A stretch of 64,000 bases of DNA from Bacteroides intestinalis (GTDB lineage Bacteria; Bacteroidota; Bacteroidia; Bacteroidales; Bacteroidaceae), in contig NZ_QRZF01000002.1 in NCBI RefSeq assembly GCF_003464595.1, forward strand, positions 230,052 through 294,051, written 5' to 3'. The notes below the pieces were generated by a model. The model ran no database searches. It worked only from the letters and a program-made list of their open reading frames with translations, and was not told where the DNA came from. The position numbers and the translations under genes were made by a program. How positions within the stretch are numbered: position 1 is the first letter of the stretch; every line of letters begins with the position of its first letter. This document shows, one piece after another, positions 1 through 64,000 of the stretch.

Positions 1-1
1 C

Positions 2-496
2 TGCAGTAATGTGATCTATGAAGATGGTACAGCTAAGTGTTTATTAACGGGAGAAGGTTATGTATCTTTAGACGACCGGGAATATCACTATTACCTGAAG
101 GACCATCAGGGAAACAACCGGGTACTGGTTAACAAGAATGGTGGCGTAGAAGAAATCAACCATTATTATCCATTCGGAGGTGTCTTTGCAAGTGAAGAGA
201 ATGTGCAGCCTTATAAGTATAACGGTAAGGAACTGGATACAAAGAAGGGGCTGAACTGGTATGATTATGGGGCGAGGGAGTATGATGCGGCACTGGGAGT
301 CTTTACTACGTTGGATCCTTCATCCGAAAAGTATTACTCGACTTCTCCCTATGCTTATTGTGGAGGTAATCCTATAAATAGGATAGATCCTACAGGAGCG
401 GATTGGTATAGAGACGAATATGGTAATTATCATTGGGTCAAAGCGGGAACTAATGTCACTGAAGGATGGACTCCTTTAAGTCCCATTCATCTATAG
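2..496 (+). CDS. RHS core fragment, copy A (5' end outside window)
   Basis: This is the 3' part of an RHS (YD-repeat) gene; the frame is open from the first bases, so its start lies to the left. It carries the RHS core signatures KDHQGNNR, YYPFGG, KYNGKEL and YDYGAREYDAALG, then the variable PINRIDPTGADW segment. RHS cores form a shell around a C-terminal toxin that is delivered to other cells or kept in the producer. The core is almost identical at nucleotide level to copies B and C downstream. The frame stops at 496, while the homologous reading in copy B continues, so I infer a one-base frameshift near 485 that separates core from toxin tip. Whether this is the end of a full-length rhs gene or an orphan cassette cannot be seen here. 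Confidence 0.8.
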   Translation, partial: CSNVIYEDGTAKCLLTGEGYVSLDDREYHYYLKDHQGNNRVLVNKNGGVEEINHYYPFGGVFASEENVQPYKYNGKELDTKKGLNWYDYGAREYDAALGVFTTLDPSSEKYYSTSPYAYCGGNPINRIDPTGADWYRDEYGNYHWVKAGTNVTEGWTPLSPIHL

Positions 497-972
497 AAAT
501 AGCACCTGCTGTAACTTCTGGTAATCCTCTGGTAGCTCCAGATGTGGATGCTATTACTGGTGCTGCTCCTCGCGCTTCTTTGTTTACAGAAGAAAGAAGC
601 AGTCAATTCGAAATGGGGAATGCTATTGAATTACCCATTCCAGTTGGAGGTCTTGTTGCACCAGCTATGGAGGGTGTTTCACTTTCTTCAGGTGCTCTTA
701 TATTAACGATTCCGCTACTTCTTCAAGGAGATGAGTCTCCTGCTTATGTGAAAGAGGCTACTGATAGTAAGAAAAATGAAAAGCATGGGGATAGTGGAAG
801 AGCTATGGAAAAAGCAAAGAAGAAAATGGGAGAACTGGACAATAAGCTACAAAATGAAAATTTGAGTAGGAGAGATCGAAATAGGATGAAAAATAAAAAG
901 AGACATATTCGTGAAGATGGAGAATTTAAAAATAAAGGAGAGGAACATAGTCATGGGAACACAAAACGGTAA
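466..972 (+). CDS. RHS C-terminal toxin tip, copy A (frameshifted continuation)
   Basis: This reading frame continues copy A after the apparent frameshift: its SIEI residues line up with SIEI in copy B at the same distance from the GADWY..EGWT segment. It has a hydrophobic glycine/alanine stretch around residues 55-88, then a strongly basic, helix-forming C-terminus (residues c.100-168) with HGD near its start and HSHG near the end. Similar charged tails are common at the tips of polymorphic toxins, but I cannot assign an activity. The stop overlaps the start of the next gene by 20 bases, as expected for a toxin/immunity pair. The upstream ATG at 466 is probably not a real start; if the frameshift is real the tip is silent unless recombined onto an intact core. 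Confidence 0.6.
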   Translation: MDSFKSHSSIEIAPAVTSGNPLVAPDVDAITGAAPRASLFTEERSSQFEMGNAIELPIPVGGLVAPAMEGVSLSSGALILTIPLLLQGDESPAYVKEATDSKKNEKHGDSGRAMEKAKKKMGELDNKLQNENLSRRDRNRMKNKKRHIREDGEFKNKGEEHSHGNTKR

Positions 973-1498
973 AATAACTTTTATCCCTCAGCAGGGAATT
1001 GTGGCAGACAATAAGAAAGGAGTAACTGCATTCTTTAAATTTGGAGAGGATGTGCGGGAGCAACTTGTTTTTCCTTATACTGTAGAGAGGCACCGAATTC
1101 GAAATAAAAATAATGGAGGGAAGTATTATTCATTATATATGTTTTTTGATGAAAGCTTTAGGGTGTGGACAGAGAAAGGACTAACTAAGATTTCAGGATT
1201 TGGTTGCCACAAAAGCTTTGTTTTTAAGGGATATGAACTTATTGGAATGGACTTAGAACGATTTTTGCAACTAAATCTTTTTCATTTAGATTATATAGAT
1301 GAGGATTATTATAGTGTTGCACCTGGGATAAACTTTAGACACTATAAAGTCTATTATAACTTAGCATTTCAATTGTCCATATATATTTGGAGAAAGAAAA
1401 TCCGTGAGGTTTTAGTCTGTGGTTTTTTTTTCGAAACAAAAAAGTATGAAGATCCTGATTATCTGGAAATATTTAAATTAAAAAAAATCGAAGATTAG
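953..1498 (+). CDS. putative immunity protein for RHS tip A
   Basis: This is a 181-residue soluble protein with no signal peptide or membrane segment and many aromatic residues. I do not recognise the family. The ATG at 953 was chosen over 911 because a purine-rich GGAGAGG lies about 8 bases upstream and because the homologous fragment at 6826 starts at the same place (shared FI.QQ.IVADN.KG.T pattern). It overlaps the toxin tip's stop codon, the classical position of a cognate immunity gene. The role is inferred from position only. A hairpin that looks like a terminator follows at 1584. Confidence 0.65.
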   Translation: MGTQNGKITFIPQQGIVADNKKGVTAFFKFGEDVREQLVFPYTVERHRIRNKNNGGKYYSLYMFFDESFRVWTEKGLTKISGFGCHKSFVFKGYELIGMDLERFLQLNLFHLDYIDEDYYSVAPGINFRHYKVYYNLAFQLSIYIWRKKIREVLVCGFFFETKKYEDPDYLEIFKLKKIED

Positions 1499-1583
1499 CA
1501 AAATCTATGTAGTATCGTTCCGTTCGATATTATTATCCGACTGTATCGAGTTCTAAGATTCTCAATCCACTAATCTAATTTGT

Positions 1584-1626
1584 CCCTATCTCTGAATATG
1601 AATATTTGCAGAGATAGGGATTTCCT
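1584..1626 (+). terminator. hairpin terminator after immunity gene A
   Basis: CCCTATCTCTG (1584-1594) pairs perfectly with CAGAGATAGGG (1609-1619), followed by a short T-containing stretch. A related hairpin, preceded by the same TAATCTAA context, occurs at 4290. Confidence 0.6.
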
Positions 1627-1726
1627 ATCTGGACTATATCACTTGTCATAACGAGCTGGAACACCATTTATTATACGGTACAAAAGGCTGTTCAATAATA
1701 CTGTTTAAATAATAATATCTTACAGT

Positions 1727-3115
1727 ATGATTGGTAACCTTACGATGAAGTTGACCGGTAATCAGCTGAACCGTGTGGATGATGCCTCTACAGCTTCTGC
1801 TTATGGTGGTGGATTCGAATTTAAAGATGCTGTGAAACAGGATAATGAATATGCTTATGATGCCAATGGTAATTTAACACAAGATTTAAACAAAGGTATA
1901 GAGGATATTCAATACAATTGCTTAAATTTGCCAAGACTGGTAAAGTTTAAGGATCAGAGTACTATTACTTATACTTATGCGGCAGACGGTACAAAGCTCC
2001 GCGTGGAACATAAGATAGGAAGTAGCACTACCCGGACGACTTACTGCAGTAATGTGATCTATGAAGATGGTACAGCCAAATGTTTATTAACGGAAGAAGG
2101 TTATGTCTCTTTAGACGACCGGGAATATCACTATTACCTGAAGGACCATCAGGGAAACAACCGGGTACTGGTTAACAAGAATGGTGGCGTAGAAGAAATC
2201 AACCATTATTATCCATTCGGAGGTGTCTTTGCAAGTGAAGAGAATGTGCAGCCTTATAAATATAATGGTAAGGAACTGAATGCAAAGAAGGGACTGAACT
2301 GGTATGATTATGGGGCGAGACAGTATGATGCGGCGCTGGGAATCTTTACTACGGTAGATCCTTCATCTGAAAAGTATTACCCGACCTCTCCTTATGTTTA
2401 TTGTGGAGGTGATCCTATAAATAGGATAGATCCTACGGGAGCAGATTGGTATAAGGATAGTGACGGCAATTATCATTGGGCTGAAAGAGGTGGCTACATT
2501 GCTGAAGGATGGACATGGGTCGGATCTTCCGTATCTATAGAAATAAGTAAAAACCGGTATGTCAATTACTATGAGAATGGTGGTATTGTAGCCAATAAGC
2601 CGGTCAATACTTTTGATTTGATTGCTTCCAGCCCTAAGTTGCAGAACCTTTTTCTTGGTGAGAATAGTCTGTTATCGGAGGCTTCAAAGTCAAGGCTGTT
2701 CAATGGACTTGTAGCGCGAGGGACGGATGCTATTGCAAGGCCGATAGGAGAATTTTTAGTTTGGAATGGTGCAGGTGAACTTGGTGGACCTCTGCTCGGT
2801 AAAGCTATAGGGTGGATACTCGGGAGGGTGATGACTAAAGTGAATCCGTTGTTGCGTCCTTTAGGACTTGGAAACACAGGTAGGTTTATTTCGAGAAATC
2901 TAACAGAAAAATTAGCGATGCAAGAAATTCTAGCAAATCCTGCTGCTGGTGAAATAATTGAAAGAATGGAGCCTATAAATGATCCACGTTGGTTGGGTTG
3001 GAGAAAAATGCAATATGTACATACTGGATTAGATGGAAATAAAACAGTGATACATTATGTAGGGAAATGGGAAGGAGATGTTCTAAAAGCAGTTGATGAT
3101 TTTAAATTTAAATAG
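1727..3115 (+). CDS. orphan RHS cassette B with C-terminal toxin domain
   Basis: A 462-residue open frame. It begins abruptly inside RHS homology (GNQLNRVDDA, EYAYDANGNLTQDLNKGI), continues through the RHS core (DHQGNNR, YYPFGG, YNGKEL, YDYGARQYDAALG) to about residue 215, then the PINRIDPTGADWYKD linker. The remaining c.190 residues are the tip: a hydrophobic glycine-rich part (c.340-385) and a compact C-terminus with NPAAGEI, NDPRWLGW and VHYVGKW-like strands ending DDFKFK, which resembles small RNase-type tips of polymorphic toxins (family not assigned). It lacks the thousands of bases of a full RHS gene and any secretion signal, so it is most likely a silent tip donor. Near-identity of its core to copies A and C would allow recombination. 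Confidence 0.8.
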   Translation: MIGNLTMKLTGNQLNRVDDASTASAYGGGFEFKDAVKQDNEYAYDANGNLTQDLNKGIEDIQYNCLNLPRLVKFKDQSTITYTYAADGTKLRVEHKIGSSTTRTTYCSNVIYEDGTAKCLLTEEGYVSLDDREYHYYLKDHQGNNRVLVNKNGGVEEINHYYPFGGVFASEENVQPYKYNGKELNAKKGLNWYDYGARQYDAALGIFTTVDPSSEKYYPTSPYVYCGGDPINRIDPTGADWYKDSDGNYHWAERGGYIAEGWTWVGSSVSIEISKNRYVNYYENGGIVANKPVNTFDLIASSPKLQNLFLGENSLLSEASKSRLFNGLVARGTDAIARPIGEFLVWNGAGELGGPLLGKAIGWILGRVMTKVNPLLRPLGLGNTGRFISRNLTEKLAMQEILANPAAGEIIERMEPINDPRWLGWRKMQYVHTGLDGNKTVIHYVGKWEGDVLKAVDDFKFK

Positions 3116-3119
3116 ATTT

Positions 3120-3560
3120 ATGAAAGTACGTTGTATTAATAATACGGGAAAGAGTATAAAAAAGTATGAATATAAGTCTTTAAAGAAAGGACAATTAGGC
3201 CGATTTGGGGCTACTGAACATACGCAATTCGGGTTGGAAATTGGTAAAGAATTTCTAGTGATGGGTATGCTGTTTGGTGAAGGAGCCTTGGATTATTTGA
3301 TAGATGATGGAGGATATATTTCGGCATATCCTTATCCGCTTTTTGAAGTCATTGATAATAAAATCCCTTCCTTTTGGTATTATAAAGCTTTTTATTATAC
3401 AGATGAAAAGTACCCTTATAGAGAAGCTGTTTGGGGGTATTATGAATTGGTTTTTGATGATATGCACTATGAACAACTGGTAGATGTGAAAAAGTCTGCA
3501 TGTCAGATTTATTTTAAATATAAGATGGAGTTAGAACAAGAATTTTGTTCGAATAAATAG
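3120..3560 (+). CDS. putative immunity protein for RHS tip B
   Basis: A 146-residue soluble acidic/aromatic protein starting five bases after the stop of cassette B. The ATG at 3120 is preferred to 3093, which would overlap the toxin. No signal peptide or membrane segment is visible and I do not recognise the family. Immunity function is inferred from its position directly behind the toxin tip and from the matching arrangement in cassettes A and C. It is followed by a spacer/hairpin module that is repeated after immunity gene C. Confidence 0.65.
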   Translation: MKVRCINNTGKSIKKYEYKSLKKGQLGRFGATEHTQFGLEIGKEFLVMGMLFGEGALDYLIDDGGYISAYPYPLFEVIDNKIPSFWYYKAFYYTDEKYPYREAVWGYYELVFDDMHYEQLVDVKKSACQIYFKYKMELEQEFCSNK

Positions 3561-3614
3561 TCTTTGATAATTTCGTTCAGCTGGGTATTATATCTGGCTG
3601 AACGGAGTGTTAGA

Positions 3615-3740
3615 TTTTTTAATCTGCTAATCTTACATATCCCTGACCTTTACTATAAATAATTAGTCTGGTCAGGGTTTTTTCTTGATGATTTTTTGAC
3701 TTAAAAGTTTACTCTAATCTCAAAACGATTAGGATATGAT
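3615..3740. repeat. intergenic spacer repeat, copy 1
   Basis: About 125 bases running from a T-rich stretch through TTTAATCTGCTAATC, a hairpin and CTCAAAACGATTAGG up to the start codon of the next gene. It is nearly identical to 6053-6172, differing at a few bases and in a short insertion. Both copies follow an immunity-type gene. The start codon of the 3736 gene lies within the repeat. Confidence 0.8.
3641..3684 (+). terminator. hairpin terminator after immunity gene B
   Basis: CCCTGACC (3641-3648) pairs with GGTCAGGG (3670-3677), followed by a run of T. It belongs to the duplicated spacer module. Confidence 0.6.
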
Positions 3741-4218
3741 TATTAAATGTTTATTATTGCACATCTTTTTATTTATAGTTCCTACGATATGTATGTCGCA
3801 GGGGGGTGTTACCCATTATATAGAGGATGTAGATGGTCATCCTGTTGATAGGTTGCTGGATGATGGGAAAACAGTAGAATATATAACATTAGAAGGTCAA
3901 AAAGTCATAGCTTATATTGCATATGGTGTGGAATTCAATGCAGGAAAGGATTCATTGGATAACTATGTGAAAAGATTCTATTACAATCAAGAAGGATATG
4001 ATAACGTTGAACTAAATCAACGTATAGTATTCTCTATTTTATTCGACAAGAATTTAAATATAATAGAAGTACGACAGTTGCCTCCTCATTTTTTGAGAAA
4101 GGAAGAATGTTACAAGAAGTTATTTATAGATATTCTGAATAATACTACCGGAATGTGGCATAAGATTATTGAACATAAAGAATGGTATGTGTATTGGTAT
4201 GTTACTCGTCTTTTCTAA
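3736..4218 (+). CDS. small secreted protein, putative orphan immunity
   Basis: A 160-residue protein with an N-terminal signal peptide (hydrophobic residues c.3-18, cleavage near the SQG sequence), so it acts in the periplasm or outside. The C-terminal half (IVFSILFDKNLNIIEVRQL... then a helix) looks like a TonB-C-type beta-alpha-beta unit, as does the protein at 8306. I recognise no named family. No toxin gene precedes it directly, but it sits between two RHS cassettes within a duplicated spacer, so an orphan immunity role against a periplasm-acting toxin is a reasonable inference. Confidence 0.6.
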   Translation: MIIKCLLLHIFLFIVPTICMSQGGVTHYIEDVDGHPVDRLLDDGKTVEYITLEGQKVIAYIAYGVEFNAGKDSLDNYVKRFYYNQEGYDNVELNQRIVFSILFDKNLNIIEVRQLPPHFLRKEECYKKLFIDILNNTTGMWHKIIEHKEWYVYWYVTRLF

Positions 4219-4289
4219 CTTTCTCGTTGCAGCGGGTGTTTCTACGAAAAGAATATTATTCGGCTGTTTTAATTTTCTAATCTAAATTT

Positions 4290-4324
4290 GCCCTGTCTCT
4301 GCATGTAGAGATAGGGCAAATCTT
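4290..4324 (+). terminator. hairpin terminator
   Basis: GCCCTGTCTCT (4290-4300) pairs with AGAGATAGGGC (4307-4317) around a short loop, followed by AAATCTTATT. It is related in sequence and context to the hairpin at 1584. Confidence 0.6.
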
Positions 4325-4429
4325 ATTATTCTTTTCTTTTGTGCATATAAATATTATTTAAAATTATTAGATTACATCCCTTCCACATCTTAAAACAATT
4401 TTAAACTTAAAGATAGAGTAAAATTACAT

Positions 4430-5542
4430 AATGAATATGCTTATGATGCCAATGGTAATTTAACACAAGATTTAAACAAAGGTATAGAGGATATTCAATA
4501 CAATTGCTTAAATTTGCCAAGACTGGTAAAGTTTAAGGATCAGAGTACTATTACTTATACTTATGCGGCAGATGGTACAAAGCTCCGCGTGGAACATAAG
4601 ATAGGAAGTAGCGCTACCCAGACAACTTACTGCAGTAATGTGATCTATGAAGATGGCACAGCCAAGTGTTTATTAACGGAAGAAGGTTATGTCTCTTTAG
4701 ACGACCGGGAATATCACTATTGCCTGAAGGACCATCAGGGAAACAACCGGGTACTGGTTAACAAGAATGGTGGCATAGAAGAAATCAATCATTATTATCC
4801 ATTCGGAGGTGTCTTTGCAAGTGAAGAGAATGTGCAGCCTTATAAGTATAATGGTAAGGAACTGGATACAAAGAAGGGGCTGAACAGGTATGACTATGGG
4901 GCAAGACAGTATGATGCGGCGCTGGGGAGATTTACTACGACAGATAGATTTGCTGAGAAATATTATTCAATGTCATCGTATCAGTATGGAGGAAATAATC
5001 CAGTTGGTAATATCGATGTGAATGGAGATAGTATAGTCATTAGCCCCAATCCCAATGGATTAATTGATTATATAAAATCGAGATTTGGTTACGATACAAA
5101 GTTCCAAAAAACAGTAAAAGCTGATTTAGCACAATTGAAGAAAGATGATAAAACTGTTGCTCAAATAATTTTAAAATTGGAGGACAGTGAAAATATTCAT
5201 CAAATTACAATGGTGGAGGATAGAAGAAAAGGTAACTTAACAGAAGTTGATAAAGAGAAAGCTGCCAAGGGAATTTCACAAGGCACTACTGTTAGATACG
5301 ATCCCTATATTCAAATAGAACCTAGCGGAGAGAAAAGAACTCCGAGGGTAGGACTAAGTCATGAGTTGCAACATTCTTATGATGCAGATCAAGGAACAAT
5401 GACTAGGGAAATAACAGAGAATGGTGTCTTGTTGATTGAAGTACGTGCAATTAATACAGAAAATAAAATAAGAATGAAAACAGGAGATCCTAAAAGAACC
5501 AAATATGGAGGAAGAGAAGTGCCTAAAACACTATTGGAGTAA
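4430..5542 (+). CDS. orphan RHS cassette C with M91-like metallopeptidase tip
   Basis: RHS homology starts at 4430 (NEYAYDANGN) and stays in frame to the stop, but no ATG is in frame; the first possible start is TTG 4514, so this is a truncated cassette. Counting from 4514, the core runs to about residue 139 (ALGRFTT) and then departs completely from copies A and B. The tip carries HELQH at residues 283-287 and a downstream glutamate in LLIEVRAINTENKIR (E309), the layout of zinc-dependent M91/NleD-like effector proteases. The predicted action is cleavage of a target protein in the recipient cell. The last 38 bases overlap the next gene, a likely immunity gene. The family call rests on motif and context. 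Confidence 0.78.
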   Translation, partial: NEYAYDANGNLTQDLNKGIEDIQYNCLNLPRLVKFKDQSTITYTYAADGTKLRVEHKIGSSATQTTYCSNVIYEDGTAKCLLTEEGYVSLDDREYHYCLKDHQGNNRVLVNKNGGIEEINHYYPFGGVFASEENVQPYKYNGKELDTKKGLNRYDYGARQYDAALGRFTTTDRFAEKYYSMSSYQYGGNNPVGNIDVNGDSIVISPNPNGLIDYIKSRFGYDTKFQKTVKADLAQLKKDDKTVAQIILKLEDSENIHQITMVEDRRKGNLTEVDKEKAAKGISQGTTVRYDPYIQIEPSGEKRTPRVGLSHELQHSYDADQGTMTREITENGVLLIEVRAINTENKIRMKTGDPKRTKYGGREVPKTLLE

Positions 5543-6008
5543 AATTATTCTAATTACTGGAATTGCCTTTATTCTTACTGCATGTATGTATATAAATAGA
5601 AAATCCAAAGAACAACATGCAAAAGAAAATGGTAATGAGCCTTATAAAGCTCTAAGTGTAAAATACCAAGATTCTATTTATCGTATGGTATTAAGATCAA
5701 ATGACATTGTCTTAAAAATGAAATATCCAGATGAATTTTTACGAACTTTAAAAGATTCAGGAGTTTTAAACATTGATAGTGCAACTTTTTATGAATTAAG
5801 AAAAGATATAGTAACACCTCAACCTCTAATAGATTCTATCTATAAAGGAAATGTTGATACTCTACTTTCTCACTTTTTTGATGATAATGGTTTTATTGCC
5901 TTTGAATTATCATATGATGAAGAAAAATACCTAATTGATATTTTATATCGAAATAAAATTCTTGTAAATGTTGCTTGTGAATCAGGATATTTATATATTG
6001 ACAACTGA
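5505..6008 (+). CDS. membrane-anchored/lipoprotein immunity candidate for tip C
   Basis: A 167-residue protein whose start (ATG 5505) overlaps the metallopeptidase toxin tip. A hydrophobic segment (residues c.12-28) ends in LTAC, so it may be a lipoprotein, or else anchored by one helix; the rest is a soluble, lysine- and aspartate-rich domain facing the periplasm. No known family is recognised. Immunity to the upstream protease is inferred from overlap and order. A periplasm-facing anchor would fit a toxin that is neutralised in the envelope. Confidence 0.62.
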   Translation: MEEEKCLKHYWSKIILITGIAFILTACMYINRKSKEQHAKENGNEPYKALSVKYQDSIYRMVLRSNDIVLKMKYPDEFLRTLKDSGVLNIDSATFYELRKDIVTPQPLIDSIYKGNVDTLLSHFFDDNGFIAFELSYDEEKYLIDILYRNKILVNVACESGYLYIDN

Positions 6009-6052
6009 TCTCGTTCGATTGGATATTCTATTTGATTGTATCAAGTCTTGAA

Positions 6053-6172
6053 TTTTTAATCTGCTAATCTTACATATCCCTGACCTTTACTATAAACAAT
6101 TAGTCTGGTCAGTTTTTGGGTGATTTTTGACTTAAAAGCTTACTCTAATGTCAAAACGATTAGGATATGATT
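6053..6172. repeat. intergenic spacer repeat, copy 2
   Basis: Nearly identical to 3615-3740, including the hairpin arms around CCCTGACC and GGTCAG and the CAAAACGATTAGG end. An ATG sits at the same position as the 3736 start, but here it opens only a 28-codon frame (6167-6253) that may be a gene scar. Confidence 0.8.
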
Positions 6173-6292
6173 GTAGTTAGTACTTGCGAAATAAGTGTAA
6201 TGGATAAATGGCTCTCCTTGGGAATTGTGGATATACTCTTTATTGTATATTGATTCTCAGGGGAGCTTTAAAATCTTATAAGTGTTTAGAAT

Positions 6293-6772
6293 ATGAAAAA
6301 TGGGTCTTCTTTTTTTAGATTATTATTAGTTATATGTATTGTGTTAATACATATACACATGAGCTTATATACAATAGGAAATATGACTAATCCTGTGACC
6401 TTTGTAATGATGTATTTACGATCAGATACGGATTTTATTTGGATATTTACCGGCTTTTGTGTGCAACTTATAGTAACAGCTTTGGCCGCTTACTTAATTT
6501 TGGGTTGGAAGCGGCTTTGGTGTTGGTTCCTAATTCTAATTTTGGGATTGTTTACCGTGCTTTATGCACTTGATTATCTGAATTTTTATTATTCATTACT
6601 TCCTGATATAGGCCTTAGTAGTATTTATTACAAGATTTATGAATATCCACAAGCTTTTGAGGGTGGAGTATATTATATCTTCTTGCAGTTATCAGCTATA
6701 TTGTTATATGGTTTCTTTGATTTCTTATTGAAAATCAAGGGCAAAAATCATGGGAAATCGGAGGAGAAGTAG
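6293..6772 (+). CDS. four-helix membrane protein, putative orphan immunity
   Basis: A 159-residue integral membrane protein with about four hydrophobic segments (residues c.8-28, 46-70, 75-95, 125-148) and a short basic C-terminal tail (KIKGKNHGKSEEK). I recognise no family. Small polytopic membrane proteins next to RHS cassettes often protect against membrane-acting toxins, but no toxin tip is next to it, so this is inference from neighbourhood. Low GC and separate hairpins fit the surrounding island. Confidence 0.6.
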   Translation: MKNGSSFFRLLLVICIVLIHIHMSLYTIGNMTNPVTFVMMYLRSDTDFIWIFTGFCVQLIVTALAAYLILGWKRLWCWFLILILGLFTVLYALDYLNFYYSLLPDIGLSSIYYKIYEYPQAFEGGVYYIFLQLSAILLYGFFDFLLKIKGKNHGKSEEK

Positions 6773-6825
6773 TGTTTTCCTTTTTAAGTGAAGATTAAGT
6801 GCAAGGAAAGGAGGAGAATATAATT

Positions 6826-6991
6826 ATGAAAATTCGAAATAGTAAAAGAACTTTTATCCTTCAGCAAGACATTGTGGCGGATAATAGAAAGGGGCTAACT
6901 AACAACTTAATGCAGTAATGTGATCTATGAAGATGGTACAGCCAAGTGGTTATTAACGGAAGAAGGTTATGTATCTTTGGATAACAGAGAG
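6826..6991 (+). pseudogene. hybrid scar: immunity-gene 5' end joined to RHS core fragment
   Basis: A frame beginning at ATG 6826 after a good GGAGG site copies the start of immunity gene A (FILQQDIVADNRKGLTN compared with FIPQQGIVADNKKGVTA) for about 25 codons. From about 6904 it runs into RHS core sequence that matches 4624-4710 (ttactGCAGTAATGTGATCTATGAAGATGG region) and stops at once. After about 6985 the RHS match ends. Neither half can be functional. It is a recombination scar and shows that both the RHS core and immunity genes have been moved here. Confidence 0.75.
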
Positions 6992-7127
6992 TTCTGTACA
7001 CCTGATGGCGGAAAAGTATTATTAAGTAAGCTTCTGTGAATTATTGCTCTTTTGATTTCGTAAATAAAGTGTGATTAAAGGTATATATAGGGAATGGTGA
7101 TTCATGGGCATTGAAGGAGGATGGGAA

Positions 7128-7394
7128 ATGAAGAAAAAAATATTTTTTTGTATAATATCATTGTTGTATCTTCTTGTGTGGGGATATTATAGTAAAGTGA
7201 TAGAAATAGCACAAGGTGGAAATGGATTGGGAGGTGCTTTATTTTTGTGCTATGCAGCTATTATTTATACTATTTTTGAGATACTATTTGTGTGTTTAAT
7301 ATATAAAGAACGTAGAAAGTTAGAAGTCTTATTCTATATATTAATTTATATTGTATGCATTTTCCCATTTGTGATACAGCTGTTTTTATGGTAA
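7128..7394 (+). CDS. small membrane protein (three helices)
   Basis: An 88-residue protein with three hydrophobic segments (residues c.3-20, 32-58, 65-87). The ATG at 7128 is chosen because GGAGGATGG lies just upstream; 7104 is a less likely start. Family unknown. It follows the RHS/immunity scar and precedes other small membrane proteins, so it may be another leftover immunity gene. Nothing in the sequence points to a specific function. Confidence 0.55.
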   Translation: MKKKIFFCIISLLYLLVWGYYSKVIEIAQGGNGLGGALFLCYAAIIYTIFEILFVCLIYKERRKLEVLFYILIYIVCIFPFVIQLFLW

Positions 7395-7566
7395 GTACAA
7401 ACAAATTATCATTTGGACTTTATTATTTTGTTCAGTCGAATATTTTATCTGGCTGAACAGGGTATTAAATGTTTGCGAAATCTTGTTCCAAGTATTTCAT
7501 TTAAAGAGATCATTAAAAACAATCCAAATAAACAATATATGCGACGCATAAAAAAAATGAAAACAG

Positions 7567-7887
7567 ATGAATGATTTTATTAGAATAATAAAGAAAGTAA
7601 GGTTGACTCCTATTCTTATTTATTCACTGATATTAATTATAGATAATCTTTTTTCTATGCCATTTATCAGTGGAGTTAACCAAGGGGCTATAGGAAATGT
7701 AATTTCGCTTTTAATAATAATATTATCTGTAATAGTTCTTGTAATAGAACGTTTTATTTCGTTTGGGAGTTACAATAAAAATCTCTGTATAATAGAGTTT
7801 ATACTCATAGCTATTACAACATTTTTTTATTGGTGTATTTTTTATTCATTGCCATTGTCAACAATGAATAGGCTTATTATGAATTGA
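7567..7887 (+). CDS. small membrane protein (three helices)
   Basis: A 106-residue protein with three clear hydrophobic segments (residues c.13-30, 42-62, 75-95). No family is recognised. The upstream spacer (7425-7470) repeats the GTTCAG..TATCTGGCTGAAC hairpin arms seen after immunity gene B near 3575-3605, which links it to the same modular island. Its pairing with the next membrane gene 39 bases downstream suggests joint transcription. Confidence 0.5.
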   Translation: MNDFIRIIKKVRLTPILIYSLILIIDNLFSMPFISGVNQGAIGNVISLLIIILSVIVLVIERFISFGSYNKNLCIIEFILIAITTFFYWCIFYSLPLSTMNRLIMN

Positions 7888-7925
7888 AATAATCTACGAG
7901 GGTATGTAATAGAAAGAAATAGATA

Positions 7926-8243
7926 ATGATAAAAAGAAATATATTAAACATTATTTTGCCTTTGTATTGGGGTTTACAAGGAATTTTTCTTCTTTCGATT
8001 CAGTCTATAGGTGCAATAATTGCTGCAGTAATTCTGCTGACAATATCTCTATTGAAAGTAATCTTGAGGAATCCTAATTGTGATATTCTGTTTTTAATAG
8101 TATGTTTCTTCTATTCTGTTTGTTTATGTGTTACTATATTTCTTTTATATTCTCTTTTCGAAATATCTATTATATTGCCTATATTTACAGTCGTAAATTT
8201 CTTGGTGATTGTATGTATGTTAAGGTTGTATGGGCATCGATAA
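7926..8243 (+). CDS. small membrane protein (three to four helices)
   Basis: A 105-residue very hydrophobic protein with segments covering most of its length (c.8-30, 33-48, 52-72, 75-100). Family unknown. Close behind the 7567 gene, in the same direction and of similar type. A frame starting at 8102 overlaps it in another phase and is not considered real. Confidence 0.5.
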   Translation: MIKRNILNIILPLYWGLQGIFLLSIQSIGAIIAAVILLTISLLKVILRNPNCDILFLIVCFFYSVCLCVTIFLLYSLFEISIILPIFTVVNFLVIVCMLRLYGHR

Positions 8244-8305
8244 GTTCATTCGATTTTGGCGATATGACGAGTTTAGATATGGAATAACATTAAAAAGGTA
8301 AGAAT

Positions 8306-8854
8306 ATGGCTATTAAATTTATATTTTCTTTTTTATTGATGATGGCTTCCGCATCGCTATATGGGCAAAGCAAAATAGTGAATGAAAGTGTTATCTACTC
8401 AAGTGATACCAGCCCTTATAAGAAAGAGGTACAAAGTAGTACATTTTTTGAAGTTGAGACTTTTTTGCCTGTATGTAAATCAATATTAGATACCACTAAG
8501 TCATCTAAACATGCTGTCTTCTATTACATTAAAAAGGAATTTCAAAAGGTATCTACAGATATATCTTACGTAGGTGGAAATGAGTCTTTAAGAGAATATC
8601 AAGATAGTCTTTATTGGGCTAATTATAATGGTGATGAAGTAAATGGTTCTTGTCTTTATACTATCCTCTTTAATGATAAACTTAAAATACGGGAAATAAG
8701 AATTATAAAAAGGGGAGGATATGATAATTCTAAATTTGATTATGATGGACTTATCAAGAAGATACTCTTATCCACGGAAGGAAAATGGCAAAGAGACGAA
8801 AAACTGCCTTCTGAAAACTGGTATTTTACAATGGGGCGTTTTATGGTAAGGTAA
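8306..8854 (+). CDS. secreted small protein, putative orphan immunity
   Basis: A 182-residue protein with an N-terminal signal peptide (FIFSFLLMMASASLYG, cleavage near GQS). The C-terminal part (LYTILFNDKLKIREIRII, then a helix, then a short strand) has the same outline as the 3736 protein and faintly recalls the TonB-C fold. Family not recognised. Like 3736 it is periplasmic and lies in the toxin/immunity island without an adjacent toxin, so orphan immunity is an inference. Confidence 0.58.
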   Translation: MAIKFIFSFLLMMASASLYGQSKIVNESVIYSSDTSPYKKEVQSSTFFEVETFLPVCKSILDTTKSSKHAVFYYIKKEFQKVSTDISYVGGNESLREYQDSLYWANYNGDEVNGSCLYTILFNDKLKIREIRIIKRGGYDNSKFDYDGLIKKILLSTEGKWQRDEKLPSENWYFTMGRFMVR

Positions 8855-8925
8855 GATGGGCTGCTTTGTTTTGCTAAATGTTAGATTCGGTTATATCAAA
8901 ATAAATGCTTTTAAATTTGAATAAA

Positions 8926-9198
8926 ATGAATGATGTAAAGAAAACCTTTGATACAATAAATAAAATCGTGGCAGATTGGGATCCTCTTGGTGTCGGTGAG
9001 ACTATTGCAGAAGATGAATATGCTGGTTATATACCTGAGATAATACAAGTAATGAAGAACGATCAATCGTTGTTTGAATATTTATCTCAGATTCTGGCGA
9101 ATGAATTAGGTCGCGGATTTGATTCTACTGATATGAAGCATGTTGAAGGCTTGAAATCTATTTGCGATAAGATTATTAGAGCATATATGGATATCTAG
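8926..9198 (+). CDS. DUF1871-like small protein
   Basis: A 90-residue soluble acidic protein. The VADWDPLGVG...EDEYAGYIPEI pattern matches the typical INxWDP...DEYxxEI layout of DUF1871-type proteins, a family often found beside polymorphic toxins as immunity or accessory proteins. ATG 8926 is used; ATG 8905 in the same frame would add seven residues. No membrane segment or signal peptide. The function is not known; its place in the island argues for orphan immunity. Confidence 0.6.
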   Translation: MNDVKKTFDTINKIVADWDPLGVGETIAEDEYAGYIPEIIQVMKNDQSLFEYLSQILANELGRGFDSTDMKHVEGLKSICDKIIRAYMDI

Positions 9199-9264
9199 CT
9201 TTTTCCGTAAATATTCTATAAACTAAGAGGGTTGTTAGATTACTAATCGTAAATCAGTATTATT

Positions 9265-9585
9265 ATGATGAGAAGTGAAAATCTTAACTTGTTGAAGTTG
9301 TTTGTTGACAAACAGGGCTTTCTGTATGTTGAAGAATTGAAAGAAACGACTTTGTTAGAATGCGACTTAAGAATTACGGGCGATGATGCTGTAGAGTTTA
9401 TCTTAGCCTTTGGGCAAGAGTTTAATGTGGATGTCTCTAAATTTAAATTGGATGAATATTTTGAGGCAGAGGGTGCTTTAGGACCTTTTTTCTCTTTTTT
9501 CTATAAATATGTAAGTTCTCCTTTAAAGAAGAAAATGGCAATTAAGGATTTGCTTGACGCTATGGAGAGTCATAAAATGGAGTAA
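9265..9585 (+). CDS. DUF1493-like acyl-carrier-fold protein
   Basis: A 106-residue soluble protein. Residues c.28-75 (ECDLRITGDDAVEFILAFGQEFNVD...FKLDEYFEAEG in outline) match the usual DUF1493 pattern of DL.ITGDDA.E....F...F.VD....YF..E. DUF1493 proteins resemble acyl carrier proteins but lack the attachment serine, which is also absent here (GDD in place of the DSL motif). They occur in toxin/immunity arrays. The role here is unknown; orphan immunity is the favoured reading. Confidence 0.6.
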   Translation: MMRSENLNLLKLFVDKQGFLYVEELKETTLLECDLRITGDDAVEFILAFGQEFNVDVSKFKLDEYFEAEGALGPFFSFFYKYVSSPLKKKMAIKDLLDAMESHKME

Positions 9586-9701
9586 TATTAATAAAGATAA
9601 AGATGTAGTTTTTAAGTTTGTGACTCTTTTGTACTCTTTTGTTTTTTGGATATTGTGTAACATAAATTTAATGTTGAAAACTATCATTTCTTGGATGATT
9701 T

Positions 9702-10130
9702 ATGAAATTAGAATATGAAATTTTGATTAATCAGTATGGACAGGATATTATTGATACAGATCGGCTAGTATCTTTGTTTGATAATTTGTGTAACAATGAC
9801 AAGAGAACCTTCATAAATGGGCTTGTTACTTTAATAATTCAGTCAAGACCTGAAACTGGAGATATTGAACCTGCTATTTTGTGTAGTAGATTAAAACCGA
9901 CTTATACACCCTGCGTTTTACTTAAAAAAGGGGTGGAGAACTCTAATTTATATAAGATTGCAGAATTGCCTAATAATGAATTGAGGAAAGTTGTTATTTT
10001 GTTGCTGTCTGTATTTAAAATAGCTTATAGACGTAGATATGAACAAGAAAGGGATAATCCAGATAAATGGTGGTATTGGGATTTGTCTGATGATAAGAAG
10101 ATTAATCTTTTGAATTCTATGATTAAGTAA
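9702..10130 (+). CDS. DUF5958-like protein
   Basis: A 142-residue soluble, mainly helical protein. The segment SRLKPTYTPCVLLKKG with flanking helices resembles DUF5958-type proteins, which are often found as small single genes near polymorphic toxins. Family assignment is from memory of the motif and not checked. It is the last gene of the AT-rich island; the codon and base composition change abruptly at the next gene, ndk. Confidence 0.5.
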   Translation: MKLEYEILINQYGQDIIDTDRLVSLFDNLCNNDKRTFINGLVTLIIQSRPETGDIEPAILCSRLKPTYTPCVLLKKGVENSNLYKIAELPNNELRKVVILLLSVFKIAYRRRYEQERDNPDKWWYWDLSDDKKINLLNSMIK

Positions 10131-10255
10131 TTGCTTATTTATCCTTTTTGCCTCTAATATACATAAAAAAGACTCAATGAAGAGCGTATTTCAGTGAAAA
10201 GTCGTATTTTTGGGAAAGAGTTGTTTTATAACTTTTAAAAAAAGAATCGACTATT

Positions 10256-10720
10256 ATGATGGAGAAAACACTGGTCATTTTAAAACCATGCACCCTGCAA
10301 AGAGGTTTGGTAGGTGAGATCACAAATAGATTTGAACGCAAAGGCTTACGTTTAGCCGGTATGAAGATGGTGCAGTTGACGGATGAAATACTCAATGAGC
10401 ATTATGCCCACTTAAGTGCAAAGCCGTTCTTTCAGCGCGTGAAGGATTCAATGATGGCATGCCCGGTCATTGTGTGTTGTTTTGAGGGAGTGGATGCGAT
10501 TGAAGCTGTAAGAACACTGACAGGTCCCACCAACGGCAGGAAGGCTGCTCCCGGTACTATTCGTGGAGATTACAGCATGAGTTTCCAGGAGAATATAGTG
10601 CATGCCTCCGATTCGCTTGAAGCAGCAGAAGTGGAGTTGAAAAGATTTTTTAAACCGGAAGAAATATTTGAGTATAATCAAGCTACATTCGACTTCCTTT
10701 ACGCTAATGACGAATATTGA
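10256..10720 (+). CDS. ndk: nucleoside diphosphate kinase
   Basis: A 154-residue cytosolic enzyme that passes phosphate from a nucleoside triphosphate to a diphosphate through a phosphohistidine. The sequence starts with the typical EKTLVILKP, has FFQRVKDSM, GPTNGRKAAPGTIRGDY and the active-site NIVHASDS motif with its catalytic histidine, and ends near the usual length (about 150). Two ATGs occur in a row (10256 and 10259); either may be used. This is the first core gene after the accessory island, with its own upstream region of 125 bases. Confidence 0.95.
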   Translation: MMEKTLVILKPCTLQRGLVGEITNRFERKGLRLAGMKMVQLTDEILNEHYAHLSAKPFFQRVKDSMMACPVIVCCFEGVDAIEAVRTLTGPTNGRKAAPGTIRGDYSMSFQENIVHASDSLEAAEVELKRFFKPEEIFEYNQATFDFLYANDEY

Positions 10721-10752
10721 TAGAAAAAAGAAAACCAATTCAATTAAAATAG

Positions 10753-10760
10753 TATCTTTG
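10753..10760 (+). promoter_or_regulatory. -7 promoter element for coaX
   Basis: TATCTTTG, a perfect match to the Bacteroides TAnnTTTG element, 26 bases before the GTG start of coaX. Confidence 0.6.
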
Positions 10761-10785
10761 CGCCCGGAAAAATAATCAGTATTCA

Positions 10786-11517
10786 GTGAATCTCGTTATT
10801 GATATTGGAAATACGGTAGCAAAAGTAGCTGTCTTTGACGGCTTTTCACTTTTAGAAGTGGTATATGACTCCAAGCAGAATTTGGAGCATCTGAAAGATA
10901 TTTATCATAAGTATCACTTTGAAAAGGCGATTGTTGCAACTGTAATAGACCTGAGCGAACAGGTGCTGGCGCAGTTAGCATTACTTCCTATACCAGTGCT
11001 TTGGCTGAATGAAAAGACTCCGCTTCCGGTGGAAAACCTGTATGAGACTCCTCAGACATTGGGTTATGACCGCATGGCGGCTGTGGTAGCTGCTAACGAA
11101 CAGTTCCCAGGTAGAGACATTCTGGTGATTGATGCCGGCACGTGTATTACGTACGAATTTGTGGATGCTGAAGGACGCTATCACGGCGGGAATATTTCAC
11201 CCGGTTTGCAAATGCGTTTTCGTGCACTTCATCAGTTTACCGGACGTTTGCCGTTGGTGCAACGTGAAGGGCGTGAACTCCTGATGGGAAAGGATACTGA
11301 GACTGCCATCCGCGCTGGGGTGCTGAAAGGTATGGAATATGAAATTTCGGGTTACATAATGGCTATGAAACATAAATATCCTGAACTTTTGGTTTTTTTA
11401 ACGGGCGGGGATGATTTTTCTTTTGATACAAACTTAAAAAGTATCATCTTTGCAGACAGATTTTTAGTGTTGAAAGGATTAAATCGAATTTTAAACTATA
11501 ATAATGACAAGATTTAG
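10786..11517 (+). CDS. coaX: type III pantothenate kinase
   Basis: A 243-residue enzyme for the first step of coenzyme A synthesis (pantothenate to 4'-phosphopantothenate). It begins at GTG 10786 with NLVIDIGNT, the phosphate-binding motif of the ASKHA fold, and has [10 protein letters not shown] (second phosphate motif) and [12 protein letters not shown], all characteristic of CoaX rather than the bacterial type I enzyme. Length is normal for the family. It overlaps the following outer membrane protein gene by 14 bases and heads a run of co-oriented envelope genes. A TATCTTTG element lies 26 bases upstream. Confidence 0.95.
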
Positions 11518-12766
11518 ACAAACACTTTTGGTGCTTTTGCTCACGATATTATCTGGGGCGACGGTCGCTCAAAATAATACAAATTCTCCCTATACACGAT
11601 ACGGATACGGACAGCTGGCAGACCAAGGGTCGGGTAATAGTAAGGCAATGGGTGGCATTGCTTATGGCTTACGTGACAAGTATCAGACTAATTTTGCGAA
11701 TCCGGCATCCTATACGGCGGTCGATTCGTTGACTTTTATGTTTGATGGGGGTATTTCCATGCAGAATACCAACTTCAGTGATGGGACTGTTAAAAAGAAT
11801 GCTAAAAACTCCAGTTTTGACTATATCACTATGCAATTCCGTCTTTCCAAATGGGGAGCGATGAGCATAGGGTTGTTGCCTTATTCTAACGTTGGCTATA
11901 CAATGGCCAGTTATCAGGAAAACACGGAATATCCGGAGAATTCTGCCAGTACGACTTATGCCGGTGAAGGTGGCTTACATCAACTTTATTTGGGTGCAGG
12001 TTTTAAAATATTTAAAAATCTTTCTGTTGGTGCGAATATTTCGTATCTTTGGGGGGATATCACACATACCCGTAGTCAGTCATTTCCGTCTAATTCGACT
12101 GTAATGCCTTTGATTACAGCTACGGGCATGGAAATTACAAGTTATAAACTTGATTTCGGTGCACAATATACACACCAATTCAGCAAGAAGCATGTTGCTA
12201 CTTTAGGTGTTGTTTTTTCACCGGGACATGACTTGAATAATGAGGCGTATGTACAAAATCAGAAGGGTAATAGCTCAACAGGGTATACTACATCGCAAAA
12301 AGATACAATCTTGACAATGGGCATTCCTATGACATTGGGTGCCGGTGTGACATATGTATATGATGATCGTCTTACAGTGGGGGCGGATGTGATGTTTCAG
12401 AAATGGAGTAGTACGACGTTTATGAATAATCCGGATGCTTTCTGTAATCGTGCCAAGATTGCTGTGGGTGCAGAGTATGTTCCTAACTTGTTAGGAAGAA
12501 GCTATCTCTCACATATTAAATATCGTTTGGGAGCTTATTATTCCAAACCTTATTATAAGATAGATGGGGCACGTGCTGCGAATGAGTACGGAGTAACTGC
12601 CGGTTTTGGATTGCCTTTGCCACGTAGCCGTTCTGTATTGAGCATCTCAGCACAATATGTGAGAATGCAAGGTACGGAAAGTAAATTCTTGAATGAGAAC
12701 ACATTGCGTCTTTGTATTGGCGTGACATTCAATGAACAATGGTTCTGGAAACGTAAAGTGCAATAA
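11504..12766 (+). CDS. outer membrane beta-barrel protein
   Basis: A 420-residue protein with a signal peptide ([17 protein letters not shown]) and then alternating amphipathic strands rich in aromatic and glycine residues. The early [14 protein letters not shown] motif resembles FadL/OmpP1-type channel proteins of Bacteroidetes. It is placed in the outer membrane, where it may serve as a hydrophobic-compound channel; the substrate is unknown. It overlaps coaX by 14 bases and is followed after 38 bases by a TPR protein, an order I associate with Bacteroides coaX loci. Confidence 0.8.
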
Positions 12767-12804
12767 TGAAGAATAGACAATATAACAACTAAAATTTAAA
12801 TACA

Positions 12805-14124
12805 ATGAAGATTAAAACGCTTGTAGCTGTCTTGCTCCTTTCGGGTGGAGTAACCAGCGCTTTCGCACAGACTGAAGATTGTAATAAAAACAGTAGTATT
12901 TCTCATGAAGCGGTGAGAGCAGGTAATTTTAAGGATGCTTATTTGCCGTGGAAAGAAGTATTGAAGGCATGTCCGACATTGAAGTTTTATACTTTTAATG
13001 ACGGTATTAAAATATTGTCGGCTTTCTTAAATGAAATAAAAGATCGTAATTCTGCTGATTACAAGAAGTATTTTGATGAATTAATGGAAGTATATGATCT
13101 GAGAATGCAATATACACCTAATTTCCAACATTTGAAAGGTACGCCTACTGTAGGTGATACGAAAGGAAGTAAGGCTATCAGCTACATTGCATATGCACCT
13201 AACGTGGATGTAAATCAAGCTTATGCATGGTTGAAAGAGTCTATTGAAGCAGAAAAAGAAGGTTCCAAGAGTCCTATCTTGCACTATTTTCTGGATATGT
13301 CTTTGAATAAGTTGAAGGCTGATCCTAATCATAAGGAACAATTTATCCAAGATTACCTGACAGATTCTGAATATGTTGATGCTGCTATCGCTGCAGAAAA
13401 TGATCCGGCTAAGAAACAAGCTTTGCAACAAGTAAAAGATAACCTTGTAGCCATGTTTATCAATAGTGGTACTGCTGATTGTGAATCTTTGCAGGGTATT
13501 TATGGTCCTAAAGTTGAAGCTAATCAAACAGACTCTGCTTATTTGAAGAAGGCTATTTCTGTCATGAAGATGATGAAATGTACTGAAAGCGAAGCATACT
13601 TCCAAGCTTCTTATTATATGTATAAGATCAATCCTACTGCTGACGCTGCTACAGGATGTGGATATATGGCATATAAGAAAGGTGACTTTGATACAGCTAT
13701 CAAATACTTTGATGAGGCATTAAGTCTTGAAAGCGACTCTGAAAAGAAAGCTCAGTTATGTTATATTGTTGCTGCATCTTTGTTTAATAGTAAGAAATTG
13801 TCACAGGCGAGAAGCTATTTGCAGAAAGCCATTGGTTTCAAGGAAAACTTTGGAGATGCTTACATCTTGCTTGCACAGCTTTATGCTTCCAGCCCGAACT
13901 GGAATGACGAGTCTGCTTTGAATAAGTGTACATACTTCGTTGTTATTGATAAGTTGCAACGTGCTAAAGCCGTAGATCCGAGTGTAGCTGATAAGGCAAA
14001 CGAATTGATTTCAACGTATGCACGTTATACACCGAAAGCTGAAGACCTCTTTATGTTAGGTATTAAAGCTGGAGACCGCGTTACAATAGGTGGTTGGATC
14101 GGTGAAAGCACAACGGTTCGATAA
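12805..14124 (+). CDS. periplasmic TPR-repeat protein
   Basis: A 439-residue secreted protein with a signal peptide cleaved after SAFAQ. Helical repeats of TPR type cover most of the chain; the clearest run from about residue 280 to 370 (MAYKKGDFDTAIKYFDEAL and the next unit SLFNSKKLSQARSYLQKAI). TPR proteins act as scaffolds for protein complexes, here in the periplasm or at the inner face of the outer membrane. Located between an outer membrane barrel protein and lptC, so an envelope assembly role is likely, but no partner can be named from sequence. Confidence 0.82.
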   Translation: MKIKTLVAVLLLSGGVTSAFAQTEDCNKNSSISHEAVRAGNFKDAYLPWKEVLKACPTLKFYTFNDGIKILSAFLNEIKDRNSADYKKYFDELMEVYDLRMQYTPNFQHLKGTPTVGDTKGSKAISYIAYAPNVDVNQAYAWLKESIEAEKEGSKSPILHYFLDMSLNKLKADPNHKEQFIQDYLTDSEYVDAAIAAENDPAKKQALQQVKDNLVAMFINSGTADCESLQGIYGPKVEANQTDSAYLKKAISVMKMMKCTESEAYFQASYYMYKINPTADAATGCGYMAYKKGDFDTAIKYFDEALSLESDSEKKAQLCYIVAASLFNSKKLSQARSYLQKAIGFKENFGDAYILLAQLYASSPNWNDESALNKCTYFVVIDKLQRAKAVDPSVADKANELISTYARYTPKAEDLFMLGIKAGDRVTIGGWIGESTTVR

Positions 14125-14135
14125 GAAATATTAAT

Positions 14136-14798
14136 ATGTTACCAAGACGAAGTAACGTTCTATTTTGTAGAAGTTTGAGCATAACCATTGCCTATGGGGC
14201 AGTGGTTATGCTTCTTTTATTTTCCGCCTGTTCCGGACGTCATAAGGATATGGGAGATGCTATAACAGAGCGTGATTCATTGCCTGTGATGGATACGAAA
14301 GGAGTTATGACTTTGATCTCTGATTCGGGTGTCACCCGTTATCGTATCAATACGGAAGAGTGGCTGGTCTTCGACCGAAAAAATCCGCCCTATTGGGCAT
14401 TTGAAAAAGGTGTTTATCTGGAGAAATTCGACTCGGTATTCAACGTGGAGGCGAGTGTAAAGGCAGATACAGCATATTATTATGAGAAGCAAAAGCTGTG
14501 GAAGCTGATGAGCAATGTGGATATTCAGAATCTGAAAGGTGAAAGGTTTGAGACTGACTTGTTATATTGGGACCAGAACAAGCACACTATCTATTCCGAC
14601 CAGTTTATCCGTATTGAGCAGCCTGACCGGATCATCACGGGACATGGCTTTGACTCCAATGAGCAAATGACTATTTATACAATAAGAAAGCCGGAAGGCA
14701 TTTTCTATGTGGATGATGATGCCACAGCGCCTGCAGATAGCTTGCAAACCGATAGTGTGCAAACTGGAAGTGTGCGGACCGATAGTATCAAACCATAA
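14136..14798 (+). CDS. lptC: LPS export protein LptC
   Basis: A 220-residue protein with an N-terminal hydrophobic segment ending in a lipobox-like FSAC sequence. The LptC/YrbK domain (residues c.45-190) shows the expected beta pattern: DSGVTRYRI, a strand pair around FEKGVYLEKFD, ADTAYYYEKQKLWKL, then LKGERFETDLLYWDQ and ITGHGFDS. LptC sits in the inner membrane and hands LPS from LptBFG to the periplasmic bridge. The C-terminus has a short TDSxQT-type repeat not part of the domain. LptE is encoded further on at 23154. Confidence 0.88.
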   Translation: MLPRRSNVLFCRSLSITIAYGAVVMLLLFSACSGRHKDMGDAITERDSLPVMDTKGVMTLISDSGVTRYRINTEEWLVFDRKNPPYWAFEKGVYLEKFDSVFNVEASVKADTAYYYEKQKLWKLMSNVDIQNLKGERFETDLLYWDQNKHTIYSDQFIRIEQPDRIITGHGFDSNEQMTIYTIRKPEGIFYVDDDATAPADSLQTDSVQTGSVRTDSIKP

Positions 14799-14801
14799 AT
14801 T

Positions 14802-16058
14802 ATGGATACCTATATTTATTTATTGATTACTATGGCCTTCTCCGCCTTTTTTTCGGGTATGGAGATTGCTTTTGTTTCCGTAGATAAACTACGTTTTGAA
14901 ATGGAACGTAAGGACGGGGTGACTTCACGCATCCTTTCTTATTTCTTCCGTAATTCAAATAACTTCATATCTACCATGCTGGTAGGTAATAATATTGCGC
15001 TGGTTATTTATGGTATCCTCATGGCGCAAGTTATCAAAGTACATTTACTGGGAGATCTAATCTCCAATGATTTTGTGGAAGTGTTGTTGCAAACAGTCAT
15101 CTCCACACTTATTATCCTGGTAACAGGTGAGTTCCTTCCTAAAACCTTATTCAAGATTAATCCTAATCTTGTGTTGAAAGTCTGTGCTTTTCCGCTGCTC
15201 ATCTGCTATGTCGCTTTATATCCGATTTCTCAACTGGCTTCCGGGCTGTCTTATCTTTTTTTGCGCATGTTTGGCATGAAGATCAACAAGGAGGCATCCG
15301 ATAAGGCTTTTGGAAAAGTGGATTTGGATTATTTTGTTCAGAGCAGCATTGATAATGCTGAAGATGAAGAGGAACTGGATACCGAAGTGAAGATATTTCA
15401 GAATGCACTCGACTTTTCCAGCATTAAGATACGCGATTGCATTGTGCCACGTACAGAAGTGGTTGCTGTGGATCTGACGACTTCTCTGGAAGAATTAAAG
15501 AGCCTTTTTGTAGAGTCCGGTATTTCTAAGATTATAGTCTATGACGGAAATATAGATAATGTAGTAGGATATATTCATTCATCTGAAATGTTCCGTAATC
15601 CTGTCGATTGGCGGAATAATGTGAAAGAAGTACCCATTGTACCCGAAACAATGGCAGCACATAAGTTGATGAAGCTGTTTATGCAGCAGAAGAAAACCAT
15701 TGCTGTGGTGGTGGATGAGTTTGGCGGTACGTCCGGCATTGTTTCGTTGGAAGACTTGGTGGAGGAAATATTCGGTGATATCGAAGATGAACATGATAAC
15801 ACTTCGTATGTATGCAAACAGATAGGAGAGGATGAATATGTACTTTCCGGTCGCTTGGAAATAGAAAAGGTGAATGAGACATTCAATCTGGATCTACCGG
15901 AAGAAGATGATTATATGACGGTAGGCGGATTGATTCTGAATCGTTATCAGAGTTTCCCGAAATTGCATGAAGTAGTGACGATTGATAGATTTCAGTTTAA
16001 AATTATTAAGGTTACGGCCACAAAAATAGAGTTGGTACGTCTGAAAGTGGTGGAATAA
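14802..16058 (+). CDS. CNNM/CorC-family transporter-like protein (GldE-like)
   Basis: A 418-residue inner membrane protein: an N-terminal DUF21/CNNM transmembrane domain (about four segments within residues 1-160, with LVGNNIALVIYG), two CBS domains (c.200-330, IRDCIVPRTEVVAVD and IAVVVDEFGGTSGIVSLEDLVEEIFGDI in outline) and a C-terminal CorC/HlyC domain (c.340-415). The family takes part in divalent cation efflux and, in gliding Bacteroidetes, as GldE in gliding; Bacteroides do not glide. Starts three bases after lptC, so the two are co-transcribed. Confidence 0.88.
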   Translation: MDTYIYLLITMAFSAFFSGMEIAFVSVDKLRFEMERKDGVTSRILSYFFRNSNNFISTMLVGNNIALVIYGILMAQVIKVHLLGDLISNDFVEVLLQTVISTLIILVTGEFLPKTLFKINPNLVLKVCAFPLLICYVALYPISQLASGLSYLFLRMFGMKINKEASDKAFGKVDLDYFVQSSIDNAEDEEELDTEVKIFQNALDFSSIKIRDCIVPRTEVVAVDLTTSLEELKSLFVESGISKIIVYDGNIDNVVGYIHSSEMFRNPVDWRNNVKEVPIVPETMAAHKLMKLFMQQKKTIAVVVDEFGGTSGIVSLEDLVEEIFGDIEDEHDNTSYVCKQIGEDEYVLSGRLEIEKVNETFNLDLPEEDDYMTVGGLILNRYQSFPKLHEVVTIDRFQFKIIKVTATKIELVRLKVVE

Positions 16059-16178
16059 TAACAGAATGGCGTAATTTTTTAAAGAATAAATAGATGCGTA
16101 TTAGCATTTTTTGTATCTTCGTGCGCTAAAATGAAGTTTGGAGAAATAATAATAAACAAATAAATCATATTAACTAAA

Positions 16179-18317
16179 ATGGCAACATTACAAAACATTC
16201 GGTCTAAAGGACCCTTATTGGTGATTGTTATTGGTTTGGCGCTGTTCGCTTTCATTGCAGGAGATGCTTGGAAGGTATTGCAGCCACACCAGTCACATGA
16301 TGTAGGAGAGGTTAACGGAGAGGCACTTTCCGCTCAGGATTATCAGAGCTTGGTAGAAGAATATACTGAAGTTGTGAAATTCTCGAGAGGTACAAGCGCA
16401 CTTACCGATGAAGAAAACAATCAGATTAAAGATGAAGTTTGGAGAAACTACGTTAACAATAAGTTGATTGAAAACGAAGCGAAGAAACTTGGTATTTCAG
16501 TCTCTAAAGCAGAAATTCAGGCAATCATCGATGCAGGTGTACACCCGATGCTGCAACAAACTCCGTTCCGTAACCCGCAAACCGGTGCTTTTGATAAAGA
16601 TATGTTGAAGAAGTTCCTGGTGGATTACTCTAAGATGAATACAGCCCAGATGCCGGCACAGTACGCTGAATATTATCAGTCTATGTACAAGTTCTGGTCT
16701 TTCCTGGAAAAACAACTGATTCAGACTCGTCTGGCAGAGAAATATCAGGCTTTGGTTTCCAAGTCTCTTTTCTCTAATCCGGTAGAGGCTCAGGTTGCTT
16801 TCGATGCAAGAGTAGATCAATCAGATTTGTTGCTGGCTGCTATTCCTTATTCTTCTATTGAAGATTCAACAGTAACCATCACAGATGCAGACCTGAAAGC
16901 TGCTTACGACAAGAAGAAAGAACAATTCAGACAATATGTAGAAACTCGTAACATCAAGTTCATTGATGTACAGGTAACTGCAAGTCCTGAGGATAGAAAT
17001 GCTATCCAAGAGGAAGTTATGGAATATACAGAACAGCTTGCAGGTACTCCGGGTGATTATTCTACTCTGGTTCGTGCAGCAGGTTCAGAAGTTCCTTATA
17101 TTGATTTGTATTATACTTCTAAGGCATTGCCTACTGATGTAGTTGCTCGTCTGGACTCTGTTGCCGTAGGTGGCGTATATGGTCCTTACTACAATGCAAC
17201 AGATAATACAATCAATTCATTCAAGAAATTGGCTACAGCTTCTATGCCGGACTCTGTTCAGTATCGTCAGATACAGGTAGTGGCTGAGGATGCTGCTAAG
17301 ACCAAGGTTTTGGCTGACAGTATCTATACTGCTATCAAGGGTGGTGCTGACTTTGCAGAGATTGCTAAGAAGTACGGTCAGACAGGTGAGTCTACCTGGA
17401 TTTCTTCTGCTAACTATGAAGGTGCACAGTTGGATGGTGACAATCTGAAGTATGTGAATACTGTTACTACTCTTGGTAAGAATGAAATGGCTAACCTTTC
17501 TTTGGCACAGGCAAACATTATCTTGCAGGTAATGGATAAGAAAGCTGTTAAAGATAAATATAAGGTAGCTGTTATCAAGCGTCCGGTAGAATTCAGTAAG
17601 GAAACTTATGGTAAGGCATACAATGATTTCAGCCAGTTTATCGCTGCTAATCCGACTTTGGAAAAGATGGTAGCTAATGCTGAAGATGCAGGATATAAAC
17701 TGTTGGATAGAAATGACTTGTATAGCTCTGAGCATGGTATCGGTAGTATCAGAGGTACTAAGGAAGCTTTAAGATGGGCTTTCTCTGCAAAACCAGGTGA
17801 AGTATCCGGTTTGTATGAATGTGGTGAAAGCGACCGTATGTTGGTTGTAGCTGTGTCTGCTATTATTCCGGAAGGTTACCGTCCGTTGGCTTTGGTAAAA
17901 GACCAATTGAGACTGGAATTGATCCGTGACAAGAAAGCTGAGAAGATCATGGCTGATATGAAAGCTGTCGGTGCAACTTCATTCGACCAATACAAATCTA
18001 TGGCTGAAGCAGTAAGCGACTCTGTGAAGCACGTGACTTTTGCAGCTCCTGCTTATGTTCCGGCATTACGTGCCAGCGAACCGTTGGTAGGTGCCTATGC
18101 ATCTATTGCTGAACTGAATAAACTGAGTGCTCCGATTAAAGGTAATGGCGGTGTATTCGTTCTTCAGCCGTATGCTAAAGAAAAGTTGAATGAGACTTTC
18201 AATCAGGAAACAGAAGAAGCTACGTTGCAGAATATGCATGCCCGCATGGCAAGTCAGTTCCTCAACGACCTGTATCTGAAGGCTGATGTGAAAGACAGTC
18301 GTTATTTGTTCTTCTAA
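16179..18317 (+). CDS. PpiD/SurA-like periplasmic peptidyl-prolyl isomerase
   Basis: A 712-residue foldase anchored by one N-terminal membrane helix (LLVIVIGLALFAFIAGDAW), with a SurA-N-like chaperone region (residues c.35-200, DYQSLVEEY...) and a parvulin PPIase domain (c.345-450, VQYRQIQVVAEDAA ... GGADFAEIAKKYGQ ... WIS). It folds outer membrane and secreted proteins in the periplasm. It is the last gene of the coaX envelope block; the gap of 120 bases before it contains TATCTTCG, a near match to the promoter element. A clear terminator follows. Confidence 0.9.
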   Translation: MATLQNIRSKGPLLVIVIGLALFAFIAGDAWKVLQPHQSHDVGEVNGEALSAQDYQSLVEEYTEVVKFSRGTSALTDEENNQIKDEVWRNYVNNKLIENEAKKLGISVSKAEIQAIIDAGVHPMLQQTPFRNPQTGAFDKDMLKKFLVDYSKMNTAQMPAQYAEYYQSMYKFWSFLEKQLIQTRLAEKYQALVSKSLFSNPVEAQVAFDARVDQSDLLLAAIPYSSIEDSTVTITDADLKAAYDKKKEQFRQYVETRNIKFIDVQVTASPEDRNAIQEEVMEYTEQLAGTPGDYSTLVRAAGSEVPYIDLYYTSKALPTDVVARLDSVAVGGVYGPYYNATDNTINSFKKLATASMPDSVQYRQIQVVAEDAAKTKVLADSIYTAIKGGADFAEIAKKYGQTGESTWISSANYEGAQLDGDNLKYVNTVTTLGKNEMANLSLAQANIILQVMDKKAVKDKYKVAVIKRPVEFSKETYGKAYNDFSQFIAANPTLEKMVANAEDAGYKLLDRNDLYSSEHGIGSIRGTKEALRWAFSAKPGEVSGLYECGESDRMLVVAVSAIIPEGYRPLALVKDQLRLELIRDKKAEKIMADMKAVGATSFDQYKSMAEAVSDSVKHVTFAAPAYVPALRASEPLVGAYASIAELNKLSAPIKGNGGVFVLQPYAKEKLNETFNQETEEATLQNMHARMASQFLNDLYLKADVKDSRYLFF

Positions 18318-18342
18318 GAATTTACAGAATAATAATATAAGA

Positions 18343-18376
18343 AAAGCCGTTTGATGTAATATCAGACGGCTTTTTC
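18343..18376 (+). terminator. rho-independent terminator after the PpiD-like gene
   Basis: AAAGCCGT (18343-18350) and ACGGCTTT (18366-18373) form the outer stem, TGAT/ATCA the inner one, followed by TTTTCTTT. Confidence 0.85.
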
Positions 18377-18433
18377 TTTAGGGGCTGTATCTCATTTTCT
18401 GTGTCTGTAATTGCCTTTATGCAACTTTATTCC

Positions 18434-18441
18434 TACCTTTG
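18434..18441 (+). promoter_or_regulatory. -7 promoter element for rlmN
   Basis: TACCTTTG matches TAnnTTTG and lies 33 bases before the rlmN ATG. Confidence 0.6.
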
Positions 18442-18473
18442 CAAAGATAAATTGGATAGATTGATAGATAATT

Positions 18474-19514
18474 ATGCCGAAACAAACTCTTTTAGGACTA
18501 ACACTCACTGAATTGCAAGAGGCGGTGAAGAGACTGGGAATGCCCGGATTTGCCGCTAAGCAGATAGCTTCATGGCTGTATGACAAGAAAGTGAATTCCA
18601 TAGATGACATGACCAACTTGTCGTTAAAACACCGGGACCTTCTGAAAGATGTCTATGAAGTGGGAGCAGATGCACCTGTGGAAGCTATGCGCTCGGTGGA
18701 TGGTACGGTGAAATACTTGTATCGGGCAGGGGATAAACATTTTGTTGAAGCGGTTTACATTCCGGATGAAGACCGTGCCACACTTTGTGTTTCGTCCCAG
18801 GTGGGATGCAAGATGAATTGCAAATTCTGTATGACAGGCAAGCAGGGCTTTACCGCTAACCTGACTGCCAACCAAATTATCAATCAGATCAATTCTCTCC
18901 CTGAAAGGGACAAGCTGACCAATGTGGTAATGATGGGTATGGGAGAACCTCTGGATAATCTGGATGAGGTACTGAAAGCTTTGGAAATTATGACTGCTTC
19001 CTATGGGTATGGATGGAGTCCTAAACGGATTACTCTTTCTACAGTTGGTCTGCGCAAAGGTTTTCAACGCTTTATAGAGGAATCTGAGTGCCATCTGGCC
19101 GTCAGCCTACATTCTCCGGTTGCTTTGCAGCGCCGGGAATTGATGCCTGCCGAGAAGGCTTTCTCCATTACAGAAATGGTAGACTTGTTAAAAAACTATG
19201 ATTTTAGTAAACAGCGTAGACTATCTTTTGAATATATTGTTTTTAAGGGCGTGAATGATTCGTTGCTCTATGCTAAAGAATTATTGAAACTCTTGCGCGG
19301 GCTGGATTGCCGTATCAATCTAATTCGTTTTCATGCCATTCCCGGGGTAGACCTGGAAGGGGCGGATATGGAAACGATGACTAAACTCCGTGATTACCTG
19401 ACTTCCCACGGTTTGTTTACTACGATACGTGCTTCCAGAGGTGAAGATATATTCGCTGCCTGTGGTATGCTTTCTACTGCCAAACAGGAAGAGAATAAAC
19501 AAGAATTAATATAA
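18474..19514 (+). CDS. rlmN: dual-specificity 23S rRNA/tRNA adenine-C2 methyltransferase
   Basis: A 346-residue radical SAM enzyme that methylates C2 of A2503 in 23S rRNA and of A37 in some tRNAs. The radical SAM cluster motif CxxxCxxC is at C112, C116 and C119 (CKMNCKFCMTGKQGF); MGMGEPLDNLDEV binds SAM; the conserved methyl-carrying cysteine is in FAACGML near the C-terminus. N-terminal residues 1-95 form the accessory domain. Length and order are normal for RlmN. It has its own promoter element and stands between two terminator/promoter boundaries. Confidence 0.96.
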   Translation: MPKQTLLGLTLTELQEAVKRLGMPGFAAKQIASWLYDKKVNSIDDMTNLSLKHRDLLKDVYEVGADAPVEAMRSVDGTVKYLYRAGDKHFVEAVYIPDEDRATLCVSSQVGCKMNCKFCMTGKQGFTANLTANQIINQINSLPERDKLTNVVMMGMGEPLDNLDEVLKALEIMTASYGYGWSPKRITLSTVGLRKGFQRFIEESECHLAVSLHSPVALQRRELMPAEKAFSITEMVDLLKNYDFSKQRRLSFEYIVFKGVNDSLLYAKELLKLLRGLDCRINLIRFHAIPGVDLEGADMETMTKLRDYLTSHGLFTTIRASRGEDIFAACGMLSTAKQEENKQELI

Positions 19515-19552
19515 ATTATTAACTTTGGCTCGGATGATATACGTATTCTTCG

Positions 19553-19560
19553 TAGTTTTG
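19553..19560 (+). promoter_or_regulatory. -7 promoter element for the DUF4837 gene
   Basis: TAGTTTTG matches TAnnTTTG, 24 bases before ATG 19584. Confidence 0.5.
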
Positions 19561-19583
19561 TAAAAACATTAACTGGTAAGTAT

Positions 19584-20645
19584 ATGAGAAAGCACCTGTT
19601 TTATCTAAGTTTAGCTCTTGTAGCAATAGCCTTTTCCGCATGTAGTAGCGGTAAGAAGGGCGTGTTTGGTGCGACTTCAAGTGGTCGTGCGTATGAAATC
19701 CTGGTAGTAGTAGATCCAGCTATGTGGGAACGTCCTGCCGGTAGGGCGCTTTATGATGTACTTGATACGGATGTGCCGGGGCTTCCCCAGTCTGAGCGTT
19801 CATTCCGCATGATGTACACTTCTCCGGCAAATTATGATGCTACATTAAAGCTGATTCGCAATATTATCATTGCTGATGTGCAGGATATTTATACTCAGCC
19901 TAAATTTAAATATGCGAAGGATGTATATGCATCTCCGCAGACTATCCTGACGATACAGGCTCCTGATGAAGCTTCATTCGAGACATTTGTGACGGAAAAC
20001 AAGCAGACCATTATTGATTTCTTTACGCGTGCAGAGATGAACCGTCAGATTGCACAGCTGGAAAAGAAACATAATGATTATGTGACGACAAAGGTAAAGA
20101 GTATGTTTGATTGTGATATATGGGTACCGGGAGAGCTTTCTTCCACCAAGCAAGGAGAAAACTTCTTCTGGGCAGGTACGAATGCAGCTACCGCTGATCA
20201 GAACTTTGTCATTTACTCTTTCCCTTATAGAGACAAGAATACTTTTACCAAGGAGTATTTTGTGCAGATGCGTGACTCTGTTATGAAAGCTAACATTCCG
20301 GGTGCTAAGGAAGGTATGTATATGGCTACTGATACCTTGATGACTGATGTACGTCCTCTCAACATTCAAGGAGAATATGCACTGGAAGCTCGTGGCTTGT
20401 GGCGTATGAAAGGTGATTTTATGGGTGGTCCGTATGTATCGCACATGCGTCTGGATCCGGTGAACCAGCGTATCATTGTTGTAGAAGCCTTCATTTATTC
20501 ACCTGATAAACTGAAACGCAATCTGATGCGTCAGATGGAAGCATCTCTTTATACATTGAGAGTTCCGGGTGATAAGCAGACAGGTGCAGAGATACCATTG
20601 GGGGTGAAGAAAGAGCAAGCTCAAACTGCTGATCAAGAAAAATAA
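19584..20645 (+). CDS. DUF4837 family lipoprotein
   Basis: A 353-residue lipoprotein: signal sequence with lipobox FSAC (cysteine at about residue 20), then the DUF4837 pattern (YEILVVVDPAMWERPAGRAL, LPQSERSFRM, and NYDATLKLIRNIIIADVQ). Bacteroidetes-specific, exported to the periplasm, function not established. Predicted alternating alpha/beta with a helical middle. It stands alone between rlmN and a long hairpin repeat, with its own promoter element, and does not look co-transcribed with pdxA. Confidence 0.85.
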   Translation: MRKHLFYLSLALVAIAFSACSSGKKGVFGATSSGRAYEILVVVDPAMWERPAGRALYDVLDTDVPGLPQSERSFRMMYTSPANYDATLKLIRNIIIADVQDIYTQPKFKYAKDVYASPQTILTIQAPDEASFETFVTENKQTIIDFFTRAEMNRQIAQLEKKHNDYVTTKVKSMFDCDIWVPGELSSTKQGENFFWAGTNAATADQNFVIYSFPYRDKNTFTKEYFVQMRDSVMKANIPGAKEGMYMATDTLMTDVRPLNIQGEYALEARGLWRMKGDFMGGPYVSHMRLDPVNQRIIVVEAFIYSPDKLKRNLMRQMEASLYTLRVPGDKQTGAEIPLGVKKEQAQTADQEK

Positions 20646-20685
20646 TATTGAGAATGTATAAGGAGAATCATTATTGAAGAAATAT

Positions 20686-20765
20686 TTTTCATCCGCAGAT
20701 TACGCGGATAACGCAGATTGGGATTTTAATGAATCTGTGTAATCCGCGTAATCTGCGGATGAAAA
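20686..20765. repeat. long imperfect hairpin repeat (CCGCAGATTACGCGG type)
   Basis: Left arm 20686-20719 and right arm 20732-20765 are reverse complements with only a few mismatches over about 33 bp (CATCCGCAGATTACGCGGAT at its outer end) around a 12-base loop. It fills most of the gap between the DUF4837 gene and pdxA. Looks like a mobile REP-type repeat of Bacteroides; could also stop transcription. Confidence 0.85.
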
Positions 20766-20823
20766 GTTATCACTGGGACTCCTGACGCATCCTCATCTAA
20801 AAATGATATATATATATTGAAAA

Positions 20824-21921
20824 ATGGAAGATAATAAAATAAGAGTCGGCATTACACAAGGAGATATAAACGGCGTGGGTTATGAGGTTATTTTGAAGAC
20901 ATTCTCTGACCCTGTTATGTTGGAACTGTGTACACCTATTATTTATGGTTCGCCTAAAGTGGCTGCTTATCATCGTAAGTCACTCGATTTGCCGACAAAC
21001 TTCAGTATCGTGAATTCTGCTGCAGAAGCGGTTCATAACCGTCTGAGCGTAGTGAACTGTACGGATGATGAAGTGAAGGTGGAATTTTCGAAAGCAGATC
21101 CCGAAGCCGGAAAGGCTGCACTCGGAGCACTGGAAAGAGCTATTGAAGAATACAAGGAGGGGCTGGTCGATGTGATTGTTACTGCTCCTATCAATAAGCA
21201 TACCATTCAGTCGGAGACTTTTGCATTTCCCGGTCATACGGAATATATAGAAGAACGTTTGGGCGATGGTGCCAGGTCACTGATGATTCTGATGAAAGAT
21301 GATTTTCGGGTGGCTTTGGTTACAGGGCATATTCCTGTCAGCCAGATTGCATCGACTATAACGAAAGAACTGATACAGGAGAAATTAGCTATCTTCAATC
21401 ATTCATTAAAGCAGGATTTTGCTATCGGTGCACCGCGTATAGCTGTGCTTTCTCTGAACCCGCATGCGGGCGACGAAGGATTGCTGGGAAAAGAAGAGGA
21501 AGAGATTATTATTCCGGCATTGAAAGAAATGGCTGCAAAAGGCATATTGTGCTATGGTCCATATCCGGCTGACGGTTTCATGGGTTCAGGTAATTTCACT
21601 CATTTCGATGGAGTGCTTGCCATGTACCACGATCAGGGATTGGCTCCGTTCAAGGCGCTGGCAATGGATGAAGGTGTGAACTATACTGCCGGATTGCCCG
21701 TGATACGTACTTCACCGGCTCATGGTACTGCCTATGATATTGCAGGAAAAGGATTGGCCAGTGAGGACTCTTTCCGTCAGGCCATTTATGTGGCTATCGA
21801 TGTATTCCGTAATCGCCTGCGCGATAAGGAAGCACATGCCAACCCCTTACGAAAACAATATTACGAAAAGCGTGATGACAGCGATAAGCTGAAACTCGAT
21901 AGTGTGGAAGAAGATTTATAG
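20824..21921 (+). CDS. pdxA: 4-hydroxythreonine-4-phosphate dehydrogenase
   Basis: A 365-residue enzyme of pyridoxal phosphate synthesis (DXP-dependent route), oxidising 4-phosphohydroxy-threonine with NAD. Conserved pieces are GDINGVGYEVI at the N-terminus, APINKHTI..FPGHTEYI (metal-binding histidine), LSLNPHAGDEG, FDGVLAMYHDQG (second metal histidine), and TSPAHGTAYDIAGKG (third). Length is slightly above the usual 330 because of a charged C-terminal tail. The next gene starts two bases after its stop, showing a tight operon with the sigma-54 activator. Confidence 0.95.
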   Translation: MEDNKIRVGITQGDINGVGYEVILKTFSDPVMLELCTPIIYGSPKVAAYHRKSLDLPTNFSIVNSAAEAVHNRLSVVNCTDDEVKVEFSKADPEAGKAALGALERAIEEYKEGLVDVIVTAPINKHTIQSETFAFPGHTEYIEERLGDGARSLMILMKDDFRVALVTGHIPVSQIASTITKELIQEKLAIFNHSLKQDFAIGAPRIAVLSLNPHAGDEGLLGKEEEEIIIPALKEMAAKGILCYGPYPADGFMGSGNFTHFDGVLAMYHDQGLAPFKALAMDEGVNYTAGLPVIRTSPAHGTAYDIAGKGLASEDSFRQAIYVAIDVFRNRLRDKEAHANPLRKQYYEKRDDSDKLKLDSVEEDL

Positions 21922-21922
21922 A

Positions 21923-23167
21923 ATGACAAAAGCGGAAATACAACAAGTAAAATTACGATTCGGCATCATTGGTAACAATGAAGCATTGATGCGTGCGATA
22001 GATGTTGCCATTCAGGTAGCGCCTACCGACCTGTCTGTACTGATAACCGGAGAAAGTGGTGTGGGTAAGGAGAGCTTTCCCCAGATCATTCATCAATACA
22101 GTAGGCGTAAGCACGGTCAGTACATTGCTGTGAACTGTGGTGCCATCCCCGAAGGAACCATTGACTCGGAATTATTCGGTCACGAGAAAGGAGCCTTTAC
22201 CGGTGCCATCGGTGAGCGGAAAGGATACTTTGGTGAGGCGGATGGTGGAACAATCTTCCTGGATGAAGTGGGAGAATTGCCTTTGCCTACGCAGGCTCGA
22301 CTGCTCCGGGTACTCGAGAGTGGTGAGTTTCTAAAAGTCGGTTCGTCTAAGGTGCAGAAAACCAATGTGCGCATTGTGGCAGCTACTAATGTTAATTTGA
22401 CACAGGCCATTTCCGAGGGACGTTTCCGTGAAGATTTGTATTACCGTTTGAATACTGTACCTATTCAGGTACCCCCTCTGCGTGAGCGTGGAGAGGATGC
22501 ATTCCTGTTATTCCGTAAGTTTGCCTCAGATTTTGCTGAAAAGTATCGTATGCCTGCCATCCAGTTGACGGAAGATGCTAAGCAATTATTGATTTCTTAT
22601 TCATGGCCCGGTAATGTACGGCAGTTAAAGAATATCACGGAACAGATTTCCATCATTGAAACTAACCGTGAAATCAATGCTGCCATTTTGAGTGGATACC
22701 TGCCGGCGCAGAATAGTATGCAACGCCTTCCCGCTTTGTTTGGTGTGAAGGAATCCAAGAGTTTTGAAAGTGAGCGGGAAATCCTGTATCAGGTTCTTTT
22801 CGATATGCGCCAGGATGTGACGGAATTGAAAAAGCTGGTGCATGAGATCATGACTGAACGTGGGAAAGCTGCTGCTCCGGCTGTGCCTGCTACTTATTTC
22901 GCCCAACCGCCTGCTGTGGTAACTCCGGTTTCTCAGAGTGTGCCTACCATCATTCATCCTTCCATAAAGTCGTCTCATGATATTGATGATGACATACAAG
23001 ACACGGAAGAATATGTGGAAGAATCTCTCTCCTTGGATGAAGTGGAGAAAGAAATGATACGAAAAGCCTTGGAAAAGCATCATGGTAAACGCAAGAGTGC
23101 GGCAAAGGATCTGAATATTTCCGAGCGTACCTTATATAGAAAGATTAAAGAATATGGATTGGATTAA
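21923..23167 (+). CDS. sigma-54 interacting transcription activator without receiver domain
   Basis: A 414-residue bacterial enhancer-binding protein. The AAA+ domain fills residues c.10-250: Walker A GESGVGKE, sigma-54 contact loop GAFTGA, Walker B GGTIFLDEVGELP, the arginine-finger region and WPGNVRQLKN. The C-terminal Fis-type helix-turn-helix is GKRKSAAKDLNISERTLYRKIKEYG. There is no N-terminal receiver or GAF domain, so activity must be set by level or partners. ATG 21923 is chosen over GTG 21902, which would overlap pdxA. It lies in a run with pdxA, lptE and secG, an arrangement I associate with Bacteroides genomes. Confidence 0.92.
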   Translation: MTKAEIQQVKLRFGIIGNNEALMRAIDVAIQVAPTDLSVLITGESGVGKESFPQIIHQYSRRKHGQYIAVNCGAIPEGTIDSELFGHEKGAFTGAIGERKGYFGEADGGTIFLDEVGELPLPTQARLLRVLESGEFLKVGSSKVQKTNVRIVAATNVNLTQAISEGRFREDLYYRLNTVPIQVPPLRERGEDAFLLFRKFASDFAEKYRMPAIQLTEDAKQLLISYSWPGNVRQLKNITEQISIIETNREINAAILSGYLPAQNSMQRLPALFGVKESKSFESEREILYQVLFDMRQDVTELKKLVHEIMTERGKAAAPAVPATYFAQPPAVVTPVSQSVPTIIHPSIKSSHDIDDDIQDTEEYVEESLSLDEVEKEMIRKALEKHHGKRKSAAKDLNISERTLYRKIKEYGLD

Positions 23168-23681
23168 AAAAATAGCTTCGACAGCATTGTTGTTGAGCGT
23201 GTTACTGATAGTAAATTCGTGTAGTATTAAAGTAGGACTGGCACCGATTAGTTCGATTGATTACTCCAAGGTAAAAACAGTTTCGATAGCTGATTTCCAG
23301 AATCGTGCAGAGTATGTTTATGCTCCGCTGGCTACTGAATTTAATCAGGGATTGAAAGATTTGTTCATACGTCAGACCCGCTTATCACTTGTGAATGGCA
23401 ATGCCGATATTGAAATTGATGGCGAGATTACCGGTTATAATCAATATAACGAAGCGGTGGATGCCAGTGGATATTCTTCAAAAGTAAAAGTCACCTTGAC
23501 TGTGAAGGTTTCTTTTGTGAATAATACGGATCACAAAGACGATTTTACTGACCAACAATTCTCCGCTTTCCAGACTTATGACTCTTCCAAATTGCTGACC
23601 GAAGTACAGGATGAGTTAATAAAACTGATGGTGAAAGACATAACGGAACAAATATTTAACGCAACCGTAGCTAACTGGTAG
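23154..23681 (+). CDS. lptE: LPS assembly lipoprotein LptE
   Basis: A 175-residue lipoprotein with lipobox VNSC (cysteine at residue 23) and a LptE-like body: CSIKVGLAPISSIDYSKVKTVSI in outline, a helix with FNQGLKDLFIRQTRLSLV, strands around ADIEIDGEITGY, and a C-terminal helix. In the outer membrane LptE plugs the LptD barrel for LPS insertion. The start overlaps the end of the sigma-54 activator gene by 14 bases. Together with lptC at 14136 it indicates a split LPS transport set. Confidence 0.85.
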   Translation: MDWIKKIASTALLLSVLLIVNSCSIKVGLAPISSIDYSKVKTVSIADFQNRAEYVYAPLATEFNQGLKDLFIRQTRLSLVNGNADIEIDGEITGYNQYNEAVDASGYSSKVKVTLTVKVSFVNNTDHKDDFTDQQFSAFQTYDSSKLLTEVQDELIKLMVKDITEQIFNATVANW

Positions 23682-23689
23682 GAGTAGGA

Positions 23690-24589
23690 ATGACGCCTGT
23701 ACATTTGCAACAATGGATACAGCATCCCGAGGCGTTGAACCGGGATACCTTATACGAACTTCGTACGTTGGTAACCCGCTATCCTTACTTTCAGTCCCTG
23801 CGTTTGCTCTATCTCAAGAACCTCTATGTGCTGCACGATATTAACTTCGGTGCAGAATTACGTAAGGCCGTACTGTATGTATCGGACCGCCGTGTATTGT
23901 TTTATCTGATTGAAGGTGACCGATATGCCCTTCATCCTCATACTTCAGAATCTGTTGTCGGGAAAGAGCTGGAGGAAGAGCCGAGTATCGACCGTACCCT
24001 TTCATTAATAGACGCTTTCCTTGCTACTGTGCCGGAAGAACATTCTCAGACGACAGAGTTGGATTACGCAATGGATTATACCGCCTATCTGATGCAGGAT
24101 GATGAAGATACGGACGAGGCAGATACATCATCGACTGTTCCGGTGGAAGTACCCAAGTTGCGTGGACAGGATTTGATAGACGGATTTATCCGGCAGAGTG
24201 AAACTGAGGAAGGCATCAGCTTGAAGTTGCTGAAAGAGGAAAATCCGCTTCTACTTCCATTGATTGAGGAGGAAGAGGACGAAGTCGAAGAAGAAACACC
24301 GGTTGTAACCGAAGAGATTCCTCCGCCCACAGAGGTAGAAACAGAGCAGGAAGATGATTCCGAAGATACGGATACTGATGAAGAGACGACTCCTAAATCA
24401 GCTTCGGATGAGTTGGATGACAGTTGCTTTACTGAAACTTTGGCGAAAATTTATATCAAACAGCGCCGATATGACAAGGCTCTTGAAATTATTAAAAAAT
24501 TAAGTTTGAATTATCCAAAAAAAAATGCTTACTTTGCAGACCAAATCAGATTTTTGGAGAAATTGATTATTAACGCTAAATCAAAATAA
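23690..24589 (+). CDS. acidic TPR-containing protein
   Basis: A 299-residue protein without signal peptide. The N-terminal part (c.1-90) is helical and basic-aromatic; residues c.195-240 are a very acidic, proline- and threonine-rich linker (long runs of E and D); the C-terminus (c.245-295) forms a TPR-like helix pair (FTETLAKIYIKQRRYDKALEI in outline). The family has no known function. Lies eight bases after lptE and four before secG, so it belongs to this operon and may link translocase or envelope assembly, which is inference from position. Confidence 0.8.
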   Translation: MTPVHLQQWIQHPEALNRDTLYELRTLVTRYPYFQSLRLLYLKNLYVLHDINFGAELRKAVLYVSDRRVLFYLIEGDRYALHPHTSESVVGKELEEEPSIDRTLSLIDAFLATVPEEHSQTTELDYAMDYTAYLMQDDEDTDEADTSSTVPVEVPKLRGQDLIDGFIRQSETEEGISLKLLKEENPLLLPLIEEEEDEVEEETPVVTEEIPPPTEVETEQEDDSEDTDTDEETTPKSASDELDDSCFTETLAKIYIKQRRYDKALEIIKKLSLNYPKKNAYFADQIRFLEKLIINAKSK

Positions 24590-24593
24590 CAAA

Positions 24594-24980
24594 ATGTATT
24601 TATTCTTAGTTATCTTAATGGTGGTTGCATCTTTGCTGATGTGCTTCATTGTATTGATTCAAAATTCCAAAGGAGGCGGTTTAGCATCCGGCTTTTCTTC
24701 TTCCAATCAGATTATGGGTGTGCGCAAGACTACTGACTTTCTGGAAAAAGGAACATGGTTCTTGGCAGGATTCATGGTCGTAATGAGTATTGCTACTGCT
24801 TATGTGGTTCCTACTTCTTCCGGTAAGGGAGGCGATGTGATTCTGGAGCAAGCTCAAAAAGAAGAAAAGACCAATCCGTATAACATGCCTACTGGTACAG
24901 CTGCTCCGCAGACAGAAGCTCCTGCTACAACAGAAACTCCTGCAACAACTGCTCCGGCTGCTGAAGATTCAGCTAACTAA
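24594..24980 (+). CDS. secG: preprotein translocase subunit SecG
   Basis: A 128-residue inner membrane protein of the SecYEG channel. Two membrane helices (residues c.2-24 and 55-75) flank the conserved NSKGGGLASGFSSSNQIMGVRKTTDFLEKGTW loop, given here in outline, which is the SecG signature. The C-terminal tail is a low-complexity alanine/threonine/proline/glutamate stretch as in other Bacteroidetes SecG proteins. Start follows the TPR gene by four bases. A weak terminator follows at 25030. Confidence 0.93.
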   Translation: MYLFLVILMVVASLLMCFIVLIQNSKGGGLASGFSSSNQIMGVRKTTDFLEKGTWFLAGFMVVMSIATAYVVPTSSGKGGDVILEQAQKEEKTNPYNMPTGTAAPQTEAPATTETPATTAPAAEDSAN

Positions 24981-25029
24981 AGCTAAGCGCGGATGATCCC
25001 GCAAAAGAAATAAGAAAGAGGTTGATGCC

Positions 25030-25056
25030 GAAAAGGTGTCAGCCTTTTTTCTTTTT
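25030..25056 (+). terminator. weak terminator after secG
   Basis: AAAAGG and CCTTTT arms enclose a short loop and are followed by TTTCTTTTT. Confidence 0.5.
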
Positions 25057-25070
25057 ATGACGGATTTAAC

Positions 25071-25078
25071 TACCTTTG
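25071..25078 (+). promoter_or_regulatory. -7 promoter element for the MFS gene
   Basis: TACCTTTG matches TAnnTTTG; the ATG of the MFS gene is 43 bases further on. Confidence 0.6.
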
Positions 25079-25121
25079 TCGGGATTATGCAGTCTGACTA
25101 ATAATTAATCTAAATAGTACA

Positions 25122-26513
25122 ATGACAGAACAATTAAAACTTAAATTGAATGACTCCAAAGCTACCCGGTGGGGAGCATTGGTAATTGTTGCTTTCACAA
25201 TGATGGCAGCTTACTATGTAAACGATGTGGTAGCACCACTGAAAACAATGTTGGAGTCGGATCTTGCCTGGACAAGTAGTGATTTTGGATTCTTCACAGG
25301 TGGATATAGTTTCCTGAATGTATTCTTCCTGATGCTGATTTGGGGTGGATTAATCCTTGACCGTTTTGGTATCCGTTTCACTGGTAAATTATCAACTATC
25401 TTGATGGTGGGAGGTACGGCACTTGAATATTATGCCATGACAGGGCTTGCCGGTCCGGATGCACAGATTTTCGGTCTTAACGAGATTTTCGGTTATAAAG
25501 CAGGCGTATTCGTTGCATTTGCCGGCTATTCCATTTTTGGTGTAGGTGCGGAAGTTGCCGGTATCACTGTTTCTAAAATTATAGCCAAGTGGTTCAGGGG
25601 TAAAGAACTGGCTACGGCTATGGGTGTGCAGGTAGCACTGGCACGTATCGGTTCGCAAGCCGGTTATGCGGTGGCTATTCCTTTGGCACGTGCTTTCGGT
25701 ATCACTACTCCGGTATTGGTAGGGTTGATTCTTCTCTTAGGTGGTCTGGTTGCTTTCTTTATTTTCTCAGTAATGGATAAGAAGCTTGACAGACAGATGG
25801 AAGCAGAAGCCATAGCAGCAGGTACAGAAGGGGAGGAAGAGAAATTCTCTTTCAAAGATGTGAAGAATATCCTCGTAAACCCGGGCTTCTGGTTGATAGC
25901 TTTGCTGTGCGTATTATTCTATTCCTGTGTATTCCCTTTCCAGAAGTTTGCTTCCGAGTTGATGATTATCAAATATGGTATTAATGAGAATGTAGCGGGT
26001 ACTTTTGCCGGATTGCCGGCTTTGGGTGCTTTGATTCTTACTCCAATATTCGGTGGATTTATAGATAAACGCGGTAAGTCAGCTTCTATTATGATACTGG
26101 GTGCTGCAATGCTGATAGGTGTGCACTTTATTTATGCCATTCCTGCCATTAATTACTGGTTAGTGGCTATTGGTTTGATGATTATTCTGGGTATTGCTTT
26201 TTCGTTGGTACCTTCTGCTATGTGGCCTGCGGTTGCTAAGATATTCCCTGTAAGCCAGTTGGGTACAGCTTATGCATTGATTTTCTTTATTCAGAATATT
26301 GGTTTGTGGGGTATTCCTACGCTGATTGGTAAGGTACTTGATCTTTATTGTATCGTGGGCAAGAAGGCGGATGGAACGAATCTGTATGACTATACGATAC
26401 CTATGTGTATATTTACAGGTATTGCTTGTTTGTCTCTTGTGGTAGCCTTTATGCTGAAGAGAGCCGATAAAAAGTTTGGTTATCAATTGGAAGAACCCAA
26501 TATTCAGAAATAA
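25122..26513 (+). CDS. major facilitator superfamily transporter
   Basis: A 463-residue inner membrane protein with about twelve membrane helices. Typical MFS pieces are the D-R-x-G-x-R loop between helices 2 and 3 (ILDRFGIRFTGK) and its repeat between helices 8 and 9 (GFIDKRGKSAS). A cytoplasmic loop with many charged residues (c.220-245) separates the two halves. The substrate cannot be read from the sequence; the layout is that of a general anion/sugar-acid type MFS. It has its own promoter and is followed after 18 bases by a PqqD-like gene. Confidence 0.88.
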   Translation: MTEQLKLKLNDSKATRWGALVIVAFTMMAAYYVNDVVAPLKTMLESDLAWTSSDFGFFTGGYSFLNVFFLMLIWGGLILDRFGIRFTGKLSTILMVGGTALEYYAMTGLAGPDAQIFGLNEIFGYKAGVFVAFAGYSIFGVGAEVAGITVSKIIAKWFRGKELATAMGVQVALARIGSQAGYAVAIPLARAFGITTPVLVGLILLLGGLVAFFIFSVMDKKLDRQMEAEAIAAGTEGEEEKFSFKDVKNILVNPGFWLIALLCVLFYSCVFPFQKFASELMIIKYGINENVAGTFAGLPALGALILTPIFGGFIDKRGKSASIMILGAAMLIGVHFIYAIPAINYWLVAIGLMIILGIAFSLVPSAMWPAVAKIFPVSQLGTAYALIFFIQNIGLWGIPTLIGKVLDLYCIVGKKADGTNLYDYTIPMCIFTGIACLSLVVAFMLKRADKKFGYQLEEPNIQK

Positions 26514-26531
26514 GTATAAACGGATACGAAT

Positions 26532-26885
26532 ATGGAAACACCAGAAGGAAAAGTCAGTCTGTTGGATGCTGTTCCGGTTCGTTGTGACCACATCTTGACC
26601 GAATGGGAGGGAGATTACGCTGTAATCTCCTATCCCCGGTTCAAGTATGAGTGGATGCGCCGGCTTTTGTTACCGAAAAGCATGTCTCCTGATATTCATG
26701 TCCGCCTTGAAGAACACGGCAGTGCAGTGTGGCGTCTGATAGACGGGCGGCGTACGGTACGGGAGATTGTTTTCCAGCTTGCCGATCATTTCCATCCTGA
26801 TGAGAATTATGCTTCACGAGTCACGACTTATGTGATGCAATTACGAAAGGATGGATTTATAAAATTACTCTCTGTCAACTTTTAA
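26532..26885 (+). CDS. PqqD-like peptide-chaperone-fold protein
   Basis: A 117-residue protein; the C-terminal c.70 residues (VRLEEHGSAVWRLIDGRRTVREIV..L, then a helix and LRKDGFIKLL) match the PqqD/RRE fold that binds leader peptides of modified peptides. No radical SAM gene or precursor peptide is next to it, so it is probably one of the stand-alone PqqD-like proteins common in Bacteroides, of unknown role. It shares 21 bases at its end with the convergent DUF4831 gene. Its short distance to the MFS gene suggests joint transcription. Confidence 0.75.
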   Translation: METPEGKVSLLDAVPVRCDHILTEWEGDYAVISYPRFKYEWMRRLLLPKSMSPDIHVRLEEHGSAVWRLIDGRRTVREIVFQLADHFHPDENYASRVTTYVMQLRKDGFIKLLSVNF

Positions 26886-27926
26886 TAAAGCCCCTGTTTC
26901 AGGATCGAATAATACCTTTATTGTGGAATTCTTATTGAACAGTACAGGAGCGAGATATTCGACTACACCAAATTGTGTGACAGGGATTTCTGAATTATAC
27001 AATTCTTTATTGTTATAACTTAATGTAACGTGAGCTCTGCCCGGTACATTGTAGGCAACACCTTCATCCACCTTCTTCTTTGGATCGACTTCAGGAATTT
27101 TTATGCTTTTAAGGTCAGTTACCGTGATATAAATAGGTTCGCCTGCCAGGTCATTGTTAGCTACAATACCCAACTTCTTAGAGAAACGGAAAGCAACTTC
27201 ATTCTTCATCTCTTTGGGGACGATGCGGATTGTATATATTTTCTCTTCATCGGTCACTTTACCTGCAAACATTTCGGTCATGGCACGTTCCTGCAAGGTC
27301 AGGTTATCCAGCATAAGCTTTAGTTGTGCACCGTCTTTGGGCATGTTGTCCGATTCACCGCGCAACAGGGCATTTTTGCTTTCGCGGATGTTATAGATTT
27401 CTTTTGCAACCAGTTCCGCCATCTTTGCCGTTGAATTTGCCATCAGGATTTCTTCTGTCAGGAAGCTACGGGGATTGACGTTAGGAGTATTATCTGCTGC
27501 CTTGGGAGTGGCAGGAACTGCTTTCTTTTGTCCGCTGCCCAACGGCATGTTGATGGAGTAGACGATGCCGTCTTTGCTCAATTCGATAAGAGGAGCCACG
27601 GTTTTGTCTTTCATCTTCACGAAATATACATTCTCTTTATCAGGTATACCGACTACTGCTGTTTGTATCTTGTCCAATGTCCAGTAAGTTTCCGGTTCGG
27701 AAGAGACATTGTTTAATCGCAGATAACGGTCAGCATACTTGGAAAATTCTCCGGGAGTATAGATATGTTTAGTGGCTTGCACGGTAAGTTCGATTTCTGT
27801 TTTCGGAAGTACGTAAGTAACGCCGTAGTCTTTGCCACGCATGATACCTGTTGTCACTTCTGTTTGCGCTATGGCAGAAACGGAGAACAACAGAGCTGAA
27901 AGTAATACTATATTTTTTTTCTTCAT
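26865..27926 (-). CDS. DUF4831 family secreted protein
   Basis: A 353-residue protein with a signal peptide (LLSALLFSVSAIAQ) and then the DUF4831 body: GVTYVLPKTEIELTV, FSKYADRYL, and ENVYFVKMKDKTVAPLIELSKDG in outline. Predicted mainly beta; periplasmic or surface-exposed; function not established. Convergent with the PqqD-like gene, with a 21-base overlap of the coding ends. The upstream region holds a TAACTTTG promoter element at 27961 and, further up, a 22-nt degenerate tandem repeat. Confidence 0.82.
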   Translation of the reverse strand: MKKKNIVLLSALLFSVSAIAQTEVTTGIMRGKDYGVTYVLPKTEIELTVQATKHIYTPGEFSKYADRYLRLNNVSSEPETYWTLDKIQTAVVGIPDKENVYFVKMKDKTVAPLIELSKDGIVYSINMPLGSGQKKAVPATPKAADNTPNVNPRSFLTEEILMANSTAKMAELVAKEIYNIRESKNALLRGESDNMPKDGAQLKLMLDNLTLQERAMTEMFAGKVTDEEKIYTIRIVPKEMKNEVAFRFSKKLGIVANNDLAGEPIYITVTDLKSIKIPEVDPKKKVDEGVAYNVPGRAHVTLSYNNKELYNSEIPVTQFGVVEYLAPVLFNKNSTIKVLFDPETGALLKVDRE

Positions 27927-27960
27927 AAGTCGCGTTGTTTAAACAATTTCGGTTAAGGGA

Positions 27961-27968
27961 CAAAGTTA
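27961..27968 (-). promoter_or_regulatory. -7 promoter element for the DUF4831 gene
   Basis: On the minus strand TAACTTTG, a match to TAnnTTTG, 35 bases before the start codon. Confidence 0.55.
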
Positions 27969-28054
27969 ATGAAGTTATTTTTGTCAAGAGTAAGATTATA
28001 GAATATTAACAGAATAGGCTGTCTGGGTGAGTTAGCGGCTCTTTTCGCTCCATG

Positions 28055-28186
28055 AGATGGTATGTTTTGTCCCAATAGATCATTTCTTTTGTATCATTAG
28101 ATGGTATGTTTCATCTCGATAGATGGTTTGTTTTACTTCAATAGATGATGTATTTTGCCTCAAAGTACCTTATTTTTCGCCTGAAA
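28055..28186. repeat. 22-nt degenerate tandem repeat, six units
   Basis: Six consecutive 22-base units start at 28055, 28077, 28099, 28121, 28143 and 28165. Five begin AGAT; all have a T-rich centre at unit positions 10-15 and most end CAAT, CATT, CGAT or CAAA. Units 1, 3 and 4 share AGATGGT(A/T)TGTTT. No open frame covers it. The rest of this 390-base gap holds the DUF4831 promoter on the left and the terminator of the lactonase/GH3 genes on the right. Confidence 0.75.
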
Positions 28187-28196
28187 AGATATAGGA

Positions 28197-28234
28197 TATA
28201 AAAAAACAGGGAGAAGCAAATGCTTTTCCCTGTT
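28197..28234 (-). terminator. terminator of the lactonase/GH3 genes
   Basis: AACAGGGA and TCCCTGTT arms (28205-28234) with inner AAGC/GCTT pairing; on the minus strand the hairpin is followed by seven T. Confidence 0.8.
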
Positions 28235-28316
28235 ACTATCTGTGTCCCCGAATCTAAATCAGGATTACGATGACAAATATACGACATTAAAAACCGGAAG
28301 TCAAGCTTTTACCCGG

Positions 28317-29432
28317 TTATTTTACGAATTGGATGCAAACGGGTTTATTAATGCTGATGTCTTGGTGCGTATCCGATAACAAGCCTGTTACGGGATCTCG
28401 TTGGAATACCTGAATGACATGACTGTCGCGACAGGCGGCCAACAGATATTTCCCGTTCGGGGTGATAATAAAGTTACGCGGATGAATCCCCGTCAACTGG
28501 TAGCCTACCTTTGCCAACATACCGGTTTCCGGATTCACTTCGAAGATGGCAAGACCGTCACCTTTCAGGCGATTGCTGGCATACAGGTATTTCCCGTCGG
28601 GACTGAGATGTATATCGGCACTGCCACGCGCACGAAGTGTGTCGGCTGCAATGGTCTGTATCTTTTCCAGTTTACCATCCAAGTAGCTGAAAGCGGTGAT
28701 ATTACCGGATAATTCGCTGATAAGATACGCGTACTTGCCGTTCGGGCTGAAGGTGAGATGACGTGGACCGGAGTTAGGATCTACGTCAATGGCTTCGGCA
28801 GAAGGGTGGGGGATAATGCTCTTCGGATGTATGACAAAGCGCAGGATGCGGTCGGCACTGAAGTCAGTGGCAAAGATATATTTTCCATCCGGAGAGAAGA
28901 CAGTGCAATGTACGTGGGGTGTTGCCTGTCTTTCAGCGTCCGGTCCGCCGGTACTGCCTTCAAAAAGCGTATCGACAGGCTCTAATGAACCGTTCTTTTT
29001 CAGCGGGAAGATAGACATGCTACCTCCGCTATAGTTGGCTGTGAGTACTTCTTTCCCATTGGTGGCAACGTAGCAGGGATCGGCTCCCATAGTGGGCTGG
29101 CGGTTCAATAAACTGAGTTTCCCTGTTTCCTTATCGAAGGAGAAAGCATTGAGAGCAGCTGTTGTGTCATTCATTTCGCTGACGGCATAGACAAACTTTC
29201 CATCTTCCGAAGGGATGAGATAAGACGGGTTGAGCACTTCGATGAAACTGAGCGAGGTGGCAAGTCCCGTTTCCTGGTTGAAGCGGAAGGTGTAAATACC
29301 TTTGCTGTTTCCATCGGTGTACGTACCTACCAGCATGGCAAGTTCGTCACTTCCGTTGTTTACGTTTCCCGCTTTGCGGGGTGCGCAGGCTGTCATTGCT
29401 AATCCAAGCATGCAGAAAAGAAGAGATTTCAT
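28317..29432 (-). CDS. lactonase-fold (seven-bladed propeller) lipoprotein
   Basis: A 371-residue lipoprotein (lipobox MTAC, cysteine near residue 16) of the YbhE/Pgl-type lactonase family. Repeated blades show the usual signatures: LVGTYTDGNSKGIYTFRF, PSYLIPSEDGKFVYAVSE, GADPCYVATNGKEVLTANYSGG, PHVHCTVFSPDGKYIFATD, GPRHLTFSPNGKYAYLISEL and HPRNFIITPNGKYLL (each shown in short outline). Family members hydrolyse 6-phosphogluconolactone, but the exported lipoprotein form here more likely acts on other lactones or sugars outside the cytoplasm. It follows a GH3 gene across a hairpin repeat. Confidence 0.85.
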   Translation of the reverse strand: MKSLLFCMLGLAMTACAPRKAGNVNNGSDELAMLVGTYTDGNSKGIYTFRFNQETGLATSLSFIEVLNPSYLIPSEDGKFVYAVSEMNDTTAALNAFSFDKETGKLSLLNRQPTMGADPCYVATNGKEVLTANYSGGSMSIFPLKKNGSLEPVDTLFEGSTGGPDAERQATPHVHCTVFSPDGKYIFATDFSADRILRFVIHPKSIIPHPSAEAIDVDPNSGPRHLTFSPNGKYAYLISELSGNITAFSYLDGKLEKIQTIAADTLRARGSADIHLSPDGKYLYASNRLKGDGLAIFEVNPETGMLAKVGYQLTGIHPRNFIITPNGKYLLAACRDSHVIQVFQRDPVTGLLSDTHQDISINKPVCIQFVK

Positions 29433-29548
29433 TAGTGATTAGTGTTTAGTTATTAGTGATTAGTATTTGGTGATAAGTGATAATTGGTTGGCTCCGTTTT
29501 GTATATGGTACTAATCACTTATCACTAAACGCTAATCACTAATCACTT
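29431..29548. repeat. long imperfect hairpin repeat (ATTAGTGATTAGTG type)
   Basis: Left arm c.29431-29465 and right arm c.29510-29548 are near reverse complements built from ATTAGTGATTAGTG and AGTGATAAGTG words. It fills the whole gap between the GH3 and lactonase genes and touches the lactonase start codon. Its word-like make-up suggests a mobile REP-type repeat. Confidence 0.8.
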
Positions 29549-32375
29549 ATTTGTTAATTTTCACTTCCGCCACTCCTACACGGTCATCATTCAGCACAAT
29601 GCGCAAGTCGCTGGCAGTAGTTCCTTTGAACGTATATGAAATCAACTTTCCGTATTCGCTGACTGTACCCGAATAAACTGTCAGGAATTGTCCGCCGCCA
29701 CTTGAAAGCTGGATTTCAAACTCCGCCGGCAGACCGTTGCCTCTGCTGAATGCAATGGAAACGCCATCTACCTTGGAATCGTTCTCCAAGGCAAAGGTAA
29801 TATAATCTCCTTTATTTCCTTCCCAAACAGTATTCATTTTTTTATCGAGCACGTTCATTGCACTTTCCGGATTGGTGCTGGCAGTTACGGGAGAATCCGT
29901 TTTTGCCTGTGCTTGCATGGGGGCGTTTGGATCTTCTACTGTCAATTTTCCACTCAGGCGGATGTCTTCGGAAGAAGCACCTACCATAATGTTGAAGTCT
30001 CCCGGTTCCACCACCCATTCCATGTGCTTATCCAGTAATTCCAGCTGTTTGCGGTCGAGGGTGAAAACTACCTCTTTCGTTTCTCCCGGTTGCAGGTGGA
30101 TACGTTCAAAGCCTGCCAGATTCTTTTCGTAAGTGGTAACGCTGCTCAGGATGTCGCGAACATACAGCTGAACCACTTCATCGCCTGCACGTTTTCCGGT
30201 ATTTGTTACTTTGCAGCGTACAGTTGCCTTTTGGTTCTGTGTAATCACTTTCGGACTGATTTCGATGTCGGAATACTCAAAGGTGGTGTAACTCAGACCG
30301 TATCCGAATGAATAGAGTGCACCGTTGACACGTGACATGTTTCCATCCAGTCCCGGATTCTTTCCACCGTCAATCTGTGAAGAAGGTTTGCAGGGGAAAT
30401 TGAAAGGAATTTGTCCGACACTTTTCGGGAAAGTGACTGTCAGTTTTCCGCCCGGATTATAATCTCCGAAGAGCACATCGGCTACTGCTGTTCCACCTTT
30501 GGACCCCGGATACCATGCTTCTAAAATAGCGGGAACGAACTTGTCTGCCCAATTGATGGATAGCGGGCGACCGTTAATCAGTACCAGTACGACGGGCTTT
30601 CCGGTTGCTTGTACGGCTTGGAGTAGTTTCAGTTGTCGTCCCGGAAGATCGAGACTGCTGCGCGATTTGTTTTCACCACAGGTACGCTGTCCGCCTCCTA
30701 ATACGACTACGGCTACATCTGCCTGGCGTGCATTTTCTACTGCTTTATCGATTTCAGCTTGTTCGCTATCTGTCATCGGATAGTCGATAAGTTCGCTTTC
30801 CGGCCAGTTGGCGTCTACGAGGTCACAGCCTTTGGTATAGAGCACTTCTGCTTTGCCTTCAGCTTTTTGGCGAATGCCTTCCAGTACTGTGGTTACTTCT
30901 ACTGCCAAAGGACCGTAGTGTGTCAGTGCGTATCCTTCTTCATCCGCATTGGGGCCGCAAACTGCTATCTTCTTCACGTTGTTGATATCCAATGGCAACA
31001 CGTTGTTTTCATTCTTCAATAAGACGAGGCTTTCGCGTGAGGCTTGCAGTGCAAGAGATTCATTCTCAGCTTTCTCTACTTCTTTATCAGCCCCTGCAAG
31101 GTCAGTCTGATAGGGAGCATCGAACAGCCCTACGAGGAATTTTACACGCAGAATGTCACGTACACGGTCGTTAATCACTTCTTCGCTTAGTCCGCCCTCT
31201 TTTACCAATTCTCGCAAAGGCAATACATATGAGTCCGGTGACCGGAAGGTGCAACGTACATTCAGACCGGCTTCTACACTTTGACGCACGGCTTCTTTCA
31301 TGTCTTTGGCGGTGCTGTGTTTGGTATAGAGATATTCAACGGCATCACTGTCCGAAACCACATATCCCCGGAATCCCATCTCGCCACGCAGGCGTGTAGT
31401 CAGCCAATAATAACTGCCTTGTATGGGGACACCGTCGTAATCATTGTATGAGCTCATCACTCCCAATAGTCCCGCTTCCTTTATCACCCGTTTGAAGGGG
31501 TAGACATGTATCATTTCCACTTCGCGTGGTGACATTTGCGGGTCTACACGTGCCATACCTTCGCGGGCGCCCTTGTTGTTACTGTAAGCAACGAAATGTT
31601 TTCCGGTTGCTGCTACCTGATGGTTATGTTGCATGCCGCGTACCATTTCAATACCCAGTTCGGCAACGAGGTAAGGAGATTCTCCATATACTTCCTCATA
31701 ACGTCCCCAACGCTGGTCACGGCCGACATCGAGTATGGGAGCGTAGACATGGGTATATCCCAACATACGGGCTTCCCGTCCGGTGATTAATCCTACCTGG
31801 CGTATCAGTTCGCGGTTCCAGGTATGTCCCAATCCCAGTTGTGTGGGGAAATTGGTGGCACGGTAACTTTCTACTCCGCGGATACCTTCGTTCGTAAAGT
31901 CTACGGGGATGCCGAGGCGCGTTTCTTCTATGAAGAAGCGTTGTACTTCATTCAGTGCCCAGGCATGGCGGGATGCCGGCCATACATAGGGATTATCCGA
32001 TGGGGGAAGTCCCCATTGTTGGAAACCGTTCAGGTGTTCGTCGATGGCACCGATGCCGTCTTTCCAAAGCATTTGTTTCCATTCGGGGGTGGGGAGGTCG
32101 TCCTTTAGTACACGTTTGTAACCGTAGAGGGTTACCATTTGACATGTCTTTTCTTCCAGTGTCATCTGGCTGAGCAGATCTTCGATACGTGCATCCAGCG
32201 AGGCATTCGGATCTTCGTATACATCCTTCACTCCGTTTTTGTTGAAATCAATCCAGCCTTTCTTGTACATCTCGCTTTTGACGGGTTTGTACACAGCGGG
32301 TATCTTCACGGTCTTTTGTGCGCAGAGCAGAGTACTGCCTCCGAGCAGTAGTGTCATTGCAATTAGTTTCTTCAT
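29547..32375 (-). CDS. glycoside hydrolase family 3 beta-glycosidase
   Basis: A 942-residue secreted enzyme (signal peptide MKKLIAMTLLLGGSTLLCAQ; this ATG is preferred to the one 13 codons upstream). Domains in order: GH3 N-terminal barrel (c.60-400), with YVVSDSDAVEYL carrying the catalytic aspartate nucleophile in VVSDSD; GH3 C-terminal domain (c.430-660; GGGQRTCGENKSRSSLDLPG); a fibronectin III-like domain (c.700-800, YSDIEISPK..., NTGKRAGDEVVQLYV); and a C-terminal c.120-residue discoidin-like beta domain. It cleaves beta-linked sugars at chain ends in the periplasm or at the surface; gluco- or xylo-specificity is not readable. Confidence 0.93.
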   Translation of the reverse strand: MKKLIAMTLLLGGSTLLCAQKTVKIPAVYKPVKSEMYKKGWIDFNKNGVKDVYEDPNASLDARIEDLLSQMTLEEKTCQMVTLYGYKRVLKDDLPTPEWKQMLWKDGIGAIDEHLNGFQQWGLPPSDNPYVWPASRHAWALNEVQRFFIEETRLGIPVDFTNEGIRGVESYRATNFPTQLGLGHTWNRELIRQVGLITGREARMLGYTHVYAPILDVGRDQRWGRYEEVYGESPYLVAELGIEMVRGMQHNHQVAATGKHFVAYSNNKGAREGMARVDPQMSPREVEMIHVYPFKRVIKEAGLLGVMSSYNDYDGVPIQGSYYWLTTRLRGEMGFRGYVVSDSDAVEYLYTKHSTAKDMKEAVRQSVEAGLNVRCTFRSPDSYVLPLRELVKEGGLSEEVINDRVRDILRVKFLVGLFDAPYQTDLAGADKEVEKAENESLALQASRESLVLLKNENNVLPLDINNVKKIAVCGPNADEEGYALTHYGPLAVEVTTVLEGIRQKAEGKAEVLYTKGCDLVDANWPESELIDYPMTDSEQAEIDKAVENARQADVAVVVLGGGQRTCGENKSRSSLDLPGRQLKLLQAVQATGKPVVLVLINGRPLSINWADKFVPAILEAWYPGSKGGTAVADVLFGDYNPGGKLTVTFPKSVGQIPFNFPCKPSSQIDGGKNPGLDGNMSRVNGALYSFGYGLSYTTFEYSDIEISPKVITQNQKATVRCKVTNTGKRAGDEVVQLYVRDILSSVTTYEKNLAGFERIHLQPGETKEVVFTLDRKQLELLDKHMEWVVEPGDFNIMVGASSEDIRLSGKLTVEDPNAPMQAQAKTDSPVTASTNPESAMNVLDKKMNTVWEGNKGDYITFALENDSKVDGVSIAFSRGNGLPAEFEIQLSSGGGQFLTVYSGTVSEYGKLISYTFKGTTASDLRIVLNDDRVGVAEVKINK

Positions 32376-32411
32376 GATATTTATATTTTTGTGTATATTA
32401 TCTTCTGTTGC

Positions 32412-32419
32412 CAAAGGTA
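32412..32419 (-). promoter_or_regulatory. -7 promoter element for the GH3 gene
   Basis: TACCTTTG on the minus strand, 37 bases before the chosen GH3 start, which supports that start. Confidence 0.6.
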
Positions 32420-32536
32420 CGGGTTTTTGTCTAAGGAGAGAGGGTAATATCGTTCATTACAATAGTCCTTATTGTCCGGGCAGCTTGTCTTATTCTAAAA
32501 AAGACTTGTGAAGTTTCTATTTATGGAAACATTTGC

Positions 32537-32544
32537 TACCTTTG
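32537..32544 (+). promoter_or_regulatory. -7 promoter element for the higBA pair
   Basis: TACCTTTG lies 21 bases before ATG 32565. This argues that the longer frame beginning at 32508 is not used. Confidence 0.6.
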
Positions 32545-32564
32545 TAGTGTTCAATCATAAACAC

Positions 32565-32927
32565 ATGGAGGCAAAAGAAAGATTTAAAGTTGTTTACTCG
32601 ACTGATGCAACGGAATTTCTGCAAAAGATAGGAGTAAAGACGCGTGAAAAAATAGTTTATAATATTGATAAGGCTATCTATACATTGGATCCTGAACTTT
32701 TTAAGAAGTTAACAGGTGATATTTGGAAGTTTAGAACTTTATATAATGGTAAACAATACCGTCTATTGGCATTTTGGGATAAAACATGTGATGTAGATAC
32801 TTTAGTTATCGCTACACATGGTTTTATTAAGAAAACTCAGAAAACACCATCAAAGGAAATAGGTAAGGCGATTGAGATAATGAAAGCATATTTTGAACAA
32901 AAAAGATTAAGGAGATGGAAGAGATAA
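32565..32927 (+). CDS. higB: HigB/RelE-type toxin of a toxin-antitoxin pair
   Basis: A 120-residue protein of the phage Gp49-like/HigB family of RelE-fold mRNA interferases. The typical layout is a helical start, VKTREKIVYNIDKA, then LTGDIWKFRTLYNGKQYRLLAFWD (core strands with basic residues) and IATHGFIKKTQKTPSKEI, where family members have HGF.KK...TP. It would cut mRNA at the ribosome when free. Toxin precedes antitoxin and overlaps it by 13 bases, the usual HigBA order. Lies directly left of ssrA; on the chromosomal side of the element boundary, so not part of the integrated element. Confidence 0.88.
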   Translation: MEAKERFKVVYSTDATEFLQKIGVKTREKIVYNIDKAIYTLDPELFKKLTGDIWKFRTLYNGKQYRLLAFWDKTCDVDTLVIATHGFIKKTQKTPSKEIGKAIEIMKAYFEQKRLRRWKR

Positions 32928-33229
32928 AATTTTATACTCATGAAGAAGTGAAAGATTTATTGATAGGAGAAGTCGGTACTCCGGAGCGTGACAGGTATGA
33001 GGAACAGCTAGATCTATTCCTCATCGGAGACGCTATTAAGCAAGCGAGACAAGCCAAAAACTTAACTCAAGAAGATTTAGGTAAACTTGTTGGCGTACAG
33101 AAAGCCCAAATATCAAGGATTGAAAATGGTAAGAACTTAACCTTTGCTACAGTAATAAAGCTTTTCAAGGCAATGGGATTGAGTGCCAGGTTAGAAGTAG
33201 ATAGCTTGGGAAAGATAGCTTTGTGTTAA
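32915..33229 (+). CDS. higA: HigA-type antitoxin with XRE helix-turn-helix
   Basis: A 104-residue protein that should bind and neutralise the upstream toxin and repress the pair's promoter. The HTH is at residues c.47-100: AIKQARQAKNLTQEDLGKLVG, then VQKAQISRIENGKN, a canonical XRE pattern. The N-terminal 45 residues are acidic and probably hold the toxin-binding part. Overlaps higB by 13 bases. The next gene on this strand is ssrA, 86 bases further on. Confidence 0.88.
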   Translation: MEEIKFYTHEEVKDLLIGEVGTPERDRYEEQLDLFLIGDAIKQARQAKNLTQEDLGKLVGVQKAQISRIENGKNLTFATVIKLFKAMGLSARLEVDSLGKIALC

Positions 33230-33276
33230 GGCTTTAATATTTGCAAAGAAAAAGCATTCGATAAAAAAAGAATTCT

Positions 33277-33284
33277 TATCTTTG
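33277..33284 (+). promoter_or_regulatory. -7 promoter element for ssrA
   Basis: TATCTTTG is followed after about 30 bases by the mature 5' end of tmRNA. Confidence 0.6.
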
Positions 33285-33315
33285 CCCCACGATTTCTAAA
33301 AACCGTATGTATTCT

Positions 33316-33709
33316 GGGGTTGACTGGATTTGACAGCGGGTAGAAATAGTAAGTAAGCATGCAGTGCGTCGTTGATTTGCACTTTAATCTCAGTCCTCAA
33401 AATTTTATCTGGCGAAAGACAATACGCTCTTGCTGCTTAATCGAATCATAGTAGATTAGCTTAATCCCGGCACTAGGTGCTGGGACGAGACATCACTCGG
33501 AAGCTGTTGCTCCGAAGCATTCCGATCCAGTGGTGCAGTTACATCGGGGATAGTTCTTGTCGGCCTTGAGGCGAGAATGAAACTTTAAAGGATAAGGCAA
33601 TGGTTGATGGCTTTGGTTCTGCCGTTGCTCGAAAACTTAGGCAAAGATAAGCATGTAGAAAGCTTATGATTTCCTCGTTTGGACGAGGGTTCGATTCCCT
33701 CCAGCTCCA
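33316..33709 (+). ncRNA. ssrA: tmRNA (chromosomal copy, 3' end used as integration site)
   Basis: The 394-base tmRNA rescues stalled ribosomes and tags the unfinished protein. The 5' GGGGTTG pairs with CAGCTCC before the discriminator A at 33709, giving a seven-bp acceptor stem that keeps the G3-U wobble read by alanyl-tRNA synthetase. The T arm is GAGGG-TTCGATT-CCCTC. The tag frame starts at GGC 33411 and reads GERQYALAA followed by TAA at 33438. The terminal CCA is not fully encoded (CAA), while at the right end of the element (45060-45064) the original CCA is present. Its natural terminator is also found there, 11.35 kb away. Confidence 0.95.
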
Positions 33710-33710
33710 C
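33696..33710 (+). repeat. left attachment site (attL)
   Basis: The 15 bases TCCCTCCAGCTCCAC at the 3' end of ssrA recur exactly at 45048-45062. The GGTTCGA of the T loop just upstream also recurs at the right end (45037-45043). Confidence 0.85.
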
Positions 33711-33715
33711 AAATA

Positions 33716-33795
33716 AGATTGATAATCAGATTGTTACAGGATTTACACCCCGAAATACACCCTAAAATAAAAAGTGATAGTCTGATTATCATTCT
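33716..33795 (+). terminator. inverted repeat behind ssrA, possible replacement terminator
   Basis: AGATTGATAATCAGA (33716-33730) and TCTGATTATCATTCT (33781-33795) are reverse complements with one mismatch, 50 bases apart. It may end ssrA transcription now that the native terminator is displaced, or bind recombination proteins. The long loop makes a terminator role uncertain. Confidence 0.4.
33743..33762 (+). repeat. integrase arm-type repeats, left end
   Basis: Two TACACCC words (33744-33750, 33756-33762), 12 bases apart start to start. The same pair with the same spacing occurs at the right end (44912-44930). Confidence 0.6.
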
Positions 33796-33879
33796 TTATA
33801 TCAAGCACTACCTACAAGTCTTAAATAATTTAACTATTATGATGCCTTGTGGTATTCTATTATATTTTTTGCTGTTTTG

Positions 33880-33910
33880 TTTGTTCTTATCAAATAAATA
33901 CGTAACTTTG
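33880..33910 (+). promoter_or_regulatory. consensus promoter of the element-borne tmRNA
   Basis: TTTG (33880-33883), 19 bases, TAACTTTG (33903-33910): a full match to the Bacteroides TTTG-N19-TAnnTTTG promoter, 12 bases before the 5' end of the second tmRNA. Confidence 0.75.
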
Positions 33911-33922
33911 AAATATCATTTT

Positions 33923-34317
33923 GGGCTTGACTGGAATTGACAGCGAGTTGGAATGGTATGTAAGCATGCAGTGGGTCGGTAATTTCCACTTAAATCTCAG
34001 TTATCAAAATTTTATCTGGCAACGAAAATTATGCTCTCGCTGCTTAATCGAAGTATAGTAGATTAGCTTTATTTCTGCCAAAGTGGTGGAAACGAGATGT
34101 CGCTCAAAAGCTCTTGCTCCGAAGCGTTTGATAAAGCGGCACAGCAAAATCGGGGATAGTTTGAGTTCTTCTCCATAGCTCTTACGAAATATTAGGAGAT
34201 AAGGCATAGGTTGGTGGCTTTGGTCTTGCTTATGCTCGAAAACCGAAGGCAAAGATAAGCATGTAGAAAGCATATGGTTTCCTCGTTTGGACGGGAGTTC
34301 GATTCTCCCCAGGTCCA
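33923..34317 (+). ncRNA. ssrA: second tmRNA carried by the mobile element
   Basis: A 395-base gene colinear with the chromosomal ssrA but clearly diverged. Acceptor stem GGGCTTG pairs with CAGGTCC; the fourth pair is C-G where the chromosomal copy has G-C, a compensatory change, and the G3-U pair for alanine charging is kept. The T stem is GGGAG/CTCCC, again with coordinated changes. The tag frame starts at GGC 34018 and reads GNENYALAA, then TAA at 34045. The conserved CTCAG..ATCAAAATTTTATCT block before the resume codon is intact. A consensus promoter precedes it. All this suggests a working tmRNA rather than a decayed duplicate. Confidence 0.93.
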
Positions 34318-34591
34318 CTTTTGATGAGCGGTAAGTATATCATGAAAACTAATGGTGTTTTCTGTATTGCTTGTTGTTTTGTACCTTGAGTTTTTGTGAA
34401 TACCCCGATTTTGTTACTCCATTCCATCCCCTTTGAAATTTTAAAGTATTAAATAATCTAATCCTTTCTGTAAGCGATTTAAGTTGTTTTTCTAAAATTG
34501 TTATTTAAAAATATATTAACATGGATGATTAGTTGCTTATAAATAGTGACAGTCTTCCTGTTTTGTAATAACCTTAAAAATCAGATCTCTT

Positions 34592-35380
34592 ATGGAAAAG
34601 AAAATTTTGTATTTACTTACATGCGTTGGGCTATGTTGGTCTTCTTGTACTAATGAGGTTGATGAATTTATAGGTAATGTTGAACCAAGCACCCGTTCAG
34701 TTTCAACTGCCTTAAACGCTAATTTGGCATCGTTATTTACAGGAGGAGCTCCGACATTAACTTCTGCTGAAATTAAAGAAGTTAATGATGCTTATGCAAA
34801 AATGACCAGTATAAATTGCTATAGAAATATAGATGAAGCAGTACGCAATAAGACTTCTTATGCTGGAACTATCTTTTTGGATGACACATATGCGTCGGCA
34901 TATTTTAGAAAAGGAAGTTTAGCTTTTCCTCCTTATGGTATCTTAGCCAGCAGCATGGAACATGAGTTTATTCACATGTATCAAAGAGATGTTCAGGGTA
35001 AAAAAGTAGATACTGATAAGGAAAAAAGAGATACAGGTATGATGGAATTTGAATTAGCCTTTTATCAAGGTATTATTAGATATATTCATGCTGGGTATTC
35101 TTGGACTTTTAAAGGTGAAGATGGTGACCCTTCATATCAATCGTTATGGACTTCGGGCTTGACTGACCCTTCTTTAATACCTCAATATGAAAGAGAATTT
35201 CAAACGTATGTTGCTTCTATATGTGCAAATGGGAAGCCTACATCTATAGATATTAATGAATTCGTAAAGTGGAGCAATATTTTTGGAGAATATAGTAGAG
35301 GATATAGTGGAAAAGGATATAAGTTTGGCAATTACGACTATGGTACATCATGCATTAATTCATTACTCAAACTTTATTAA
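34592..35380 (+). CDS. HExxH lipoprotein, putative secreted zinc metallopeptidase (cargo)
   Basis: A 262-residue lipoprotein (lipobox near WSSC, cysteine 19). The catalytic signature HEFIH is at residues 124-128 within SSMEHEFIHMYQ, and a glutamate in GMMEFELAF about 35 residues downstream could be the third zinc ligand, a gluzincin-like layout. The rest is alpha/beta with no named family that I recognise. It would act in the periplasm or on the cell surface. The next gene starts ten bases later and encodes a small secreted protein, so the two probably form one unit. Cargo of the ssrA element; GC is lower than in the backbone genes. Confidence 0.7.
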   Translation: MEKKILYLLTCVGLCWSSCTNEVDEFIGNVEPSTRSVSTALNANLASLFTGGAPTLTSAEIKEVNDAYAKMTSINCYRNIDEAVRNKTSYAGTIFLDDTYASAYFRKGSLAFPPYGILASSMEHEFIHMYQRDVQGKKVDTDKEKRDTGMMEFELAFYQGIIRYIHAGYSWTFKGEDGDPSYQSLWTSGLTDPSLIPQYEREFQTYVASICANGKPTSIDINEFVKWSNIFGEYSRGYSGKGYKFGNYDYGTSCINSLLKLY

Positions 35381-35390
35381 ATTTACTGTT

Positions 35391-35849
35391 ATGAAAAAGA
35401 TATTGTTTTTTTTATTTGCTTTTCTTGCATTTCAATATACTGTTGCGCAGTCAATATTTGAAAGAAAAAGTATCGGTAACAATGTGTATGTATCTACAAA
35501 TACAAGTGAGAAAAAAGCTGAGTCTATCCGAAATTTCTCATTTGCAGAAGAAAGTTTATATGCACCTCCGGTAATTTTGCAAGGATCAGTTTTTTTAGAT
35601 GAAATTTGTAATAAATATAAGTCTCAAGGTGTAAAAGGTTGGATGAATATTTTTTTGTATTCGGATTTAAATGGCTGTATAACTGATATTACATTAGCTT
35701 TTCCTGAAGGCTTAACAGTTACGGATGACGATGTTTCTCTTATACTTTCAACTGCCCAAAAGAAATGCAAATTACAGTTCCCGATAGAAGGTATTTATAA
35801 ATATAAAGATTGGGCTATTTATGATTATGTCTTCTATTTGACGAATTAG
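35391..35849 (+). CDS. small secreted protein paired with the HExxH lipoprotein (cargo)
   Basis: A 152-residue protein with a signal peptide (ILFFLFAFLAFQYTVAQ). ATG 35391 is used; the upstream ATG at 35283 lies in the preceding gene. The middle (residues c.80-110, WMNIFLYSDLNGCITDITLAF) has the strand-turn-strand look of a TonB-C-like domain, as in the 3736 and 8306 proteins of the RHS island. Family unknown. Being ten bases behind a secreted protease-like gene, it may restrain it, which is inference. A strong terminator follows. Confidence 0.6.
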   Translation: MKKILFFLFAFLAFQYTVAQSIFERKSIGNNVYVSTNTSEKKAESIRNFSFAEESLYAPPVILQGSVFLDEICNKYKSQGVKGWMNIFLYSDLNGCITDITLAFPEGLTVTDDDVSLILSTAQKKCKLQFPIEGIYKYKDWAIYDYVFYLTN

Positions 35850-35907
35850 TTATTTTTGATAAACCAATAGAACAACCTTCTTGAATTGTAGTTACCTAAT
35901 TAAATAG

Positions 35908-35958
35908 AAGAGTCGTATCAAGCTCGTTTATGAGTAATGATACGACTCTTTTGTTTTT
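35908..35958 (+). terminator. strong bidirectional-type terminator between cargo units
   Basis: AAGAGTCGTATCA (35908-35920) pairs perfectly with TGATACGACTCTT (35938-35950), followed by TTGTTTTT. It separates the plus-strand cargo from the convergent minus-strand cargo. Confidence 0.85.
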
Positions 35959-36021
35959 ACCATTGTGGAATTATACTACCCAATTTCACTAAAAGAGTGA
36001 ATTTCGCTATATTAGGGTTGT

Positions 36022-36654
36022 TTAATTTGTAAATTCCAGATAAGGTACAGCATGGATAGTAAGTTTGTTCTTGTAGCAATAATCTTTTAGTGCTTGAACC
36101 GTATATTCAATTTCGGAATCATCACCACGAAGCGGAACGAATGTAAGCGTCTCATCTCCTTTACATTCCAGCATGATGCGGTTGTCCTCTCCGTCAATTG
36201 TGATTTTCATTGGTATCAAGACTCCATTGTTTTTCACCATCCCAACAATATTGTAAAGATCCCTTGTTCTTTCCTTCAAACATAAGTCATTGTAAAAATA
36301 GAAAGTCTTCCCGGTTTGCAGGGTGATTCCTCTCGTTGTCTTAACTACATAGCCAACGGTCAATCCGCCATTTTCTTTAACGAATAAAGTGCGATAATGG
36401 TCTATGTGGTCTGTACCAAAGGATGGGTTGTCAGGATCTAGTCTGCCGTGCGCATTGAATATCACTTTTTCTTCCGACATGTTATACAAATCAGAGTTAA
36501 TAAAAAGTTTATTGTCACTCACTATAACTTCTGTCTTTGAAGTTTCTTCTGTTTGTTCGGTTTCGATTGATGCTTTTTGTTTCCCACCGCATGCGGTAAC
36601 TGACAAAACGGCAAATGATGCTATAGCGATAATAGTAAATGTCTTAATATTCAT
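36022..36654 (-). CDS. lipoprotein of unknown function (cargo)
   Basis: A 210-residue lipoprotein with lipobox VTAC (cysteine 22). After a short serine/threonine/glutamate linker comes a beta-rich domain (KLFINSDLYNMSEEKVIFNAHG in outline, then GYVVKTTRGITLQTGKTFYF and PMKITIDGEDNRIMLECKGDETL). No family is recognised. It is the last of three minus-strand cargo genes, 18 bases after the 36673 gene, so probably co-transcribed from the promoter near 38100. Confidence 0.6.
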   Translation of the reverse strand: MNIKTFTIIAIASFAVLSVTACGGKQKASIETEQTEETSKTEVIVSDNKLFINSDLYNMSEEKVIFNAHGRLDPDNPSFGTDHIDHYRTLFVKENGGLTVGYVVKTTRGITLQTGKTFYFYNDLCLKERTRDLYNIVGMVKNNGVLIPMKITIDGEDNRIMLECKGDETLTFVPLRGDDSEIEYTVQALKDYCYKNKLTIHAVPYLEFTN

Positions 36655-36672
36655 TGTTTCTTGGTTTTAATA

Positions 36673-37479
36673 TTAGAAATACCTAAATGTAACTAACTTT
36701 CCTGTGATAAATGGAAACAATCTCAAGTCTTCAAAGCCTATTATGCCCGATATAAAATCTTCTCCGTCTTCATGCATTAGAAATGTCTTATTATATATCG
36801 AACAACTACTCACATAGACGTCTTTCAGCATTGATGCCTTGATATAGAAATTAAAGGGACATTGTCCCGGTTGTATTTCATAGTCCTTTGGTTTCGCAGT
36901 AACATACGCTTCTTTGATGACATTGTTTTCTATCCCTTCTCTGTTTTCTGCCTGAAACGCAATCCCTTCATCATTTAGAGACTCGCACAGAGGGGTTATC
37001 TCTGCCATGATACGCTTTCTGTGCGCTAAGCGCATTTCATTCAGCTCTTTCATTAGGAATCCGTCTTTTTTCAATCCTTCGATAAGGGCTTTGCATTGTT
37101 CTTCATTATCGCCATAGCCTGATTCTATGAGTAGTTTTTTCATTGCGTTTTCATCATTGCCCTTGTTATACATCACCCCGAATGCCAGTTTTTGAAGCGT
37201 ATTGTTTATCATGTCGTACTGTTTGACTTTTTCTTCGAATACGGCATCTTCTTCATAATAATATTTCGACCATTCTTGAAGCTCTGTAAAGGGTGTAAGC
37301 CCTTGGAACTTTCTGTTAGACTTGCAAGCGGCTTCATATTCTTCTTCTGTTTGCCACGGCAGCCCATACCTTTCGCGTACGGCATCTTCAGGCGATTGTA
37401 ACACTTTACTTCCATTACTACAACTGCTTACTAAAACTATTACAAATAAGCCGATAATCGAATAGCAAAACTTTTTCAT
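36673..37479 (-). CDS. lipoprotein of unknown function (cargo)
   Basis: A 268-residue lipoprotein (lipobox VSSC, cysteine 20). The central part is helical and highly charged (EEEYEAACKSNRKFQ, EEDAVFEEKVKQYDM, helices with KK and EE patterns), and the C-terminal third is beta-rich. I recognise no family. It lies 23 bases after the membrane protein gene at 37503 and 18 bases before the 36022 gene in the same direction, suggesting a three-gene cargo operon whose products all go to the envelope. Confidence 0.6.
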   Translation of the reverse strand: MKKFCYSIIGLFVIVLVSSCSNGSKVLQSPEDAVRERYGLPWQTEEEYEAACKSNRKFQGLTPFTELQEWSKYYYEEDAVFEEKVKQYDMINNTLQKLAFGVMYNKGNDENAMKKLLIESGYGDNEEQCKALIEGLKKDGFLMKELNEMRLAHRKRIMAEITPLCESLNDEGIAFQAENREGIENNVIKEAYVTAKPKDYEIQPGQCPFNFYIKASMLKDVYVSSCSIYNKTFLMHEDGEDFISGIIGFEDLRLFPFITGKLVTFRYF

Positions 37480-37502
37480 ATTTACTCTTTTTTATTGGGT
37501 TA

Positions 37503-37826
37503 TTAATTGTCTATTTTTACATGAATCGGCATGTCATGATCCATATCTTCATGTTCATAATCGCTATGTCCCCCATTGTCGCCAAAAAAAGTTATCCATA
37601 TCCATAGAATAAAACCGATAACAGCACCTATAATCATGGTAGAAATGCCAAAGATTTCTTTTATGCCAAATATCCAAAATATCAACCAAAAGAAAAATGA
37701 GCCAACTCCACAAAATATGAGTATAGGAAGAACATATTCCTCGAATAAAACCCATAAATATATAGCCGCATGAAATAGAAGCCAAATTCCTAAGATAACG
37801 GCAATTCCAATAAAAATAATTTCCAT
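37503..37826 (-). CDS. small membrane protein (cargo)
   Basis: A 107-residue protein with three hydrophobic segments (residues c.2-25, 28-52, 56-80) and an acidic histidine-rich tail (GGHSDYEHEDMDHDMPIH) that could bind metal. The ATG at 37826 is chosen so that the protein begins with MEIIFIGIA; the longer frame to 37898 runs into the structured leader. First gene of the minus-strand cargo operon. Function unknown. Confidence 0.6.
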   Translation of the reverse strand: MEIIFIGIAVILGIWLLFHAAIYLWVLFEEYVLPILIFCGVGSFFFWLIFWIFGIKEIFGISTMIIGAVIGFILWIWITFFGDNGGHSDYEHEDMDHDMPIHVKIDN

Positions 37827-37869
37827 AATAAAAGAGAATTGGGTCTTGCAGCTTCCTTGAGTACCCTTT

Positions 37870-38090
37870 AGTTTAAACCACGAAGCGTGGAACTGCAAAT
37901 GCCCACGTCCTAAGTTAGAGGTCCTGAGAAAACCTTGTAGTACAGATATGGTGATAGCAGCCCACGCTATAGCGTGAGAACCACTATGCTATCCTTGTAC
38001 TACGTTCGAAGTTTCTCAGGTTTCTAACTTACAAGATAAGCATAACGCTTCTTCAAAATTCTAATATGTCTGGACAGAGTTACCTCCATC
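37870..38090 (-). ncRNA. large structured leader or small RNA before the cargo operon
   Basis: Minus-strand transcript region with nested pairings: TAAGTTAGA/TCTAACTTA (37911-37919 with 38023-38031), CCTGAGAAA/TTTCTCAGG (37923-37931 with 38012-38020), GTAGTAC/GTACTAC (37937-37943 with 37997-38003), GATAGCA/TGCTATC (37953-37959 with 37987-37993) and an apical CACGC-TATA-GCGTG hairpin (37963-37976). A separate CCACG-AAG-CGTGG hairpin lies at 37878-37890. It sits between the promoter at 38097 and the first cargo gene. A leader, a stable small RNA or a DNA cruciform site are all possible; I do not recognise a named RNA family. Confidence 0.6.
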
Positions 38091-38096
38091 CGCTTG

Positions 38097-38104
38097 CAAA
38101 GATA
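38097..38104 (-). promoter_or_regulatory. -7 promoter element for the structured leader/cargo operon
   Basis: TATCTTTG on the minus strand, followed downstream by the structured region. A TTTG word lies 22 bases upstream (38127-38130), one base longer than the usual spacing. Confidence 0.6.
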
Positions 38105-38140
38105 GTCAATTTTATTGAAATCCAATCAAATACTATCAGA

Positions 38141-39544
38141 TTACATTCTGAATCCTTTGGATTTTTGTTCTTTCTGCACTGAGTTACGCAGATGCTGCTG
38201 TAACTTCTCCCATTGTTCCTTGAACCATTCGCTGATTGGCTGTTGGTTTATAGTCAGCATCAATTTATTCTTATTGATCGGGCTTCGTTCAATTTTGAAA
38301 ATTACATTTTTTGTTTCAAATCTCTGTCTATATTCTTCGGAATAGATTTTTCCACTACATCTGAGAGCTTCCCTTTTGTATAAAAGAGAATCAACCATCC
38401 CCTTGGTAAAACCAGTGACATAGCATAATTTTTCCATTCTCAGCATTTCTTTGAGCAATGGGAACCAGCATAATGCTTTTTCGAGAATGGTATTCAATCG
38501 TGATATTTCCTTGTCTTTAGCTTCAAGCTCTTGATTATGTATTCCCTGTATATTACGAATCTGTTTGCCGTGCTGTTCCTGCATTTGCTGCATCTTGGCT
38601 TTTAATTCATCAATGCTCTTGTCACGTTTGGCAATTTCATGACGTAAATTCTCGTTAGATTGTTCCAAATCTTTTAATTTACCGCTTCCGAAAAGAGAAC
38701 CTACACTGCTGGTTATGGCTGTGGCTACATCGGTAGCTGCACTTTTGAGTTTGTCCGTACGTATCTCTGCTTTTACCTGTTTGAGTTCCTGCTCGGCGAG
38801 GCTTACCTGTTGCTCCTTGTGTCGCTTGGTTTCCTCTATACGTTGCAGTTCGGCTTTCTGTTTCTCAATGATAAAATCGTTCCGTTCCAAATGCTCTTTA
38901 CCTGTAACAGCTTTTGCCTGCCCACGTTCCATCAGGAGAATATCGGAAGCAAGGGTCTGCATAGTTGCCATATCCTCGTCATTGAGCTTTCGGCTCTTCC
39001 CGGTTTCGTGGTTCATCCAGTCGAAAACGATATGGGCATGATAGTTCGGCTTGAACCATCTGTTACCGACTTGGAAGCACTCTTTGTCTTCCGCTTCCGG
39101 CTGACCGTTCAGCCAATGCCCTTCGTCTTTGTGCAGGAAAATCTGTAGCGGAGTGATGCCCCAGCGTCTTTGACACTCTTCACCGAATTTGCGTACATCA
39201 GCCAGTGTGGTGTCCGGTCTGATAAGCAATACTCCTTCACGGATGGGTGAACATCCCGCCACCTTGATAATCTTTCCATTCTTTCCCTTGCGTTCCCTTT
39301 CCTTTTCCTGCATGGCACGTCCGGTCTTTTCCTTGACCATCCGCTTGATATTGTCATAGTGCGTCCGCAGTTCGGGAGTGCCGAAGTCGGGATTTATCCA
39401 CTGTTCGTTATCGGTGGAAAGTTCGGGAACGACATAGATTCTGGACTCCCCGATATTACGCATATACTCGGCAGTCCTTCGGTTGTGCGCCTCGCTCGAT
39501 GCGATGTTGCAAGGCTTGATATGTATGCTTGATTTTGTTGCCAT
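38141..39544 (-). CDS. mob: MOBV-family relaxase (mobilization protein, Mob/Pre)
   Basis: A 467-residue nickase that cuts at oriT and leads the element's strand into a recipient using a helper's mating channel. The relaxase domain covers residues c.1-210: N-terminal SSIHIKPCNIASSEAHN, LHKDEGHW (H138, H143) and the three-histidine-type PNYHAHIVFDWMNHETGK (H169, H171), typical of Mob_Pre proteins. Residues c.220-345 form a long coiled coil. Corresponds to MobN1 of NBU1 by position. The putative oriT lies just upstream of its start, and the cargo promoter just beyond its end. Confidence 0.92.
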   Translation of the reverse strand: MATKSSIHIKPCNIASSEAHNRRTAEYMRNIGESRIYVVPELSTDNEQWINPDFGTPELRTHYDNIKRMVKEKTGRAMQEKERERKGKNGKIIKVAGCSPIREGVLLIRPDTTLADVRKFGEECQRRWGITPLQIFLHKDEGHWLNGQPEAEDKECFQVGNRWFKPNYHAHIVFDWMNHETGKSRKLNDEDMATMQTLASDILLMERGQAKAVTGKEHLERNDFIIEKQKAELQRIEETKRHKEQQVSLAEQELKQVKAEIRTDKLKSAATDVATAITSSVGSLFGSGKLKDLEQSNENLRHEIAKRDKSIDELKAKMQQMQEQHGKQIRNIQGIHNQELEAKDKEISRLNTILEKALCWFPLLKEMLRMEKLCYVTGFTKGMVDSLLYKREALRCSGKIYSEEYRQRFETKNVIFKIERSPINKNKLMLTINQQPISEWFKEQWEKLQQHLRNSVQKEQKSKGFRM

Positions 39545-39580
39545 AGCTTCTTTTTTTTGTTTGCAATTGATTATTCTGCT

Positions 39581-39760
39581 CGCTTTCGTAGAGGGGTTCT
39601 TAGGGGTAACCCATAAGCGGAGATTGCAAAGAGAGGGTCACTCTTTGCTCGGGGTTCTCAGGGGTGAAACGCCCTGAGTGGGTCATTAGGGCAAAGCCCT
39701 AATCCCCTCGGGAGAGCCCACAACTACGAAAGCGGAGCGTGTAGTTATAGTGGGCTATAA
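39581..39760. other. putative origin of transfer (oriT)
   Basis: The gap between primase and relaxase genes is full of inverted repeats: CGCTTTCGTAG (39581-39591) with CTACGAAAGCG (39724-39734); TTAGGGC-AAA-GCCCTAA (39686-39702); GCCCAC (39716-39721) with GTGGGC (39750-39755) and inner AACTAC/GTAGTT; and the palindrome TTATAG-TGGG-CTATAA (39745-39760). TATAGTGGGCTATAA resembles the TATAGTGTG/TTATA nick region of the MOBV plasmid pMV158. Position just upstream of mob equals that of the NBU1 oriT. The nick position is inference. Confidence 0.65.
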
Positions 39761-40711
39761 CCGGAAGCCGTTCTTCTTCTCCGGTGATTGGCTGCGCACC
39801 CCTTTGGCGGACTGGAGCTGCCTTTTTCTTTCAATCTGTTTCTGTAAGTATTCGTTCAAGTCCTTGCATCCGCTGTAAATCTGCGAAGCGTCCCGGATGT
39901 ACCGGTCTCTGCCGTATTCCATGCGGATTTGCCGGAGTGCTTCCATTCCTGCATGGTCGTTGTCGAAAAAGCAGTGGATGCGTTCGTAATTGCCCAACGG
40001 ATAGAGAGCCTTGTTTATATTCGATACGGAGTTCAATACAATGTAGTCCTGCCCGTCCAATTCCGGATAATTCGGGCAGCTTTCCTGTCTCAATGTCAGA
40101 AAGGAAAGGTAGTCCATGAAACCCTCGAACACATAGCAGGCAGTCCTTGCTTTTCCCGCCTGTCTGATGTGGGAGATTTCCTTGGGGGCGATGCAGCCCT
40201 TGAAATAGGGGTTACGAACCTCAAACCCACCCGAACCGTTAGGGAATGCGATGGCAAAGTAACGCTTGCCGTTGTGGGTGTAACGGGCTTCACTACATTC
40301 TCTTTTTGCCAGTTCCAGATTTATTCCTCTACCTTGTAAATAGGAAAGCAGGGCAGGAGACGATAGCGGTACTATCTCCAGCTGCTGGAAGCTCGGACCG
40401 AAAGAGTCTTGCTTGCCAAAAGAGAAAGATACCGGGTGTACATGCGGTGTTTGTTCCGCAATCCGCTCCAGCAGGTAAGGTACATGGTCGGTAGCATACA
40501 GGTGTGCAGCCAGTTCAATGATACCGCCCCCTTTCCCTAAACCGAAGTCGTACCACTGGTTGCGTTCGGTGTTCACTTTGAAGGAAGCCTCTGTTTCTTC
40601 CCTCAAGGGAGATTTGTACCAGAGGTTGATACCCTGCTGTTTGACGGGTGAATAACCCAGGCTGTGCAGGTAGTCAGCCAGATTGATTTGTTTTGCAGTC
40701 TCGATGTTCAT
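39755..40711 (-). CDS. Toprim-domain DNA primase of the element
   Basis: A 318-residue protein corresponding to PrmN1 of NBU1. The N-terminal c.95 residues look like a zinc-finger primase domain that has kept the fold (SPLREETEASFKVN, WYDFGLGKGGGIIELAAH) but not clear zinc ligands. The Toprim domain has YVFEGFMDYLS (catalytic glutamate) and CFFDNDHAG (DxD). It would prime complementary-strand synthesis after transfer or replication of the excised circle. ATG 40711 is preferred to 40762. Its stop overlaps the oriT palindromes. Confidence 0.85.
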   Translation of the reverse strand: MNIETAKQINLADYLHSLGYSPVKQQGINLWYKSPLREETEASFKVNTERNQWYDFGLGKGGGIIELAAHLYATDHVPYLLERIAEQTPHVHPVSFSFGKQDSFGPSFQQLEIVPLSSPALLSYLQGRGINLELAKRECSEARYTHNGKRYFAIAFPNGSGGFEVRNPYFKGCIAPKEISHIRQAGKARTACYVFEGFMDYLSFLTLRQESCPNYPELDGQDYIVLNSVSNINKALYPLGNYERIHCFFDNDHAGMEALRQIRMEYGRDRYIRDASQIYSGCKDLNEYLQKQIERKRQLQSAKGVRSQSPEKKNGFRL

Positions 40712-40786
40712 AAGGAAATCGTTTTTAGTGAGTACTTTGATTATTTCTTTTTTTGCCCGCAACTCTTAAAACTATGCGGTCTGTAC

Positions 40787-40908
40787 AATCACTTCACTAA
40801 ACTCCTAATATATAGCCCCCCGGAATAAAGTGAAGCGATTAGTCTGTTTCTGAAATCACTTCACTAAATTGTCGTATATATAGGATACGGGAATAAAGTG
40901 AAGTGATT
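40787..40908. repeat. duplicated inverted repeat, iteron-like
   Basis: Two direct copies of an inverted repeat: AATCACTTCACT (40787-40798) with AGTGAAGCGATT (40829-40840), and AATCACTTCACT (40854-40865) with AGTGAAGTGATT (40897-40908). Thus four copies of one 12-mer, with the two units offset by 67-68 bp. The loops differ but both have TATATA and a CGGAATAAAG-type flank. Lies between the ATPase and primase genes, where a replication origin or operator would fit. Confidence 0.75.
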
Positions 40909-40922
40909 TTCGATGTAGCCGG

Positions 40923-41990
40923 TTAATAGTGGTAATCGGGCTTGAAGGAATACTTCCTGCCGTTTTCCTGTACTATCATCCGTTTGTTGCGCAGCATGGT
41001 GATAAGTGCCACTGCATTCTGGTGATTCAGCCTAACCCCCTCTGCCAGATAAGTCTTGATTAAGGTGTCTTCCAGCTCCTTGTAGCCGTATTCCTCTTTC
41101 AGTGCAAAAGCGGCTTCCAGTGCGGCACGGTGCTGCGGTTCTGAAATATCCTTGTAAGGGTCAAACTTTTCCACCGAGGGTCTTCCCGGCTTCCTTACTT
41201 CCGGCTTGTAACCTTCCGCAAGTTCGGGCAGGGCTCGGTCGTTGATGCGGAATGCAAAAGGCTCGAAATCCATCGCCCGGATGTGCATGGCGGAAACATG
41301 GCTGATGTCGCTGTTCCCCTTGTCCTTTTCCACCAGCAGGACTGTTTCTGCCTTGTTGTTCAGTTCCGTACCGATGTGCCCTCTTGCGTTCTCATCCCCC
41401 TTGTTCTGATGCAGTATCGTATGGATATGAATCTGCCTGTCGTCCGTCCACTGCATCAGCTTGGATATGATGCGGGTGGATTCACCGGGGCTGTTGATGT
41501 CGTACACCATATCCCGGATGCCGTCTATGATGACCAGCCCAATATCCGGTGAGTGGTAGATAGCCTGTTCTACAATGCTGATGCGCTGTTCCGGGGTGTA
41601 TTTTCTCAAAGCGAGAAACTCCAGATAACCGCTGTCCCTGTCGTCGGGCAATCCTGCCATCCGCAGAATCCGCTTCATCACTTTCAGGCAGTGGTAGGGG
41701 CTTTGCTCCGTATCTATATAAAGCACTTTCCGCTTTTCCTCGGGCAGTTCAGCCGCATATCGTAACACGGTACTGTTCTTCAATGCAGCGGCTACGATAG
41801 CCGATACATTGAAGGTTTTCTTGCTCTTGGCTTTGCCGATGGATGCGCTGAAATTGCCCAGCGTCCCGATGACAGAGCCGTGTACTTTCAGAATTTCGGG
41901 GGCTTTTTCGTAGCATCTTGACAGACTTAGCCGGGATTCCTGCCAGAGGATAACGGCTTGTTCGGGTGATATTTCTTTTATATAGTCCAT
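40923..41990 (-). CDS. RepA-like AAA ATPase (NBU1 orf3-like)
   Basis: A 355-residue ATPase of the RepA/AAA_25 type. Walker A region FSASIGKAKSKKTF near residue 53, DTEQSPYHC (c.98), Walker B region IGLVIIDGIRDM (c.165), sensor region HTILHQNKGDENARGHIGTEL. Residues c.255-355 are a C-terminal winged-helix-like part. Members are hexameric helicases or related NTPases in plasmid and element replication. ATG 41990 is chosen because GGAGGTGATT lies directly upstream. Placed between the small DNA-binding gene and the primase, as orf3 is in NBU1, where this region is needed for excision. Confidence 0.85.
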   Translation of the reverse strand: MDYIKEISPEQAVILWQESRLSLSRCYEKAPEILKVHGSVIGTLGNFSASIGKAKSKKTFNVSAIVAAALKNSTVLRYAAELPEEKRKVLYIDTEQSPYHCLKVMKRILRMAGLPDDRDSGYLEFLALRKYTPEQRISIVEQAIYHSPDIGLVIIDGIRDMVYDINSPGESTRIISKLMQWTDDRQIHIHTILHQNKGDENARGHIGTELNNKAETVLLVEKDKGNSDISHVSAMHIRAMDFEPFAFRINDRALPELAEGYKPEVRKPGRPSVEKFDPYKDISEPQHRAALEAAFALKEEYGYKELEDTLIKTYLAEGVRLNHQNAVALITMLRNKRMIVQENGRKYSFKPDYHY

Positions 41991-42001
41991 AATCACCTCC
42001 T

Positions 42002-42310
42002 TTATCTGCGTCCTCCGGTTTTCTTTCCAGCCAGTTCCAGTGCCAGTTCCGCATCCACGATAATCTTGCGTCCAATCTGGGTAATGGCTTTGTCTATCTT
42101 TCCGCTTTTCTTGATGCGGTTGGCTGTGGGCAGGCTGCATCCGAAAAGCTTGGCTATGCCGAGTATGCCGTACACGTACTTTCTTTCCGTGTCGGTGGTT
42201 GGCTGCGGTTGCGCCTCTGCCTGTACCGAAGCGTGTCTGCTTAAAAAAAGGAACTCTTCGCCTGTCATCTGCCAGACGGGTTTCACTAACAGTTCTTTGA
42301 GATTGTTCAT
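42002..42310 (-). CDS. DUF3853 small DNA-binding protein (excisionase-like, orf2x-like)
   Basis: A 102-residue protein of the DUF3853 type. The C-terminal half (VYGILGIAKLFGCSLPTANRIKKSGKIDKAITQIGRKIIVD, shown in outline) is a MerR/excisionase-like winged helix. It likely acts as directionality or regulatory factor in excision, equivalent to orf2x of NBU1. ATG 42310 is chosen (MNNLKELL). A TAATTTTG promoter element lies at 42379-42386 on this strand with an 11-mer repeat next to it. Confidence 0.85.
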   Translation of the reverse strand: MNNLKELLVKPVWQMTGEEFLFLSRHASVQAEAQPQPTTDTERKYVYGILGIAKLFGCSLPTANRIKKSGKIDKAITQIGRKIIVDAELALELAGKKTGGRR

Positions 42311-42378
42311 CGTCCGTATGATTACTTGTTTGACAATAGCCCTGCGCACAGGCTGTTTTTTTCTGTTCTCGAACGATG

Positions 42379-42404
42379 CAAAATTAGGTAGGGTTTTGAG
42401 TGGT
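42379..42404 (-). promoter_or_regulatory. promoter and possible operator of the DUF3853-ATPase operon
   Basis: TAATTTTG (minus strand, 42379-42386) matches TAnnTTTG, 69 bases before the start codon. Immediately upstream, ACCACTCAAAA (42394-42404) repeats the stem sequence of the terminator at 42467-42492. Confidence 0.5.
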
Positions 42405-42459
42405 AAGTATGTGGATGATATAAACGGATTGTTTTGTTATATCGCTGAATATCAAGAAA

Positions 42460-42492
42460 TAAAAATACCACTCAAAAATTATTTTGAGTGGT
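42460..42492 (-). terminator. terminator of the int-orf2 transcript
   Basis: ACCACTCAAAA (42467-42477) pairs with TTTTGAGTGGT (42482-42492) around ATTA; the minus strand continues TATTTTTATTT. Confidence 0.75.
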
Positions 42493-42532
42493 ATAAGTGG
42501 TCATGTCGTAAAATATATTGGAATATCACGGG

Positions 42533-43594
42533 TTATCGGAATATTCCGTCCATTTCCTTGGCGAACTTTTGGTTGGGAATACTGGGTAAATCGGAGACGG
42601 GTTCCCTGTACTTGGACTTGTAATAGTCTTCATCAATATCCAGGTGTTTCAGGATGGCTTCCTTCCATTTGTCCTTATCCTGCTCTGGCAACTGCTCCTT
42701 CATCAGGGAAATCAGATAGCATACCCGTATCTTTTCCCTTGGCTTTATTTTCAGTACGCACTGGCAGGGATGCAGATTCATGCAGGCATAGAAATCCGGT
42801 GCGGTAATGTCTTCAAACTGTTCCCCTACACAAATTTCATGAATGAGGGAAATCAGTTTCATGCTGAAATATTCAGGCAATCCGGCAGTCGTAGCTGTAG
42901 CCGATGCGGTTGCCGTTTCTGTTTCTGGCTGGCTGTCTGTACGGCTCTGCCTGTCTGCTTCGTTCGGTTGGTTTTCTTCGTCCGGTACATATTTGGTCAG
43001 GATGCCCATGAAGTGTAAGCTAAGCAGGTAGATGTCGTCGCAACGGTTTTTCATGTATTGCCGGGCTTCTTTCCAGAGAAGGGTTTGCTGCTCATAAAGA
43101 TGGTCCAGCTGGGCTTTCTCCCTTTCATATTCAGCCTTGCAACGCTCATATTCTCTTTCCGCCAGCTTTTCTTCTTCGGGTGTATGCTCTCGGTAGCCAA
43201 TGGTATCATAGCGGTTGTTGGCTTCGTTCATCGGTTTGCGTAGCCTGTTTACCACTTCCATCTCTTCCTTGATGGCTTCCTTGTAGCTGTCTGCGTATTG
43301 GTTGCATACACGCATAATCACTTCATCATGGGGAAGGCTGTAAGCTTCATAAAGCCGTGTGTATTCTCTGACTTCCTTTTTCAGACTTTTCAGCAGCAGG
43401 GTACATGGTTCTGGCGGTGTATGCAGCACCAGTTCAAGGATAGCTTGTTCAAAAGCCTTTATATCGCTCCATTCCGAGTAGAAATCAACGATGAATTTCT
43501 GCTTTTCAAAAGAGAAAGTATGGCTTACAATCCAGTCTTTGCTGATTCTGTTCAGCTCTCCGTATTGGGGTATGAGGGTTGTTATCGTATTCAT
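42533..43594 (-). CDS. NBU-type conserved protein (orf2-like)
   Basis: A 353-residue soluble protein, largely helical, with a coiled-coil region in the middle (c.110-170; EEEKLAEREYERCKAEYEREKAQL in outline) and an alanine/threonine-rich linker (c.215-240) before a C-terminal domain. It starts two bases before the integrase stop region and is thus translationally coupled to int. By position it matches orf2 of NBU1, which is required for excision. No enzymatic motif is visible. Confidence 0.7.
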   Translation of the reverse strand: MNTITTLIPQYGELNRISKDWIVSHTFSFEKQKFIVDFYSEWSDIKAFEQAILELVLHTPPEPCTLLLKSLKKEVREYTRLYEAYSLPHDEVIMRVCNQYADSYKEAIKEEMEVVNRLRKPMNEANNRYDTIGYREHTPEEEKLAEREYERCKAEYEREKAQLDHLYEQQTLLWKEARQYMKNRCDDIYLLSLHFMGILTKYVPDEENQPNEADRQSRTDSQPETETATASATATTAGLPEYFSMKLISLIHEICVGEQFEDITAPDFYACMNLHPCQCVLKIKPREKIRVCYLISLMKEQLPEQDKDKWKEAILKHLDIDEDYYKSKYREPVSDLPSIPNQKFAKEMDGIFR

Positions 43595-43596
43595 GT

Positions 43597-44889
43597 TTAT
43601 AGGAGATTAAATTTGTTCATTGCCTGAATTTTGATGTCGTCTGCTATGTCAATGTAAGGTTTCATGGCTTTGTAGTCGCTATGCCCTGTCCATTTCATGA
43701 CCACTTGCACCGGAATGCCCAGAGCCAAAGCATTACAAATAAATGTGCGTCTGCCAGTATGGGTGCTCAACAAGGCATATTTAGGTGTGACTTCGTCTAT
43801 TCGTTCATTTCCCTTGTAGTAGGTTTCCCGTACAGGTTCGTCTATTTCTGCCAGTTCTCCTAACTCTTTCAAATACTCGTTCATCTTCTGATTACTTACC
43901 ACTGGCAATGCTTTATTGTTTTGGAAAGGAATATCTTTATATTTTTCAAGAATAGCTTTGCTGTGGTCATTCAGCTCAATAATAAGGCTGTCAGCCGTTT
44001 TGATGGTGGTAATTTCTATGTGTTCCTCTTTCACGTCGCTGCGTTTCAAGTTATACACATCAGAATGCCGAAGACCTGTGAAGCAACAAAATAATAAAAC
44101 ATCCCTTACTCTTTCAAGGTATTGTTTGGCAGCAGGTATCTGGCAGGCTCTGATTTTGTCCAATTCATTCCGGGTAAGGAATATTACTTTTTTCGGTGCA
44201 CTTTTCATTTTGGGCATGAATTTGTCATAAGCGGTGTTTTGATGATACCCTTTTCGGTTAGTCCAACGTAAAAACCATTTCAAGAACTTGATTTGCTTGG
44301 CTATGGAAGTGTTGCGCATATCTTTATCACTGCGTAAGTAATCTATATACTCATTGAAGTGTCTTTCCGTCCAGCTCTCAAATGTCGTGTTCGGATCAAA
44401 AGTTGCGATGTGCTTTTTTACTGTTGCAAACTTCTTTAGAGTAGAGGATGACCAGTCATTTTGTTTGCTGCATTCGGCAACAAACTCATCAAAGATTTTC
44501 ATGAAGTCTAATTTCACTTCCTCTTTCTCATGATGGCTCTCTTCCTTTTCTCCTTTCATTTTTAGATTGAAAGCCTCTTTGATTTGTGCAGGGGTGGGCA
44601 TTATGTCTTGTACTTCGAACTCCTTGAACACATTCTGTATCTCGGTGTATTGACGCAGTAGTTCGGTGTTGATTTCTGATGCGCTTTGTTTCAGCTTATT
44701 GGTACAGCCGTTTCTTACCCGTTGCTTGTCTGCATCCCATTTCTCCATATCAATCCGATAGCCTGTTGTAAACTCAATCCGTTGGCTTGCAAAAACGACA
44801 CGCATACGGATGGGTACATTTTGAGTGATAGGAATGCCATCTTTTTTACGGTTTTCCAGTGCGAAGATGATATTTCTCTTGATGTTCAT
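43597..44889 (-). CDS. int: tyrosine site-specific integrase
   Basis: A 430-residue recombinase. N-terminal arm-binding domain (c.1-110), SAM-like core-binding domain (c.125-225), catalytic domain with R274 (FTGLRHSD), H377-R380 (STHTGRR), H403 (WTGHSD) and nucleophile Y412 (KPYIDIAD). It would insert and excise the element at the 3' end of ssrA. It starts 158 bases from attR, with arm-type repeats in between, the normal layout for NBU1-class integrases. The coding end abuts the orf2-like gene (two bases apart). Confidence 0.95.
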   Translation of the reverse strand: MNIKRNIIFALENRKKDGIPITQNVPIRMRVVFASQRIEFTTGYRIDMEKWDADKQRVRNGCTNKLKQSASEINTELLRQYTEIQNVFKEFEVQDIMPTPAQIKEAFNLKMKGEKEESHHEKEEVKLDFMKIFDEFVAECSKQNDWSSSTLKKFATVKKHIATFDPNTTFESWTERHFNEYIDYLRSDKDMRNTSIAKQIKFLKWFLRWTNRKGYHQNTAYDKFMPKMKSAPKKVIFLTRNELDKIRACQIPAAKQYLERVRDVLLFCCFTGLRHSDVYNLKRSDVKEEHIEITTIKTADSLIIELNDHSKAILEKYKDIPFQNNKALPVVSNQKMNEYLKELGELAEIDEPVRETYYKGNERIDEVTPKYALLSTHTGRRTFICNALALGIPVQVVMKWTGHSDYKAMKPYIDIADDIKIQAMNKFNLL

Positions 44890-44894
44890 AAACT

Positions 44895-44930
44895 GGGTGT
44901 ATTTGAAAAGTTACACCCAAAAGTACACCC
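44895..44930. repeat. integrase arm-type repeats, right end
   Basis: TACACCC at 44912-44918 and 44924-44930 (12-base period, as at the left end), plus an inverted copy GGGTGTA at 44895-44901. They lie between int and attR and overlap the probable int promoter, so the integrase could repress its own gene. Confidence 0.6.
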
Positions 44931-45047
44931 AATAATTGAGATATGCAATGATATTAAGAGATATTTAGATAGATGATAGCTAAATATAACTATTTAATAA
45001 TCTGATGTTTGATAGATTATGATATTTTATAAAAAGGTTCGAGAGAC

Positions 45048-45062
45048 TCCCTCCAGCTCCAC
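45048..45062 (+). repeat. right attachment site (attR) with the displaced ssrA 3' end
   Basis: TCCCTCCAGCTCCAC identical to attL, followed by the encoded CA of the original CCA end and then chromosomal DNA. Confidence 0.85.
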
Positions 45063-45074
45063 CAATAAAAATGG

Positions 45075-45112
45075 GAAGTCCTTGAACTGTTAAAGTTCAG
45101 GGACTTTTGTTT
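45075..45112 (+). terminator. native ssrA terminator, displaced by the element
   Basis: AAGTCC-TTGAACT pairs with AAGTTCA-GGGACTT around GTTA and is followed by TTGTTTT. It stands 13 bases beyond the right attachment site, where it would have ended ssrA before integration. The remaining bases to 45285 hold no gene I can support. Confidence 0.8.
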
Positions 45113-45285
45113 TACCAGATATTCTCTCTTACTTTCCAACTTTTTAGTCCCTCTTAATTGAAGTATCCAGTTTGTATTCTCTTTTGAATTCAGTTCTGTT
45201 AAACAAAAGTAATCGGACAGTATAAAGTTTTCTTTTTAGACTATCTTTTTTTATTTTTGGGAAGATATAATAAGCAGATAAGGTT

Positions 45286-46677
45286 ATGAAAACGAATACA
45301 TTGGTCGGAATCCTGTTGTGTTTTCTCATGGGGTGTGTAAATAAGACACAAAAAACAACCGTTGCAGATAAAGCGGACTCTGCTACGAACATAACTATCT
45401 TGGATGAAAAAGCTTATGAAGCTGCTGTTGATCAATCAGCAGGATGGGAGATCATTAAAAATTTAAGTAAAATATATGGAGAGGATCCGAATGTCATAGG
45501 AGATTTCATTGGTGCTCCACGTTGTCCTGCTTTTCTGGAAGGTCTTTTTTTTGAAGGTTCTACACTGTATTTTCAAGTGCGTGGAGATACGCTGCAAGCT
45601 CGGCATATATTAGAGAAAGCTGCAGGTAATAGAGCTTTCCGTTTGGAAGAAATAACCGAAGGCAATTACTCACAACAACAACTCAATAATATTTTAGATG
45701 AATTGAACCGTCGATATGATGCGCTGACTGATAAGAATCTGAAAAGTAACATGATAAGCTGGGGCATGGGTTTGCGATATATTGAAGTCCGTTTCATTCT
45801 TAATACTCCTGAAGCCCGTCAAGCCTTTCGTAAGAAACTTATGGATTCTCCCGCCATCCGTTTCGAAGGACCGGAACGGCCAAGACCGAATGGACGTATC
45901 GGTGTTACGGATACATTCGGCATCTCTCTGCGTCCGGAATATTCTGTTTATTCCAATAGCGCATCCACAGCCTCTTTTGTATTATTGAATCAAGGTGATA
46001 AAGAAGTTATGTGTGGTGAACATTATTCCGTTACCTTTGAGGATGAAGACGGAACCTGGCGTGAATTGCCTATCAATGATGCGGCTGTAGATATAGGATA
46101 TATAATTTGCCCTGGTGGACATAGACAGTTTACAGCCCGTCTATATCCGCATATCCATCCTAATAAGCCGGGACGCTATCGCTTTTTCTATGATGTGAGC
46201 TTGACTGCCACACATACTAACTTTACGATGATGACCGAATTTCGTTTGACAGATAACCAACAGGAGTTGGAGCAGGCTATTAAAATGAAGATACCCGAAG
46301 AACCGGCGGGTTATGGAGTTCGATATATTCCTGTTCAGGAAGATCCATTAGAAGATAACTATATTTATCAGGTGGTGGAAGAAATGCCTGAATTTCCCGG
46401 AGGGCTACTGGCTGCGGTAGAGTACCTCCGTACAAATATTCGTTATCCGAAAACTGCTTTGCAGGACAGCGTTCAGGGAAGAGTTATCGTCCAGGTTGTT
46501 ATCTTGGAAGATGGAAGCCCTGTTCAGGCACAACTGATACGTAGCGTTGACCCTAGGTTGGATAGGGAAGCACTTCGCGTAGTCCAGTCCATGCCGAAAT
46601 GGATTCCCGGTAAACAACAAGGCAGAGTTGTGAAAGTGAGATACACACTACCTGTAGTGTTTAAACTGCCACAGTAG
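45286..46677 (+). CDS. lipoprotein with Ig-like and TonB C-terminal domains
   Basis: A 463-residue lipoprotein (lipobox LMGC, cysteine 17). Residues c.40-200 are an alpha/beta part of unknown type, c.205-325 form an Ig-like beta domain (VYSNSASTASFVLLNQGDKEV..., PNKPGRYRFFYDVSLT), and c.365-463 is a TonB-C domain (EMPEFPGGLLAAVEYLR, GRVIVQVVILEDGSPVQ, DREALRVVQSMPKWIPGKQQG). TonB-C domains contact outer membrane receptors or outer membrane partners; here the domain is attached to a lipoprotein with no membrane helix for ExbBD, so energy transduction is unlikely. First chromosomal gene right of the element. Confidence 0.8.
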   Translation: MKTNTLVGILLCFLMGCVNKTQKTTVADKADSATNITILDEKAYEAAVDQSAGWEIIKNLSKIYGEDPNVIGDFIGAPRCPAFLEGLFFEGSTLYFQVRGDTLQARHILEKAAGNRAFRLEEITEGNYSQQQLNNILDELNRRYDALTDKNLKSNMISWGMGLRYIEVRFILNTPEARQAFRKKLMDSPAIRFEGPERPRPNGRIGVTDTFGISLRPEYSVYSNSASTASFVLLNQGDKEVMCGEHYSVTFEDEDGTWRELPINDAAVDIGYIICPGGHRQFTARLYPHIHPNKPGRYRFFYDVSLTATHTNFTMMTEFRLTDNQQELEQAIKMKIPEEPAGYGVRYIPVQEDPLEDNYIYQVVEEMPEFPGGLLAAVEYLRTNIRYPKTALQDSVQGRVIVQVVILEDGSPVQAQLIRSVDPRLDREALRVVQSMPKWIPGKQQGRVVKVRYTLPVVFKLPQ

Positions 46678-46822
46678 GTAATAGCTGTCGATTGTAAAGC
46701 TGTAATCTCTGTTTACGTAAAGGTTTACGTACCTTTTTGCTTTCTTTCCTTTTCCTTTTACATGCAATTCTTCTACTTTTGGCCATGTAAATCTATTTAA
46801 AACCAATTCTAATATTATATTT

Positions 46823-48484
46823 ATGGAAAGAAGCCTCTTTAAATTTGCTCTACTGGGAGTCATGCTCCTGATCAGTCATTCCTCTTTTTCACAAATAACG
46901 GAACGGGAACGTCCTGCGGAATGGAAACAATTAGTGAAAGGCGCCCGCTTTATGGATCGCTTCCTGCCGATGAAGGGAAATGTACTTTCCTCCGATACAT
47001 GGGGTGCTGACTGTGTGCTTCCACGTTATGTAGATAATGGCATTGAAGACGGTATCTGGTCCTATTGGGGCGGAAATATCCGAAAAGGCGAAGACGGTAA
47101 ATATCATCTATTTGTCTGTGGCTGGCTGGAATGTTCACCTAAAGGACACATGGAATGGCCTAACTCATACGTATTTCATACCGTAAGCGATAATCTGACA
47201 GGGCCTTTCAAGCCTGTTCGTATCATAGGTAAAGGGCATAATCCTGAAATGTTCCGTGCTAAAGATCGTCGGTATGTTGTCTATGTGATTGATGGACGTT
47301 ATGTATCCGATGATCTGAATGGAAAATGGGAATATGGAAAGTTTGATTTCAATGCACGCGACCGCCGTATTATCGAAGGCCTGTCTAATCTTTCATTTGC
47401 CCAGCGTGAAGACAGCTCTTATGTGATGGTCTGTCGTGGTGGTGGTATCTGGGTTAGCAGAGATGGATTATCGGAATACAATCAACTGACCGACAGACGG
47501 GTTTATCCGGATGTGGACGGTCGGTTTGAAGATCCGGTAATCTGGCGCGATCATATTCAGTATCACCTGATTGTTAATGATTGGCTGGGACGTATTGCTT
47601 TCTATCTTCGTTCAAAGGATGGAGTGAACTGGGTGGTCGATCCGGGTGAAGCTTATATGCCGGGAGTTGCTGTACATGCAGACGGACAAGCGGAAGACTG
47701 GTTCAAATATGAACGCCTTAAAGTGTATCAGGATAAATACGGACGTGCCATTCAGGCTAATTTTGCGGTAATCGATACGCTTAAAAACGAAGATAAACCT
47801 TTTGATCACCATAGCTCAAAGAATATTAGTATTCCCTTGAATCCGGGATTGTTGCTTACCATATTGGACGAGAAACCTATCACCTCGGGCACAAAAACAA
47901 TTCGTGTGAAGATACAAGCGGAAGAAGGCTTCAATCCCCAGACAGATATAGATGTGAATTCCTTGCGTTTCGGTGCTTCTGAAGAAGTGAATTATGGCAG
48001 AGGCTGTCAGGTATTGACCACAGAAAATGCGGGCAAGGATTTGATTGTAACTTTCAATGGCAAAGGAAATGGTATCACTAAAGATGAATTCGCCCCGAAG
48101 TTGATTGGAAAATACAAAGACGGAAGAATGCTTTACGGGTATGCGCGTTTGCCATACATTGATTATATAGAACCGATCCTTTCAGCTCGTGCCCCAGTCT
48201 TTACCAAATCCGGAAAGGGACTGGAATGTACAGTGGAAGTACAGAATTTCGGTCAGGTAGAATCGAAGAAAGCATTGGTGGAAGTAGGGTACAAAAAGGA
48301 AGGGAAAACAATAAAAGTAGCTTCCGGTATGGTTCCGGCATTGAAGCCTTATGAAAAAACAGATCTATTGCTTTCTGTTAAGGATAGGTTTGAGGAAGGA
48401 AAAGAATATGATTTGATAGTGACACTCTATTCAGGCAAAAAAGTATTGTCAACATTTAATCTGAAAAAGAAAGTGTTGGAGTAA
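46823..48484 (+). CDS. secreted glycoside-hydrolase-like beta-propeller protein
   Basis: A 553-residue protein with a signal peptide (LLGVMLLISHSSFSQ). Residues c.45-350 have the repeating strands of a five-bladed propeller as in GH43/GH117-like enzymes: YWGGNIRKGEDGKYHLFVCGW, GHNPEMFRAKDRRYVVYVIDG, FEDPVIWRDHIQYHLIVNDW and HADGQAEDWFKYERLKVYQD in outline. The C-terminal c.200 residues are beta-sandwich-like. Substrate not readable. It stands alone, followed by a 22-nt repeat array. Confidence 0.75.
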   Translation: MERSLFKFALLGVMLLISHSSFSQITERERPAEWKQLVKGARFMDRFLPMKGNVLSSDTWGADCVLPRYVDNGIEDGIWSYWGGNIRKGEDGKYHLFVCGWLECSPKGHMEWPNSYVFHTVSDNLTGPFKPVRIIGKGHNPEMFRAKDRRYVVYVIDGRYVSDDLNGKWEYGKFDFNARDRRIIEGLSNLSFAQREDSSYVMVCRGGGIWVSRDGLSEYNQLTDRRVYPDVDGRFEDPVIWRDHIQYHLIVNDWLGRIAFYLRSKDGVNWVVDPGEAYMPGVAVHADGQAEDWFKYERLKVYQDKYGRAIQANFAVIDTLKNEDKPFDHHSSKNISIPLNPGLLLTILDEKPITSGTKTIRVKIQAEEGFNPQTDIDVNSLRFGASEEVNYGRGCQVLTTENAGKDLIVTFNGKGNGITKDEFAPKLIGKYKDGRMLYGYARLPYIDYIEPILSARAPVFTKSGKGLECTVEVQNFGQVESKKALVEVGYKKEGKTIKVASGMVPALKPYEKTDLLLSVKDRFEEGKEYDLIVTLYSGKKVLSTFNLKKKVLE

Positions 48485-48518
48485 TCAGAGAAAGCTATCG
48501 GTTTCGATGATTTGATAA

Positions 48519-48628
48519 GAGGATAAATATTCCGCTTACAAGGTATTAACTTCCTGTCGACAAGGTCTCAACTTCTTGTCAACAGGAAGTTAACTTTTTG
48601 TAAACAAGGAGTTGAGACCTTGTAATAT
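48519..48628. repeat. 22-nt degenerate tandem repeat with interleaved inverted repeats
   Basis: Five 22-base units start at 48519, 48541, 48563, 48585 and 48607. Most begin AGG or GGA, have TTCC/TTCT/TTTT at the centre and end ACA. Within it, TTAACTTCCTGTCGAC (48547-48562) pairs with GTCAACAGGAAGTTAA (48578-48593), and CAAGGTCTCAACT (48561-48573) pairs with AGTTGAGACCTTG (48610-48622), an interleaved order. The rest of this 393-base gap holds a promoter element at 48742 and a long leader. Confidence 0.75.
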
Positions 48629-48741
48629 GTTGATAAATAGATTCTTCCAGTTTTGCTCAATCCTGATATAAAAGATTCTGTTCGTAAGCGGATGATTGAA
48701 ATTATACCGTCAATATCTTTCGGAAACTTTCATTAAATTCC

Positions 48742-48749
48742 TATCTTTG
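48742..48749 (+). promoter_or_regulatory. -7 promoter element for the first L,D-transpeptidase gene
   Basis: TATCTTTG matches TAnnTTTG; it would give a leader of about 120 bases before ATG 48878. Confidence 0.55.
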
Positions 48750-48877
48750 CGAAAACCCGTATTACCTGAATGAGGTGAAACGATACTCGATGTTACTTCA
48801 TTATGTAATTGATTTCTATAAAGAGTCAACAATAACAGGCGGGTAGTCGTTATTAGGTTATAGTTAAATTTCATTTT

Positions 48878-49906
48878 ATGAAACATTTCGTTCTTTTTGC
48901 CTGCGTGGCTGTTGGTTTGATTTTTGCTGGATGTCGTAACCGGCAGGAACCACCTGTGCCGGTAGTTGTGCAGGAGGCTGAACCTAAGGATACGGTTGTG
49001 CTGGAATTTCCTCATCCTAAAGAGAAACAGTTGACCGCTGCCGATATTTCTCTTACCAAAGAATTGCTCTATGACCAGCATACCCTCGAAGATACCTATC
49101 CATATAAGGATACGGTACGCTCTTTCAAATGGGATGTCATTCGGAACTGTCTGGCTTATATTGAGAATATGCAGCGCGATACTACTGCAAGGTGGGTGGT
49201 GTTGCAGAATTATAAGAATCTGAATAAAGAAGCTCCCCTGGTACGTAAGTTCGTGCGGAATGTGTACCGCCGTGTATCTGATACATTGGGCGTGGAGCGC
49301 TATCAATCGGTGCCGCTGTATCTGCCCGCTGATACGTTGGTGCCCGAACGTTATGGTAGAGACGGTACTATCGCTTATCTGAAAGGCGAGGAAGGAAGTT
49401 TTTACCGGATATTACCCGCCACTTTTGAAGAAGAATGGCTGGCACCACGCAGTTATCTGAAACAATTGCCGGATAGCACCGTCTTTAATCATGTGATTTT
49501 TGTCGACCGCCTGGATCAGAATATTACTACCTTGGAACATGTCTCGGAAGGTGAGTGGAAGATACGCAGCATGAATCCTGCCACTACCGGAATGCATGCT
49601 CCACCTTATGCTCAGGAAACCCCACTGGGAATGTATCTGCTTCAACAGAAGAAAACGCGTATGGTGTTCCTGAAAGACGGTTCGGCGGAGACAGGAGGCT
49701 ATGCCCCCTATGCCAGTCGTTTTACGAACGGAGCTTATATTCACGGAGTACCGGTGAATGCACCGCGTACAAGTATGATTGAGTATAGCTGGTCGTTAGG
49801 GACTACTCCACGTTCGCATATGTGTGTACGCAATGCCACTTCACATTCCAAGTTCGTTTTCGATTGGGCACCTACCGAACGCTCTTTGGTTGTGGTGATT
49901 GAATAG
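48878..49906 (+). CDS. L,D-transpeptidase (YkuD family) lipoprotein
   Basis: A 342-residue lipoprotein (lipobox FAGC, cysteine 19). The catalytic domain is in the C-terminal third: GAYIHGVPVNAP provides the histidine and SHMCVRN the nucleophilic cysteine, a variant of the usual SHGCIRL. It forms or edits 3-3 cross-links in peptidoglycan, or attaches proteins to it, in the periplasm. The next gene also encodes an L,D-transpeptidase of another subfamily. A 22-nt repeat array lies upstream. Confidence 0.85.
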   Translation: MKHFVLFACVAVGLIFAGCRNRQEPPVPVVVQEAEPKDTVVLEFPHPKEKQLTAADISLTKELLYDQHTLEDTYPYKDTVRSFKWDVIRNCLAYIENMQRDTTARWVVLQNYKNLNKEAPLVRKFVRNVYRRVSDTLGVERYQSVPLYLPADTLVPERYGRDGTIAYLKGEEGSFYRILPATFEEEWLAPRSYLKQLPDSTVFNHVIFVDRLDQNITTLEHVSEGEWKIRSMNPATTGMHAPPYAQETPLGMYLLQQKKTRMVFLKDGSAETGGYAPYASRFTNGAYIHGVPVNAPRTSMIEYSWSLGTTPRSHMCVRNATSHSKFVFDWAPTERSLVVVIE

Positions 49907-49993
49907 TGAATCCTCATTTTTAACTATCTGTGTGATAGGTGTCTGGAGAAAAAAATGTAATTTAGCCGCCGTTATTTCTCTGGCTAAAGTTTT

Positions 49994-50704
49994 ATGTTGC
50001 GATTTATTGTATTCATTTTATTCTTATTTCTTCCTTGTACCTTGTTTCTGGGCGGCAAGTCGTCAGATAGCACTCCTGATTCTGCTGAAAGGGCTGCTGC
50101 ATCTGATGTTGAGGCTTATGCGAGCTTATACCGTTCCATGCAGTTGGAAGGAGTCGTTAACTGGAAAGCTTTCCGGCAGGCTGTAGCAGGTTATTATAAA
50201 ATAGACAATCGCAAACGGGAGGTGTTGACATTGATAGACTTTTCCCGTCCTTCTACCGCAAAACGTCTTTTTGTATTTGACATGAGGGAGCGTAAAGTAC
50301 TTTTTTCATCGGTTGTTTCCCACGGAAAGAATAGCGGTGATAACTATGCCACTTCCTTCTCCAACGAATATGGTTCCTACAAAAGTTCACTGGGGTTCTA
50401 TCTTACAGAATCTACTTACCAGGGAAAGAATGGGTATTCGCTTATTTTGAATGGTTTGGAAAAAGGAATCAACGATCGGGCTCGTGAGCGTGCCATTGTG
50501 ATGCATGGGGCGGCTTATGCCGATCCTTCGGTAGTCAGCCGAGGAGGACGTTTGGGAAGAAGCTTTGGTTGTCCGGCTGTTCCGCAAAAACTTTCCCGTC
50601 CTATCATTGATGCCATCAAAGGAGGAAGTGTGATGTATATCTATGCTGAAACTCCCGAATACCTGGCACACAGTTCAGTCTTGAAAGGTGCGGACGGACT
50701 GTAG
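49994..50704 (+). CDS. murein L,D-transpeptidase catalytic-domain protein (YkuD_2 type)
   Basis: A 236-residue exported protein with an N-terminal signal sequence (FIVFILFLFLPCTLFLGG). The catalytic domain is of the second L,D-transpeptidase type: LFVFDMRERKVLFSSVVSHGKNSG, IVMHGAAYADP with the conserved histidine, and GRSFGCPAVP with the catalytic cysteine. It acts on peptidoglycan in the periplasm. It lies 87 bases after the other L,D-transpeptidase in the same direction. Followed by a promoter element for the MATE gene. Confidence 0.88.
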   Translation: MLRFIVFILFLFLPCTLFLGGKSSDSTPDSAERAAASDVEAYASLYRSMQLEGVVNWKAFRQAVAGYYKIDNRKREVLTLIDFSRPSTAKRLFVFDMRERKVLFSSVVSHGKNSGDNYATSFSNEYGSYKSSLGFYLTESTYQGKNGYSLILNGLEKGINDRARERAIVMHGAAYADPSVVSRGGRLGRSFGCPAVPQKLSRPIIDAIKGGSVMYIYAETPEYLAHSSVLKGADGL

Positions 50705-50769
50705 TTTAATTCTTTTCATGGCGAAGCATATTTTTGATGTTTGTCAATTCCTTTAATCTTATCTTTTTC

Positions 50770-50777
50770 TACCTTTG
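50770..50777 (+). promoter_or_regulatory. -7 promoter element for the MATE gene
   Basis: TACCTTTG matches TAnnTTTG, 25 bases before ATG 50803. Confidence 0.6.
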
Positions 50778-50802
50778 CGTGCAATTTTCAGAGGATTAAT
50801 TT

Positions 50803-52152
50803 ATGGCAACATCAAGAGAAATGACGGCAGGACGCGCATTGCCGTTGATATTCAATTTCACTATGCCTCTGTTGATGGGAAACCTGCTACAACAGACATA
50901 CTCTCTGGTCGACGCGGCAATCGTAGGTAAATTCTTGGGCATTAATGCACTGGCCTCGGTTGGAGCAAGTACTTCGGTAGTTTTCCTTATTCTTGGTTTC
51001 TGCAATGGATGTTGTGGAGGTTTCGGTATTCCTGTGGCGCAGAAATTCGGAGCGCGGGATTATAGCACGATGCGTCGTTATATATCGGTCAGTTTGCAAC
51101 TGGCGGCGGTGATGTCGGTGGTGATTGCGGTGGTTACGAGTATTCTGTGTGGGGATATCCTGCTGATGATGCGTACACCGGATATCATATTTCAGGATGC
51201 CTACTATTATTTATTGATAACGTTTATCGGAGTTCCCTGTACTTTCTTTTATAATTTGTTGTCCAGCATCATTCGTGCTTTGGGCGATAGTAAGACGCCT
51301 TTCTGGTTTCTGCTGTTCTCTGCTGTGCTTAATATTTTGCTTGATTTGTTCTGTATCCTGGTGTTGGATTGGAGAGTGGCAGGGGCTGCCATCGCTACGG
51401 TCTTTTCACAAGGTGTGTCGGCTGTGTTGTGTTATGGATATATGATGCGCCGTTTTGATATATTGCGGGGAACACCGGATGAACGGAAATTCAACGGTGC
51501 TCTGGCACGGAGATTGATGTATATCGGTGTACCTATGGGGTTACAATTTTCGATTACCGCTATTGGAAGCATCATGTTGCAAAGTGCCAACAATGCATTG
51601 GGAACTGCTTGTGTTGCGGCTTTTACGGCTGCCATGCGCATTAAGATGTTCTTCATGTGTCCGCTTGAAAGTCTGGGCATTGCTATGGCTACTTATACCG
51701 GACAGAATTATGGTGCGGGCAAGCCCGAACGCATTTGGATGGGAGTAAAGGTAAGTGCGTTAATGATGATTATTTACTGGGCATTTACGTTCTGCATATT
51801 GATGTTGGGGGCACGTACGTTTGCCTTGCTTTTTGTGGAAGCGTCTGAACTGGAAATATTGAAGGACACGGAGTTGTTCCTGCATATTTCCGTGTCCTTC
51901 TTCCCGGTTTTGGGATTGCTCTGTATTCTGCGATATACCATCCAGGGAGCGGGATATACCAATCTTGCTATGCTTTCCGGAGTTTCCGAAATGATAGCAC
52001 GCGTGTTGGTCAGTCTTTATGCAGTGCCCGCTTTCGGCTATCTTGCGGTCTGCTTCGGTGATCCGACGGCATGGATTGCGGCTGTCCTGTTCCTGGTGCC
52101 GGCATTTATTTTTGTATATCGGAGGTTGCTCCGGATGAGGAGAGAACAGTGA
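50803..52152 (+). CDS. MATE family efflux transporter
   Basis: A 449-residue inner membrane protein with about twelve helices in two similar halves. It opens with the MATE pattern GRALPLIFNFTMPLLMGNLLQQTYSLVDAAIVGKFLG (outline) and has the matching loop in the second half (GVPMGLQFSITAIGSIMLQ). MATE proteins expel drugs or cations in exchange for sodium or protons. Own promoter; convergent with the HU-like gene 42 bases further on. Substrate unknown. Confidence 0.93.
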   Translation: MATSREMTAGRALPLIFNFTMPLLMGNLLQQTYSLVDAAIVGKFLGINALASVGASTSVVFLILGFCNGCCGGFGIPVAQKFGARDYSTMRRYISVSLQLAAVMSVVIAVVTSILCGDILLMMRTPDIIFQDAYYYLLITFIGVPCTFFYNLLSSIIRALGDSKTPFWFLLFSAVLNILLDLFCILVLDWRVAGAAIATVFSQGVSAVLCYGYMMRRFDILRGTPDERKFNGALARRLMYIGVPMGLQFSITAIGSIMLQSANNALGTACVAAFTAAMRIKMFFMCPLESLGIAMATYTGQNYGAGKPERIWMGVKVSALMMIIYWAFTFCILMLGARTFALLFVEASELEILKDTELFLHISVSFFPVLGLLCILRYTIQGAGYTNLAMLSGVSEMIARVLVSLYAVPAFGYLAVCFGDPTAWIAAVLFLVPAFIFVYRRLLRMRREQ

Positions 52153-52194
52153 GTATAATTCCCGTACCTCCTCCCGGTGCCTGTGCTATTTGCA

Positions 52195-52824
52195 TTATGT
52201 TTTCCGCAAAATGTATATTTTGTGTGTTCCCTTTCCTTTGTAATCAATACCGGTTTCGGGCTGTGCAATCCACTCTTTCAGTTCGCGTGAAGCACTGGTC
52301 TTCAGCAATCCGGTCAGCTGGCAATAATCGGAGAGTGTCATGAAAGCATTCTGGCGTAGATACTCTTTAGCTCGTTCCAATCGTTCTTGCGGTGAGAACA
52401 TTTGCGATGATTGCCGGAACTTCTCGGAAGAACGCTTCAGCTGACAATGGCGGGATGTTCTGTGTAGTAATTCTTTATCTACTTTGAAATGGATGTCTTT
52501 TAGGCAGATGCTTACGGCATTTCGCTTGGTGTCACCTTCTTCGCCACTTTCCCGTTCGCGCCCTTTCATTAGTCCTAAGGCAGGGGTAAAGACGCCTAAG
52601 TTTTCAATCTTTACCGAGTAACCTTGTCCCATCTGGTAGGCAATTTCATCGGTGATGGCTTGTATCAGTCCTACGATATCGCCTTTGGTGAAAGATGAGG
52701 CATAGGACACTTTATCGGCGATGGCTTCTAAGTCCACCTGTCCGTATAATTTTATGCGTGGATAGAAGATTCTTTTGCCTTCTTCGTTGGGCAGGTTGAG
52801 TTCCTGCATGTTGTATTCTGCCAT
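52195..52824 (-). CDS. HU-family DNA-binding protein with C-terminal helical domain
   Basis: A 209-residue protein. The N-terminal c.120 residues match the HU-HIG type (histone-like) found in Bacteroidetes: RIKLYGQVDLEAIADKVSYASSFTKGDIVGLIQAITDEI, then GYSVKIENLGVFTPAL, outline only. Residues c.140-209 are helical with a DYCQLTGLLKTSASRELKEW helix-turn-helix-like stretch that could add sequence specificity. Likely a nucleoid-associated or regulatory protein in the cytoplasm. Its upstream gap of 320 bases contains a 21-nt repeat array. Confidence 0.85.
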   Translation of the reverse strand: MAEYNMQELNLPNEEGKRIFYPRIKLYGQVDLEAIADKVSYASSFTKGDIVGLIQAITDEIAYQMGQGYSVKIENLGVFTPALGLMKGRERESGEEGDTKRNAVSICLKDIHFKVDKELLHRTSRHCQLKRSSEKFRQSSQMFSPQERLERAKEYLRQNAFMTLSDYCQLTGLLKTSASRELKEWIAQPETGIDYKGKGTHKIYILRKT

Positions 52825-52866
52825 GAGATGATAAGATAATTAAGTTATTGGGATATTGTTTGCCAA

Positions 52867-52950
52867 AGTTTGTTTCAAGACTGCGGATGTGTGTCCTTAT
52901 TTTGCGGATGTCAGTTCCAAAGCTTGGAACAAATGTTCCAAGTGCGAAGA
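52867..52950. repeat. 21-nt degenerate tandem repeat with palindromes
   Basis: Four 21-base units start at 52867, 52888, 52909 and 52930, sharing GTTYCAA-type centres and GCGGA/GGAA/GAAGA ends. Two overlapping palindromes are GTTCCAAAGCTTGGAAC (52914-52930) and TTGGAAC-AAAT-GTTCCAA (52924-52941). It is 43-126 bases upstream of the HU-like gene, so operator function is possible. The rest of the gap (52951-53118) shows nothing definite. Confidence 0.6.
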
Positions 52951-53118
52951 TAAAATTTATTCCTAACACTTACAATTTTTTCAGTAAGTAATAAGAAAGT
53001 TTTCTGTTAAGTGTTTGGATGTTTTTTGTTAATGGTTTGAATGGGAGATACGTATGTACAAAATAGCGTGAATATATAATTTTGTTATAGGCAATAGGCG
53101 TGTCATTGGGAAAAACGT

Positions 53119-53126
53119 TATCTTTG
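53119..53126 (+). promoter_or_regulatory. -7 promoter element for the PAS gene
   Basis: TATCTTTG matches TAnnTTTG, 19 bases before ATG 53146. Confidence 0.6.
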
Positions 53127-53145
53127 GATCATAAAAGTAAAAGGT

Positions 53146-53502
53146 ATGAGCCGTAACTTAAGAGCAATAACTATGTACGAATGGGCTAATGAGATGAACT
53201 GTGCCGTAACCGTATGTGACACAGAGGGAGTCATCCTTTATATGAATGAGAAAGCATGTCGCACGTTTGCCAAACATGGCAATCTGATAGGTAAGAATCT
53301 ATTTGATTGTCATAACCCGCAATCGCAGGACAAGATACGTGAACTGCTTGAAACGGGAGGTGTCAATGCTTATACCATTGAGAAGAACGGAATCAGGAAG
53401 ATGATTTATCAGACGGCATGGAAACAAGATGGTGTGGTGGGAGGTCTGGTAGAGATTTCGATGGAGATACCCGGAGAGATGCCCCACTATGTGAGGAAAT
53501 GA
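53146..53502 (+). CDS. single PAS domain protein
   Basis: A 118-residue cytosolic protein that is essentially one PAS domain: MNCAVTVCDTEGVILYMNEKACRTF (outline), LIGKNLFDCHNP, then a strand with NGIRKMIYQTAWKQDGVVGGLVEISME. PAS domains sense small ligands or redox state. No output domain is attached, so it would work through another protein. It starts 27 bases before dinB and could be co-transcribed with it. Confidence 0.85.
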   Translation: MSRNLRAITMYEWANEMNCAVTVCDTEGVILYMNEKACRTFAKHGNLIGKNLFDCHNPQSQDKIRELLETGGVNAYTIEKNGIRKMIYQTAWKQDGVVGGLVEISMEIPGEMPHYVRK

Positions 53503-53528
53503 ATCGTAAAATGGAAAGGTGATCATGC

Positions 53529-54632
53529 ATGATGTGTTGCGAAGGCACTGAACGAAAAATCATACATATAGATATGGATGCGTTTTACGCATCCGTAGAG
53601 CAGCGTGACAATCCCGAGTTGCGCGGAAAACCTATTGCAGTGGGGTATGCGGAAGAACGGGGAGTAGTGGCGGCTGCCAGTTATGAGGCACGTCGCTATG
53701 GAGTACGTTCGGCCATGGCATCGACGAAAGCAAAACGGATGTGTCCGCAACTTATCTTTGTTCACGGACGGATGGAAGTGTATCATGAAGTCTCCCGGCA
53801 AATCCATGAAATTTTCCACGAATATACAGATATCATTGAGCCATTGTCACTGGATGAGGCTTTTCTGGATGTGACAGAGAATAAGCCCGGTATTTTGTTG
53901 GCTGTAGATATTGCCAAGGAAATCAAGCAGAAAATACGGAATGAACTGAACTTGGTGGCATCTGCCGGTATATCCTACAATAAGTTTTTAGCAAAGATAG
54001 CGTCCGATTATCGTAAGCCGGACGGGCTGTGTACCATCCATCCCGATCAGGCGATGGATTTTATTGCGCGTCTGCCTATCGAGAGTTTCTGGGGGGTAGG
54101 TCCGGTGACAGCAAAGAAAATGCACTCATTGGGTATTCATAACGGCGAACAGTTGCGTGCATGTTCGCAGGCTATGCTGCTGCGTGAGTTCGGGAAGGTA
54201 GGAGCATTGTATTATGATTGTGCCCGGGGAGTCGATCTTCGTCCGGTAGAGGCGGTACGTATCCGTAAGTCCATTGGTTGCGAACATACTTTGGAGAAGG
54301 ATATTTCGCAACGCTCATCGGTTATTATCGAACTGTATCATGCGGCAGTGGAACTGGTAGGACGTCTGGAACATAATGATTTCAAGGGAAATACATTGAC
54401 GTTGAAAATCAAATTCCATGATTTTAGTCAGATAACCCGGAGCATTACCCAATCCAAAGAATTAATTACTCTTGATGTGATCCTGCCTTTGGCTAAACAA
54501 CTGCTGAAGGAGGTGGATTATGAACATCATCCCATCCGGTTGATAGGGCTTTCCGTTTCCAATCCACGGGAAGATACCGGGGAAAAAGGCGTTTGGGAAC
54601 AGTTGAGCTTTGAATTTAGTGATTGGAAGTAG
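53529..54632 (+). CDS. dinB: DNA polymerase IV (Y-family)
   Basis: A 367-residue translesion polymerase. Palm motifs IHIDMDAFYASVEQRD and SLDEAFLDVTENK hold the catalytic acidic residues; AARRYGVRSAM-like region is ASYEARRYGVRSAMAST; VASAGISYNKFLAKIASDYRKPDG follows, and helix-hairpin-helix SFWGVGPVTAKKMHSLGI, all typical. The C-terminal little-finger domain is present, and the terminal ELSFEF-like motif (EQLSFEFSDW) matches a clamp-binding sequence. Two ATGs occur at the start (53529 and 53532). Allows bypass of damaged DNA, with PAS gene upstream. Confidence 0.95.
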   Translation: MMCCEGTERKIIHIDMDAFYASVEQRDNPELRGKPIAVGYAEERGVVAAASYEARRYGVRSAMASTKAKRMCPQLIFVHGRMEVYHEVSRQIHEIFHEYTDIIEPLSLDEAFLDVTENKPGILLAVDIAKEIKQKIRNELNLVASAGISYNKFLAKIASDYRKPDGLCTIHPDQAMDFIARLPIESFWGVGPVTAKKMHSLGIHNGEQLRACSQAMLLREFGKVGALYYDCARGVDLRPVEAVRIRKSIGCEHTLEKDISQRSSVIIELYHAAVELVGRLEHNDFKGNTLTLKIKFHDFSQITRSITQSKELITLDVILPLAKQLLKEVDYEHHPIRLIGLSVSNPREDTGEKGVWEQLSFEFSDWK

Positions 54633-54730
54633 GTGGCTATTTGCGGGCTTGTTCGTTTATAGTTTTTTTTATGGATGATTTTGTACCCAACTACGGATAA
54701 TTGAATACCTCCGTTTTACCGTAACTTGCG

Positions 54731-54738
54731 TATCTTTG
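54731..54738 (+). promoter_or_regulatory. -7 promoter element for the heparinase-like gene
   Basis: TATCTTTG matches TAnnTTTG, 36 bases before ATG 54775. Confidence 0.6.
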
Positions 54739-54774
54739 CCTCATCACAAAAAAGAAATCTAACTTTTTAATATC

Positions 54775-56703
54775 ATGAAGAGAAACACGTTTTATCGTAT
54801 TTTTATTTCCTTCTGCCTGCTTTTCATGGCAGGTATTTCCGCACATGCATATACAGAACGAAATCTTTTGCAAAAAGCTGCCGGTAGTGAAGAACAATTG
54901 AAAGAAGCACTGGTGATGAATCAGAAGTGGGTACCTTATCCTGCTTATAACGACCGTGCCGGCTGGAACGAATTGCTGGGTACCAATAAAGAAAGCCTGA
55001 TTCGTGCCGGAGAGAAAATGCTTAATTACGAATGGAAAGTAATCCGTGCTACCGATTACTTAGAGTATGAACGCAGCGGTGAACGGAACATTATGCAAAA
55101 TCCCTATGAGGCCAACCGGAAAGCAATCAATGCCCTGATGCTTGCCGAACTTGCCGAAGGAAAAGGACGGTTTATCGACCAGTTGATAAATGGAGCATTT
55201 TACAGTTGCGAGATGACTTCCTGGGTACTTTCTGCCCATCTGGTACGCCAGAGCACCAAACGCTCTTTGCCCGATTATCGCGAACAGGTGATTGATCTGG
55301 GTTCGGGAAATTTCGGTTCCATGTTGTCGTGGGTATATTACTTCTTCCATGATTCTTTCGATAAAATAGATCCTGTAATCTCTCAGCGCTTGCGTCATAC
55401 TTTGCAGGAACGTATTCTCGATCCTTATATGAACAATGACCGGGAATGGTGGATGGCTTTCCAATGGAAACCGGGAATGATTATCAATAACTGGAATCCC
55501 TGGTGTAACTCCAATGTATTGCAATGCTATCTTTTATTAGAGAACGACCGCGACCGCCTGGCAAAGGCTGTTTGGCGCAGCATGCAGTCGGTAGACAAGT
55601 TCATCAATTTTGTAAAGGCTGATGGTGCTTGTGAAGAAGGTCCTTCTTATTGGGGACATGCAGCCGGGAAAATGTATGATTATCTCCAGATACTTTCCGA
55701 TGGAACAGATGGGAAAGTATCTCTTTTCAAGGAACCGATGATTCGCCGGATGGGAGAATATATCAGTCGTACGTATGTAGGAAACGGTTGGGTAGTGAAC
55801 TTTGCGGATGCTTCTGCCAAGGGGGGAGGCGATGCACCGTTGATTTACCGTTATGGCCGTGCAGTCGGCAGCGAGGAAATGATGCAGTTTGCAGCCTATC
55901 TACTGGATGGTAAGCGTCCTTCTGTGCCTTTGGGCAATGATACTTTCCGCTCCTTGCAGTCCATATTATGGAATGGAGAACTGGAAAAGACGGCCGCTGC
56001 CCATACCATACCTGCTTGTACCTGGTATCCTGAAACGGAATTCTGCTATCTGACCAATAAGTCCGGTTGGTTCCTGGCTACGAAAGGCGGATTCAATAAT
56101 GAAAGTCATAATCATAATGATGTAGGTACATTTTCATTGTACGTCAATACGATACCTGTGCTGATTGATGCGGGGGTAGGAACTTATACACGTCAGACAT
56201 TCAGTAGCGAACGTTATACCATCTGGACCATGCAAAGTAATTACCATAATCTGCCGATGATTAACGGAATACCCCAGAGTTTCGGTCAGAATTATAAGGC
56301 TACGGATGTCGTCTGCCAACCGAAGAAACGTTTTTTCTCAGCGAACATTGCGACTGCTTATCCGAAAGAAGCCGAGGTAAATAGCTGGACACGTGCCTAT
56401 TCATTAGGCGATAAGCAACTGACGATTACCGATAACTTCTCCCTGAAATCAGCGAAAGAACCTAATCAGGTGAACTTCCTCACTTGGGGAAAGGTGGATA
56501 TTTCCGTGCCCGGAAAGGTGACGATAGACGTACAGGGACAGAAAGTAACTTTGGAATATCCCGGTGAGTTCACAGCAACCGTTGAAACAATCAATTTGCC
56601 TGATACACGTCTTTCCAATGTTTGGGGAACAGAAATTTACCGTATTGCCTTGAAAGATAAAGATGCGCGATTAACAGGTAAGTATAAGTTTGTTATTAAA
56701 TAA
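54775..56703 (+). CDS. heparinase II/III-like polysaccharide lyase
   Basis: A 642-residue secreted protein (signal peptide FISFCLLFMAGISAHA). An alpha/alpha toroid covers residues c.30-370 (NNWNPWCNSNVLQCYLL, DGACEEGPSYWGHAAGKMYDYL in outline), followed by the heparinase II/III beta domain (c.410-640) with NNESHNHNDVGTFSLYVN and LIDAGVGTYT, the hallmark of the family. It would cleave an acidic polysaccharide by beta-elimination in the periplasm. Stand-alone gene, not in an obvious polysaccharide utilisation locus, so the substrate is open. Confidence 0.88.
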   Translation: MKRNTFYRIFISFCLLFMAGISAHAYTERNLLQKAAGSEEQLKEALVMNQKWVPYPAYNDRAGWNELLGTNKESLIRAGEKMLNYEWKVIRATDYLEYERSGERNIMQNPYEANRKAINALMLAELAEGKGRFIDQLINGAFYSCEMTSWVLSAHLVRQSTKRSLPDYREQVIDLGSGNFGSMLSWVYYFFHDSFDKIDPVISQRLRHTLQERILDPYMNNDREWWMAFQWKPGMIINNWNPWCNSNVLQCYLLLENDRDRLAKAVWRSMQSVDKFINFVKADGACEEGPSYWGHAAGKMYDYLQILSDGTDGKVSLFKEPMIRRMGEYISRTYVGNGWVVNFADASAKGGGDAPLIYRYGRAVGSEEMMQFAAYLLDGKRPSVPLGNDTFRSLQSILWNGELEKTAAAHTIPACTWYPETEFCYLTNKSGWFLATKGGFNNESHNHNDVGTFSLYVNTIPVLIDAGVGTYTRQTFSSERYTIWTMQSNYHNLPMINGIPQSFGQNYKATDVVCQPKKRFFSANIATAYPKEAEVNSWTRAYSLGDKQLTITDNFSLKSAKEPNQVNFLTWGKVDISVPGKVTIDVQGQKVTLEYPGEFTATVETINLPDTRLSNVWGTEIYRIALKDKDARLTGKYKFVIK

Positions 56704-56745
56704 AAAAACTATATTTGCGTATTAGAATACAAGAAACGCAAAATT

Positions 56746-57120
56746 ATGGGATGTTTTATGAATTTATTATGGCTGGTGTTCGGAGGTATTTTTACCGCTA
56801 TAGAATACCTTGTTGCCAGTTTATTGATGATGATTACCATTATCGGTATTCCGTTTGGTATGCAAACTCTGAAAATGGCTTCACTTGCATTATGGCCTTT
56901 CGGTAAAACGGTGCGGAGTGGCGAACGTTCGGGTGGTTGTCTGTATATACTGATGAATGTTTTGTGGATACTTCTGGGCGGTATCTGGATTTGCCTTTCT
57001 CATCTGGCATTCGGTGTCGTGTTGTGTATCACCATTATTGGTATCCCCTTCGGGCTACAGCATTTCAAACTGGCAGGATTGGCTTTGACGCCTTTTGGAA
57101 AAGACATCATAAGCGACTGA
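56746..57120 (+). CDS. YccF domain membrane protein
   Basis: A 124-residue inner membrane protein made of two similar YccF units: each has a tryptophan-rich helix pair and the conserved TIIGIPFG(M/L)Q motif (residues c.29-38 and c.95-104), with about four membrane helices in total. Function is not known. The start is 42 bases after the lyase gene and the two may be co-transcribed. A strong terminator follows. Confidence 0.9.
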   Translation: MGCFMNLLWLVFGGIFTAIEYLVASLLMMITIIGIPFGMQTLKMASLALWPFGKTVRSGERSGGCLYILMNVLWILLGGIWICLSHLAFGVVLCITIIGIPFGLQHFKLAGLALTPFGKDIISD

Positions 57121-57129
57121 TAAAAGAAG

Positions 57130-57167
57130 AGGGCGAAAAACTTTTCGGTTTTCCGCCCTCATTCATT
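57130..57167 (+). terminator. terminator after the YccF gene
   Basis: GAGGGCGAAAAAC and GGTTTTCCGCCCTC arms around TTTTC, followed by ATTCATTTTATTT. Confidence 0.75.
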
Positions 57168-57185
57168 TTATTTAAAGGTGTTATT

Positions 57186-57329
57186 TTACATGGTAGCCTG
57201 CTTTGCGAGCAGTTTTTGAAGTTTGCCATTCAAAGCCTGGCACATAGTTCCGTTTCCCATTGCTTGATAGCGTTTAATACGGTACTGTAACATAAAAATT
57301 TCATTTGCATTCTTTTTCATAATTGTCAT
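57186..57329 (-). CDS. 47-residue small basic protein
   Basis: A short frame on the minus strand encoding 47 residues (MTIMKKNANEIFMLQYRI at the start, LAKQATM at the end), helical, basic, with no membrane segment. A second ATG (57320) would give 44 residues. A perfect TATCTTTG promoter element lies at 57395-57402 on this strand, and a hairpin (GCTTTCCG/CGGAAAGC, c.57338-57358) is in the leader. These signals make a real gene likely. No family recognised. It occupies most of a 486-base gap otherwise lacking genes. Confidence 0.6.
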   Translation of the reverse strand: MTIMKKNANEIFMLQYRIKRYQAMGNGTMCQALNGKLQKLLAKQATM

Positions 57330-57394
57330 CTTTTTGTGCTTTCCGCGTTTCGGAAAGCGGGTTTTACATCTTTTCTTTTATCTTATTAACGCTG

Positions 57395-57402
57395 CAAAGA
57401 TA
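57395..57402 (-). promoter_or_regulatory. -7 promoter element for the small protein gene
   Basis: TATCTTTG on the minus strand, 66 bases before the start codon. Confidence 0.55.
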
Positions 57403-57555
57403 CGAATTGTTCACGATAAACATGTTTTAAAACATAAAATAATGTACTTTCTCCTCGTTTTTCTTTAGAAACGCCCGGTTTTGCTATATGCATATTACAA
57501 AAGTGTGACTAAAAATGGAATAAATGACCTATGTACGATCTATTAATAATTTATA

Positions 57556-57563
57556 TACCTTTG
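57556..57563 (+). promoter_or_regulatory. -7 promoter element for the LytTR gene
   Basis: TACCTTTG matches TAnnTTTG, 43 bases before ATG 57607. Confidence 0.6.
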
Positions 57564-57606
57564 TAGCATCTTACACATAATCAACCCTTACAAACAGGAA
57601 GTCATA

Positions 57607-58551
57607 ATGATAAATAAACTGTTGACACTTTTACGAAGCCCTTATCCATCATTGGTGAAGAGATGGAAAAGCGTGATAATACCTTCACTTATAGTGTTTC
57701 TGATCCTTTTTGTGTTGCAGCCTTTTGGCATTTCTATGATGGGAGGCTATAAATTCTGGGTAGTGTTAGGTTATGGAGTGGTTTCTTCATTGGCACTGAG
57801 TATCTCCACGTACTTGTTTCCTGCTTTGTTCCCCCGTTATCATAGTGAGAAGAACTGGACATTAGGTCGAGAATTGTTAGGAACCTTGGGAGCTTGTTTG
57901 TTGATTGCGATAGGTAACTGTTTCTATACGGCTTGGGTATTTGGTTCATTCATACTGAGCTGGAAAGGATTTCTGATAAGTTTGGCTTGGGTGGCGGTTC
58001 TTGCTCCTTTCCCTATTGTCTTCTTTTTGATGTGGAATCGTAATTTGCAGCTGGTACGTAATCTGAAGGAGGCAACGGAGATCAACTACGCTCTTGCGAA
58101 AAGAGAGAATACCCAGAAGGAGAAGATTCGGACAAGGAATGAGGAACAGATAGGAGAGGGGAGAGCAGCAGAAGAAGTGGCAGAAGAAGAAACTCCTATG
58201 CAGTTGGTTTTCTCCGGTGGAACGAAAGAAATGCTGGAAGTGGATGCCCATACCTTATTTTATGTAGAAGCAGAAGGGAATTATATAAGAGTAACTTACA
58301 GTAGTGCGGATAAGATGCAGCAAAAGTTAGTGCGGGCTACTATGAAGCAGGCAGAAGAAGCGGTTGCTGCCTGTTCGTTCATTGTCCGTTGTCACCGGGC
58401 CTTTCTGGTGAACATACGCACTGTGGTAAAAGTAGATGGAAACTCACAAGGATACCGTTTGCGACTGGAAGGATGTACAGAAGAAGTTCCGGTTTCCAGA
58501 GGCTATGCAAAAGAGATAAAAACGCTGATAGAAGGGGGGACGGAAGGGTAG
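57607..58551 (+). CDS. membrane-anchored LytTR transcription regulator
   Basis: A 314-residue protein with four membrane helices in residues c.20-150 (IIPSLIVFLILFVLQPFG, FWVVLGYGVVSSLALSI, LLGTLGACLLIAIGNCFY and FLISLAWVAVLAPFPIVFFLMW), a charged coiled linker (c.155-200) and a C-terminal LytTR DNA-binding domain (c.205-305; TLFYVEAEGNYIRVTY, FIVRCHRAFLVNIRTVVKVDGN). It would sense a signal in the membrane and bind promoters directly, without a response regulator receiver domain. A TonB-dependent receptor gene follows at 58701, a possible target. Confidence 0.88.
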   Translation: MINKLLTLLRSPYPSLVKRWKSVIIPSLIVFLILFVLQPFGISMMGGYKFWVVLGYGVVSSLALSISTYLFPALFPRYHSEKNWTLGRELLGTLGACLLIAIGNCFYTAWVFGSFILSWKGFLISLAWVAVLAPFPIVFFLMWNRNLQLVRNLKEATEINYALAKRENTQKEKIRTRNEEQIGEGRAAEEVAEEETPMQLVFSGGTKEMLEVDAHTLFYVEAEGNYIRVTYSSADKMQQKLVRATMKQAEEAVAACSFIVRCHRAFLVNIRTVVKVDGNSQGYRLRLEGCTEEVPVSRGYAKEIKTLIEGGTEG

Positions 58552-58700
58552 TCATTCGTCACAGAATAAAGAAAAATACAGCCATTCGTCACAGGAGGGG
58601 TGCTGTTTGTCACATATCCGGGCAGTCTGTCCCGGATATTTTTTTGCCTGAAATTCTTAGTCTATGTTTGCTGACGGAAATCGTAAAGAACATAGATAAA

Positions 58701-60641
58701 ATGAAAAGATTGATTCTACTTTTTAGTGTAAGTGTATTGCTGACGGTGCAGCACTTGGAGGCGCAGACAGCTGTGACAGATACCGTTTTCTTGCAACTAT
58801 ACAATGACAGTGTAGATTTGAAGGAAGTGGTAGTGAAAGGTAAAAAAACGCCTGTTGCCAACAGTCGTTGGAGTGATATGAGTCCGGTGGAACTGGTGAC
58901 CGTGGGAGGTGCAAACGGTGATTTGTATCAGGCATTGCAGACACTGCCGGGCACGCAGGTACAAGGAGAAAGTGGCCGTCTGCTGGTGCGCGGCGGAAGT
59001 AGTGATGAAACACAGACATACATTGACGGAATGCACGTCTTGAATCCTTATACGGCTACAGGTATAAATTCACCGGCACGCGGACGTTATTCCACTTTTA
59101 TGTTCAGTGGTGTCAATCTGGAATCGGGCGGGGCTCCGTTGGAATACGGGGATGCACTTTCGGCTGTGTTACCATTGGAGACAAAGGATAAGAGCCCTAT
59201 CAATAAGTTAGGCATCAATGCCTCTACGGTAGACTTCGGTGGAGGAGGTACACGGGCTTTCGATAAAGGTTCGCTTTCGGTGAACCTGGATTATCAGGAC
59301 TTGTGTGTCTATGATCATATCTATTCAGGACGTACGGATTTTGAAGATCCCTACCGGATGATGACCGGATCGGCACAATTCCGCTATCATCCCGATGATG
59401 CTACGCTTTTCAAGATTTATGGCGGCTATGATCATACTGACTTTTCCAATTATGAAGGTGCTGAACGTAGACTGTTTGATTTGAATGAGAATAATTTCTA
59501 TCTTAATACAACTTTCCGTAAGCGTACTTCCGGTGGATGGAACTGGTTTGCAGGTGCAGCATTCTCTTTCTTTGAACAGAAGATAGGTAATGTATCACTT
59601 TCGGCAGATCATTGGATGGAACAACAACAGGAACTTCATGCAAAGGCAAAAGTGTTCAAGCGTATTTCTCCGGCTTTTCGTCTGGATATGGGAGTGGAGA
59701 GTTTTATCCGCCGGTATGAGAATCGTTATCAATATCAGATGAAAGAGGCGGAGGGAATAGATAGCCATCATGAAATGAATCCGACGATCAGTGCAGGCTT
59801 TCTTTCGGCAACTTACTATCCGGTGGAGCAATTGAAGGCGGAACTTTCTGTCCGCACAGAATATACTTCATTGAATGAAAAGGTGAATTTCTCACCCCGT
59901 CTGGCTGTTAATTACTATTTGGGAGATGTAGTACTCTCTGCTACGGCGGGACGATATACACAGTTGCCGGTTAGCAGATTGCTGGCTCAGGAGAACAAGT
60001 TGAAATCGGAATCATGCATTCAGTATAATGTGGGTGCACAGTATGAGGGTGATGGACGTTTCTACAAAGCTGAACTTTATTATAAGAAATATGACCGTCT
60101 GGCATTGGTGGAAAAGGGAACGGTAGATGCAGCGGAAGTACTGACTTCCGGTGGTTATGGCTACAGTAAAGGTTTCGACTTATTCTTTAATGACCGTGTC
60201 CTGCTGAAGAATCTGGAATACCAACTTTCCTATACATATAATATTGCCAAGCGGAAGTTTCAGGAATATACGGAACTGACTACTCCGCAATATGCCACTC
60301 GGCACAATGCATCCGTAGTGCTGAAGTATTCCATTCCGCGAATCGGCACGATAGTCGGTTTGACGAACCGTTTCAGCAGTGGGCGTCCTTATCATAATCC
60401 GGATTTACCGGGTTTGATGAATGATCATGTGAAGCCTTATAACAGTCTTGATCTCGGACTGACATTCCTGCCCAGTAAGAAAGTGATTATCCATGCCTCT
60501 GCTACCAATATCCTTTGTCGGAAAAATGAATTTGGGCGGGTGAATAATAAAGCTATTCTGGCTTCAAACGATCATTTCTTCTATATCGGGGTATTTATCA
60601 CACTTGGGAAGAAGGCGGCTTATGATGTTTCTAATTTCTAA
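58701..60641 (+). CDS. TonB-dependent outer membrane receptor
   Basis: A 646-residue protein with a signal peptide (ILLFSVSVLLTVQHLEAQ). A plug domain spans residues c.35-150 (DLKEVVVKGKKTPV as TonB box-like start; GDLYQALQTLPGTQVQGESGRLLVRGGSSDETQTYIDGMHVLNPY in outline), then a beta barrel with the usual SARTEYTSLNEKVNFSPRLAVNY-type strands. No carboxypeptidase-like N-terminal domain and no SusD gene follow, so it is more likely a metal or small-ligand receptor than a glycan one. ATG 58701 is chosen; the longer frame overlaps the LytTR gene. Confidence 0.9.
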   Translation: MKRLILLFSVSVLLTVQHLEAQTAVTDTVFLQLYNDSVDLKEVVVKGKKTPVANSRWSDMSPVELVTVGGANGDLYQALQTLPGTQVQGESGRLLVRGGSSDETQTYIDGMHVLNPYTATGINSPARGRYSTFMFSGVNLESGGAPLEYGDALSAVLPLETKDKSPINKLGINASTVDFGGGGTRAFDKGSLSVNLDYQDLCVYDHIYSGRTDFEDPYRMMTGSAQFRYHPDDATLFKIYGGYDHTDFSNYEGAERRLFDLNENNFYLNTTFRKRTSGGWNWFAGAAFSFFEQKIGNVSLSADHWMEQQQELHAKAKVFKRISPAFRLDMGVESFIRRYENRYQYQMKEAEGIDSHHEMNPTISAGFLSATYYPVEQLKAELSVRTEYTSLNEKVNFSPRLAVNYYLGDVVLSATAGRYTQLPVSRLLAQENKLKSESCIQYNVGAQYEGDGRFYKAELYYKKYDRLALVEKGTVDAAEVLTSGGYGYSKGFDLFFNDRVLLKNLEYQLSYTYNIAKRKFQEYTELTTPQYATRHNASVVLKYSIPRIGTIVGLTNRFSSGRPYHNPDLPGLMNDHVKPYNSLDLGLTFLPSKKVIIHASATNILCRKNEFGRVNNKAILASNDHFFYIGVFITLGKKAAYDVSNF

Positions 60642-60645
60642 TATT

Positions 60646-60748
60646 GATACGCGGACGACGCAGATAAGGCGGACGAACGCGGATTAAAAACTATATTAAT
60701 CAAAGAAAGGTCCGCGTTCGTCCGCCTAATCCGTGTTGTCCGCGTATC
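60646..60748. repeat. long imperfect hairpin repeat (GCGGACGAACGCGG type)
   Basis: Arms 60646-60683 and 60711-60748 are near-perfect reverse complements over 38 bases with about five mismatches, outer GATACGCGGAC / GTCCGCGTATC, inner GGCGGACGAACGCGGA / TCCGCGTTCGTCCGCC, around a 27-base loop. It resembles the 20686 element in word structure and fills the gap after the receptor gene. Confidence 0.85.
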
Positions 60749-60777
60749 TATTTATAAACTCTTTAAAAACAATTCAA

Positions 60778-61191
60778 ATGAAAGCAATGATTATTAGTTT
60801 CGTATGTGTTTTGACTTTTGCAACTCAAAGTCTGTCTGCACAAAATCTTACTCTGGAAGTACGTGGTATTGAAAATGTGGCTGGTAAACTCTATGTCGCC
60901 ATCTACAACTCTCAGGAGACATTCATGAAGAAGCCGCTTGCCGGTTTTGCTGTAGAGGTGAAGGATAAAGTTGTGTCTATCCCCTGTAAAGGGCTTCCGG
61001 CAGGAACTTATGCCTTCTCCATGTATCAGGATGAGAATGGAAATGGTAAATTGGATACCGGTGCTTTCGGTATTCCTGTGGAGAAGTTTGGTTTCAGCAA
61101 TGATGCTGAAGGTGTTATGGGCCCCCCTTCCTACGAAAAATGCAGTATTACTTTCTCTGAGGATACAACTTTAGTGGTACATCTGAAATAA
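60778..61191 (+). CDS. DUF2141 secreted protein
   Basis: A 137-residue protein with a signal peptide (IISFVCVLTFATQSLSAQ). The DUF2141 pattern is clear: LTLEVRGIENVAGKLYVAIYN, LPAGTYAFSMYQDENGNGKLDTGAFGIPVEKFGFSND in outline, with the Ca-binding-like DENGNGKLD loop. Mainly beta, periplasmic or outer-membrane-associated, function unknown; in Bacteroidetes often close to TonB-dependent receptors, as here. ATG 60778 is chosen over an upstream start in the hairpin repeat. Confidence 0.88.
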   Translation: MKAMIISFVCVLTFATQSLSAQNLTLEVRGIENVAGKLYVAIYNSQETFMKKPLAGFAVEVKDKVVSIPCKGLPAGTYAFSMYQDENGNGKLDTGAFGIPVEKFGFSNDAEGVMGPPSYEKCSITFSEDTTLVVHLK

Positions 61192-61206
61192 ACTTCAGAT
61201 AATTCT

Positions 61207-61214
61207 TTAACTTT
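61207..61214 (+). promoter_or_regulatory. -7 promoter element for the transglutaminase-like gene
   Basis: TAACTTTG matches TAnnTTTG, 30 bases before ATG 61245. Confidence 0.55.
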
Positions 61215-61244
61215 GTAGCTCACACCTTAATTAATGTAAGTATT

Positions 61245-63908
61245 ATGAGACGAGCTACACAACTTTTCGGAATATGCTGGCTACTTTGTCTGCTTGCTGC
61301 CTGTGGAGAATCCCATTTTATGACCGATGCCTCGTATCGTTCGCGCGTGGAGCAGGACTTTCAGCAAAAGAAGGCTCTGATGCCGCAGGGAGAACTATTT
61401 ACGATACTGGATGATGCTTCGCTGAGCACTTATGAGCAGGAAACCCTGGAATTCCTTTATGCCTATATGCCACTGGCGGATATTACTGATTATCCCGGTG
61501 AATTTCACTTAATGAATATCCGCGCATCCCAGCGTGCCGCAGAGGAAATGCCTTGGGGAAAGACCATTCCCGAAGATTTGTTCCGACACTTTGTACTTCC
61601 GGTGCGGGTGAACAACGAACAATTGGATAGTGCGCGGGTAGTGTTCTATAAGGAGCTGAAAGACCGTGTGAAGTCCCTTTCTTTATACGATGCCATCCTG
61701 GAAGTGAACCATTGGTGTCATGAGAAAGCTGTCTATATGCCTTCCGATGCCCGTACCAGTTCACCACTGGCAACAGTGAGTACTGCTTATGGGCGTTGTG
61801 GCGAAGAATCTACCTTGCTGGTGGCGGCACTTCGCTCGGTAGGTATTCCGGCACGGCAGGTTTATACACCACGATGGGCACATACGGACGATAACCATGC
61901 ATGGGTGGAAGCTTGGGCAGATGGTAAATGGCATTTCTTGGGTGCTTGCGAACCGGAACCGGTACTGGATCTTGGTTGGTTCAATGCCCCTGCCAGTCGC
62001 GGAATGTTGATGCACACAAAGGTTTTCGGACGTTATGAAGGAAAAGAAGAAGTAATGTCCGTTAACCCCACGTATACGGAAATCAATGTGATTGATAATT
62101 ATGCGCCTACAGCGCAAGCCAAGGTTATGGTGAAAGATGAAGCGGGAAATCCGGTTCCTGACGCCTGCGTGGAGTTCAAACTCTACAATTATGCGGAATT
62201 CTATACCGTAGCAACGAAACATACCGACGACAGCGGTATGTGCGGACTGACTGCCGGAAAAGGGGATATGCTTGTCTGGGCCTCCAAAGATGGTCGTTTC
62301 GGCTTCTCTAAACTTTCTTTTGGCAAGCAAGCAGAACTGACCGTAACCCTTGATAAGCAAGCGGGTGACAGCTTCACGGTAGATGTTGATATTGTGCCTC
62401 CTGCAGAAAGTGCCAACTTACCCGAAGTGACGCCGGAACAGCGGGCGGAAAATGACCGCAGACTGGCGATAGAAGACTCTATCCGTAACGCTTATGTCGG
62501 TAAGTTCATCTCGGAAGAGGCAGCACGCAACTTTGCGAGAGATTATAAGTTGGATCGGGATGCAGTAGCCAAGATTCTGGTTGCCGCCCGTGGAAATTAC
62601 AGAGTAATCCGTGAGTTCATGACTCGTTTGCGTTCTGATAACTCCAGGAAAGGCGGGATAGACCTTTTGCAGCAGATTTCGGCAAAAGACCTTCGTGATG
62701 TTCGTCTGGATGTGTTGATAGATCACATGCAGTCTCGTGTGCGTACGACGAATGCCGGATATTTCCGTAAATATGTGCGCAATCCGCGCGTAAGCAATGA
62801 GATGTTGACTCCGTATAAAACTTTCTTTGGTAAGGTGATTTCGAAAGAAGATGTTGAGGCTTATGTGGCAGAGCCTATGAAGATGGTTGCATGGGTGGCA
62901 AAGAACATTCAGGTGAACAAGGAATGTAATCTGGGAGCACCTCCTGTATCTCCCGAAGGTGTGTGGAAAGCACGTTTGGCCGATGCCCACAGTCGTGATA
63001 TCTTCTTCGTGTCCATGGCACGCAGTATGGGAGTTCCTGCACGCATTGATGAGGTGACGGGTAAAGTACAACTGATAACTGACGACGGAGCCATAGATGT
63101 GAACTTCGAAGCAGCCGGACAGGCACCTGCGCAGAGGGGCAGGCTTGCAGCTACATATACACCGATTCAGTCACTGGATAATCCGAAATATTATTCTCAT
63201 TTCACTATTTCCAAAGTAACTCCGCAAGGTAATTTGCAGTTGTTGTCTTACGATGAGGGTGACACAGACATGGGTGGCGGTGTTACATGGAGCAGTTTGC
63301 TGAAGGAGGGAACGTCTCTGGATGCCGGAGATTATATTCTGGTAACCGGTACCCGCCTGGCAAGTGGTGGTGTATTGGCGCAAATGACATCATTGAATGT
63401 GAAAGCAGGTGGACGTACAGAAACGAAACTGGTGATGCGTGAAAACAAAGATGAAGTACAGGTTATCGGAAACTTCAATTCGGAGAGCTTGTTCACAACA
63501 TTGGAAGGCGGCAACAAGCAAAGTCTGCTTCAAGCCTGTGGCCGTGGATACTTCGTTGTCGGTATTCTTGGGGTGAACCAGGAGCCTACAAACCATGCCT
63601 TACGGGATATCTCTGCTTTGAAAACTGACCTGGAGAAATGGGGTAGAAAGCTTGTATTACTCTTCCCGAATCAGGAACAGGCCGGCAAATATCGTGCTGC
63701 TGACTTCTCCGGTTTACCCAATACTGTGATTTATGGAATCGACACAGAAGACATAGCTCAGCAGATTGTGAAGAATATGAAGTTGAAACGCAAAGATACA
63801 TTGCCCATATTTATCATTGCTGATACCTTCAATCGCGTGGTATTTGTTTCACAGGGTTATACTATCGGCTTGGGTGAGCAGTTGATGAAAACGGTGAAAG
63901 GACTATAA
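61245..63908 (+). CDS. transglutaminase-like domain lipoprotein
   Basis: An 887-residue lipoprotein (lipobox LAAC, cysteine 20). The transglutaminase-like core lies at residues c.140-260: STAYGRCGEESTLLVAALRSVGIPAR (catalytic cysteine), DDNHAWVEAWADGKWHF (histidine), both in outline; the usual acidic third residue would come from the following ACEPEPVLD stretch. Residues c.285-390 look like an Ig/carboxypeptidase-type beta domain. A second region (c.540-650) again resembles a transglutaminase-like fold without an evident cysteine. The C-terminal c.130 residues look thioredoxin-like. It probably processes peptides or cross-links in the periplasm. Confidence 0.82.
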   Translation: MRRATQLFGICWLLCLLAACGESHFMTDASYRSRVEQDFQQKKALMPQGELFTILDDASLSTYEQETLEFLYAYMPLADITDYPGEFHLMNIRASQRAAEEMPWGKTIPEDLFRHFVLPVRVNNEQLDSARVVFYKELKDRVKSLSLYDAILEVNHWCHEKAVYMPSDARTSSPLATVSTAYGRCGEESTLLVAALRSVGIPARQVYTPRWAHTDDNHAWVEAWADGKWHFLGACEPEPVLDLGWFNAPASRGMLMHTKVFGRYEGKEEVMSVNPTYTEINVIDNYAPTAQAKVMVKDEAGNPVPDACVEFKLYNYAEFYTVATKHTDDSGMCGLTAGKGDMLVWASKDGRFGFSKLSFGKQAELTVTLDKQAGDSFTVDVDIVPPAESANLPEVTPEQRAENDRRLAIEDSIRNAYVGKFISEEAARNFARDYKLDRDAVAKILVAARGNYRVIREFMTRLRSDNSRKGGIDLLQQISAKDLRDVRLDVLIDHMQSRVRTTNAGYFRKYVRNPRVSNEMLTPYKTFFGKVISKEDVEAYVAEPMKMVAWVAKNIQVNKECNLGAPPVSPEGVWKARLADAHSRDIFFVSMARSMGVPARIDEVTGKVQLITDDGAIDVNFEAAGQAPAQRGRLAATYTPIQSLDNPKYYSHFTISKVTPQGNLQLLSYDEGDTDMGGGVTWSSLLKEGTSLDAGDYILVTGTRLASGGVLAQMTSLNVKAGGRTETKLVMRENKDEVQVIGNFNSESLFTTLEGGNKQSLLQACGRGYFVVGILGVNQEPTNHALRDISALKTDLEKWGRKLVLLFPNQEQAGKYRAADFSGLPNTVIYGIDTEDIAQQIVKNMKLKRKDTLPIFIIADTFNRVVFVSQGYTIGLGEQLMKTVKGL

Positions 63909-63930
63909 GAACAGCAACAATAGAGTGGGA

Positions 63931-63957
63931 GAGGCTTATTTGCAAGCCTCTTCCATT
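63931..63957 (+). terminator. terminator after the transglutaminase-like gene
   Basis: GAGGCTT and AAGCCTC arms (63931-63950) enclose a short loop and are followed by TTCCATTTTTTG. Confidence 0.65.
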
Positions 63958-64000
63958 TTTTGTATCACTTCCGGTGAAGGCAACCCCTCTGTCATTCCTG
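63936..64000 (-). CDS. 3' end of a convergent gene (continues outside window)
   Basis: On the minus strand the frame ends ...GLPSPEVIQKMEEACK and stops with TAA at 63936-63938. Only about 20 residues are visible, so no function is proposed. The residue pattern (amphipathic C-terminal helix) and convergent placement on a shared terminator are consistent with a true gene end. Confidence 0.45.
   Translation of the reverse strand, partial: GMTEGLPSPEVIQKMEEACK

Follow-up and report, generated by a model that had tools for sequence, protein, structure and literature searches.

The locus and its two tmRNA genes

The window, a 64,000-nt stretch of the Bacteroides intestinalis genome (contig NZ_QRZF01000002.1, positions 230,052 to 294,051), contains two complete tmRNA genes on the plus strand with a spacing of 211 nt (Table 1). 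The upstream gene is the host ssrA, and the downstream gene, which we call ssrA2, lies just inside attL of an integrated element of about 11.35 kb; the element is bounded by the two att repeats, and its tyrosine integrase adjoins attR. Both genes matched the whole Rfam model RF00023 (1-374, gathering score 47), the host gene with 135.0 bits and ssrA2 with 131.4 bits over 33923-34320, which confirmed the full-length second copy claimed in the initial annotation by the covariance check suggested there for both copies. The gene had been located correctly, while its end moved by one base, from 34317 to 34318, in the ARAGORN call (33923-34318, tag GNENYALAA). ARAGORN mis-calls the host tag, which we read by eye as GERQYALAA, the same as in relatives, and both tags agree with those annotated. 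ssrA2 has the G3.U70 pair, paired acceptor and T stems and an in-frame tag ending in a stop, and its T stem GGGAG/CTCCC carries two compensated pair swaps relative to GAGGG/CCCTC. The identity pair, the T stem and a C-G at acceptor pair 4 are all as described beforehand, but pair 4 C-G turned out to be an ordinary polymorphism (29/172 distinct ssrA genes) and was dropped as a special trait. A candidate promoter, TTTG-N19-TAACTTTG, which we take to be the Bacteroides-type consensus, ends 12 nt upstream of ssrA2, in line with the earlier proposal of an own promoter; the motif was found twice in the whole window on both strands against about 2.2 occurrences expected by chance, and its position is the one thing that speaks for it. 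No clear terminator was found for ssrA2 of the window. ssrA2 is a complete second ssrA belonging to the mobile element.

Table 1. Coordinates of the features at the ssrA locus in the window
Feature	Position	Strand	Basis
Host ssrA, tag GERQYALAA, 3' end supplied by the element (attL)	33316..33712	+	RF00023, 135.0 bits; GERQYALAA host clade
attL core (T stem 3' strand, acceptor 3' strand)	33693..33721	+	Direct repeat D9 with 45045-45073
Long element-supplied hairpin immediately downstream of host ssrA	33715..33796	+	RNA fold
Candidate Bacteroides-type promoter of ssrA2	33880..33910	+	Pattern match
ssrA2, complete element-borne ssrA	33923..34318	+	RF00023, 131.4 bits; ARAGORN
ssrA2 tag reading frame, GNENYALAA-stop	34018..34047	+	ARAGORN
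ssrA2 T arm GGGAG-TTCGATT-CTCCC, overlying the integrase target sequence	34293..34309	+	Sequence comparison
Putative mobilization (relaxase-like) protein, YHAHIVF motif	38141..39544	-	Motif by eye
Primase-like protein, Toprim_2; CHC2 zinc finger below its cut-off	39755..40762	-	Pfam
AAA_25 ATPase, RepA/helicase-like by inference	40923..42140	-	Pfam
DUF3853 protein, excisionase-like by inference	42002..42349	-	Pfam PF12964, 4.9e-42
Tyrosine integrase (Arm-DNA-bind_5, SAM_5, Phage_integrase)	43597..44889	-	Pfam
attR, displaced native 3' end of host ssrA, CCA encoded	45045..45073	+	Direct repeat D9
Displaced native ssrA terminator hairpin and T run	45074..45113	+	Fold, -21.5 kcal/mol, z -4.66

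The acceptor and T stems of the window's host tmRNA remain fully paired after integration. The native terminator and the encoded CCA lie displaced in the attR region, as had been annotated, but this is a weak argument for lost function because a strong element hairpin directly follows the host gene (-25.3 kcal/mol, z -5.92, 0/200 shuffles as strong) and 165/172 distinct ssrA genes encode no CCA. With the CCA encoded in only 7/172, its loss was rejected as damage. The hairpin is possibly a replacement terminator or an integrase-binding region. As for an integrative mobilizable element, the integrase and flanking att repeats are present, while the relaxase-like assignment comes from a motif recognised by eye in a product that gave no significant Pfam or PDB match. 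The host ssrA is preceded, at a distance of about 90 nt, by a Gp49-like/HTH pair of toxin-antitoxin type (32508-33229), and region 1-7000 of the window holds three copies of a 300-nt direct repeat, 94-96% identical to the reference copy and unrelated to the element.

Origin and spread of the element-borne genes

A quick tree was built from 174 distinct ssrA genes with the att region excluded and with SH-aLRT support only; the underlying table had 195 rows after 10 of 205 nhmmer hits were dropped for not spanning the model. The element copies of the window, B. propionicigenes NSJ-90 (G001), the Phocaeicola MAG BRZ_KM bin66 (G915) and genome G285 form one clade (98), which nests in a larger clade of 25 rows (99) that does not include the host gene of the window. 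The nearest named row to ssrA2 is Phocaeicola massiliensis (93), the only named host around it in a tree with many rows from the genus of G001. The window host gene falls into a clade of GERQYALAA hosts (99) with one ssrA match each. The tree excludes a duplication of the host ssrA, since ssrA2 sits in a different ssrA lineage; this separate lineage, the complete fold and the location on an element uphold the earlier statement that ssrA2 is not a decayed duplicate. Fragmented assemblies do occur among the genomes studied, with N gaps in B. finegoldii DSM 17565 and with two copies in G174 that may reflect contamination, but an assembly error or an ordinary tandem duplication hardly accounts for copies that differ by 22% in the window, for a tandem arrangement that recurs in independent genomes or for its presence on a single contig in G177, and we hold such an artefact to be extremely improbable.

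The initial annotation had also offered retargeting of tagged proteins, by which ssrA2 would tune the turnover of element or host proteins through its different tag. The two tags do differ, but GNENYALAA is the tag in 14/21 host rows of the clade containing ssrA2, and relatives in which one ssrA match was found also have GERQ tags. Because the tags track lineage and share the ending YALAA, we regard retargeting as very unlikely, and a tag change was rejected as an element trait since tags follow host clades. Two further element genes, described below, also speak against it: one took over the middle of its host gene, tag included, and kept its own ends, and the other encodes GENNYALAA, the commonest tag (71/195 rows).

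By comparing genomes, we found that the element is 99.9-100% identical over aligned blocks in G001 and G177, and that ssrA2 is identical at 398/398 positions in these two and the window. It is 397/398 in G915, 99.4% over 350 nt in B. finegoldii DSM 17565 (G071) and 98.5% in G285. The resident ssrA genes of the window, G001, G177, G285 and G915 are 78-86% identical to ssrA2. These comparisons indicate that ssrA2 travels with the element, and the proposed search of Bacteroides for further ssrA-integrated elements with a second ssrA was successful (G001, G177 and B. finegoldii DSM 17565). In the DSM 17565 locus, N gaps break both ssrA copies, and the genome was hence scored as having no tmRNA in the genus survey. 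B. finegoldii TSDC17.2 (L040) is without the element and has one ssrA in the 30 kb examined, with GGGCTTG/CAGGTCC; it cannot serve as a clean empty site for DSM 17565, in which attR is separated from the shared right flank by another ~5.5 kb. In G285, the tandem pair is on a 6.3-kb contig that may be foreign to the MAG, and a third ssrA is on another contig. In G177, the element is interrupted (L032, ~7851-10335) by some 2.5 kb of other sequence with a group II intron match.

It could be argued that ssrA2 is a passenger, acquired once from another lineage, for example by imprecise excision, and of no benefit to the element. Its different lineage from the window host gene, the near-identity in three hosts, which is consistent with the whole element having spread very recently (99.9% over 11 kb between carriers), and the intact host acceptors in 5/10 carriers would all agree with this. 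In G915, ssrA2 (99.75%) is likewise conserved to no greater degree than the cargo genes beside it (99.2-99.75%), whereas in G285 it shows 6/396 differences against 11/210 in the adjacent spacer (p 0.017). Moreover, ssrA2 was kept in DSM 17565 and G285 despite DNA right after it that cannot be aligned with the window, its full fold and compensated changes are preserved, and an unrelated conjugative element has an ssrA of its own. Weighing these points, we consider the passenger explanation unlikely.

This second element is inserted in the host ssrA of G182 (~63 kb), G507 (57 kb) and G479 (split over two contigs); G182 belongs to the genus of G001, and the other two belong to another genus of the family. 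Homologues of TraG, TraJ and TraM and an integrase were found in G182 only, and the integrase is 26% identical to that of the window. Its complete ssrA is identical at 399/399 positions in the three genomes, with the T stem CGGAG/CTCCG. The conjugative element carries its ssrA independently of the window element. An AbiEi/AbiEii toxin-antitoxin pair lies directly beside this ssrA in G182 (L169:7500-9168).

The surveys used strict filters and both missed DSM 17565. In the genus, 133/158 genomes matched at E 1e-30, and five gave two matches (G001, G177, G182, G106 and G174), among which G174 has near-identical copies on two contigs at 5% contamination. In the family, 348/399 genomes matched at E 1e-25, seven with two or more matches (G001, G177, G182, G285, G414, G479 and G507). 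The second match in G106 (L036:8817-9195) is a divergent tmRNA of 78.9 bits, uncalled by ARAGORN, in a tRNA cluster (Met, Phe, Asn, Trp, Ser); no phage structural family was found among six surrounding proteins. Three plasmid matches (H1-H3) look like pieces of chromosome and were rejected as tmRNA plasmids: genes of chromosome type (hpt, obgE, lpxA) occur on H2 and H3, and H1 has no annotation in the stretch.

The host acceptor stem after integration

Acceptor pair 4 is G-C in 141, C-G in 29 and C-C in 2 of the 172 distinct ssrA genes, and the two C-C rows are the host genes of G507 and G479, both carrying the conjugative element. Two more C4.C69 cases are G915, on a single contig, and DSM 17565, where the 5' end and attL are on separate contigs with overlapping sequence. 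In all four genomes, the displaced native strand in attR would pair fully. The mismatch changes the folding energy of a toy acceptor hairpin from -9.0 to -2.5 kcal/mol (6.5 lost) and that of a loop-free acceptor duplex from -10.8 to -6.0 kcal/mol (4.8 lost). Altogether, the host stem is intact in five of the 10 carrier genomes (window, G001, G177, G285 and G182), mismatched in four and destroyed in one. Through integration, the acceptor stem of the host tmRNA thus receives its 3' strand from the element; the stem is rebuilt in G4-C69 hosts, to which the window belongs, and left with C.C in the four C4-G69 hosts.

The destroyed case is the Bacteroides MAG RGIG4661 (G914), in which a related element (integrase 75%) sits in ssrA. 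The host copy ends with CCTCCAAGGTGTAAA in place of CCTCCAGGTCCA, so that the upper part of the stem has been lost together with G3.U70 and the discriminator A. Of the two tmRNA matches in this genome, the element ssrA is the only intact one, with a terminator-like stem-loop and T run downstream, recognised by eye. It is a mosaic: its ends, which include the GGGAG/CTCCC T stem, equal those of ssrA2 in the window (first 40/40 and last 36/36 columns identical), while its middle, tag included, follows the G914 host copy, a clustering reached in 2/20000 shuffles with gap columns excluded. The TTCGANTCCCTCCAAGGTG junction gave three one-mismatch hits in the 399 family genomes, none with ssrA similarity in the surrounding 3 kb, and no hit in the viral contigs; we therefore rejected it as recurrent, the destroyed host copy having been seen in one MAG only.

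The suggestion in the initial annotation that the second gene covers for reduced host ssrA function is borne out in these relatives, with their mismatched or destroyed acceptors, but not in the window, where the host stems are paired. By the pairing test, ssrA2 in the window, G001, G177 and G285 and the conjugative-element ssrA in G182 would be redundant, and because the window host stem is intact, the benefit there would be insurance at most. Loss of tmRNA need not be lethal and may be costly, since the backup factor ArfB is common, being reported in 1,426 of 1,956 genomes of a group that includes Bacteroidota (PMC11633108).

Among 79 loci with relatives of the window integrase, seven have an ssrA-type att, and an ssrA was found in 3/7. 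At the 72 loci with other targets, no ssrA (0/72) was found in the stretch examined, many stretches being ended by contig ends. Two integrations of the same family without their own ssrA, in Dysgonomonas HGC4 and a Prevotella MAG, have a paired host stem; this contrast comprises two genomes (G911 and G912), with integration judged by eye from spacer likeness. In G069, G019 and G030, an integrase lies beside an ssrA-like 3' fragment. The genome of locus L048 (integrase 74%, att at ssrA) was uninformative, as the tmRNA search had no match there.

These loci also bear on a role in counter-defence or stress, in which a second tmRNA would guard against an attack on host tmRNA or against heavy ribosome stalling. 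Phages are reported to carry tmRNA genes (PMC4131195, PMC9004378) and the AbiEi/AbiEii pair in G182 would suit such a role, which nevertheless leaves unexplained why the gene occurs on ssrA-targeting elements and at 0/72 other targets, as well as the damage to acceptors. We give it little credence.

A proposed model for integration into ssrA with a replacement gene

ssrA is a common integration site of genomic islands, and in the usual account the island rebuilds the gene. Judging by our cases, one polymorphism in the acceptor may be enough to defeat this rebuilding, and elements may respond by bringing an entire ssrA of their own. In the mechanism that we propose, the integrase would act on the 3' end of ssrA in the host, with the crossover ahead of acceptor pair 4, and exchange the host acceptor 3' strand for that of attP. 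In a G4-C69 host this would rebuild a paired stem, while in a C4-G69 host it would leave C4.C69 next to the alanine identity pair G3.U70; with one related element, the stem top is lost altogether, along with G3.U70 and the discriminator A. Because integration can mismatch or destroy the host acceptor stem, the element would bring a complete ssrA with its own promoter, which, if expressed and charged, would maintain trans-translation after integration. The own copy probably keeps the cell supplied with tmRNA where the insertion spoils the host gene, and integration would be tolerated in a wider range of hosts. We find this explanation reasonably likely as a whole, namely that ssrA2 is a working tmRNA gene and part of the integration module of ssrA-targeting Bacteroidales elements, keeps trans-translation going after integration and widens the host range.

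The T stem may belong to the same adaptation. GAGGG/CCCTC is found in 148/174 distinct ssrA genes and GGGAG/CTCCC in 5/174, namely four element copies and the extra tmRNA of G414. Relative to 19 hosts of its own clade, ssrA2 departs at 10/285 near-invariant columns, and four of the 10 departures are the two compensated T-stem swaps. The surplus in the T arm is modest (4/33 columns in the last 36 nt against 6/252 elsewhere, Fisher p 0.019). We hypothesize that the pattern fits selection for a TLD that still folds, its stem swapped pair by pair, yet is no longer attB, so that the integrase target would be lost; we keep to a hypothesis because Bacteroides integrases are reported to tolerate core mismatches (PMC10865867).

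A bolder form of the explanation is tmRNA-dependent integration. Here, the elements would replace the host rescue RNA and, in incompatible hosts, hold its only working copy, making the cell dependent on them until excision; this copy would be integrase-proof through the T-stem swaps and would adopt the host mRNA-like domain by gene conversion. We advance it tentatively, at somewhat less than an even chance. The att site does overlap the host ssrA, and the element carries a complete cognate RNA gene. The closest parallel is the tRNA-dependent lysogeny of mycobacteriophages (PMC10865867), in which a tyrosine integrase likewise targets the 3' portion of an RNA gene, the RNA is sometimes left unrestored by attP, and the element carries a gene of the same RNA kind that can replace it. 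By contrast, our cases involve tmRNA and mobilizable or conjugative elements instead of phages, and the damage is host-dependent, often of one base pair and total once; the lysogeny was shown by experiment, whereas the tmRNA case is read from sequence. Failed rebuilding that is answered by carriage of the whole gene would extend tRNA-dependent lysogeny to tmRNA and conjugative elements, provide a testable host-range rule in acceptor pair 4, account for some second ssrA alleles and open a way to integration vectors for Bacteroides.

NBU-type elements of Bacteroides are mobilizable and CTnDOT-type elements are conjugative. The elements described here resemble them in the domain make-up of the integrase, in the primase and AAA genes and, for the larger one, in the Tra proteins, but differ in the ssrA target and in carrying an ssrA gene; NBU1 integrates at a leucine tRNA (PMC10865867). 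Dehalococcoides vcr islands (PMC3146451) and Pseudomonas islands (PMC12595487) also target the 3' end of ssrA and are flanked by direct repeats, although a second complete ssrA is not mentioned in the available text of either account. For the open-licence literature, within the portions of text available, we found no report of an ssrA-inserted element with its own complete ssrA. Complete tmRNA genes on mobile genomes are known from phages, including Bxz1 and its relatives, Bacillus phage G and Melnitz, and genomes with extra ssrA alleles are known as well (PMC4131195, PMC9004378). Here, however, the gene sits in ssrA-inserted elements, while the phage accounts, in the sections available, draw no link to a damaged host ssrA, and the corresponding part of the Melnitz paper found no integrase or other sign of integration in that phage.

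The second tmRNA of G414 (L178:7093-7492), with the T stem GGGAG/CTCCC, lies beside genes for tRNA-Glu, tRNA-Ser and a DnaB-like helicase of a phage family; the contig is possibly a prophage or phage contig. The odd T stem was also found in 13 viral contigs, and ARAGORN called tmRNA-type genes in five of them, two of these permuted, with unrelated tags. On contigs L299 and L300, the tags are ANDNANQAAA and DADFEQAAA, and the T stems follow a common NGGAG/CTCCN pattern.
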